From the IMG/VR virus record IMGVR_UViG_3300020171_000088, positions 1 through 33,393 of that record: a stretch of 33,393 nucleotides of DNA. One strand, given 5' to 3'. Below the pieces are notes generated by a model, which saw only the letters and a program-made list of their open reading frames with translations, was not told the DNA's origin and ran no database searches. This DNA is from a virus. A program made the translations under genes and the position numbers. This document shows, piece by piece, positions 1-33,393 of the stretch; positions within the stretch are counted from its first letter, which is position 1, and every line of letters begins with the position of its first letter.

Positions 1-334
1 ATAATAACGCTATTAACCACAATAATACTTTTCTATTAGTAATTATTCTCCAACAACCACTAATTATGGGCCTACCCTTCATATAAATATGAATAGCTCG
101 TTTTAATGAATGTTTACTTCTCAAATTCGAAGTCAAAACAGTTAATTCTCTAATCTGGTTATTTTGACTCCTCAACACATTCTCTAACCCTTTTTCTCCA
201 TTTACCATTATATCATTTAGAATAAAATCAAGCTTAGCTTTTATCCCCTGTTGAGGATGTAATACTGCATCATAAATAGCACATAAGAACTTCTTATCCT
301 TTCTAGACATCCCTCTAGTTTCAATTTTCCGCAT
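1..334 (-). CDS. Partial hypothetical protein with C-terminal hydrophobic segment (runs off left edge)
   Basis: An open frame starts at ATG 334 and continues past base 1, giving 111 visible residues without a stop. A clear AGGAG lies ten bases before the ATG. The visible part begins MRKIETRGMSRKDKKFLCAI, continues as a charged, probably helical stretch (LENVLRSQNNQIRELTVLTS), and ends in a hydrophobic run (VLLWLIALL) just at the window edge that looks like the start of a transmembrane helix. Helix plus C-terminal membrane anchor at the end of a late operon resembles XhlA/holin-associated proteins, but this is only a guess from architecture. It follows the 375-887 gene by 40 bases and is probably cotranscribed with it. 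Confidence 0.6.
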   Translation of the reverse strand, partial: MRKIETRGMSRKDKKFLCAIYDAVLHPQQGIKAKLDFILNDIMVNGEKGLENVLRSQNNQIRELTVLTSNLRSKHSLKRAIHIYMKGRPIISGCWRIITNRKVLLWLIALL

Positions 335-374
335 ATTCTTATTACTCCTGTTTATAAAATTTCAAGGTCATAAT

Positions 375-887
375 TTACCCAACTGTAATGTTAACAGTTC
401 CACTTGCAACGAATACAGTCCCTTGCACTTCAACGTGAAAATATATCGTTCCCGTAGGAGCAATCATAGAATTCGTAGATATAACTGTAAATTCTCCATT
501 TGTATCAGTGAGTGAAGTGCAAAAACTTGGCGTGTCTACAGTCCCGCTAAGATTCAACGCCCCGGTGCCAGAACCATTACCAAATGTTATAGTTTGATTG
601 GCGGGTTTTGAAACCGAACCATAGCTCGAAGTGCTTACCCACCAATGAACTATAAATCTTTTATCCGTAATCGTGCCATTGCTGAAATTTCTTATTCTAA
701 CAGTGAATGTCCTTGCAGCATCTGTCCCACCAACGGTTATAAACGGTTTGATTAAACCACCTTCTAATATAAACTTATTTCCCGTAGCATTCCATCGGAG
801 AATATCACCATCCGTTTGTGCTTGTCCCGTTTGCGGGAAAAAAGAAACCACACTGAAAAACAGTATTAAAAGAATTATTTTTTTCAT
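375..887 (-). CDS. Secreted hypothetical protein with Sec signal peptide
   Basis: A 170-residue protein starting MKKIILLILFFSVVSFFPQT. I chose ATG 887 over the in-frame ATG at 902 because AAAGGA lies just upstream of 887 (inside the longer version) and the shorter protein starts exactly with the signal peptide. Residues 1-24 form a lysine-rich, hydrophobic Sec signal with a GQAQ cleavage region. The mature part is rich in Thr, Gly, Asn and aromatic residues with alternating beta-like strands; TDGDILRWNATGNKF resembles the GDvLrWnG segments of Bacteroidota/phage fibre proteins, and the C-terminus (VASGTVNITVG) looks like a beta-sandwich edge. No enzyme motif is visible. It is the third signal-peptide gene of this distal cluster. 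A surface-exposed virion accessory or host-surface decoy are both possible. Confidence 0.7.
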   Translation of the reverse strand: MKKIILLILFFSVVSFFPQTGQAQTDGDILRWNATGNKFILEGGLIKPFITVGGTDAARTFTVRIRNFSNGTITDKRFIVHWWVSTSSYGSVSKPANQTITFGNGSGTGALNLSGTVDTPSFCTSLTDTNGEFTVISTNSMIAPTGTIYFHVEVQGTVFVASGTVNITVG

Positions 888-901
888 ATATTTTCCTTTC
901 A

Positions 902-2296
902 TTACCAGACGTGAACGATAATCACAATATTATGCGCGTATAATTCATCGCAATTACTCCGTATTTTACAAGTGTTTAATCCTGTTGAAACCACATATAA
1001 AGTTCCTAAAGGAACGCCTGTTACATTTTTCCCCCAACTTGCAGAAACCACGCTTGAAGCAGAAAGTCCTGTTATTGCAACATCAACTTCATCGGTTGCG
1101 GCTACTATGGCTGACGTGAAGAAAACACCACGCAGAACTGTTTTTGTAATACTTGAGTTTCCGAGCACTACTGAATTTGCACCCGCTCCAGTAGCATCAA
1201 AACCAATTACAATTGAATTAACATCAGAATTGTTGAGTCCCTTTGCTCTTGAACCAATATATAATGAATTACTTGGTGTTATTAATGCGGTAATTCCATC
1301 TGCTTGAAATTTTCCAGCACGATATCCAAATGCCGTATTATCGTTATAAGCCCCTTCTAACATATATAGAGCCTCAAATCCTGCTGATGTATTATTGCTG
1401 CCAGTAGTATTCTTATAAAGAGCCCCTTCATTCAAACCTGAATTGTAAGAGCCAGTAGTATTGGAAAGGAGAGCGCCTGCTCCCAGCGCCGTATTCATAA
1501 TACCAGTAGTATTTGATTGAAGAGCAAATTTCCCAAATACTGAACAGTTGTGACCCGAAATATTGGAAACAAAAGCTGATACTCCTACCACAGTATTATT
1601 AATACCAGTCATTGTCATATTTCCAGCATTTACTCCAGCAAAAAAATTTGAACTACCATAATTATGAATGTATCTATCATTGCCAGAATAAATAATACCA
1701 ATCGAAGCGGTGGAAACAGGCAAATGTATATTTCTATATGGATATGTTGCAGAACCCAAATCTATCGTTCCACTCGCATTCGGAATTAAAGCCGCGTTAA
1801 TTGCAACAGCACTCAAATTGCTCAATGCAGAATTCGCTTTTGCATTGAAAATATCGTAATCGGTTTTACTCAATAAACCCGCCGTAACACTCGCCGTCGA
1901 AGCCATCGGAATATTTAATGTGTGAGTAGAAGTTACTGAAGAGAAAGCAGGAGCAGTCCCAGCCGTCCCTATTGCAAATGTTTGTGCACTCGCATTCAAT
2001 CCACCTAAACTATAAATACCGATAGAAGCTGAAGTAGCAAATTCCGTTGCAGATGCATCACTCCATTTTACCCATACTTTTTTACCCAAACCTGTATAGA
2101 AAAACGCATCTGTTAATTTAGGAGAACCTGGAGCAATAGTTAAAGAATCCATTCTCAAAAACGGAATATCTTTTACCTTGAATTGATTGCTACCCGTTAC
2201 TGTTCCGTCCCAATATTTGATTGAAACAGAATCTTGTGAAAATGCTGAAGAAGTTATAAATACCAGCATTAAGATTGTTAGAATTAATTTTTTCAT
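902..2296 (-). CDS. Secreted YadA-like repeat fibre/adhesin
   Basis: A 464-residue protein with an N-terminal Sec signal peptide (MKKLILTILMLVFITSSAFS, then QDS). The start is supported by AAAGGAAAATAAA directly before ATG 2296. After a beta-rich region it carries head-type repeats of trimeric adhesins around residues 225-340: units such as SNTTGIMNTALGAGALL, SNTTGSYNSGLNEGALY and KNTTGSNNTSAGFEALY follow one another every 17 residues, as expected for a left-handed trimeric beta-roll. The C-terminal ~80 residues form a separate beta-like domain. Similar signal-peptide-bearing proteins with such repeats are common in Bacteroidota and Ignavibacteriota genomes, while phage tail fibres usually lack signal peptides. 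It could be a host-derived secreted adhesin carried as a moron, or a receptor-binding fibre. The stop overlaps the next reading frame (TAATG). Confidence 0.75.
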   Translation of the reverse strand: MKKLILTILMLVFITSSAFSQDSVSIKYWDGTVTGSNQFKVKDIPFLRMDSLTIAPGSPKLTDAFFYTGLGKKVWVKWSDASATEFATSASIGIYSLGGLNASAQTFAIGTAGTAPAFSSVTSTHTLNIPMASTASVTAGLLSKTDYDIFNAKANSALSNLSAVAINAALIPNASGTIDLGSATYPYRNIHLPVSTASIGIIYSGNDRYIHNYGSSNFFAGVNAGNMTMTGINNTVVGVSAFVSNISGHNCSVFGKFALQSNTTGIMNTALGAGALLSNTTGSYNSGLNEGALYKNTTGSNNTSAGFEALYMLEGAYNDNTAFGYRAGKFQADGITALITPSNSLYIGSRAKGLNNSDVNSIVIGFDATGAGANSVVLGNSSITKTVLRGVFFTSAIVAATDEVDVAITGLSASSVVSASWGKNVTGVPLGTLYVVSTGLNTCKIRSNCDELYAHNIVIIVHVW

Positions 2297-2325
2297 TTTA
2301 TTTTCCTTTTATATTATTTTAAAAT

Positions 2326-2799
2326 TTATTTGTCCCAAATTATTATAAATTTACAGTGCAAATGTTCTATAATTGCATTCTGTCTTTTGATGTCTTTTTC
2401 TGTTTTGTTTTTATGTGCTTTTTCATATACCTCATAGATAGTATTAGTTTCAACACAATAGCCATCAACAATATATCCAAGAGGATGTATTACAAATTGT
2501 CGAATAATTTTACAATTATCGAATTGTTCTTGTTTATCCAAAAGTTGTTTTTCATTTTTACCAATACTTATTCCCGTGCCATTTTTCAAAACTCTATTAA
2601 AAGCAGAAATTCTCATATTTTGCTTTATTTCTTCTGGAAGTTTTTTACCTAACCAATATCTTGCATTATTAAGTTTTATTTTTTCTTTTTCTTCTTCGGA
2701 ATGTTTTCTGCCTCTCATTTTTTCTTTTGTTACTTCTGAATGCGGACGTTTTTTACCAAGCCAATATTTTGTGGGATTCTTTTCTCTGGCTTCCTTCAT
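2326..2799 (-). CDS. Free-standing homing endonuclease, NUMOD3 + EDxHD (Vsr-like) nuclease; 5' end frameshifted
   Basis: The 157-residue open part starts at an internal ATG. Residues 1-50 contain NUMOD3-type DNA-binding repeats (GKKRPHSEVTKEKM, GRKHSEEEKEKI). The C-terminal ~75 residues fit the EDxHD family of Vsr-like homing nucleases (type: I-Bth0305I): Glu in KNEKQLLD, Asp in YIVDGY, then EVYEKAH with His and KDIKRQ with Asp, ending in hydrophobic FIIIWDK. The NUMOD3 array clearly extends upstream in the same frame to about 2901 (GSKHTKATKQNI, GHKHTKESKEKM), but no start codon exists there. The natural ATG at 2911 is one base out of frame because of a seven-A run. Family knowledge: such genes are selfish mobile elements that cut intronless/HEG-less alleles. 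It lies between two structural or secreted genes. Confidence 0.75.
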   Translation of the reverse strand: MKEAREKNPTKYWLGKKRPHSEVTKEKMRGRKHSEEEKEKIKLNNARYWLGKKLPEEIKQNMRISAFNRVLKNGTGISIGKNEKQLLDKQEQFDNCKIIRQFVIHPLGYIVDGYCVETNTIYEVYEKAHKNKTEKDIKRQNAIIEHLHCKFIIIWDK

Positions 2800-2911
2800 T
2801 TTTTCTTTTGATTCTTTGGTATGTTTATGCCCAAGTGCATTTTTATTTCCTATTCCTGCTAAACCTATATTTTGTTTTGTTGCTTTGGTATGTTTAGATC
2901 CTTTTTTTCAT
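2800..2911 (-). pseudogene. Frameshifted 5' end of the NUMOD3 homing endonuclease
   Basis: Reading from ATG 2911, the frame is M-K-K-R-I-stop. If one A of the A7 run at 2902-2908 is skipped or removed, translation continues without interruption through two more NUMOD3 repeats into the 2326-2799 frame. This would give a protein of about 194 residues. Either the gene is broken, the run is a sequencing error, or the run is a slippage site. In the downstream frame a TGA sits immediately before the A run, so there is no alternative upstream start. Seen directly: the A7 run, the early TAA and the uninterrupted repeat homology. Which explanation holds is not decidable here. Confidence 0.6.
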
Positions 2912-2937
2912 AGTATAATATACAATAATTTATTCAT

Positions 2938-3354
2938 TCACGGAAGTATTATTTTATGACCGAGAAGTAAATAGATAACTTCTATATTATTAAATTCATC
3001 GGTATTGCTGAAAATTGTGAACCCTTCTATAGTTCGATTTCTAACGCCAAGTTCTCCCAGAAAATTCAATCCATGCCAGCTCGCCAAAACTTTGGCGTTC
3101 GGATTCATTCCGCCTATTACGAACACTCTAATGGAATCGCCAACCAAATTAAGTGTTGCAGTGCCATAGCTTCCAGCAGGAAATTGAATTACTTTTTGAA
3201 TAATCAGCGTGTCTCTCAATATCATTTTTTTATACCATGCTGAACTATCTGCATAAACTGCAGCTTGTTTCACACCACCGACTCTGATAGGAAATTCGGT
3301 TTGTGTGTAACCGAAACTCGATAAAAATAAAATCAGGAATATTATTTTTTTCAT
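2938..3354 (-). CDS. Secreted hypothetical protein with Sec signal peptide
   Basis: A 138-residue protein, MKKIIFLILFLSSFGYTQ followed by TEFPIRV, with a typical Sec signal of about 18 residues and a Q next to the likely cleavage site, as often seen in Bacteroidota-like hosts. The rest is beta-rich without a motif I recognise (VRVGG-like start, FPAGSYGTATLNLVGDS in the middle). The start codon overlaps the preceding stop as ATGA at 3351-3354, implying translational coupling to the 3351-3893 gene. No independent Shine-Dalgarno is visible. It is the first of three signal-peptide genes in the distal cluster; the homing endonuclease lies directly after it. Function unknown; a surface or virion-exposed accessory role is inferred only from the signal and the context. 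Confidence 0.65.
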   Translation of the reverse strand: MKKIIFLILFLSSFGYTQTEFPIRVGGVKQAAVYADSSAWYKKMILRDTLIIQKVIQFPAGSYGTATLNLVGDSIRVFVIGGMNPNAKVLASWHGLNFLGELGVRNRTIEGFTIFSNTDEFNNIEVIYLLLGHKIILP

Positions 3355-3893
3355 TCACGTGTTATAAGTGTCAAATCGAAATAATTATTACCGCCTGTGC
3401 CATCTGCTCCATAATCCGCCAACTTCAATGGAATTGTCACTATTCCATTCAATATCGTCTCAATCGAATTTTTGACTATTTTTCTATCTTGGTAGTCACC
3501 ACCGATAATCACCAGCGGGAGTTGTGTGAATAGCGGGACCGCATTCCCACGAATATCGATATTGAGCGGCGCTGTTCCTGTTACGAAATTTTGCCAATTA
3601 TTTGGCGGTGTAGGGCTTATCTGAATCTTTCTAAATAAGAATGTCGCATTGATTGCATTCTCCGAACCCATCCAAATCTTACCCCATTCGGGTTTAAGAA
3701 CTCCATCAGCCGCCCATATACCAAATCGAGAAATTTCCGTCCAATTGCAAGTGTAAGCACCCGCCGAGTAAGTCGCAGTCACCAAGATTATTCCTGTATT
3801 TGCGGCATCTCTAATTGTCACAGTCAATCCTGTTAAAAATACAGGTCTACCAGCCACTTCGTAAACAATTACCTTTTGCAAACTTCTCGCCAT
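3351..3893 (-). CDS. Hypothetical distal tail/baseplate-region protein
   Basis: A 180-residue protein starting MARSLQKVIVYEVAGRPVFL. An in-frame TTG lies four codons upstream, at 3905, but ATG 3893 is the better start because it overlaps the preceding small frame as TAATG. The first ~70 residues are beta-rich, with TVTIRDAANTGIILVTATYS resembling Ig-like or carbohydrate-binding folds. Further on is FLFRKIQISPTPPNNWQNF, and the C-terminus is LKLADYGADGTGGNNYFDLT. There is no signal peptide, unlike the next gene downstream. Its position after the putative distal tail protein and before secreted/fibre genes suggests a baseplate or fibre-attachment component. That is inference from gene order only; no family was recognised. 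Confidence 0.6.
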   Translation of the reverse strand: MARSLQKVIVYEVAGRPVFLTGLTVTIRDAANTGIILVTATYSAGAYTCNWTEISRFGIWAADGVLKPEWGKIWMGSENAINATFLFRKIQISPTPPNNWQNFVTGTAPLNIDIRGNAVPLFTQLPLVIIGGDYQDRKIVKNSIETILNGIVTIPLKLADYGADGTGGNNYFDLTLITRE

Positions 3894-3985
3894 TATATAA
3901 TCCAAATTCCATCTATACTCAATATCTCATCAATATAAGAGTTATAGGCTATATCTTCTACTGCATCATAATAACAAATATCCAA
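3893..3985 (-). CDS. Possible 30-residue ORF with TTG start
   Basis: In the gap between the 3998-5608 and 3351-3893 genes, one frame reads MDICYYDAVEDIAYNSYI and continues through DEILSIDG to IWII. It starts at TTG 3985 and its TAA overlaps the next ATG as TAATG, the same coupling seen elsewhere in this genome. The composition looks protein-like (acidic, aromatic). There is no visible Shine-Dalgarno and no ATG, and the frame is the same as that of the upstream 536-residue protein, separated from it by two stop codons, so it may be a decayed C-terminal extension instead. Confidence 0.3.
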   Translation of the reverse strand: MDICYYDAVEDIAYNSYIDEILSIDGIWII

Positions 3986-3997
3986 AATTTAGAAATA

Positions 3998-5608
3998 TTA
4001 AACATCTTTATCCTCTGTAAAAGTTAATTCAAAGGAACGCTTTGTTAAATCCCAAAAATTCTTTTTAATATTAACAATACTCAACTTACCTACTAATATA
4101 GGAGGTACATCATCAATATAAGGATGTAATGTTAAAAGAAAACCTTTACTTTGCCAAGTCAATAATTTTAACATATCATTCCAAAATTCTTGACTTACAT
4201 AAGAAAAACTAGCCTTTATTACATAACGATAATCTGCCTTAGAATCACTTAAACTAGAAATTACTTCTTTAGAACTTGTTTCCTCAACAACAGACCAACT
4301 TACTGAACCCATATCTGGCCAAACATTATAACGACCAAAATCCACACAACCATCGGAAGGATAAGATAAGCCCGCAGAATGTTCTAATATAATATCATCT
4401 AAATATAATATTAATCGATCATCTACCGTAGGCGTCTGCCCAGATAAAGTTCCTACATTAGTAGTTATCTTTATACTAGGGGGGAGATGTTTAATTCCAC
4501 TAGTCCTAAGATTAACAGGAGAACTCAAATATTTAACCCAACCTGTATCCCTAGTCCCTGTAGTAACTAAAGTTAAAGCACTAAATGTAATAACTTCTGA
4601 CCAAGAATAAGCTCCGGGATCAATATAAGGAAATATATAAGTAGTAGCAGGATCTACCTTATTACTAGTAAAAATAGCCCTATAAATTATACCTACTCTA
4701 TAATAGGCATTAGTTACTAGTGTACTATATTTCCAAGGTGAAACCAAAGTAGCTTTAGCTGCTGCGTCCTGACCTGCTTCTAATAAAAATTGTATAAACT
4801 GACCTTGGTTTGGTGATCCATAAGGTCCATATTGCATTGATAACCTTTGAGCATAAGATTTTCTATATCCCCCAAGGTGAGTAGTTCCTATTAAAGCATT
4901 GACCGTAACATTATTACCTACAGACCATAAGGAAGTAGTTTTAAATCTTATTTTACCTATACCAGAAGTACTCATATCTATAATATTAAAAGGCTCAATA
5001 GCATTTTCAGATAAAGTAATATTTCTTGCATAATAACTGCCATCCTTCCAGGATCCTAATAAATATTCGCCAGATCCTAATGTTACATTTACTATAGCAA
5101 AATAACTACTTCCTATAGTCTCTACAGAACTAACAGTATTATTAGTAATAGTCTTCCGACCTCTATATCCTAATTGAATTATACCACTTTTTATTCCTTC
5201 ACATTTTAAAACAACTCCATAAGGAAACCAAGCCTCTGCTTTACCTTGTCCAAATAGAGTATAAGGATCTGATACTTCATAATCTAAAGTAGTATCCGAG
5301 TACTTGAGATAGACTATACCTGTAGTTGCTGCACCTTCCTTATTTGTATGTGAAGCCAAGATTTCTAATTCTTCAGTATCATTGTTATCAGTATTAGGTC
5401 CTAATCTTACTTTGTCACCAAATTGGACAATATCATCTAACCAAAAATTATTCTCTGTATTAAGAATTGCTTTATCTACATTATCTCCAGTAATAACTGC
5501 AGCAATAGTACTTACAAATCGAGTTCCAGTAGAAAATCTACGGTCACGCAAATCCACTGCGATTGCCATTTGCCACGGGTTTCCTTGCTGATATGTAATA
5601 CTAGCCAT
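3998..5608 (-). CDS. Putative distal tail / baseplate hub protein
   Basis: A 536-residue protein whose start (MASITYQQGNPWQM) follows a strong GAGGAGG placed in the last codons of the tape measure gene, two bases after its TAA. The first gene downstream of a tape measure usually encodes the distal tail protein (Dit) or an equivalent baseplate hub. The size, beta-rich composition and the C-terminal block (WNDMLKLLTWQSKGFLLTL, then DVPPILVGKLSIVNIKK and KRSFELTFTE) agree with a tail-tip protein whose last domain packs against the tube. The middle (about residues 150-400) looks like a jelly-roll/carbohydrate-binding insertion (SGYGTT-type strands, YLDDIILE). No catalytic motif seen. The assignment rests mainly on gene order. 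Confidence 0.6.
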   Translation of the reverse strand: MASITYQQGNPWQMAIAVDLRDRRFSTGTRFVSTIAAVITGDNVDKAILNTENNFWLDDIVQFGDKVRLGPNTDNNDTEELEILASHTNKEGAATTGIVYLKYSDTTLDYEVSDPYTLFGQGKAEAWFPYGVVLKCEGIKSGIIQLGYRGRKTITNNTVSSVETIGSSYFAIVNVTLGSGEYLLGSWKDGSYYARNITLSENAIEPFNIIDMSTSGIGKIRFKTTSLWSVGNNVTVNALIGTTHLGGYRKSYAQRLSMQYGPYGSPNQGQFIQFLLEAGQDAAAKATLVSPWKYSTLVTNAYYRVGIIYRAIFTSNKVDPATTYIFPYIDPGAYSWSEVITFSALTLVTTGTRDTGWVKYLSSPVNLRTSGIKHLPPSIKITTNVGTLSGQTPTVDDRLILYLDDIILEHSAGLSYPSDGCVDFGRYNVWPDMGSVSWSVVEETSSKEVISSLSDSKADYRYVIKASFSYVSQEFWNDMLKLLTWQSKGFLLTLHPYIDDVPPILVGKLSIVNIKKNFWDLTKRSFELTFTEDKDV

Positions 5609-5610
5609 AT

Positions 5611-8600
5611 TTATCCTCCTCTACCTACTGCCTTTCTTGCTATTTCCGAAAGGTCCAATTCTCCCCTATCAACAGCCGATTGTATAGTTGACACTAGTAA
5701 ATCTTGAACTTGTTCCGTAAATTCAGCAACTGAACCACTTCCTATGAAAACTTGATTTCCTGAAATATAAACAACTGGAGAAATAGTAATATCAAGATTT
5801 TCAGCTCTTATAGTCCCACCTGTGGTTCTCTCTCCCTCAATTCTACCCTCTGCTTCAGCTGCTGTTACTGCTGTAAATTCACCACCAGGAGTACCACGTT
5901 CTAGTGCTGTAGCTCCGAATCCACCAGCTGCTTGTATACCTACACCAGCTGCAACCATTCCCCAATTAACTCCTGCCATTGCTCCATGAGCTCCTGCAAT
6001 AGCTCCATAAGCCGTAGCAGCAGCAGCAAATTGAGCAGCATATAACTGTCCCACTGGAGGAGGCATTAAAGCAGAAGCAGCAGCCATAGAACCTGCCCAA
6101 AGGGCCATTTGAGCTGATTCATAAGCCCTACCTGAAGAACCAATTGCTTGTCTAACCCCTTCTTCAATTAAAGCTGCTCCAACAGATCTTGTAATACTTC
6201 TTATAATGTCAGCAGCCATTCCTGCCCAAACTTTTCTACGGTCCGCAGCAGTTTTAGCATCAATTCTTTTCATGTTTTCAGCAAACTGAGCTTGAGTTAT
6301 TTCTCCTTGAGCCAAGGCCTTCTTTTGTTCATTAACCATATCACTTTGGGTTTTACTTATACCAATAGTAACCTCATACATAGTATTACCAAATTCCTGG
6401 AAACCTCCTACCATTTGCTCAATTGAACTTAACCAAGCAGCAGCTTCATCAACAGCCAATTGTCTACGTTTCATAGATTCTTCTTCTGTAATGGTTGTCA
6501 TCTCAGATTGACATTGTCTATCTATCTCCACTAAGTCAACTTTATATTTAGCCATTGCTCCCATTATTTCATAATTACTCTTAGCATTTTTAAGATTAGC
6601 TATATATTGCATCTCGGCTACTTGTTTAGCAACTATAGCTATTTCAGCTAACTTTGCCTTTTGTTCAGCAAATACCATAGTAATTTTTTGGCCTTCGGCC
6701 TCGTAATTCTTACCTAAGAATATTCGACTTAAAGTAATCTCCCCTACTCCAAGACCTTCCATTTGCATACTCTTTATACTTTGCCTGGCTGCATTGCCTA
6801 TCTCAGCCATCTGCTTACTTAATTGTAATAAAGGAGTAGCATCAATTAATGCCATTCTTTCAATTATTAAATCTAGACCCTTAACTAAATTCTGAATATT
6901 TGGATCAGCTTCTATACTAACTTTACTAACTCTCTCTATTGGAACCTTAGTCTTCTTACTAATTCTTTCAGCAACCTCTTGTCTTTGTCCTTTTAATAAA
7001 GCTTCAGCCGTAACCTTAACTCTATCCATTTCCTCACGTTGTAACTGATAAGCCCTAACAGTATTACGAATAGACGTTAAATAAGGAGCACTATAACCTT
7101 GTAATTCTTGTATACTTTCTGCTAAGGACAAATTAGAGTTTGTTAATTCTCTCACCGCCTTTCCTTCTTGATATACAAGTTGTTCAATTTCTCTCGCCAG
7201 AGCTCTTCTTAACTCTCTTTCTTTTTCAATAACAGCTGCTAATTCTCTTCGTTTAAGGTGCTCTATAAGTATTGAAGTTGCTAATATCAGAGCCCTTTCT
7301 TGTTCACTCATTGCTTCTGCTTTTTTAGCTTCACTAGTTTTTGAAATAGCATTACTAACTTCTCCATATTTAACTATCCACTGATCCAGTACCTTCACGG
7401 CAAGACCTTCCCCCTTAGCTTCTAATTGAATTCTAATTGTAGCAAAGACATCTGTTAATCTTTTATTAAGTGCAGCAAGTGCTACTTCCTGATCACTAGT
7501 CAAAGCAATACCTGAACTTAACTGCATAAAGTACTGCCCAAATATATCAGAGGCTTCTTTAAATGATTTAGCTGCTAAACTGGATTCTCTATTAATAACC
7601 TGCCAAACCTGTAATTGGAAATCAGTATCTGTCTTCAAACTTTCTTCCAATAAACTTATTTGCCTCTTCAAATTATAATATTGACGAGAATAATATTCTT
7701 CTCTAATGGCTGATATACCAAAAACTCCAGTCTCATTGAATATCTTCCAAGCTGCATTCATTTCCATAGTCAACCTCTTGTGCCTTTCCATTGTATCTAG
7801 AACTTTAGTAGATTTTGAACTCATCTGATCCATTCCACTATTAAACTGTTCAAGACTACGAGATAAATTATTAAGAGCCTTGGGTCCTGATTCTCCTAAT
7901 TCTTTAAACTTCATTTCTAATTGGGAAAGTTTTAAGGTCTGATCTGTAATATTTGCATGGAGCACGTCTCTTAAATTCTTTATTTGATTGGCTATACCTT
8001 CTAATTCACTTTGAGCTTTAGTATAAGTACTAATTAAACGAATAACAAGAGACTCATCATAACCTCTTAATCTAATATCAGCCGTCTCTCTTTCTATAGC
8101 AAGTATCCTTTGATTACCTTTTCTTATTATTTTTGCTACGGCCCGTTGATGAGCTTCTTCAGAAATCCTTATCAATAATTGTCCATAAGTAACTGCTCCA
8201 TATCTTTGTTTAATTATTGTCTCCTCAATTGCAATATCACTCAAGGTAGCCTTCTTCAACTTCTGTATCCTTTCAACAGATTTAGATTGCATCTCCCATA
8301 TTTTCAATAATTCAGAGCCTGAAGATAATTCCTTTACCATTTCCTCTGCAGTATCAACAAATACCTGTCTACGAGCAAGATGTTCATCAGTAATCTGACT
8401 CATCTTGCTCATGGCCTCACCATAAGCACTTTCAAATTCTTGGAACCTACTTAAGGATTCCTCTACAGACTTCACATTTTCCTCAGTAGGATCACTTACT
8501 GCTCTTATCTGAGCAACTGCCAATTCTCCTTGAGTCTTTATCATCTTACTATAACTATCATTAGCAGTCTTCAATACTTCAATATAATCAGATCTCAAAT

Positions 8601-11600
8601 ACTTACTGTATAATTGAGTGGAAGTCTTTACATCATCTAATCTATTCTTATAAACCCTAACTTTTTCTGATACATCTTGTAATTGCTTTGAGGAAGAATC
8701 AAGCCTCTTATTTAATTCATTAAGATCTGCTGCTCTCTGCTTTGCTCCTGCAAACCAATCAATTACCTTGAATGCAGCTACTGCTATTAACATCGGCCAT
8801 AAGACTTTAAATAATGCAACAAAAGCTGTTTTTAATCCTACTACGGCTAATGCCCAATTATTAGTAGCTCCGGTAGCTGCTCTCATACTAGCCGTCCAAG
8901 CCTTAAATCTAACAGGTATATTAACAAGCCATTCTCCCAAACCCTTTACAGAAGTCTTTACAGAATTTATAGTCCTACCAAAAAACCCTGATACAGTATT
9001 AGCAGCCTTCATTGCTATAGTATTTGCTTGAGTCTGAGTAGTTAATGTTAACAAATTTTTTCTAACTGCACCAATAACTCCAGAAAGTTGTCCTGAACTT
9101 TGTATTTGCTTATATTGCTCAGCAGTAACACTTCTTAATACAACTCCGTGGGCCACAGCATTTAGTCTAGCTGTATATTGAGATAAACTCATTTTATCCA
9201 AGGACCTAGCAGCTCTTAAAGACATAACATCAAGCATACCTTGTCTAACTGCAAATTCTTTAAATCCTCGCAGATTAGTTGCAATCAATCCAGGAAGTCT
9301 TTTAAAGTTGTCAAGCTGAGCTACTCTATTCATTACAGTTAAGGACTGAGTGACGTTATGAATATGAGGAGCTATACTTGAAATAGAGACTCCAATACCC
9401 CTAAAAATTCCACCTATCATACCACCCATCTTCATAGCAATCCATAACTTAATAACCCACATGATAGTAGTAGAAAAGTTATATGCTATTTTTATCACAC
9501 TTCCCCCAATAAAACCAAATAAGCCTGCTACGTCTTTTGTAAAAATACCTATATCTCTTGCAAAACTCTTCAAACTTGCTCCCAATTTTTGGTTTTCATC
9601 TCCCCAAACTTTTATACTACCTACTATATCACCTATAGCAGACATAAATGTACTAACTGCAGGTCCTAACATATTACCTAATGTTACTTGCATTTGTAAT
9701 AAATTAGCATTGAATTGCATAATAGCTCCACTGGCAGTATTCATATATTTATCAATATTACCAGTAAATACTAAACTCTCTCTCAGTATTCCTTCATACT
9801 TAGCTTGACGTTTTTGAAGTTCAGTCAAGGCTCCAACTGTAGTACCAATACTCGCAGCAAATTCTTTATACATGATGGACAAGTTCTTCGTCACCCCTGC
9901 ATTGTCAATCATAATACTATTGTTCTGGATAATCGAGTTGGCTACGAAGTTAAAATTATGCGGTACTGATAATTCGTAAACCTTCAATTTTCCTTTGTAA
10001 GTAATCTTTACAACCTTCTTCAATATTGGTAAACATACTAAGGATTTCTTCAAATGTTCGTTCAGTAAAGTGATAGTCTTCTCTGTGACACCGTGTACAA
10101 AGGGTGATACCATTATTGATTTCGAGCCGAAGATCTGGGTATTCTTTTTGAGAGAAAAAATGATGCGCGTTATTATTACCTGTGCAAGGCTCACCGCATT
10201 TAACACATCGTAACTCATCGCGGAGAAATACTTGCCGTTTCCACTCTTTATATTCTCTTCGTTGTCGCCCTGATTTTTTATGACTTCTTCCACCCTTCCA
10301 AGCTGGATGATTTTCTCCTCTTGCTGTTTGAGACCACCAATCTGCTCTGCATTTTCTTGAACAAAACCTTGTAATTTTTTCTCTAGCAGGGATAATAACC
10401 ATTTCTTTTCTACAAATTTCACAGGGTCTTTTGATCTTATCAACATATCTAGGGCTATTTTCGCCAGAGTTGTTTCGTCCATTATTGATTGCCCGGCAAG
10501 TAGCTGAACATAAAGCTCCGTATCCTCTTTGGACCAATTTTGTAGACGCAACAAAATCTCTTCTGCAGATTCGGCAGTTAGATTGAGAGAATCCTTTAAT
10601 AATTCCCCGTCCTTCGACAAACTCTCTTGTTGCAAAAGTTGCAAAACATTTACTACTGCAGACGGAATATCTATACCAACTTCGGTACTTATTTCCGATG
10701 AGTTCAAATTCTTTTCCACAAACTTTACATTGTTGCATAATTCCTCATTATTGTTAATATTTAAAGTTTCTTCATTAACAATATAGAGTAAATCTTGATT
10801 TTCTACTAAGTCTCCTGTAAAAACAAAACCTTTTGGAGTTAAGAACCTATGATTGATAGTAACTTCTTCAGTTTTACCATCTTCTAATTCTACTTCAAAT
10901 ACTTCTTTTATTCCATTATAATGTAAATATTCTGCCTGTGCTACTTCCATTAAACCTGTTTGTCTATTCACTGATAAAACGCAAGGAACAATACCTCTAT
11001 CATGCCACCCCTCAATTGTATCCCATTCCCTTCTAACAGGATCATAAATTCTAGTATCCCACGCAATACAATTATGGACTATCATTTGATTAGCCATAAA
11101 ATTGTGAACCTTCTCTACAGTTAAATCATAAACAGGCTCTGCTCCTATAGAAATTACAGAAATTACCTTTTCCCATTTCTCCTTAAAAATTCTCTTAATC
11201 TGATGGATCTTATTATGACATTTTACACACACTGTAATCCCATTATTTATGTCTAAAGCTAAATCAGGTCTTTCTCTTACAGAAACCCCATGATGCGTAC
11301 ATAAATAATCTTTACTACCACATAATCTACAAACCTTATTATCTCTTATCAGAACATCCTTCTTCCATTTTAAATAATCAGTTGACTTAATACCTAAATT
11401 ATCACAACGATTATTTATATAATTCCAAGCCCTTCTAACTTTGGGATTACTTAAAGCCAAACCTTGTCTAAACATTGAAAGACATTCGTCTGAACAGAGA
11501 TGTCTATCTCCAACCTTATTTACTAGTTTGTGCTGTTCTATATCAAATTCAATACCACAAAGATCACAATTATATCTTACTAATTTATTCTTACCATACT

Positions 11601-14109
11601 TAAAATTATAACCATTTTCCCCTATAGCATTAGATGATATCCACTCACCTTTACATTCCCTAGAACAAAAATGATTTTCATCCTTATTCAATCTAAAAGG
11701 CTTCTTGTAAAAAGATTTACTACATACAGAACAAATAACATTAGACTCAGGACCTATTGAAGGATTTTCAATATACCATTTCTTTTTACAATCAAAAGAA
11801 CAGAACTTCTTTCTTTCCATTTTAGAAGGTTTGGTATGAAATTCAGTTTTACAATATAAACAAGTTTTATTGTTTTCTCCTCTTCCGGAACCTTCTTTAG
11901 TTTTATAATCATTACAACATTCTTGTGAACAGAATTTCTTCCTGCCTAATTTAGCTTTCTGAACTTTAATTAACTCACCACAGTTTAAACAATCAATAAA
12001 ATATTCATCTCCCTTCTCTTCATAAGTCAATTCAAGTTCTTTATTGTAAAAATCTACTATCTCAGTGTGATTGTCTACAGCTAAGATTTCATCCTCATTA
12101 ACTACTAAATCCTGAACCTCTACCCATCCACGTTTTGTATATACTCTATCTTCTGCAGTTAACTCAATATCTTTCCCAGACTCTAATGTAACTTTAAATC
12201 CGTCCCGTTCTCCATTGCAAATAGCACTAGTAACTAAATTATACTCTAACTCCTTATTTTCTTCGTTATAAGAAATAGTATAAAATGGACTATTCCAATT
12301 ATCAAAAATATCCCCAATAGTTTCATAAGTTCTTGTTAAAGTATTGAAAATTAAAGACTTACGAGTTTTACAATTCTCATTTTTTATTCCTTCTGTAGCT
12401 CCAATTACAGCTTCCCCTAATGATAATTGTCCTTGCCTATTAAAAGCAGCAGCATTAGTCAGAGCATTCATCAAATTGATAGATTCAGGCAATCCATAGC
12501 CTGCTGATAATAAATTTTTCAGGGCAGAAGCAGATTCTCGAATACTCATTAAACCTTTCTCTGAAAAACCTAATGCTGCCATTTCAGCCACTTTTAAATT
12601 AGCCCCTGTATTCACTGCTACTGCTCCTAAACCTTTGATGGCAGCTTCAGCAAGTCTACTTGACTCAAAAAACTTACCCATCATTGCCATCATTCCCCCA
12701 AAAGTAAAGGCAAGCAATAATAGCTGATTACGTAAAGCTCCAAAGAATCTTGTTAATTTAGCTGTAGATCCTCTAAATTGTTCTAAACGGTGATAGAAAA
12801 ACCCCATTTCTTCTCTTGTTCTACCCGCTGTTGTGCTAAAATGCTTAAAATGGTCTCCAGTAGCCTTAATAGTTTGGCCAGTAGATTTAACAGCTTTACT
12901 AGTCTTATCTAGAGCAGTCTGTTTCTGTTTCAAAGCCGATGTAGAAGTTGTAGTAGCCCTATCAGTATCTTTAATAGAAGAAATAACTGCTCGAGATCCC
13001 TTAGCTAATCCCCCAAAAGCTGTTTGTGTAGCTTTAGCTGCCTTAGCAGTTTGGCTTAAGCTAGTTCCAGCCTTGTTTATACTCTTACTGCCTCTCTCCA
13101 TTTGAGTAACGGCCTGACCAAACGAAGAAACTAATTGACCCATTTGTTTCCCTTCATCCTTCATACCTCTACCTAAATTACCTACAGCAGTAACCATTTT
13201 GGATGTAGACTTATCTAAGATACTCAATAATCTATCTTTTTGAGTTACTGTTAATGATTCTGTAGAAAGGGCTTTAGTTTCTTCAGAAACTTCAGTTTTA
13301 AGTTTTTTTGCTTTAGTTGCAACTTTATCCTTAGCAGAAGCTAGTTTTTCTGCGGCCATTTGCAATTTTTTATATTCTTCTGTACTAGCTTTAACTTGAG
13401 TTATATCTTCAACTCCTACTTTAGTAATAGGAGCTTTAACGCGGGGTACTTTAACTGCTTTTCTATATTCTCTATCAATTCTAGCTTCCTCCTTAGCTAA
13501 CATATCTTGTTCTGCTAACCTTCGAGCTCTAGCAGCTTCTCTTGCAGCAGGAGGAGTTACTCTAATTTTTTCGGGAGAGATAATTCTAGCCTTAGCAGTT
13601 ATTCCTGCTTCCTTAGCCAATGTTTTCTCTTTAGTGCTTAATTCCCCTATTCTTTTTTCATATAAAATAGTACTATTTATAACTTCAGTCATAGCACTTC
13701 TAACCTCACGTAGGCCCTTACTAACCTTTCCCAAGTTTACTAAATCTGAATTCTTTACAACATCAAATTTTACTGATCTTAATGATCCACCTAATTTAAC
13801 ATACTCCTTTTCTAATTCCCCTAAAGTAGTTTTTAATTTATTAAGTTCTACCGTTGGAAAACTGGCAACTCGCTCAGGTTTACTTATTGTTCGCTTAATA
13901 GACTCTATAGACCTAAGCTTACCTTCCATTGCAGCAAGAGAACCTAGATCTTTATCTATATTATGAACCATAGCTGCTAATTGTCTATCAGTAGCAGCAG
14001 CAGATACTCCAAACGCAGCAAGGGCTTTCTGGGCCGAACCTAATTGACCCATACCTTTAACTGAGATATCCAACAACATCTCAAGCCTTTTCTGCATTCT
14101 ATCACTCAT
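5611..14109 (-). CDS. Tail tape measure protein interrupted by two adjacent inteins
   Basis: Start ATG 14109 (MSDRMQKRLEMLLDI) is preferred over an in-frame TTG at 14124, because GGAG lies nine bases upstream of it and it overlaps the previous stop by eight bases. The frame encodes 2832 residues. Numbered from this ATG, inteins occupy residues 580-1013 and 1014-1397, leaving about 2014 residues of tape measure. The host protein is a long alpha-helical/coiled-coil chain with hydrophobic stretches (LLLLAFTFGGMMAMMG before the inteins; VALFKVLWPMLIAVAAF after them) and an Ala/Gly-rich hydrophobic tail end (MAAASALMPPP onward), all typical of tape measures that span the tail and help DNA entry. 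Joining the flanks gives ATEGIKNEN-SIMIDNAG, which reads like the conserved tape-measure block with VDNAGVTKNLS. A 2014-residue ruler suggests a tail near 300 nm at about 0.15 nm per residue. Confidence 0.93.
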   Translation of the reverse strand: MSDRMQKRLEMLLDISVKGMGQLGSAQKALAAFGVSAAATDRQLAAMVHNIDKDLGSLAAMEGKLRSIESIKRTISKPERVASFPTVELNKLKTTLGELEKEYVKLGGSLRSVKFDVVKNSDLVNLGKVSKGLREVRSAMTEVINSTILYEKRIGELSTKEKTLAKEAGITAKARIISPEKIRVTPPAAREAARARRLAEQDMLAKEEARIDREYRKAVKVPRVKAPITKVGVEDITQVKASTEEYKKLQMAAEKLASAKDKVATKAKKLKTEVSEETKALSTESLTVTQKDRLLSILDKSTSKMVTAVGNLGRGMKDEGKQMGQLVSSFGQAVTQMERGSKSINKAGTSLSQTAKAAKATQTAFGGLAKGSRAVISSIKDTDRATTTSTSALKQKQTALDKTSKAVKSTGQTIKATGDHFKHFSTTAGRTREEMGFFYHRLEQFRGSTAKLTRFFGALRNQLLLLAFTFGGMMAMMGKFFESSRLAEAAIKGLGAVAVNTGANLKVAEMAALGFSEKGLMSIRESASALKNLLSAGYGLPESINLMNALTNAAAFNRQGQLSLGEAVIGATEGIKNENCKTRKSLIFNTLTRTYETIGDIFDNWNSPFYTISYNEENKELEYNLVTSAICNGERDGFKVTLESGKDIELTAEDRVYTKRGWVEVQDLVVNEDEILAVDNHTEIVDFYNKELELTYEEKGDEYFIDCLNCGELIKVQKAKLGRKKFCSQECCNDYKTKEGSGRGENNKTCLYCKTEFHTKPSKMERKKFCSFDCKKKWYIENPSIGPESNVICSVCSKSFYKKPFRLNKDENHFCSRECKGEWISSNAIGENGYNFKYGKNKLVRYNCDLCGIEFDIEQHKLVNKVGDRHLCSDECLSMFRQGLALSNPKVRRAWNYINNRCDNLGIKSTDYLKWKKDVLIRDNKVCRLCGSKDYLCTHHGVSVRERPDLALDINNGITVCVKCHNKIHQIKRIFKEKWEKVISVISIGAEPVYDLTVEKVHNFMANQMIVHNCIAWDTRIYDPVRREWDTIEGWHDRGIVPCVLSVNRQTGLMEVAQAEYLHYNGIKEVFEVELEDGKTEEVTINHRFLTPKGFVFTGDLVENQDLLYIVNEETLNINNNEELCNNVKFVEKNLNSSEISTEVGIDIPSAVVNVLQLLQQESLSKDGELLKDSLNLTAESAEEILLRLQNWSKEDTELYVQLLAGQSIMDETTLAKIALDMLIRSKDPVKFVEKKWLLSLLEKKLQGFVQENAEQIGGLKQQEEKIIQLGRVEEVIKNQGDNEENIKSGNGKYFSAMSYDVLNAVSLAQVIITRIIFSLKKNTQIFGSKSIMVSPFVHGVTEKTITLLNEHLKKSLVCLPILKKVVKITYKGKLKVYELSVPHNFNFVANSIIQNNSIMIDNAGVTKNLSIMYKEFAASIGTTVGALTELQKRQAKYEGILRESLVFTGNIDKYMNTASGAIMQFNANLLQMQVTLGNMLGPAVSTFMSAIGDIVGSIKVWGDENQKLGASLKSFARDIGIFTKDVAGLFGFIGGSVIKIAYNFSTTIMWVIKLWIAMKMGGMIGGIFRGIGVSISSIAPHIHNVTQSLTVMNRVAQLDNFKRLPGLIATNLRGFKEFAVRQGMLDVMSLRAARSLDKMSLSQYTARLNAVAHGVVLRSVTAEQYKQIQSSGQLSGVIGAVRKNLLTLTTQTQANTIAMKAANTVSGFFGRTINSVKTSVKGLGEWLVNIPVRFKAWTASMRAATGATNNWALAVVGLKTAFVALFKVLWPMLIAVAAFKVIDWFAGAKQRAADLNELNKRLDSSSKQLQDVSEKVRVYKNRLDDVKTSTQLYSKYLRSDYIEVLKTANDSYSKMIKTQGELAVAQIRAVSDPTEENVKSVEESLSRFQEFESAYGEAMSKMSQITDEHLARRQVFVDTAEEMVKELSSGSELLKIWEMQSKSVERIQKLKKATLSDIAIEETIIKQRYGAVTYGQLLIRISEEAHQRAVAKIIRKGNQRILAIERETADIRLRGYDESLVIRLISTYTKAQSELEGIANQIKNLRDVLHANITDQTLKLSQLEMKFKELGESGPKALNNLSRSLEQFNSGMDQMSSKSTKVLDTMERHKRLTMEMNAAWKIFNETGVFGISAIREEYYSRQYYNLKRQISLLEESLKTDTDFQLQVWQVINRESSLAAKSFKEASDIFGQYFMQLSSGIALTSDQEVALAALNKRLTDVFATIRIQLEAKGEGLAVKVLDQWIVKYGEVSNAISKTSEAKKAEAMSEQERALILATSILIEHLKRRELAAVIEKERELRRALAREIEQLVYQEGKAVRELTNSNLSLAESIQELQGYSAPYLTSIRNTVRAYQLQREEMDRVKVTAEALLKGQRQEVAERISKKTKVPIERVSKVSIEADPNIQNLVKGLDLIIERMALIDATPLLQLSKQMAEIGNAARQSIKSMQMEGLGVGEITLSRIFLGKNYEAEGQKITMVFAEQKAKLAEIAIVAKQVAEMQYIANLKNAKSNYEIMGAMAKYKVDLVEIDRQCQSEMTTITEEESMKRRQLAVDEAAAWLSSIEQMVGGFQEFGNTMYEVTIGISKTQSDMVNEQKKALAQGEITQAQFAENMKRIDAKTAADRRKVWAGMAADIIRSITRSVGAALIEEGVRQAIGSSGRAYESAQMALWAGSMAAASALMPPPVGQLYAAQFAAAATAYGAIAGAHGAMAGVNWGMVAAGVGIQAAGGFGATALERGTPGGEFTAVTAAEAEGRIEGERTTGGTIRAENLDITISPVVYISGNQVFIGSGSVAEFTEQVQDLLVSTIQSAVDRGELDLSEIARKAVGRGG
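9919..11070 (-). mobile_element. Intein 2 of the tape measure, hosting an out-of-frame HNH gene
   Basis: 384 residues from Cys1 (TGT 11070, CIAWDTRIYDP) to Asn in VANSIIQNN, followed by Ser+1 of the tape measure (SIMIDNAG). Block B is intact: VTINHRFLTPKGF (TxxH present). The C-terminal block is KVYELSVPHNFNFVANSIIQNN, with Asn in place of the usual penultimate His. Its first residue directly follows the last Asn of intein 1, so no extein separates the two. The central ~240 residues show no nuclease in this frame and read as helical filler rich in Leu, Glu, Lys and Gln. The same bases encode an HNH endonuclease in another frame (9956-10738). The base composition of this section is visibly richer in GC than the flanks, which points to insertion of foreign DNA. 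Confidence 0.9.
9956..10738 (-). CDS. HNH homing endonuclease encoded out of frame inside intein 2
   Basis: 260 residues starting MQQCKVCGKEFELIGNKYRS. GAGG stands four bases before the ATG (GAGGAATTATG), a slightly short but plausible ribosome site. Three zinc ribbons come first (CKVCGKEF...VCSSKC, CRICRRDF...LCSATC, CEICRKEM...FCSRKC), then ENHPAWKGGRSHKKS, then the HNH domain: EWKRQVFLRDELRCVKCGEP, NAHHFFSQKEYPDLRLEINN, GITLCTRCHREDYH. It is clearly homologous to the HNH part of intein 1 (RD...C..CG, HH, PDL.L.INNGIT.C..CH). The gene lies wholly within intein 2, on the same strand but in a different frame from the tape measure/intein frame, which stays open through all 783 bases. The last 37 codons overlap the intein's C-terminal splicing block region. 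A separate mobile gene that landed in a mini-intein is the simplest reading. Confidence 0.88.
   Translation of the reverse strand: MQQCKVCGKEFELIGNKYRSWYRYSVCSSKCFATFATREFVEGRGIIKGFSQSNCRICRRDFVASTKLVQRGYGALCSATCRAINNGRNNSGENSPRYVDKIKRPCEICRKEMVIIPAREKITRFCSRKCRADWWSQTARGENHPAWKGGRSHKKSGRQRREYKEWKRQVFLRDELRCVKCGEPCTGNNNAHHFFSQKEYPDLRLEINNGITLCTRCHREDYHFTERTFEEILSMFTNIEEGCKDYLQRKIEGLRIISTA
11071..12372 (-). mobile_element. Intein 1 of the tape measure, with zinc-ribbon array and in-frame HNH endonuclease
   Basis: 434 residues from Cys (TGT at 12372) to the Asn of FMANQMIVHN. The N-terminal splicing block begins CKTRKSLIFNT. Block B is LTAEDRVYTKRGW, where the usual TxxH histidine is Asp. The C-terminal block VYDLTVEKVHNFMANQMIVHN has the canonical His-Asn end. 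Between them are four CxxC...CxxxC zinc ribbons (e.g. CLYCKTEF...FCSFDCKKKW, CSVCSKSF...FCSRECKGEW) and an HNH nuclease: WKKDVLIRDNKVCRLCG, THHG, PDLALDINNGITVCVKCHNKIH. The +1 residue is not extein but Cys1 of intein 2. Known for the family: the HNH domain promotes homing and the intein excises itself. The missing block B His could slow splicing or shift the step order. Confidence 0.93.
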
Positions 14110-14770
14110 TCCAGAAGTCTCCAATTATCTTAGTAAATATTAAATTTTTTAATTTCTTTATTGCCCCCTCATTAAAATAAGCAAAGGGTCTAGCAGGAAC
14201 CTTAACAGTTACTCTCTTTCTAGATGAGGTCTCACTTCCTGCCAATATCTTACCTCCTCGTCCTGCTCTAAATTTTCTAGCCACATCAACTTTTTCACCG
14301 GGATTAACTAGAACCTTATAATGTTTATGTCCATATTGTTTTTTCAAAGTTACTAATTCAGCTTCTTCAGTTCCTCCCTCATTTTGAATAGCAGCATAAG
14401 GAACTAAATTTGTGAACCTAATGGACATTCGGTCTTCTGTAGTTTCTATACTCAGACCTCTTTTACCAAAACCTCTTTCAAGTCTTCCTGTCCTATGCAA
14501 CACAGGATATTTACCACTAATAGGAAATCCTTTAATAGCTCTAATAATATAAGTATACTTTTTTAATTTAGGCCAATTAGGTGGGTTACTCCCTGCTCTC
14601 CCATCAGAAAGATTTTCTTCAATGTTTTGTTTCAGAATAGTATAAATTTTCTCTTTATAAGAACTTAATTTACGGATGGAGTGACGAAGCGTTCCTACAC
14701 TTACCAGTTCATTCCCTAAAGAGGAGGGTTTTATTAATCCTTTCTTACCTTTTATTGTTATTTTAGTCAT
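14102..14770 (-). CDS. Tail completion / virion morphogenesis protein (Mu gpG / HK97 gp10-like)
   Basis: A 222-residue basic protein. It shows the layout of the phage virion morphogenesis family: N-terminal helix (LSSYKEKIYTILKQNIEENL), then PPNWPKLKKYTY, the block PVLHRTGRLERGF, the strand pair SIRFTNLVPYAAIQNEGGTE, and the terminal VPARPFAYF motif followed by a helix. In relatives this protein sits at the head-tail junction or caps the tail. Here it lies between the tail chaperone ORFs and the tape measure rather than before the tube gene. Its stop overlaps the tape measure start by eight bases. Family assignment is from motif order, moderately sure; the precise role is inferred. Confidence 0.75.
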   Translation of the reverse strand: MTKITIKGKKGLIKPSSLGNELVSVGTLRHSIRKLSSYKEKIYTILKQNIEENLSDGRAGSNPPNWPKLKKYTYIIRAIKGFPISGKYPVLHRTGRLERGFGKRGLSIETTEDRMSIRFTNLVPYAAIQNEGGTEEAELVTLKKQYGHKHYKVLVNPGEKVDVARKFRAGRGGKILAGSETSSRKRVTVKVPARPFAYFNEGAIKKLKNLIFTKIIGDFWNE

Positions 14771-14771
14771 C

Positions 14772-15305
14772 TCATCTTATTTTAGGTTGAACTTGAATTT
14801 TTTCCTTCGGATCCAAGTCCCGAAGTTTATGGCGATAGTACTCGTTCTGAGCTTCCCGCAGCGCAGCAAATGCTTCAAGGAATATTGTCGGTTGATCCTC
14901 AATTCCACCTTCATAAGGTAATGAATGGTATTTATCACAAGCAGCCTCTAGTTCTATTAACCGAGCTGAATTCTGATCATATAAACTAGTTATACATAAC
15001 TCTTTGGGATTTTTGAAATAATTCATTACTACCTCAAAAGGTGGCATATCTGGCCAAACAGAACCAAAATCTTCAATTTTTTCAAGTACCTCCTCTGAAG
15101 TTAATTCTACCCTTTCTAAACTTATCTGCCTCGGGGGGTGAACTGTATCATCAAAAATAGGTATTTGAAATTCATGTTTAGATTCACCAGGCCAATGGGC
15201 TAGATAACAAGCTCTATTATCATACCATTTATAAGCCTGGCAAACCTCGCATGAATAATTTATATTTCTATCCCTCTTTTCGCTTTTCCACAACGCGAAC
15301 CACAT
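14772..15305 (-). CDS. Second tail assembly chaperone ORF (GT-like), probably reached by slippage
   Basis: A 177-residue frame from ATG 15305 (MWFALWKSEKRDRNINYSCE). It contains a CEVC...C cluster near the N-terminus and Pro/Glu-rich helices later (LTSEEVLEKIEDFGSVWP, PTIFLEAFAALREAQNEYY). It overlaps the end of the 15268-15729 gene by 38 bases, in the frame one base downstream. No Shine-Dalgarno precedes the ATG or the neighbouring TTG 15308. The same frame is open back through the A9 run at 15318-15326. Tail chaperone pairs (lambda G and GT type) sit between tube and tape measure genes and are expressed by programmed frameshifting, so the natural product is probably a fusion with the upstream frame. 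Independent translation remains possible. Confidence 0.65.
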   Translation of the reverse strand: MWFALWKSEKRDRNINYSCEVCQAYKWYDNRACYLAHWPGESKHEFQIPIFDDTVHPPRQISLERVELTSEEVLEKIEDFGSVWPDMPPFEVVMNYFKNPKELCITSLYDQNSARLIELEAACDKYHSLPYEGGIEDQPTIFLEAFAALREAQNEYYRHKLRDLDPKEKIQVQPKIR

Positions 15306-15729
15306 CAAGAGTTGGAGTTTTTTTTTCTCCCGCTACCAGGTGTGAAATATTATTAGCTGCATCAAAGATCTCAATAAGATATTCTGAAGAGATATCCTTA
15401 GCAACACACATAAGAGTTCCTTTATCTTCAATAGATTTTATTGCACCTTGCTTTGCAAGATCAGAAAAATCTTCTGAAAATCTAAAGTTCTCAACTTTTA
15501 CAACTACATCTAAGAATTCTTCCCAGTCTGCCTGATCCAAACGGGGAACACTTAAATCACGATAACCTTTACGTCCATCACGGCCCGCAGCAGCGTATCG
15601 TCTAAGTGTTTCATTTGAATCGTGACCTTTCTTTGGTACGATGTAGAAAACGGTTTGATCTTGAAGAGGATTTTTTCGATCCTCTTCAAGAACGTAAGGT
15701 ATAGGTTTTTTAGAAACGCCAGTAATCAT
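15268..15729 (-). CDS. Tail assembly chaperone, first ORF (G-like)
   Basis: A 153-residue protein starting MITGVSKKPIPYVLEEDRKN, with AAAGGATT eight bases before the ATG. It contains a basic RRYAAAGRDGRKGYRD stretch, then DQADWEEFLDVVVKVENFRF and C-terminal helices ending VVEKRKEG. It is immediately downstream of the tail tube gene and upstream of the tape measure, where siphoviruses keep the tail chaperone gene whose product coats the tape measure before tube polymerisation. The overlap with the next ORF and the A9 run near its 3' end support the call. No sequence motif by itself proves it. The ribosome site can pair with AATCCTT at 15782-15788, about 40 bases upstream, which might modulate its translation. 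Confidence 0.65.
   Translation of the reverse strand: MITGVSKKPIPYVLEEDRKNPLQDQTVFYIVPKKGHDSNETLRRYAAAGRDGRKGYRDLSVPRLDQADWEEFLDVVVKVENFRFSEDFSDLAKQGAIKSIEDKGTLMCVAKDISSEYLIEIFDAANNISHLVAGEKKTPTLDVVRVVEKRKEG
15318..15326 (-). promoter_or_regulatory. A9 slippery run, candidate frameshift/slippage site for the tail chaperone pair
   Basis: On the coding strand the upstream gene reads GGA-GAA-AAA-AAA-ACT. The nine consecutive A residues lie 20 codons before its end, within reach of the second frame. Skipping one A (or slipping back two) joins it to the second ORF as ...GEKKLQLLMWFALWK. A -1 slip would hit TGA four codons later, so it is not the useful direction. Runs of nine or more A are known substrates for polymerase slippage, and tail chaperone genes are a classic place for programmed frameshifts, including -2 in phage Mu. 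Confidence 0.55.
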
Positions 15730-15798
15730 GTTTTAATCCTTTATATTGTTTAAGAATGTTACTTAATAGTATACTTCGTTGAAGGATTAGATCTTATA

Positions 15799-16917
15799 TT
15801 ATATCCGGTCTAACTCTGCCTTATCATAACCACAATTAATAGTTATAGTAGCACTAGTATCTGTTGCATCCTGAACAGCAGCCCAATTAGCTTCAATCAT
15901 AACCTCATTATCGCCTGTAATAGAATAATCAGTAAGAATAATATTCATTTGAATTGAGAAATAGTTCTTAGTATCAGTACCACCACCTTTCGGTGTTAAT
16001 GTGTCTGCACCAACAGCTGCTCCCCAATAAATAGAAATAGTCTTATCAATTCCACTAATAAAATCAATCAACTGCTTGTTCTTACCTTCTGAAGAGGCAT
16101 CAGACCAAGGTATACGAATCGTTCCAGTCGCTGTCAACGGACCTAAGAAAATATTCTTCACTACGTTGTTGTTATAGAAAGAGAAGTATACATTATTGTT
16201 TAATACCATTGAGAAGCCTTTAGAATCAACAGTCTGACCTGCTATCTTAACAGTAGCATCTTGCCACTTCAAAGGTGTAGTATCATCAAAAGTACTTTTA
16301 AGAACTGTTAACGCTGCACTAGCATCATATTGATCCCATTTAGCAGCAATCATCTCTGCAGAAAGAGTAACTAAACCACCTTCTTCTGCATTAACAGTTA
16401 ATTGATTACAAATAGAACCCTTCATAACTTGGTCAAGGGTCTCAGATGTATCACTCATTACTTTAACAATATAGGTAGTCAAAGTAACATCTGATTGATC
16501 ATAAGGTTTACAAGTTAATACATGAAGAGTAGCATTTGTAGTACCCACAACCTCTGAAGCACCATTATTAGCATCATCAGGTTGGAATAATAAAGATAAG
16601 AATAAAGACAGATTGTAAGCATTAGCTAACATTGGTAAAGTAGCTATAGCCGCTTGAGCTATAACTTGATTATACTCAATAGTTTTGCGTATAGGCTTTC
16701 CATGCGTCAATGCATTTTCTACGGTAGAAGTAGGAGCTTTCAAGTCAGGATGTTCAGTCAATAACATTGTAAATACACCCTTGGCCGTTGAGCCAGTTCC
16801 TCTTATACCTTTGTTTGCAGTAGCATTGAAACCTGGATCAGCTGTTACAGCTAAGGCTAAAGCACTAGTTGTAGTTGAAACTGCATACAAATCTTGCCAA
16901 ACTTGTCTGTTTGCCAT
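15799..16917 (-). CDS. Major tail tube protein
   Basis: A 372-residue protein (MANRQVWQDLYAVSTTTSAL) with a very strong ribosome site (TGGAGGAAT) shared in form with the capsid and decoration genes, as expected for an abundant structural protein. It is beta-rich: GTGSTAKGVFTMLLTEHPDL early, KTIEYNQVIAQAAIATLPML, a middle strand set around GGLVTLSAEMIAAKW, and a C-terminal SITGDNEVMIEANWAA followed by TSATITINCGYDKAEL. This resembles long tail tube proteins carrying an added surface domain. It precedes the chaperone pair and tape measure. I see no tail sheath gene next to it, which argues against a contractile tail. Function from context plus composition. Confidence 0.75.
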   Translation of the reverse strand: MANRQVWQDLYAVSTTTSALALAVTADPGFNATANKGIRGTGSTAKGVFTMLLTEHPDLKAPTSTVENALTHGKPIRKTIEYNQVIAQAAIATLPMLANAYNLSLFLSLLFQPDDANNGASEVVGTTNATLHVLTCKPYDQSDVTLTTYIVKVMSDTSETLDQVMKGSICNQLTVNAEEGGLVTLSAEMIAAKWDQYDASAALTVLKSTFDDTTPLKWQDATVKIAGQTVDSKGFSMVLNNNVYFSFYNNNVVKNIFLGPLTATGTIRIPWSDASSEGKNKQLIDFISGIDKTISIYWGAAVGADTLTPKGGGTDTKNYFSIQMNIILTDYSITGDNEVMIEANWAAVQDATDTSATITINCGYDKAELDRI

Positions 16918-16983
16918 ATTTTTATTCCTCCAAAAATAGTTTAAGTATTATATCATTTATTAATTGAAACATGAACGAATCTT

Positions 16984-17910
16984 CTATGTAAGAGTTTCAA
17001 TGGATTGAGTCGTAAAACTTATGGAAGTACCATACATTACTACATCATCCATATCTATTTGACCATATTCTATTAAAGGATGGTCTATATTAAAAACTCG
17101 TCCACCAAAATATGAATTTGAATATAAAATTTTTATTACTTCATCCGAAATATCTAAATTTTCTAATAAAGCCTCTTCCTTGTCTAACATCTTAGAAATT
17201 ATCAAAATCTTAAATAATCTTTCTGCCTGATCAGCAGAAGTAAACTTTCTCTTTATTTCCTCAAGATCACAGGTAACATATAAAAGAGGATAGACCATAG
17301 ACGGAGTCAATACACCAGACTTGAAGGCTGCTACCTTTTTCAAGATGTTTCCTTTATAAGCTTTCAAGGTATCTTTTATAACTTCCATTAATTCCTTAGA
17401 CTGAGTATTAATCTGATAAGCTTCAATGGTATTAGAGAGATCATAGTAGAACCCCTTACTATAAACATCAATCATAAAACTACCTAATTGAATAAAACCA
17501 TTTTTGAAAGGAATTTGATCATCAAATCTAGCCTCTGCTATTACTAAATCAAAAGCTTTATTTTCTCCAGCCAGATCAGGAAGATAACCTTGTGTCTCAG
17601 AATAAGATAATCTTAGAATAAGTTTAAGAGTATTTATTATACCTAAACATTGATTGAAAGCAGCTTCAGTATCTAATTTATAAGTATAAACATCAAAACG
17701 TATAGTCCGAATAATATCAACCTTCTCTGTACCTATCTCTCTAATCTGTTGAACTACAGGTACAGTCACTATGGCCGGAAAAATTGGTATATTAGTTAAC
17801 ACACCCATTTTTATAGTTTCTATAGATCTTAACCTATCAACTTTTTCTTGCTTTAAGATTCGATCTATATTCTCTAACAACTCACTTGTAGTAGTTATAA
17901 ATTCAGCCAT
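16984..17910 (-). CDS. Neck / tail-terminator candidate
   Basis: A 308-residue protein (MAEFITTTSELLENIDRILK) mixing helices and strands, with no recognised motif. An early segment TVPVVQQIREIGTEKVDIIR leads to RFDVYTYKLDTEAAFNQCLG, which has the look of a tail terminator or minor tail protein that handles one domain per subunit in a ring. Further on are VAAFKSGVLTPSMVYPLLYV and a C-terminal strand VVMYGTSISFTTQS. Position between the connector gene and the tail tube supports a neck or terminator role; this is inference. Its start codon directly abuts a small hairpin (17911-17924) whose loop contains the AGAA-like ribosome contact, so translation may be structure-dependent. Confidence 0.6.
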   Translation of the reverse strand: MAEFITTTSELLENIDRILKQEKVDRLRSIETIKMGVLTNIPIFPAIVTVPVVQQIREIGTEKVDIIRTIRFDVYTYKLDTEAAFNQCLGIINTLKLILRLSYSETQGYLPDLAGENKAFDLVIAEARFDDQIPFKNGFIQLGSFMIDVYSKGFYYDLSNTIEAYQINTQSKELMEVIKDTLKAYKGNILKKVAAFKSGVLTPSMVYPLLYVTCDLEEIKRKFTSADQAERLFKILIISKMLDKEEALLENLDISDEVIKILYSNSYFGGRVFNIDHPLIEYGQIDMDDVVMYGTSISFTTQSIETLT

Positions 17911-17924
17911 CGCTTTCTATAGCG
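17911..17924 (-). promoter_or_regulatory. Hairpin with AUAGAA loop abutting the start codon of the 16984-17910 gene
   Basis: On the coding strand CGCT-ATAGAA-AGCG is followed at once by ATG. The four-base stem encloses the same six-base loop that occurs in two hairpins just upstream (17983-17996 and 17945-17958). The purine-rich loop and 3' arm (AGAAAG) occupy the place of the ribosome site, so the fold would mask or present it. Confidence 0.45.
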
Positions 17925-17931
17925 TTTATTT

Positions 17932-18007
17932 GATTTAAGTAGTACTGATTCTATTCAGCTTATTTAGAAGATTTAAGTAATACCGATTCTATTCGGCATA
18001 TTCAGTA
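17932..18007 (-). repeat. 38-bp tandem repeat with covarying hairpins
   Basis: Two adjacent 38-bp copies (17932-17969 and 17970-18007) agree at 32 of 38 positions by direct comparison. Each holds a hairpin with the identical loop ATAGAA on the coding strand. The stems are CCGA/TCGG in the copy at 17983-17996 and CTGA/TCAG in the copy at 17945-17958: one stem pair has changed C-G to T-A on both sides. The first copy includes the last codons of the 17989-18717 gene, and its TAG stop sits in the hairpin loop. The second copy is intergenic. Either a duplicated 3' end or a kept RNA structure. Confidence 0.75.
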
Positions 18008-18717
18008 ATGTCATGACCCAGAGAGTCAATATTATAAGGTACAGATTCCGGGTCTAAATTAATGGTTATAGGGTCTGCAAGAAGGTAAGCTTGTTTATCT
18101 TTAAGTTGTTCAATCCTATCATTAGCATAACTTCTATATTTCTCAATTACATCTGTACTATTAGGTACTTGAGCAGTCATAATACTATCTAATATTTCTG
18201 CAGCTGCTAGTCTAGAACTTATATTATTAATAAGCGGATCACTAGCAAATAAAGAAATATAAAACTGATCACCTATCTCAAAAGTACCAATCCAAGCCTC
18301 TTTAGGGATCGTAATTACATTAGCTATAATATAATCGTTAGCAGTTGAACCTGCAGTTAATACCCCACTAATATCACCTGTTACAGTAAAAGCATTAACT
18401 GCTGGAGCAACAGGAGTTATAAATTTTAATGTCAATACTTCGGTAATTGCAAACTTCTCTATTGTAAGAATAGGAGATATATAAGATTCATTATTATCAT
18501 TCTCTCCATCACTTATAGGAGGCTTATACCAAGGTGTAGTCAATAATGTACTATAAACATTCCGCAGTTGACTCTTTATTTCGTTATCGACACCTTTTAT
18601 AGCCTGAAGAATTTGGGATTTATTTACTACTGCAAAACTAACGGTAGATTTGTCCCACAAACCAGGTACTAACTGGATTACATCCAACCAAGTACTGAAT
18701 AATTCAAGTTTAGCCAC
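17989..18717 (-). CDS. Head-tail connector / head completion candidate
   Basis: A 242-residue protein starting at GTG 18717 (MAKLELFSTWLDVIQLVPGL) with GAGGG a few bases upstream. It is the first gene after the capsid protein and its hairpin, where head-tail adaptor proteins are encoded. N-terminal and C-terminal parts are helical (ILQAIKGVDNEIKSQLRNVY; SSRLAAAEILDSIMTAQVPN then DVIEKYRSYANDRIEQLKDK), as in gp6-like adaptors, with a beta-rich insert between (ILTIEKFAITEVLTLKFITP, AVNAFTVTGDISGVLTAGST). The helical parts fit an adaptor and the insert may be a surface domain. Based on position and secondary-structure impression; no diagnostic residue. Its 3' end belongs to the tandem hairpin repeat. 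Confidence 0.6.
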   Translation of the reverse strand: MAKLELFSTWLDVIQLVPGLWDKSTVSFAVVNKSQILQAIKGVDNEIKSQLRNVYSTLLTTPWYKPPISDGENDNNESYISPILTIEKFAITEVLTLKFITPVAPAVNAFTVTGDISGVLTAGSTANDYIIANVITIPKEAWIGTFEIGDQFYISLFASDPLINNISSRLAAAEILDSIMTAQVPNSTDVIEKYRSYANDRIEQLKDKQAYLLADPITINLDPESVPYNIDSLGHDITEYAE

Positions 18718-18734
18718 GAAACCCTCAATATCTT

Positions 18735-18768
18735 AAACTACTGGATAATTTCAACTATCCAGTAGTTT
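18735..18768. terminator. Perfect 13-bp inverted repeat after the major capsid gene
   Basis: AAACTACTGGATA (18735-18747), an 8-base loop, and TATCCAGTAGTTT (18756-18768) form a perfect 13-bp stem in the gap between the capsid gene stop (18792) and the next start (18717). On the transcribed (minus) strand the stem is followed by AAGATATTG, without a T tract beyond the TTT that closes the stem; on the plus strand a T-rich tail follows. It could be a partial terminator or an mRNA 3'-end stabiliser that sets capsid expression above the downstream genes. Confidence 0.6.
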
Positions 18769-18791
18769 GTTTATTTCTTCACCAAATTAGG

Positions 18792-19988
18792 TTATGCAGT
18801 GTTCTTTACAATATAGCGATAATCTTTATGTCCACAACCACCATGATAGTTGAAGCGATACCGCATTACTATTTGGTTAGTAAAAGCTGACTCACTATCT
18901 GCAGTCTGAACAGCAGTAGCAGGTTTAAATACCCATAACCAAACAAGCTGTTTGCGGAAATCTCCAACAAACCATGAAGAATCACTTGTAAGATACCGAC
19001 TAGTATACTTCTCGTAATCTTGCATACCCTGAGGACCATAAGGATTGGCAGTATTAATATTTAACAAATCAGTTGATCCTTTTGCAAGGGTCTGAGCTGT
19101 ATTTGTAATCAACCATAGTCTAGTTCTCAAAGCTGAAGGTACTAGAATACCAGTAGGTGTAATTTCAATTGCATCACCGGCTTCATCTACCATTGCATCA
19201 AACAACTGAAGGGCTGCATCAATATCTGTCCAATCAACCATAGTATTAGAAGTAACTAAGTTTGGATTTAATTGACCATCAATAGTAGCGTGGGTAGTAG
19301 CATTGTAAACTGTAGCAAACTGTTTTGCTGCACCCTTGTAAATAAATGCTTTTGAAGCACTTGCCTTTTCCTTAAAAGCAGTTCTAGGAGATACTTCCAA
19401 AGTTTGAATTATCATCTTTGCGCGATGTTGACCACCTTTTTCGCCAATATCTTTCGCTCGACTTAAAAGTTGTCCAGTTCTGTCATCAAAGATTGCTTCA
19501 CGGGTTAAGGATATGATTCGACCAAAGTCACCCATGATCACTCCATAGTCCTTTTCTCCGAAGAAGGTCTCTTCGTATGCCATACCTTCTGGTCTATACT
19601 CCAGACCCTCACCAGCTGTAAATCCAGCCATAGTATCAGTGGTAGTTCTAGAAGCATTGTCTTCGGTTACTAGATTAGCTGCATCACCTACTGCCAAATT
19701 ATAAGCATCAAGAATACTCTTGTTAATTATAACTTTACTAATTGTAGGAAATGCACTAGTCACAATAGCCTCAACTAACTGAGTTGCCTCAGCAGTACGA
19801 CTAAATCTACCTTCTGGGTCTACCAATTCCTCAAAAAGGGTAAAGATACTAAAATCTTCCGGTTTTAGTTTCTTTTCTTCTAAGAGGGTTGTGATATGCT
19901 CAGAGGCCTTCAAAAAGCCTAACTGTTTATTATCTCCAGATTCTTGAAGATGTTGATCTACTAATGTTCGTAATGTTCCTTTACGCAT
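18792..19988 (-). CDS. Major capsid protein (HK97 fold)
   Basis: A 398-residue protein (MRKGTLRTLVDQHLQESGDN) with a strong ribosome site (TGGAGGAATAA) upstream. Features fit a major capsid protein: acidic/helical N-terminal arm, LVDPEGRFSRTAEATQLVEA, the extended loop region KDYGVIMGDFGRIISLTREA, IDAALQLFDAMVDEAGDAIE in the P/A domain, and the C-terminal block SSWFVGDFRKQLVWLWVFKP followed by QIVMRYRFNYHGGCGHKDYR. This last RYRFNYHGGCG-type ending recurs in long-tailed phage capsid proteins of the Mu gpT-like sort. It sits directly after protease/scaffold and decoration genes and before the connector genes. Strong expression is expected from the ribosome site and the hairpin downstream. Confidence 0.88.
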   Translation of the reverse strand: MRKGTLRTLVDQHLQESGDNKQLGFLKASEHITTLLEEKKLKPEDFSIFTLFEELVDPEGRFSRTAEATQLVEAIVTSAFPTISKVIINKSILDAYNLAVGDAANLVTEDNASRTTTDTMAGFTAGEGLEYRPEGMAYEETFFGEKDYGVIMGDFGRIISLTREAIFDDRTGQLLSRAKDIGEKGGQHRAKMIIQTLEVSPRTAFKEKASASKAFIYKGAAKQFATVYNATTHATIDGQLNPNLVTSNTMVDWTDIDAALQLFDAMVDEAGDAIEITPTGILVPSALRTRLWLITNTAQTLAKGSTDLLNINTANPYGPQGMQDYEKYTSRYLTSDSSWFVGDFRKQLVWLWVFKPATAVQTADSESAFTNQIVMRYRFNYHGGCGHKDYRYIVKNTA

Positions 19989-20015
19989 GTGTTTTTTATT
20001 CCTCCAAATTTTAGG

Positions 20016-20447
20016 TTATGCCTTTACATTGAACAGTTTGTCCAATGCAACGACGTCTATTAAACATCTCAATCGAGTTACAGAATCTAACTCCGTATCC
20101 TCAAATGCAAATGCTATAGTGTTATCAGTATCCTTTTGTAAGGAACCGGTTGAAGTATTGAAAGAGAGAGGATCTCCCGAACAATAAGAACCAGACTCTA
20201 CAGGAGCATCAACGATACATTTCTGAATTACCAGAATCTTACCATCACCTGAGGCAGCTGCATGATCATCCTCAGAAATACCTACAAAAGTAGCATCCTC
20301 AGCTTCTAAATCCATCAATACAGCTTTGTTACCTTCGTAACTGATAGCATGACCTTTCTCAACTGCCGTTGCCGAAGCAATAGGAACCATTACTCGGTCC
20401 AGCTTACCATCACTGTATTTTACTATTTTAACTTTAAGGTTTGCCAT
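20016..20447 (-). CDS. Capsid decoration / head stabilisation protein (DUF2190-like)
   Basis: A 143-residue protein, MANLKVKIVKYSDGKLDRVM, with strong TGGAGG upstream. It is short and beta-rich: PIASATAVEKGHAISYEGNK and DATFVGISEDDHAAASGDGK recall decoration proteins in which an ...KGd.v.....A..... FvGia.... pattern leads into a small barrel, then KILVIQKCIVDAPVESGSYC and a C-terminal hydrophobic RLRCLIDVVALDKLF. It lies between the protease-scaffold gene and the major capsid gene, the normal place for a head decoration or stabilising protein. Expected to bind the outside of the mature capsid; not proven from sequence. Confidence 0.75.
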   Translation of the reverse strand: MANLKVKIVKYSDGKLDRVMVPIASATAVEKGHAISYEGNKAVLMDLEAEDATFVGISEDDHAAASGDGKILVIQKCIVDAPVESGSYCSGDPLSFNTSTGSLQKDTDNTIAFAFEDTELDSVTRLRCLIDVVALDKLFNVKA

Positions 20448-20494
20448 AAATTAAATTTAACCTCCAAAAATGTGTTAATTGTTATTGTTTATTG

Positions 20495-21022
20495 TTAATT
20501 ACGTAAAGCTTTAATACCTGAAACAAGTTCATCATCAGTCAATTTTACAGGAGTAGTACCTTCTGCTCCCTTAGCACGAAGCCCTTGACCAGTGATAGCA
20601 GGTGTTACAGTAGAAATTAAATCTTCACGTTCTTTGATATAGACATCAACCATTTCTGGTTTGTCTATACATCCGATTAATAAGTTCTTAAACGGCTCAG
20701 TAATATGACGTTCTTGAAGTATAGGTTTTTCCTTCTTCAGGGATTCAGAAATTTTCTGATTAACTGTAGCTAACCATAAAGCTTCTTTTTCCTTTACTTC
20801 TTTTTCGTCAAGTTTCTTCTTCAGTTCAAGAACAGTCTTTTCAGACTCTGTTAATTTAGAAGAGATATCTATTTCTTTTGCCCCTAATTTCTCCTTTTCA
20901 GCCTTTAAAACTTTAACTTCATTTTCTAATAAGATATTAGAGTCAGTTAATGTTTTTAAATTCTCCTGGATAATAGCAGCGACAATTTCAGGATTCTCTT
21001 TCTTTAATAATTCTAATGTCAT
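20495..21022 (-). CDS. Nested scaffold protein from internal start
   Basis: Within the protease-scaffold frame, ATG 21022 (MTLELLKKENPEIVAAIIQE) is preceded by TGGAGG eight bases upstream, the same strong site used for the tube, capsid and decoration genes. It would yield a 175-residue protein with only the coiled coil and C-terminal domain. Family precedent: lambda Nu3 scaffold is made from an internal start inside the C protease gene. The stoichiometric need for free scaffold and the quality of the ribosome site make this likely, though not demonstrated. Confidence 0.7.
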   Translation of the reverse strand: MTLELLKKENPEIVAAIIQENLKTLTDSNILLENEVKVLKAEKEKLGAKEIDISSKLTESEKTVLELKKKLDEKEVKEKEALWLATVNQKISESLKKEKPILQERHITEPFKNLLIGCIDKPEMVDVYIKEREDLISTVTPAITGQGLRAKGAEGTTPVKLTDDELVSGIKALRN

Positions 21023-21679
21023 AGAATATTCCTCCAGATTATTTTGTTTATTATATTTTTCTGCCTGTGAAAGTAAGGCAGTTTTTACTAAAAGTTCTAG
21101 TAAACCTTGTGGATCCGTAGAAGCAGCAACTCTATCAATTCCTCCACCTGCTGCAGCATAAGTAACGAAATCAATTGAATTCAATCCAATCCAATCTTCA
21201 ATTATTTTAACTTTCTCTTTAGTACCATTTGGACCATCTCTTTCTTCTTCCTTAGCTTTTACCATTGCATCAATACTAACACCTACATCTGATGGATTAT
21301 CTTTCATTGCTTCATGAAGCCAAGCAGTACTAGGATTAGGAGTCATTCTTATTTTAGCCTTTACTGATTCTGTTTTCTGATCATACCAAGGTTCATCAAC
21401 AGTAGCTGCCCACTCTTTTAAAGACCTTCCTAACCCAAACATTGAAGCCCAAACATCATGATCCATACACATCTTAGGTTTAACTTTAATATGAGGAGGT
21501 AGTTTTTCAAGTACAGCAGGACTATAATAATTCTTATTCTTACTCATCCCCGGTTTAATAACAGTAATAGTAGCCCTCTTTATAGAAGGTTTACCATCCT
21601 TACCTTCTTCAATTTGGATATCAGTAATATCCTCTGGTGAAAAGGTAAGTTCTTCATGGATTTTTTGTTCTTTTATCAT
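20495..21679 (-). CDS. Prohead protease fused to scaffold
   Basis: 394 residues. N-terminal ~190 residues form a prohead serine protease: KRATITVIKPGMSKNKNYYS, then PKMCMDHDVWASMFGLGRSL with His74 as likely catalytic histidine, and SDVGVSIDAMV with Ser135 as likely nucleophile, followed by GLNSIDFVTYAAAGGGIDRV. Residues ~220-330 are a long charged coiled coil (LENEVKVLKAEKEKLGAKEI, VLELKKKLDEKEVKEKEALW), the scaffold, ending in a small C-terminal region (TDDELVSGIKALRN) that could bind the capsid protein. The protease would cut scaffold and possibly capsid after prohead assembly. An internal, strongly initiated ATG at 21022 gives scaffold alone (separate entry). The gene follows a 168-bp gap, the longest non-coding stretch in the window. 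Confidence 0.85.
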   Translation of the reverse strand: MIKEQKIHEELTFSPEDITDIQIEEGKDGKPSIKRATITVIKPGMSKNKNYYSPAVLEKLPPHIKVKPKMCMDHDVWASMFGLGRSLKEWAATVDEPWYDQKTESVKAKIRMTPNPSTAWLHEAMKDNPSDVGVSIDAMVKAKEEERDGPNGTKEKVKIIEDWIGLNSIDFVTYAAAGGGIDRVAASTDPQGLLELLVKTALLSQAEKYNKQNNLEEYSMTLELLKKENPEIVAAIIQENLKTLTDSNILLENEVKVLKAEKEKLGAKEIDISSKLTESEKTVLELKKKLDEKEVKEKEALWLATVNQKISESLKKEKPILQERHITEPFKNLLIGCIDKPEMVDVYIKEREDLISTVTPAITGQGLRAKGAEGTTPVKLTDDELVSGIKALRN

Positions 21680-21847
21680 AAATCAACCTTTTTTATAAAT
21701 AAAACAGCCCACTTAGAACCTAAAAATATAAGTATTAAGTAGGCCGAATTTAATATTCTAATCCTTGCTTATTAAAGATAACCTTGATGGTATACTAGAG
21801 TATATATCCTGAACACATAAAAACTAACTTTATTCGAATTCCAATAG
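21680..21847 (-). other. 168-bp intergenic gap upstream of the protease-scaffold gene
   Basis: The largest gap without a gene. It holds a ribosome site (AAAAAGG) for the 21679 start and a six-base inverted repeat TATACT-AG-AGTATA at 21791-21804. I find no convincing promoter by either a sigma-70 or a Bacteroidota (TTG / TAnnTTTG) pattern, no small ORF with a good start, and no T-tailed hairpin. A promoter for the capsid genes would be logical here, but the sequence does not show one plainly. Confidence 0.4.
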
Positions 21848-22105
21848 TTACACAGGTGGATCATTAAAAAGTTCTTTTAATTTATGTGTAACTTCAACCT
21901 CTTTAGCATCCTGACAAGAAGTCCCCAATATCTTCATCAAGACACTCCCGTAGTAGTTACCCTGATTAAACTTTCTTAACAGGAATAAAACATTCATCCA
22001 GAAAGGAGTACCTTGTCCATATTGATTTATTCCAAAGGACTTCCTTAATTCCTTAATAATTATGTCTTCTATCTGCTCCTGTTCCTGAGGTGTATAAGTT
22101 TTCAA
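21848..22105 (-). CDS. Hypothetical protein
   Basis: An 85-residue protein starting at TTG 22105 (MKTYTPQEQEQIEDIIIKEL). An in-frame stop lies two codons upstream, so no ATG is available, and AAAGGG stands seven bases before the TTG. It is mostly helical with a hydrophobic middle (TPFWMNVLFLLRKFNQGNYY) and a cysteine near the C-terminal half (ILGTSCQDAKEVEVTH). No family recognised. It lies between the small HNH protein and the protease-scaffold gene, in the head module, with only 11 bases to the HNH gene stop. A head-assembly accessory is possible by position only. Confidence 0.6.
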   Translation of the reverse strand: MKTYTPQEQEQIEDIIIKELRKSFGINQYGQGTPFWMNVLFLLRKFNQGNYYGSVLMKILGTSCQDAKEVEVTHKLKELFNDPPV

Positions 22106-22116
22106 AATCTAACCCT

Positions 22117-22440
22117 TTATCGCTTTTTACCTTTGACCACTCCCCTGCGGTTATGTAATTTATTATGTTTGCTAGCAGGAATCAATTTAGTTTTTGACTT
22201 AGCACTATAGTGTTTTGGGCCACGTTTATCCAAGTGGTGGACAATTTTTTTATCACCTGGTTTTTTTCCTGCTTTTCGCCGATAATAATCGACACTTGTT
22301 CCACCGCGCCACCGTCCATTATTCTTCCCCAATCGCATTTTAGATTTCATCTTCCCAATTTCCATGACTCTAATAGATCGAGAAGCAATAACTTCCTTCT
22401 TGCTAGGAGGATTTATTACAACAATAATTTCTTCATTCAT
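22117..22440 (-). CDS. Small HNH-motif protein
   Basis: A 107-residue, very basic protein (MNEEIIVVINPPSKKEVIAS) with GAGGAA upstream of ATG 22440. The C-terminal half carries an HNH-like block: KIVHHLDKRGPKHYS with a His pair, then TKLIPASKHNKLHNRRG, and a GKNNGRWRGG stretch before it that often precedes HNH modules of phage genes. The typical central Asn of the motif is not clear (the stretch between the His elements is short), so activity is uncertain. Small HNH proteins near terminase/portal genes are required for packaging in several phages (e.g. HK97 gp74); alternatively it is a degraded homing endonuclease. Confidence 0.6.
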   Translation of the reverse strand: MNEEIIVVINPPSKKEVIASRSIRVMEIGKMKSKMRLGKNNGRWRGGTSVDYYRRKAGKKPGDKKIVHHLDKRGPKHYSAKSKTKLIPASKHNKLHNRRGVVKGKKR

Positions 22441-22446
22441 GACACT

Positions 22447-23469
22447 CTATTCCTCAATGATGTTTAATTGATAGTCCCTAACTGGTTCACCTTCAACTAC
22501 TCGTTTTATATTCTCATACCAAGTCTTGTAATTTTTATTCATATTAAATTCTCTCAATACCCTCTCCTTAGCTTTATTTGCTATTTCCTCTAATAAGGTA
22601 GCATTATCAATTACTTCAGCAATAATCTCTACCCACTGTTTAGGATTATTAGCAATAAAACCGTCTTCCCTATTTTTAATACACTTATAAGGACCAACAT
22701 CACTTGCTAAAGTAGGAGTACCCATCATAGAATATTCTAACCATTTAATATTACTTTTGGAATCATTAAAATCGTGTCCTATTAATGGAGCAAGACCTAA
22801 ATCAAAATCTTGAGAAGCTAATACTGAATAATAACTTTCAAAACGTACAGGTCTAGTAAATAACTGACCTTTATATTGTGCTCCAAAGAATTTGAATAAA
22901 ACCTTATCACTATCTTTAAGTAATTCTATCACATCTCTAATAATTCCTATATCCTTATCATGAGTATTAGAGCCCGCCCAACCTATTACAAACTTTTTAT
23001 TATTCTTAGGCCTTCGAACAATACTAAAATCTTCAGGAAGAATAGAATTAGGATGAACTGCTATATTAGAATTATATCCAGAATATTTTTCCTTTAATAC
23101 AAGAGTACTAACAAACATTGCATCCGCAAGTCTAAAAGCCTCAACAATACACCTCTTCATTTCTAATGTTATCCCCTTAGATGCAGGATTAGATAATGGA
23201 ACATTTAGAATATCATCATCCAAATCCACAACTATTTTTATACCTTTCTTTTTAGCAGCAGTCATTATAGCTATTATTTCTTTTTTAAATATCCTTTGAA
23301 ACATTAAAACATCAGCCAAAGGGATAACTCTAACATCTATTTCATGATCTAATAATAAATCAAACTCTTCCTTCTTATATTTAGACAACATAATAAGTGG
23401 CAGATACATCCGATAATAATAACTCCCAGCCATATCACTGTGATATGCCTGTATGTGAATTTTTTTCAT
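22447..23469 (-). CDS. GT-B glycosyltransferase (GT4-like)
   Basis: A 340-residue protein beginning MKKIHIQAYHSDMAGSYYYR. It shows the two-domain GT-B layout: an N-terminal half with YYRMYLPLIMLSKY and VDLDDDILNVP, a linker VHPNSILPEDF, then the second Rossmann half starting KKFVIGWAGSNTHDKDI (the nucleotide-sugar binding GWaGs) and the conserved acceptor/donor block SKSNIKWLEYSMMGTPTLAS followed by DVGPYK. Known for the family: transfers sugar from an activated nucleotide donor. Embedded between portal and HNH/head genes with an ATGA overlap to the preceding small ORF, so it is expressed with structural genes. Likely targets are virion proteins or host surface glycans; that is inference. Confidence 0.85.
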   Translation of the reverse strand: MKKIHIQAYHSDMAGSYYYRMYLPLIMLSKYKKEEFDLLLDHEIDVRVIPLADVLMFQRIFKKEIIAIMTAAKKKGIKIVVDLDDDILNVPLSNPASKGITLEMKRCIVEAFRLADAMFVSTLVLKEKYSGYNSNIAVHPNSILPEDFSIVRRPKNNKKFVIGWAGSNTHDKDIGIIRDVIELLKDSDKVLFKFFGAQYKGQLFTRPVRFESYYSVLASQDFDLGLAPLIGHDFNDSKSNIKWLEYSMMGTPTLASDVGPYKCIKNREDGFIANNPKQWVEIIAEVIDNATLLEEIANKAKERVLREFNMNKNYKTWYENIKRVVEGEPVRDYQLNIIEE

Positions 23470-23729
23470 TGAGAAGATCTTTCTTCATTTGTTTCCAATA
23501 CTATCGGAAAACCTATAAGTTCTATAAGAGTTTCAACTACATCATTAGGTAATACACTAAGATCTATTATACTTAAAGGAGCCCCTTTCGGTTTAACTAA
23601 TAAAACTAAAGCCTCTAATTCCAACTCACCTGTTAAGTCTTGTTGTTGCTTTTCCGTCTTTAGGAATTGGTTCGTTTTTATTTGGGTTCGTTTTCGGGAC
23701 CGGTTGTCTCGGTTTAACTGCTCTACCAT
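23466..23729 (-). CDS. Small hypothetical protein overlapping the portal 3' end
   Basis: 87 residues from ATG 23729 (AGGAACTCAAG precedes it), overlapping the portal gene by 104 bases. The conserved-looking part is the second half, LEALVLLVKPKGAPLSIIDL and VLPNDVVETLIELIGFPIVL, while the basic, Gln-rich first third merely mirrors the portal tail. A TTG at 23624, four bases after AGG, would give a 52-residue version starting right at the portal stop and may be the true protein. Its stop overlaps the glycosyltransferase ATG as ATGA. No family recognised. The acidic, helical fold and position hint at a head accessory. Confidence 0.5.
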   Translation of the reverse strand: MVEQLNRDNRSRKRTQIKTNQFLKTEKQQQDLTGELELEALVLLVKPKGAPLSIIDLSVLPNDVVETLIELIGFPIVLETNEERSSQ

Positions 23730-25380
23730 CTTGAGTTCCTGTTTCTGGAGGTATTAGCTCCTGTTGTTCAATTTTTTGAGCTGCTATTTCCATTGGCCAG
23801 TTATATCCAGCTTTTGTACTCAATGTAGCTCTACTTGCTATTCCAATAGTATGATGTATCTGTAAAACTTGAGCCTGTTGTAAGGCATCCTCTTGTATCA
23901 CATCAGGAAATATAATATCAATTGGAATATTTACTGTATTAATATTTTCTTCTTTTTCTCCATCCTTAAGTATCTTTTCAGCTTCTTTAATAATATCAAG
24001 TTTAGGTCTTCCTTCAATAACTGCTAAATTAATAGCTCTTGCTGCATCTACTTGAGATTCAATAAGGTAACTTTTAACTTTAGTAATATCTTTAAGTTCC
24101 TTAGCCCCAACCTTAGCCTGTAGTAAAGTTCTAAGAATCATTTCCCATTCTACGTACCAAAAATCTTGATTATCCATAATCATTTGACTAAATGGAGTAT
24201 CGCTCTTTTTTATACTAGAATAATTCTGTTGATCGGATCTCTGATCCAAAATATAAATTGGAATATTCACACCGGAAGCAATAGTATAAAGGATAAGTAG
24301 AGCATCTTTTTCTGCATCACCTGATTCAAGTTTAGAAGACTCAGTTCTATACTTAACATTCTCATTTTCAATCAACATAATACCACCTCGAGGTGACTTT
24401 CGTTCCTTAGTAATAGCCTCAGAACTTCTACCCTTTACCTCTTTTATCCATACTACTTTAGAACGCTCATGATTAAGTCTAATACGATCCACAACAAAAT
24501 CTTCATAATATTTCAAATACTTCATTATAGACTGCATAGGTACTCGACCTCGAGTTTCACCTTCAATACCATATTTTATAAATTGAAGAACAAGATTATC
24601 AGTAAATTCGTTTCTATGAGCAGATAGATAAGAATCAAATTGACTTTCTTCCCATTTTCGATAATCTACCGAAGGTATCCACCTATCTAACTCTTTTCCA
24701 GCTAAGAGAGATACCTGTTGGTGAAATGCAAAAATATTCTCAGTATCTTCAGGATGGGTCTCAACTTCAGTTATCTCTTTAGGAGCAATACGCCTAAGTA
24801 ATAAGTTGCCTTTTTTACCTATAAATAATGCTAAAGGATATTCACCTTCAAGATAGGTCATCAATACCATTGACTTACAACGCTTATCTACTTTATTAAG
24901 CTGACGAAAATTACGTATTACTTCCTGGACTTCTTTATCTGGAACTCTAAATTGAACTCCTGAACCTACTGTATAGTATTGTATATTATTAGCAATATTC
25001 CTAGCATGAGGATCAGTAAAATACTTTGCTACTGCAGCATCCTGCATAGCAAATAGATCACCAGGTTCTTGTTCTCGTAATGATAGAGGATTAAAGTTGA
25101 ATGAAGTCTCTATTATTTGTTTCACTGCCTCACTTACCTTTATATCCTTAAGAAATTTAGAAGGAATAGCTACTTTAAAGTCTATCTTACCCTTCATATT
25201 TTCTAAAGCGAAGTAAGCTGGATCCTCAAACCACTCCACATTTCCCCCATCATCTCTCCCCTTAGAGAATTCAGCATTTTTCCTAAACTCAGTCAAGGCC
25301 AAATCAATGCTTTCTTGGATTCGTTGGTCGTAGCTATCTTTATTAGTAATTATTAGTTTTTTAAGCCAAAATTTTTTCAT
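23626..25380 (-). CDS. Portal protein
   Basis: A 584-residue protein (MKKFWLKKLIITNKDSYDQR) three bases after the terminase nuclease gene. The architecture is that of a phage portal: helical N-terminus, YFTDPHARNIANNIQYYTVG with the wing/clip region, TYLEGEYPLALFIGKKGNLL with RIAPKEITEVETHPEDTENI, then MQSIMKYLKYYEDFVVDRIR and the stem/crown helices SDQQNYSSIKKSDTPFSQMI, EWEMILRTLLQ. The C-terminus is low-complexity (PKTNPNKNEPIPKDGKATTR). The dodecameric portal forms the DNA channel and docks the terminase. Order terminase-portal-protease-capsid is canonical. Confidence high. Confidence 0.88.
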   Translation of the reverse strand: MKKFWLKKLIITNKDSYDQRIQESIDLALTEFRKNAEFSKGRDDGGNVEWFEDPAYFALENMKGKIDFKVAIPSKFLKDIKVSEAVKQIIETSFNFNPLSLREQEPGDLFAMQDAAVAKYFTDPHARNIANNIQYYTVGSGVQFRVPDKEVQEVIRNFRQLNKVDKRCKSMVLMTYLEGEYPLALFIGKKGNLLLRRIAPKEITEVETHPEDTENIFAFHQQVSLLAGKELDRWIPSVDYRKWEESQFDSYLSAHRNEFTDNLVLQFIKYGIEGETRGRVPMQSIMKYLKYYEDFVVDRIRLNHERSKVVWIKEVKGRSSEAITKERKSPRGGIMLIENENVKYRTESSKLESGDAEKDALLILYTIASGVNIPIYILDQRSDQQNYSSIKKSDTPFSQMIMDNQDFWYVEWEMILRTLLQAKVGAKELKDITKVKSYLIESQVDAARAINLAVIEGRPKLDIIKEAEKILKDGEKEENINTVNIPIDIIFPDVIQEDALQQAQVLQIHHTIGIASRATLSTKAGYNWPMEIAAQKIEQQELIPPETGTQDGRAVKPRQPVPKTNPNKNEPIPKDGKATTRLNR

Positions 25381-25383
25381 AAT

Positions 25384-26796
25384 TCACCTATAATCAAAAT
25401 CATCACTATCACTCTCTATATTTTCCTTATTCTCATCAATATAAGTTGAAGTCAGTGTATCGTAAAATGGATCCTCAATGGCTTTCATCTCCTCCTCAGA
25501 CATTTCAATATATTCAAATTCATTATTCACACAATTAAATACAGAACCAGCCATAGACTCTATCAAATCACTTGAACCACCTGGGTGACATGCAATCTTA
25601 TTTCTCTTAGAATTGTGTTCCAATTCTTTTGATTCTATGATCCAAGGTTCTCTAAGATGAGATCCATCTAAAGTTCTAGGTACTAATAATCTATCTGTAT
25701 AAATAACCTGCTTTAAAGATTCATAAGCCGCTGTATATTGACCTTCTGTACTTCTTTTCTTAAAACCCTCCTTTTCATGTTTATCAAGCAATATCTTCTG
25801 GGTAGTACGATCTATAGAAAGGGTAGTTGTGGTATAACCTGCATCTTTCAATATTTGTATAGAATCTACAGAATTGTGAACAAATATACCTGACTCAAGA
25901 CCAAAGTTATGATAATTCTCAACTTCTAGATCATACACGTCATCATAACCATAAAACTCTATAGCTTTAATTTTATGATTATTAAATTTTTTCTTTCGGA
26001 AATAAAGGGGCATGACTGAATCATTAATCTTTAATTCACTCGCTAATTTATAAGTTCCATCTCGCATCAAGATAGGATGTCCACCTGTACATAATAGGAA
26101 CTCCCCATTATCTATAGTTATCTTATAAATCGGGACCTTATTTCCTGTTTTTCGAGCATTCTTAGCTTTACCAGGAACAATCATTCCTCTATCATTATCC
26201 CAACTATAAACCCAATAATCTTTACCAGGAGGCATTTTAGAAAGTTCTTCAATGGTAGAAGAAGTACCATCTAACAATTTAATTTTTGTCGAACCATGTA
26301 AACAATTAAATCTATCAAATGTTATTAAAGTAATATAAAAATGTCTTCTAGATGTCATATATATTAACTCTCTTATATCTCCTAATATAATCTCCTCACC
26401 TTTAACGGCTGAAATCTTACCTATAAAATCGAAAGTTATAAAAGGTACCTTTATCTGTTCCAATACTTCTCTTCCATCTTTTATCATTGAAATTTGTTGA
26501 GTAATAAATCTAGAAGCATGACACATTGAAATACCTACTGAATCACGACTAACTGCTAAGTCTATATGCATATAACGCCTAAAATTATCAGTACATGTAA
26601 AATCATCTCTAAACTTTAATGCAAAATCATCAAAAGGATTCCAAAGAGTATCACTAACGGTCTTTTCTGATTTTCCTTTACGTCTGAAAAAAGGTCTTAA
26701 GGCCTCTAGTGGGATACATGCTATATCTCTTATAAAGTTATCAGGGTCAGAATCAAAGCGTTGTCTTAATTCTATGGGAATTCTTATAATGGCCAT
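25384..26796 (-). CDS. terL: Terminase large subunit, nuclease domain polypeptide, with mini-intein
   Basis: 470 residues: about 326 after removal of a 144-residue intein at residues 165-308. It begins MAIIRIPIELRQRFDSDPDN with FIRDIACIP, a linker typically found inside intact large terminases between ATPase and nuclease. RNase-H-like nuclease motifs: YMHIDLAVSRDSVGISM with Asp79; FITLI-like strand to TFDRFN (Asp161) continuing after the intein with SVDSIQILKDAGY; and GGSSDLIESMAGSVFNCV with Asp410. This domain cuts concatemeric DNA. The ATPase domain is a separate gene upstream (27315-30056) and an exonuclease gene lies between them, so the functional terminase must form from two polypeptides. 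The acidic C-terminus (DSDDFDYR) is usual. Starts three bases after the exonuclease stop. Confidence 0.88.
   Translation of the reverse strand: MAIIRIPIELRQRFDSDPDNFIRDIACIPLEALRPFFRRKGKSEKTVSDTLWNPFDDFALKFRDDFTCTDNFRRYMHIDLAVSRDSVGISMCHASRFITQQISMIKDGREVLEQIKVPFITFDFIGKISAVKGEEIILGDIRELIYMTSRRHFYITLITFDRFNCLHGSTKIKLLDGTSSTIEELSKMPPGKDYWVYSWDNDRGMIVPGKAKNARKTGNKVPIYKITIDNGEFLLCTGGHPILMRDGTYKLASELKINDSVMPLYFRKKKFNNHKIKAIEFYGYDDVYDLEVENYHNFGLESGIFVHNSVDSIQILKDAGYTTTTLSIDRTTQKILLDKHEKEGFKKRSTEGQYTAAYESLKQVIYTDRLLVPRTLDGSHLREPWIIESKELEHNSKRNKIACHPGGSSDLIESMAGSVFNCVNNEFEYIEMSEEEMKAIEDPFYDTLTSTYIDENKENIESDSDDFDYR
25873..26304 (-). mobile_element. Mini-intein in the terminase nuclease domain
   Basis: 144 residues from Cys (CLHGSTKIKLLDG) to HN (YHNFGLESGIFVHN), followed by Ser+1. 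Block B is intact: LLCTGGHPILMRDGT (TxxH). Block F/G: DVYDLEVENYHNFGLESGIF ending VHN. No room for an endonuclease, so it is a mini-intein. It splits the motif TFDRFN-SVDSIQIL, close to a predicted metal-binding Asp of the nuclease. Confidence 0.93.
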
Positions 26797-26799
26797 AAA

Positions 26800-27315
26800 T
26801 CACACTTTCAAAGCTTTATGTATACGGTCAACCCAAGCTAATCGATACACTACATTATATAGACTGAGAGCGTCTGCTACAGCCCGGTGCTTCATTGCCG
26901 ACTCTATATTATAGTATTTAATAATAGTTTGCAATTTATTATTTATAGTAGGTAATCTCATTTCTCTAATCCAAGGATAAAGATCCAGATACCTATGGTT
27001 ATTTTGAGTAATTTTATAATAATCAAGAAATACCTTTTCAAATGGAGCATTATAAGCTAAAATTGGAGCCTTATGAATAAAATCCGCAATAATCCCCTGT
27101 AAATTTTCAATTGTAGGAAAACCTGACAACATCTCTTTAGTAATACCTGTTTCTACAGAAATATCAAAAGGTATATTTCCTTTTATATTGATAAAAGTAT
27201 GGAATATATCAAATATCCTATAACCATCTGCCTTTATCAAACCTATTTCAGTTATTTCTGTTCCCCTATTAGGAGATAAGCCTGTAGTCTCAATATCTGC
27301 ATAGATCACAATCAT
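26800..27315 (-). CDS. DnaQ-like 3'-5' exonuclease inserted between the two terminase genes
   Basis: 171 residues with the three DEDDh motifs in order: ExoI YADIETTGLSP (Asp7, Glu9), ExoII ILAYNAPFEKVFLD (the usual Asp after NAPF is Glu93), ExoIII KHRAVADAL (His143, Asp148). The length equals a bare exonuclease domain as in DNA polymerase III epsilon. The start overlaps the terminase ATPase stop as TAATG, and its stop is three bases from the nuclease-domain start, so all three are translated as a block. Known activity: removal of 3' nucleotides. A link with packaging, end trimming or repair of cut DNA is inference, as is the idea that its gene fractured terL. The Asp-to-Glu change may alter metal binding. 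Confidence 0.88.
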   Translation of the reverse strand: MIVIYADIETTGLSPNRGTEITEIGLIKADGYRIFDIFHTFINIKGNIPFDISVETGITKEMLSGFPTIENLQGIIADFIHKAPILAYNAPFEKVFLDYYKITQNNHRYLDLYPWIREMRLPTINNKLQTIIKYYNIESAMKHRAVADALSLYNVVYRLAWVDRIHKALKV

Positions 27316-30056
27316 TATAATTTATAGACCTCGATTCCATCTTCTGTCTCAGGTTTAGAGTTATTTAATCTCTCGATTATATTAGGATCTTCAATTACTT
27401 TTAATTTGTCGGTATCTACATAAAAATATTCTCCACTTTGATAAAACTTAGGACCCTTTGCTACCCATAAAGGTCTCCTTTTCCAGAAAATACCAGAAGA
27501 TAAACCTAACTTCTGGGCTTCTCTCCTTTTTCTAGAAGTAAAATCTCCTGGATACTTTGGAGAAGAGCACATACAAATTAAACCTGGAAGGGTTCCATCT
27601 GGCCTCATAAATCTGGAAGCCATACGATTCATTATAGCGTTATACATTTCCTCTGCCGCATCATAAGTCTCTTCGGACTCTGCAGCCCTCTTTGAGTCTT
27701 CTACTACTTCTAAAAAATTAGCCTCATCAACACAATTGTGAACTACTATACCATTACTTAATATAAAATTAGATGTTTCTGAATTAACTACATCAAAAAC
27801 GTCCTCTTTACCTAATAACTTCTTTGACTTAATTCTACATTTAATAAAACCTCTATCACTAACTATTTCATCTTTATCAGTAATTTCATCAAGAGATTTA
27901 TAACTAAACTTATAACCTTTTCTCCTGGATCTTCTGTAAGTCATAAAGAGTTGATCAGCTGTGGCTTTGAATTTACTACCATCTTCCATTTCGACTTCAT
28001 AAACTTCTGTATTCTCTCTAGTTTTAATTATATTCTGGGCATTAACATTAATAAAATACTTCTCATTAAATCCCTTTAAAACTATTGGACCACAGTTTTC
28101 TAACTCTCTAAAAGTTTTAATCTCTCCACTACCTAATTTAATTTCTACATCCCCCGTAAAACAACCTCCCAATAAATTATACCCCAAAGCAGATAAAGCC
28201 GAGCTCGTGCCAGCATATACTACTGTATTGTTTCGAGAAATAAAAATCTCTCTTCTCATACGAGGATTAGAAGGAAAATAATCTTGATTAAAAGGAGATT
28301 TAAACCTCTTCCATACATCACTGAATATAACACGACGGGATTGAGCTTCGGATCTTGATAAACAGATAAATGCAATTGTAGAATCTTTATGTAAGTTGTA
28401 GTATTCCTGGGGGCTCAAGTGCATAGACGCTTCATACCACAATAACCAAAGTAAAACGGCTACCTTTATAGTTTTCCCACTATTTTTCAAAACAAAACCA
28501 TTTCCAACAAATAAATGACTATCAGGAATGTGAAAATCAAAAACTTCCTGATTACCTAAATCCTCAACTTGCTCAATCTTTAACCAAACACAATTCTCCC
28601 TTAACCGTTCTTCTATAGCTTTCAGTTCTCCTGAAACATTAGAAATAAATTTATACTGATCATAAAACTTTCTTAATTTAGTTCTGCCTGGGTTCTGTTT
28701 GCCATAAACTATAGTTTTAAACCTCCTTACAGCATTACCAATTCTATCTCCATATTTAACATTATCTACTATTTTAGTCAAAATCTTAAATTGATGGGGT
28801 ATTACTTCTATATTAGGATTAAATTTCTCTTTTAATAACTCACTTTTATTTTGTTTCCTTTTAAGACTAAAACCTATAAACTCATAAAACTTTTTAGCAT
28901 TAATCCCATTAATCTTAAGTCTCCAAACAACAGAGGTTTTCTTATCAATTCTAGCTATACCTTTTGGTCCCCAACAACATTTCTTAGTTCCTATCAAAGA
29001 AAAAATATCAAAGTTTAATAAAATTAGTTGAAGCTGTTTTATCAACTTCTCATTAGCAAGGGATATTCTAACCCTTCCTTTTTTGTCCACACTCCCGTCT
29101 GTAGTAAATAAACCTCTTAAAAAAGCAGCTTGAATTTCTTTGGGAGCCTCTAATATAAACCACGGAACTTCTTTAGTATAACAATCCCCTGTTACCCCGC
29201 ACAACTTCAACCAACGGACAAAACCTCTGCCAATAAAATGATAACTTAAATTATCAATAGGATTCTGATGATTATTTTTTACACTTATACTGCTACAAAA
29301 ATTTTTAAAAGTTTCAATCAAGAGATTTATACATTCTTGGTCAATTTTACTTTGAGTAAAACTAACCTCATTCTCTCCTATCCCTCCATCACCACAAATA
29401 ACCCCAAAACCATAAGCAATATCCTCAGTCAATTCTATTAAATTATTCTTGAAGTTTGGCAAAATTCTACGACTACCAAAAAGATTCATTCCTTTAGCTA
29501 CAGCAACATAGTCTCCTACCTTTAACCTACTAGCTTCTTCCATTGTAGAATAACCATTGTTTTGCATTATTTTAATAGGTTCTACAATAGAACAAACTAA
29601 TTCAAAACCTCCTCTTAGTTTTATTTTTAATGTAGGTTTGTGAGTTTTTATGATATGGGAAGGATAATCAATTTTTTCACCATTGTAAAGACCTATAATA
29701 GACTTGTTGAGATATAAATCTTTAATAGTTTTTAGACCTTCAGTAGTATAAATATAAGTATTAGGTCCTACACAGCCAATGCCTTCCTCGTCGATAAAAG
29801 TATGTATATTAACCCCTGGCTTCTTTCTCAGACCCCACAACTCCACTATATCATCTAATACTCCTGGATATACCTTATCCCCAAATCCCAAAAAGTAATT
29901 ATCCCTAATTAAAGTTTCTACAGGTATACTTTTAAATTCATCTATAGTTTGTTGATTCCAAGATTTTAGAGAACCTGTGGTTTCTTCGGTCCAATCCTCT
30001 ATCCACTCCTTTGCTACATCCGAAAGTATACCCTTGAATAATTCATTGTCTGGCAC
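27315..30056 (-). CDS. terL: Terminase large subunit, ATPase domain polypeptide, with two inteins
   Basis: 913 residues from GTG 30056 (MPDNELFKGILSDVAKEWIE). Inteins take residues 95-525 and 632-774, leaving about 339. Removal of the first restores EEGIG-SGKTIKVAVLLW, the Walker A loop. Removal of the second restores NLLGG-CVDEANFLE, Walker B with DEA. Between them are SRSEAQSRRVIFSDVWKRF and NNTVVYAGTSSALSALGYN; after them is the coupling motif MCSSPKYPGDF. The polypeptide ends at VYKL without the nuclease domain, which follows as a separate gene (25384-26796) after the exonuclease gene. The ATPase powers DNA translocation through the portal. Both catalytic motifs depend on protein splicing, so packaging should be blocked unless the inteins excise. 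Confidence 0.9.
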   Translation of the reverse strand: MPDNELFKGILSDVAKEWIEDWTEETTGSLKSWNQQTIDEFKSIPVETLIRDNYFLGFGDKVYPGVLDDIVELWGLRKKPGVNIHTFIDEEGIGCVGPNTYIYTTEGLKTIKDLYLNKSIIGLYNGEKIDYPSHIIKTHKPTLKIKLRGGFELVCSIVEPIKIMQNNGYSTMEEASRLKVGDYVAVAKGMNLFGSRRILPNFKNNLIELTEDIAYGFGVICGDGGIGENEVSFTQSKIDQECINLLIETFKNFCSSISVKNNHQNPIDNLSYHFIGRGFVRWLKLCGVTGDCYTKEVPWFILEAPKEIQAAFLRGLFTTDGSVDKKGRVRISLANEKLIKQLQLILLNFDIFSLIGTKKCCWGPKGIARIDKKTSVVWRLKINGINAKKFYEFIGFSLKRKQNKSELLKEKFNPNIEVIPHQFKILTKIVDNVKYGDRIGNAVRRFKTIVYGKQNPGRTKLRKFYDQYKFISNVSGELKAIEERLRENCVWLKIEQVEDLGNQEVFDFHIPDSHLFVGNGFVLKNSGKTIKVAVLLWLLWYEASMHLSPQEYYNLHKDSTIAFICLSRSEAQSRRVIFSDVWKRFKSPFNQDYFPSNPRMRREIFISRNNTVVYAGTSSALSALGYNLLGGCFTGDVEIKLGSGEIKTFRELENCGPIVLKGFNEKYFINVNAQNIIKTRENTEVYEVEMEDGSKFKATADQLFMTYRRSRRKGYKFSYKSLDEITDKDEIVSDRGFIKCRIKSKKLLGKEDVFDVVNSETSNFILSNGIVVHNCVDEANFLEVVEDSKRAAESEETYDAAEEMYNAIMNRMASRFMRPDGTLPGLICMCSSPKYPGDFTSRKRREAQKLGLSSGIFWKRRPLWVAKGPKFYQSGEYFYVDTDKLKVIEDPNIIERLNNSKPETEDGIEVYKL
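27735..28163 (-). mobile_element. Mini-intein at terminase Walker B
   Basis: 143 residues from Cys632 (CFTGDVEIKLGSGEI) to NGIVVHN, followed by Cys+1 of CVDEANF. Block B is KATADQLFMT with Gln in the place of the His. The C-terminal block (DVFDVVNSETSNFILSNGIV, then VHN) is canonical. No endonuclease. It separates the strand before Walker B from its DEA acidic residues. Confidence 0.93.
28482..29774 (-). mobile_element. Intein at terminase Walker A, with LAGLIDADG endonuclease
   Basis: 431 residues from Cys95 (CVGPNTYIYTTEGL) to LKN, followed by Ser526 of SGKT. Two LAGLIDADG helices: AYGFGVICGDG (about 214-224) and AFLRGLFTTDG (about 312-322), with their Asp residues present, so the homing endonuclease looks active. 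Block B lacks the usual TxxH: the segment reads ELVCSIVEPIKI with Glu at the His place. The C-terminus HLFVGNGFVLKN has Lys instead of the penultimate His. Splicing may therefore be slow or conditional. Confidence 0.93.
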
Positions 30057-30068
30057 AAATTACACCCT

Positions 30069-30770
30069 TCATATTTGTCTCCGAAATAAGGCTATTCCAC
30101 ATGGTTTATGTTTCTTAGAAATATATTCCCCTATAAATTCCATTCCCTTATCAGCTTTCAATTCACGGACTACCCGTACCCCTCCACATTCTAGCAATGC
30201 CGAATCATGCAGAATCAAAAATCCACCCACCCTTAAATAAGGCAAATAAAGAATTGTATCCAGCTTCATGCCAGCATACGAATGATCACCATCAATCAAT
30301 ATAATATCAAAAGGTGCAAAGGCAGAGACTTGCCTTACTGATTCTTCATCTTGGGAATTACCAATAATTTCTGTATATTTCATATTCTTCAAAATATCCA
30401 CTCTCAATTTTGCCTTATAATGTTTGTTATCATCAATCAGGATAATTTGTTCAGGATGAAAAAAACGATTGAATAGAAACGTAGTTCCACCTGCTGCCAC
30501 TCCAATTTCAAGATAAGATTTTATTGATTCCTCTGATTCAAGAATAACATGGATACAAGACGCTATCTCATCTGGTACCTGCTGACAATGAATTCCACCC
30601 TCATAAGTCCCTCCGAATACACCAAGATCATCTGAGCCGGCATCTTCAATGAATTTCTCAATTAATACCAGTGAATAAGGAAGATCATAAATCCCCCGAA
30701 ATGAAATATCCTCTTTTTCTACTGATATTTCAACCCCATCAATTATTATTTTTCCTTTTGCCTTTGCCAT
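30069..30770 (-). CDS. Class I SAM-dependent methyltransferase (Methyltransf_24-like)
   Basis: 233 residues, start MAKAKGKIIIDGVEISVEKE with GGAAGG just upstream. Rossmann methyltransferase motifs: motif I YLEIGVAAGGTTFLFNRF (86-103), the acidic end of strand 2 IILIDDNK (109-116), and IILIDGDHSYAGMKLDTI (156-173) followed by LRVGGFLILHDS. The IDGDHSY element with GGF.ilHDS is typical of the Methyltransf_24 group, which methylates small molecules or sugars. The substrate cannot be told. It lies between small genes and the terminase, 12 bases before the terminase start, and is flanked by two copies of a terminase-derived 23-bp repeat, suggesting insertion as a cassette. Together with the glycosyltransferase it might modify virion glycans (inference). 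Confidence 0.83.
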   Translation of the reverse strand: MAKAKGKIIIDGVEISVEKEDISFRGIYDLPYSLVLIEKFIEDAGSDDLGVFGGTYEGGIHCQQVPDEIASCIHVILESEESIKSYLEIGVAAGGTTFLFNRFFHPEQIILIDDNKHYKAKLRVDILKNMKYTEIIGNSQDEESVRQVSAFAPFDIILIDGDHSYAGMKLDTILYLPYLRVGGFLILHDSALLECGGVRVVRELKADKGMEFIGEYISKKHKPCGIALFRRQI

Positions 30771-30838
30771 AATCCTTCCATTAAGTTTTTTGAATGATAC
30801 ATTGAAAATCTACATCATACTCTATTGCTTTTGGAAAT

Positions 30839-30871
30839 CTGTAGTTTCTTCGGTCCAATCCTCTATCTACT
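30839..30871 (-). repeat. Duplicated fragment of the terminase 5' coding region
   Basis: Bases 30845-30867 are identical over 23 bp to 29981-30003 in the terminase ATPase gene, with a few mismatches in the immediate flanks (for example ctgtRg before, tcYact after). In the terminase frame the copy reads stop-IEDWTEETT followed by unrelated residues and a stop, while the gene has WIEDWTEETTG. It lies directly after the stop of the 30872-31057 gene. The two copies bracket the methyltransferase gene in direct orientation. Confidence 0.85.
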
Positions 30872-31057
30872 TTACTTACCTTTCTTCCGACCCTTAGTTT
30901 TGCCTAATTTCTTCCTTTTAATAAAAGCAGCTAAACCTCCTGGACTTTTTATACCTTTCTTCCTTGCTAACTTTTTCTTAAGGGAAGTAAAGCTTTTTCC
31001 ACCACATTTTTCTTTGGAATTTAATTTCATTATTTGTTCTAATAATTCTCTTGACAT
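30872..31057 (-). CDS. Small basic phage protein
   Basis: A 61-residue, strongly basic protein (MSRELLEQIMKLNSKEKCGG), with GAGG before ATG 31057. The C-terminal part SPGGLAAFIKRKKLGKTK resembles the small phage proteins with a P.aLAA.IgrKKyGk motif found close to packaging genes in many phages; their function is unknown to me. A single Cys (KCGG) is present. DNA or RNA binding is suggested only by charge. Its TAA is followed at once by the duplicated terminase fragment. Confidence 0.6.
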   Translation of the reverse strand: MSRELLEQIMKLNSKEKCGGKSFTSLKKKLARKKGIKSPGGLAAFIKRKKLGKTKGRKKGK

Positions 31058-31074
31058 TTTCTACCTCATTTTTA

Positions 31075-31263
31075 TTATTTTTCCAGCCATTGTTTGAATC
31101 TTTTATTTAATTCTATTTGTAGTGAATCCTTTTCCGATATGAGTTTCATTATTCTTTTATTTTTTTCTTTTAATAATTCTTCACAAGGCAAATCTACTCG
31201 TTCTAACTTTAATGAGTAACAACATCCACTTAAAAATATTAAGATTATAATTATTGTTTTCAT
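31075..31263 (-). CDS. Small lipoprotein with coiled-coil tail
   Basis: 62 residues: MKTIIIILIFLSGCCYSLKL. A short hydrophobic signal ends in a lipobox LSGC, so Cys14 should become the lipidated N-terminus. The mature part (about 49 residues) is charged and helical (LLKEKNKRIMKLISEKDSLQ and ELNKRFKQWLEK). A small outer-membrane lipoprotein next to a small membrane protein recalls the o-spanin/i-spanin pairs that fuse membranes at lysis. The start overlaps the 39-residue gene as ATGA. No endolysin is visible in this window, so the lysis role is unproven. Confidence 0.6.
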   Translation of the reverse strand: MKTIIIILIFLSGCCYSLKLERVDLPCEELLKEKNKRIMKLISEKDSLQIELNKRFKQWLEK

Positions 31264-31379
31264 TCCTTCTTCTCTCCAAAATGAAATCCAGTTTCATCTT
31301 CATAGCCAAGTGGTGCTGTCTTGCATAAATAAATGAAGAAACCGACAGATAAAACGATATAGATTATTAAGTATATCAT
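31260..31379 (-). CDS. 39-residue single-pass membrane protein
   Basis: A short gene reading MIYLIIYIVLSVGFFIYLCK then TAPLGYEDETGFHFGEKKE. It starts at ATG 31379, overlapping the previous stop as ATGA, and stops in a TGA that overlaps the lipoprotein ATG, so it is coupled on both sides. Residues 2-19 make one transmembrane helix; the rest is a short soluble tail. GGAGAGAAGAAGG within its 3' end serves the lipoprotein gene. Size and layout fit a holin-like or i-spanin-like peptide, or a small moron. Seen: the overlaps and hydrophobic helix; role inferred. Confidence 0.65.
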   Translation of the reverse strand: MIYLIIYIVLSVGFFIYLCKTAPLGYEDETGFHFGEKKE

Positions 31380-31606
31380 TGTTTCTTCTCTCCGTCAGCT
31401 GATGGATTTGCTGGTTCAACAGCTTTAATTAGATATTCAAAGTCTGGTGTTACATTATACTGTCCATCTGTAATACCTTGTGCATTTAGATATACTTGCA
31501 AGATAATACTAAAACGTCCATTTAATTCATTAATAGTTCTTTGCAGGTCTGCCAACATCAACTTGGTTCTTTCGTCAATTTTAATTTTATCAGTTTTATT
31601 TTCCAT
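31376..31606 (-). CDS. Small hypothetical protein
   Basis: 76 residues from ATG 31606 (MENKTDKIKIDERTKLMLAD). An in-frame TTG at 31624 exists but I prefer the ATG, which overlaps the previous gene by 11 bases. It is helical with LQRTINELNGRFSIILQVYL and a C-terminal Pro/Ala tail (AVEPANPSADGEKKQ). No known family. Part of a run of small coupled genes between the tail fibre and the methyltransferase. Confidence 0.55.
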   Translation of the reverse strand: MENKTDKIKIDERTKLMLADLQRTINELNGRFSIILQVYLNAQGITDGQYNVTPDFEYLIKAVEPANPSADGEKKQ

Positions 31607-31946
31607 TTGTTTGTTCTTTCTCAATAAGTTTACTTAAAATAAACTTTTCCAACATTTGGTTTCGTATCAACCTCTTTTCTTCATTCATAACGCTTTTTAA
31701 TAAAATCATAAATTCTGAATAACTTAATTTCGCAGGTATAATAGTTCCATCTTCTTCTTTTATCTCTTCAATATCTTTTAAGAAAATAGTATCATTACCG
31801 ATAAGAATAAAATTACCCGTATTATCTACATATCCTGTTTCATAATTTAGATTTACGTTTGGCGGAATTTCTTCGCTTGCTAAAATCAAGCTCTTATATC
31901 TTCCGTGCGTCTCCGCTGGATTTTTTTGTTTCATTAATTTAAACAT
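31596..31946 (-). CDS. Hypothetical protein
   Basis: 116 residues starting MFKLMKQKNPAETHGRYKSL, with AAAGGAG before ATG 31946. The N-terminal half is beta-like (LNYETGYVDNTGNFILIGND, then TIFLKDIEEIKEEDG), the C-terminal half is helical (YSEFMILLKSVMNEEKRLIR). It follows the tail fibre gene by 11 bases and resembles small fibre-associated or chaperone proteins in size only. No motif recognised. Confidence 0.55.
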   Translation of the reverse strand: MFKLMKQKNPAETHGRYKSLILASEEIPPNVNLNYETGYVDNTGNFILIGNDTIFLKDIEEIKEEDGTIIPAKLSYSEFMILLKSVMNEEKRLIRNQMLEKFILSKLIEKEQTNGK

Positions 31947-31957
31947 TATTTTCTCCT

Positions 31958-33187
31958 TTATGTTAATTGACCAGAAGCTTGTAATCTCGCCTCTAATTCA
32001 GCAACTCTTGTTTGTAAATTAAGAATAACTTTTAATACTGTTTGACCTTCATCGGCAGATACAAATCCAAAAGGTGTAGTTTGAGTTAAATCAGCAATAG
32101 CATAATCAGGCGTTCCAGGTGCTGTTGCAGTAATAGAAGTAAGTTGTGTAGTAAGAGCTGCACCTTTGAATAATTTAACTATGTGTCCTGCTTCAGTCCC
32201 AAAATGAAACGCTGCATTACCCGCAACAATATCCGCTACCCATTGTTGAGCCATATCGGCAGGAAAAGTAGTAGGTGCTGTGCCTAATCCCATTCCCAAA
32301 CCTTTTGTAATAGAAGTTCCGAAAACCACCGTCCCGATGCCGACGTTGCCGAGATTATTAATGACCATTTTTACGGTTGGGGTTGTTGCACCTGTTGCAA
32401 AAACAATGTCTGCATTTGCTGATGTCCTCGGTTGAATAATTAAATTACCATAACTATTAAAAGGATATGCACCAACATCCGACCAAGATTGATACAACGC
32501 AGCATTCCATTGATTTGTTAATAACGCAGCTTGTCTAGCTGGTAATTCAACACCCATAAATGTTTCTCTATATAAACCATTAGCACCACTAATTAAGACA
32601 TTTCCTGCTACTTCCAACTTCGCCCCCGGACTCGTCGTCCCGATGCCGATTCTATGATTAACTGAATCTATAAATAATGTATCGGTATCAACAGTAAGAT
32701 TATTAACACCCAAGTTTATCGCTCCACTTGCGCCAGAGTAGGGTATCCCACCTGATGATAACAACTGAAAATTAATTCCATCATAAATAACAGAACAAAG
32801 TTGACCAGCTTTAATATCTCCATCGTTTAAGTCAACATTATATTGTTTCTTTATTGTTTTTATACCAAGTGCGTTCACATTCAGCGTACAAATACCAGTG
32901 TTAATTGTATTTGCCTTGAAATGAACTACCATTCCAGTTGTATATGCAGCGGGTGCGGGTGAAAGAGTAATTGCATAGGCATCGGTAGTACCAGCATCGG
33001 CAGCATAAACTAATCCACCGTTTTGTATCTCTGCTTTTGTAGGATAGTGAGCGGGTGTAGTAGAACGATTAGTAGTTCCATCACCAACAAAAAGTTCAAA
33101 AGTATCTGTAGTCCATCCCGGTTCGCCAGCCGCTAAAGTAGGTATGGTTGCTTTTGTGCCACGCTTTATTCTTAAAGAATTTGCCAT
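31958..33187 (-). CDS. Tail fibre protein with N-terminal tropism-determinant-like repeat
   Basis: 409 residues. The start (MANSLRIKRGTKATIPTLAA, then GEPGWTTDTFELFVGDGTTN) is the short tail-fibre N-domain seen in phage major tropism determinants and hyaluronidase-type fibres. The middle contains NHRIGIGTTSPGAKLEVAG, a repeat typical of Bacteroidota/Ignavibacteriota fibres, and beta-rich repeats (NLGNVGIGTVVFGTSI). The C-terminus is a coiled coil, ILNLQTRVAELEARLQASGQ, probably for trimerisation. No signal peptide, unlike the distal fibre-like gene. Starts directly after the stop of the preceding gene (TAAATG). It is expected to bind a host receptor. I see no reverse transcriptase or template repeat for diversification here. 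Confidence 0.75.
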   Translation of the reverse strand: MANSLRIKRGTKATIPTLAAGEPGWTTDTFELFVGDGTTNRSTTPAHYPTKAEIQNGGLVYAADAGTTDAYAITLSPAPAAYTTGMVVHFKANTINTGICTLNVNALGIKTIKKQYNVDLNDGDIKAGQLCSVIYDGINFQLLSSGGIPYSGASGAINLGVNNLTVDTDTLFIDSVNHRIGIGTTSPGAKLEVAGNVLISGANGLYRETFMGVELPARQAALLTNQWNAALYQSWSDVGAYPFNSYGNLIIQPRTSANADIVFATGATTPTVKMVINNLGNVGIGTVVFGTSITKGLGMGLGTAPTTFPADMAQQWVADIVAGNAAFHFGTEAGHIVKLFKGAALTTQLTSITATAPGTPDYAIADLTQTTPFGFVSADEGQTVLKVILNLQTRVAELEARLQASGQLT

Positions 33188-33393
33188 TTATTTCACTCTT
33201 CTTTTAGGTTTAATAGATGCTTTTAGCTCTTCAAATCTATCAAAAATAATCCGTTCATTCCTTCGGGCTTCATCTCTTTCTAAAGCTATATTGTGAACTT
33301 GCTCTTCAAGTTGTATAATGCGAGGATGCCGTTCATTTTGTATTGTTTCAAGATTTGCCTTAAATTTTACGGTTTCTGCTTCGAGATTTGCTT
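33188..33393 (-). CDS. Partial coiled-coil protein, C-terminal end only (runs off right edge)
   Basis: Open frame from the window edge to TAA at 33188, giving 67 visible residues: LEAETVKFKANLETIQNERH, then a long charged helix (IIQLEEQVHNIALERDEARR) and a basic tail (KASIKPKRRVK). The stop is directly followed by the tail fibre ATG. Looks like the end of a helical tail-associated protein, but only the C-terminus is seen. Confidence 0.6.
   Translation of the reverse strand, partial: ANLEAETVKFKANLETIQNERHPRIIQLEEQVHNIALERDEARRNERIIFDRFEELKASIKPKRRVK

Follow-up and report, generated by a model that had tools for sequence, protein, structure and literature searches.

Out-of-frame HNH endonucleases are known from the ShiLan domain of mycobacteriophage DNA methylases, the disjunct distribution of which suggests homing (Arsenault, Gosselin and Gogarten 2025, PMC11855218); tape measure genes are absent from that paper, and the word terminase occurs in it once, in another context. 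The locus described here lies in a phage known from a single 33-kb metagenomic contig (IMG/VR record IMGVR_UViG_3300020171_000088), the 33,393 nucleotides of which are referred to as the window. Like ShiLan, it has a zinc-finger/HNH gene out of frame in a host gene, the frame of which stays open. However, ShiLan lacks intein motifs and is thought to be retained in a non-essential methylase, whereas the present HNH ORF lies in a complete intein (intein 2) of the tape measure protein (TMP), an essential structural gene product that the intein should be able to leave. The combination of an HNH ORF in another frame with an open host frame is therefore present, but the second ShiLan trait, a retained insert devoid of any splicing signature, is not. 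Judging from the intein motifs that flank the overlap, intein 2 would work like a ShiLan element without being one.

In the dCTP deaminase intein of cyanophage CL131, which excises itself in E. coli, an HNH_3 domain is found in frame at aa 259-304 (PMC6293099). Similar to this intein and to the neighbouring intein 1 of the TMP, intein 2 combines a HINT domain with an HNH between its N- and C-terminal splicing blocks. In inteins of that kind the nuclease forms part of the intein polypeptide, as a domain in the frame of the splicing blocks, whereas the hidden HNH is a separate ORF, one frame off. The “fractured genes” of Dassa et al. (2009; cited in PMC8228797) are reportedly inteins split in two, with a free-standing gene for the endonuclease lying between the parts. 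They likewise encode the endonuclease as a separate protein in the intein locus; however, there the host gene is split by the endonuclease gene, whereas the TMP ORF runs uninterrupted between the halves of intein 2 and the endonuclease overlaps it. Group I introns also carry HNH endonuclease ORFs, such as I-PfoP3I (PMC3428280), and share with intein 2 the endonuclease class, a self-removing carrier and an essential phage gene as host; by contrast, removal of intein 2 would occur at the protein level, and its carrier would itself be protein-coding in an overlapping frame.

In a search of the open-licence literature, the only out-of-frame endonucleases found were ShiLan-type methylase inserts, without splicing motifs (PMC11855218; PMC12613952), and no report of an out-of-frame endonuclease within an intein was found. 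A ShiLan-like case was also seen in Escherichia phage BUCT618 (L007, OM735461), where an out-of-frame 201-aa HNH ORF lies at positions 1992-2597 in the DNA methyltransferase CDS.

The tape measure inteins and the nested HNH frame

The TMP ORF resembles the TMP of Pseudomonas phage KT1 on both sides of a single insertion site, which is occupied by two inteins (a slash marks a splice junction):

5611..14124, minus strand: TMP ORF, 2837 aa, with two inteins; extein similarity to the TMP of phage KT1
12373..14124, minus strand: N-extein, ending ATEGIKNEN/; site empty in KT1 and in viral TMPs
11071..12372, minus strand: intein 1, 434 aa, zinc ribbons and HNH in frame (PF14890 E 6e-17, PF01844 E 3.8e-5)
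9919..11070, minus strand: intein 2, 384 aa, Cys1 to Asn384/Ser+1, host of the hidden gene (PF14890 E 1.2e-9)
10739..11070, minus strand: N-terminal splicing part of intein 2, block A Cys1 and block B T71-x-N-H74, outside the overlap with the hidden ORF
9919..10050, minus strand: C-terminal splicing part of intein 2, blocks F and G, ending VPHNFNFVANSIIQNN/S; boundary to the filler approximate
5611..9918, minus strand: C-extein, beginning /SIMIDNAGVTKN, from the ORF and the survey of the TMP site

The TMP ORF is continuous from 14124 to 5611 across intein 2, which has the motifs C1, T71-x-N-H74, block F VYELSVPHNFNFVANS and N384/S+1. With these motifs and a PF14890 match above the cut-off, intein 2 is predicted to contain a HINT splicing domain, in which the penultimate residue is Asn, not His. 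It ends in NN instead of the usual HN, and the corresponding intein of the viral contig L009 ends in KN; a non-His penultimate residue can slow splicing in other inteins. Pfam detected no HNH domain in the own frame of intein 2, in contrast to intein 1. The uninterrupted site, KN[EQ]N/S, is found in KT1 (GLKNEN/SVLVDNAG) and in almost every one of 80 viral TMP loci, so that intein 2 is inserted precisely in a conserved host protein that has intein-free homologues.

The two inteins stand head to tail at one TMP site with zero extein residues between them, and the +1 nucleophile of intein 1 must be Cys1 of intein 2, or Ser+1 once intein 2 is gone. The start of such a tandem recurs in contig L090 (IMGVR_UViG_3300009285_008404), which carries an intein-1 homologue and then, at 5280-6160, an intein 2 represented by its N-half only; beyond it come a stop and genes for tRNA-Lys/Ile/Ala, into which the contig runs. 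The half may be an artefact of the contig, or else the intein is truncated or split. In L009 and in a further contig, L120, intein 2 stands alone.

The hidden ORF lies wholly within intein 2, one frame off:

9956..10738, minus strand: hidden HNH endonuclease ORF, 260 aa, ATG start; the intein frame is offset +1 relative to it
10743..10746, minus strand: GAGG, Shine-Dalgarno-like, 4 nt before the hidden ATG
10334..10738, minus strand: zinc-ribbon modules of the hidden protein, HNH-frame aa 1-135
10079..10207, minus strand: HNH catalytic domain, HNH-frame aa 178-220 (PF01844)
9956..9958, minus strand: stop codon (TAA) that ends the hidden ORF, lying within intein block F (CCG CAT AAT)

The earlier note had read this ORF as a complete zinc-ribbon/HNH protein with its own ATG and GAGG in another frame of intein 2, with motifs too complete for chance, and both points hold. 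The 260-aa product matches PF01844 above the cut-off (E 3e-5), and its catalytic H/N/H and zinc cysteines are conserved among 17 relatives, in which C178, C181, H192, H193, N209, C214, C217 and H218 (hidden HNH numbering) are invariant and the Cys columns 4, 7, 27, 31, 55, 58, 77 and 81 near-invariant. The zinc-ribbon part has a weak match to zf-FCS. An AlphaFold2 model, built with the 17 relatives as input, has a mean pLDDT of 83, and its top PDB match in Foldseek is the HNH of phage GVE2 (5h0m; probability 1.00, E 0.03). The hidden ORF has the intact HNH motif and zinc-binding cysteines of an HNH homing endonuclease. The second-longest nested same-strand ATG ORF in the window has only 56 aa.

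Three HNH-frame stops (TAA, TAA, TGA) lie immediately upstream of the hidden ATG and rule out an in-frame fusion of the HNH to upstream sequence. The GAGG overlaps the last of them, the TGA at 10745-10747; its predicted duplex with the anti-SD reaches −5.6 kcal/mol, a modest value equalled or bettered by ~13% of same-strand ATGs. The ORF has no private stop and ends at the TAA within block F.

Constraint on the two frames

Over the 783-bp overlap the intein frame contains 0 stops and the third frame 31, in agreement with the claim of an intein frame open throughout. When the synonymous codons of the hidden gene were shuffled, 2.9 stops were expected in the intein frame (P 0.01 for an open frame); under the codon usage of the phage 11.4 were expected, and an open frame was obtained in 0/40,000 trials. 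The avoidance is specific. An A-ending Ile, Leu or Val codon followed by a purine creates TAA or TAG in the intein frame, and such codons before purines number 0/22 in the hidden gene, compared to 5/15 before C/T and 646/1415 in the other phage genes (Fisher p 2e-6), whereas other A-ending codons before purines (39/63) are commoner than in the other genes of the phage. With the codons of the window gene itself, 2.9 hidden stops are expected in the offset used versus 28.9 in the other same-strand frame; the offset used thus has an order of magnitude fewer hidden stops, and of the two only this frame can be maintained free of stops.

A profile scan of viral contigs and a survey of the TMP site yielded two further cases. 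The TMP of L009 has a single intein, inserted at exactly the same site; its HNH ORF (3983-4759) has the same offset, is 44% identical to that of the window and starts at its own ATG behind a strong SD, AAGGAGGAGG. The TMP of L120 has an intein at 2717-4000 with an HNH ORF at 3064-3945, same site and offset, which is more divergent (35% identical) and has a modest SD. In both contigs the stop of the hidden ORF is a TGA overlapping block F (TAT GAC in L009, TTT GAT in L120); the window ORF ends a few codons later, at its TAA. The C-extein of L009 is apparently frameshifted downstream of the intein, at 5272-5324 (ORF 2370-5324 continued by ORF 5272-6690), which is either an assembly error or real.

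For each pair of TMP inteins, both HNH proteins were held fixed, their synonymous codons were shuffled 3000 times and the BLOSUM similarity of the intein frames was scored. The intein frames are far more similar than the HNH proteins dictate (0/3000 shuffles reached the observed score in each pair), with z of 6.15 for window/L009, 5.79 for window/L120 and 6.25 for L009/L120. Control regions of the same genes, namely the exteins and the non-overlapping N-part of the intein, gave z from −1.2 to +1.8, and therefore ordinary synonymous sites retain little residual similarity. In the reverse test, with the intein frame fixed, the similarity in the HNH frame had a z of 14.8, so that the HNH is also under selection. 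As z is about 6 in all three pairs and the flanks show nothing comparable, both frames are under selection: they form overlapping genes, each conserved beyond what the other dictates. The codon-position analysis over homologues that the earlier note had called for points the same way. Between the window and L009, divergence at the three positions is nearly flat in the overlap (0.40/0.41/0.50), compared to 0.59-0.76 at position 3 outside it and an ordinary 0.26/0.24/0.59 in the N-part of intein 2. The proposal of dual coding kept in both frames is thus strongly supported by three divergent TMP inteins, and a chance open frame is ruled out by the codon analysis and the conservation together.

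The excess conservation of the intein frame is concentrated in two segments, identified by sliding-window comparison with L009:

10472..10618, minus strand: intein-frame segment conserved beyond the HNH constraint, opposite HNH aa 41-89; z 2.6-3.0
10106..10252, minus strand: strongest such segment, KYFSAMSYDVLNAVSLAQVIITRIIFS..MVS, opposite HNH aa 163-211; z 3.3-4.6

The filler is therefore not inert, and the description of the intein frame as only helical filler has to be abandoned, the segment itself being conserved (z up to 4.6). AlphaFold2 modelling of the intein frame, with two sequences as input, gave a pLDDT of 35.

Relatives and terminase inteins

Relatives were obtained by alignment-based scans. 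Single-sequence scans recovered none in viral contigs and no named-phage relative of the intein, and two-sequence alignment scans of genome contigs recovered none either. The hidden HNH belongs to a widespread HNH family, whereas the filler of the intein frame matches nothing. In the tree, the three hidden HNHs cluster (93/77) apart from the in-frame HNHs of intein 1, which form a separate clade (100/99); derivation of the hidden HNH from that of intein 1 is hereby ruled out. No homologue of intein 2 with an in-frame HNH was found, so one objection foreseen in the earlier note, that such homologues might exist, fails. Most HNH relatives carry stops in the same offset frame (126 rows checked), and the clear hidden cases among the 126 rows are only L009 and L120, with their second loci, and L229; the frames of L026 and L232 are short or broken.

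In contig L132 the TMP is interrupted at 2910-4010 by a non-open, intron-like insert of ~1.1 kb, 5 nt downstream of the intein site, with a related, apparently frameshifted HNH that is placed as a sister in the tree at weak support (81/17). This insert is consistent with an HNH family that targets the TMP site. None of the window, L009, L120 and L132 gave a match to an RNA family in Rfam, which leaves the L132 insert unclassified.

The out-of-frame arrangement is not unique to the window. L229, found among the relatives of the hidden HNH, has an intein in the large terminase subunit (TerL) with an out-of-frame HNH_3 endonuclease (PF13392 E 2e-14). Of 29 viral contigs examined that encode this HNH, 27 place it at the same offset within a long ORF that stays open; in almost all of the 27 an intein C-motif appears before the host gene resumes. 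The same TerL layout occurs in four GenBank records: Acinetobacter phage vB_AbaM_Highwayman, Rhodobacteraceae phage LS06-2018-MD07, Tetrasphaera phage TJE1 and an unannotated clone (MT838676). In the records of the three named phages only “large terminase” is annotated and the endonuclease has no CDS, so current annotation misses such endonucleases. The TerL cases are an independent recurrence of the hidden layout. Their host frame has 0 stops in 22 representatives, where 0.9 to 6.3 are expected per gene, and their intein-frame sequence is weakly conserved beyond the HNH constraint (mean z 0.95). Most of the hidden starts have no SD, and frameshifting or leaderless initiation is possible in this class. 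A relative of the TerL-class HNH is free-standing beside terS in Acinetobacter phage BP10, the TerL of which is uninterrupted.

In L229 (2620-2650) and its TerL-class relatives, TGATATACTATA before the hidden start looks like an extended −10 promoter, a likeness that may be a by-product, as the same bases specify the conserved intein residues SDILYI.

A proposed composite homing element and its alternatives

We propose, with a probability of roughly 0.8, that intein 2 is a composite homing element, consisting of a splicing intein and a separate HNH endonuclease made by internal initiation. Ribosomes from the TMP start codon would read the intein frame, the product of which would fold the split splicing domain, excise itself and leave an intact TMP. 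Ribosomes starting at the ATG at 10738 would read the other frame and yield a free-standing zinc-ribbon HNH endonuclease. The targets of this enzyme would be TMP genes without an intein, cut near the conserved KNxN/S codons, and repair would copy the whole intein into the cut gene. The endonuclease frame would derive from a known HNH family and the opposite filler would be overprinted; stops in the intein frame would be purged because any stop there destroys the tail. Both ORFs, the splicing motifs, the empty sites and, across three divergent phages, the conservation of both frames are observed, whereas internal initiation, splicing, cleavage and homing are what we infer from them. Targeting of the TMP site is suggested indirectly, by the shared site in the three phages and by the L132 insert. 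The idea that a free gene landed in a mini-intein is plausible, as is retention of the HNH for mobility.

The alternatives concern the role of the HNH, the way it is made and the origin of the layout. The HNH could be a parasite of the intein, with another target sequence and the intein as a safe harbour; its family is mobile and often free-standing, as is the TerL-class relative in BP10. The same intein type and TMP site in three divergent cases, together with an intron-like element with a related HNH at nearly the same TMP position in L132, make this unlikely. Survivorship alone would mean that the HNH dropped into an intein where the frame was open by luck, with no constraint beyond the lack of stops. 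Given the codons that each gene has available, an open frame would arise by luck with a probability that is small but not negligible (P 0.01 in the window, 0.045 in L009), and the weak mean z of the TerL class would fit. For the TMP class this reading is disfavoured by the z of about 6 in each pair, the strongly conserved specific segments and an openness maintained across deep divergence, and on the whole we give it little weight.

If programmed −1 frameshifting, not internal initiation, produced the HNH, the protein would be fused to the N-part of intein 2. This would agree with the −1 position of the HNH frame relative to the intein frame, seen in every case, and with several TerL-class starts that lack an SD. 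Such a fusion is nevertheless quite improbable: the three HNH-frame stops before the window ATG leave little room, inspection by eye revealed no canonical slippery heptamer near the starts, and the SD at the ATG is strong in L009 and modest in L120. Finally, indels do occur in such contigs, as the apparent frameshift of the L009 TMP illustrates, and could have displaced an endonuclease that was originally in frame, an error that the earlier note had itself considered. The probability of this is negligible. The intein frame is open and conserved from end to end of the overlap, each hidden ORF has a start of its own, and the layout recurs in independent contigs, three for the TMP and more than 20 TerL contigs or records, with an offset that is always the same; a sequencing or assembly frameshift is refuted by this recurrence.

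As a composite element, the hidden-HNH intein appears to be a genuine type of mobile element that has largely escaped notice. An intein can carry a homing endonuclease outside its own protein without breaking the host gene, the two genes being superimposed. Superimposing the genes uncouples the nuclease from the splicing protein in dosage and fate. At the same time the nuclease becomes tied to an essential gene, because most disruptions of the nuclease also disrupt a tail or packaging protein. The same-strand overlap is unusually long and offers testable functions in both frames, and the terminase examples in named, sequenced phages allow direct testing where isolates exist. A broader reading, which we advance tentatively at a little under even odds, is that mobile inteins have a third, widespread architecture, the hidden-endonuclease intein, alongside those with an in-frame endonuclease and the split inteins with a free-standing gene, and that in the TMP class the filler has turned into a new protein segment with a function, for instance a helical part needed by, or regulating, the splicing domain. 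One stretch of DNA would then encode two selected proteins of one selfish element.

The phage carries five inteins in 33 kb. In addition to the two in the TMP, three lie in the terminase region of the window (25384-30056, minus strand): a LAGLIDADG intein and a mini-intein in the ORF 30056..27315, and a mini-intein in the ORF 26796..25384. A DnaQ-like exonuclease ORF (27315..26800) is located between these two terminase pieces.
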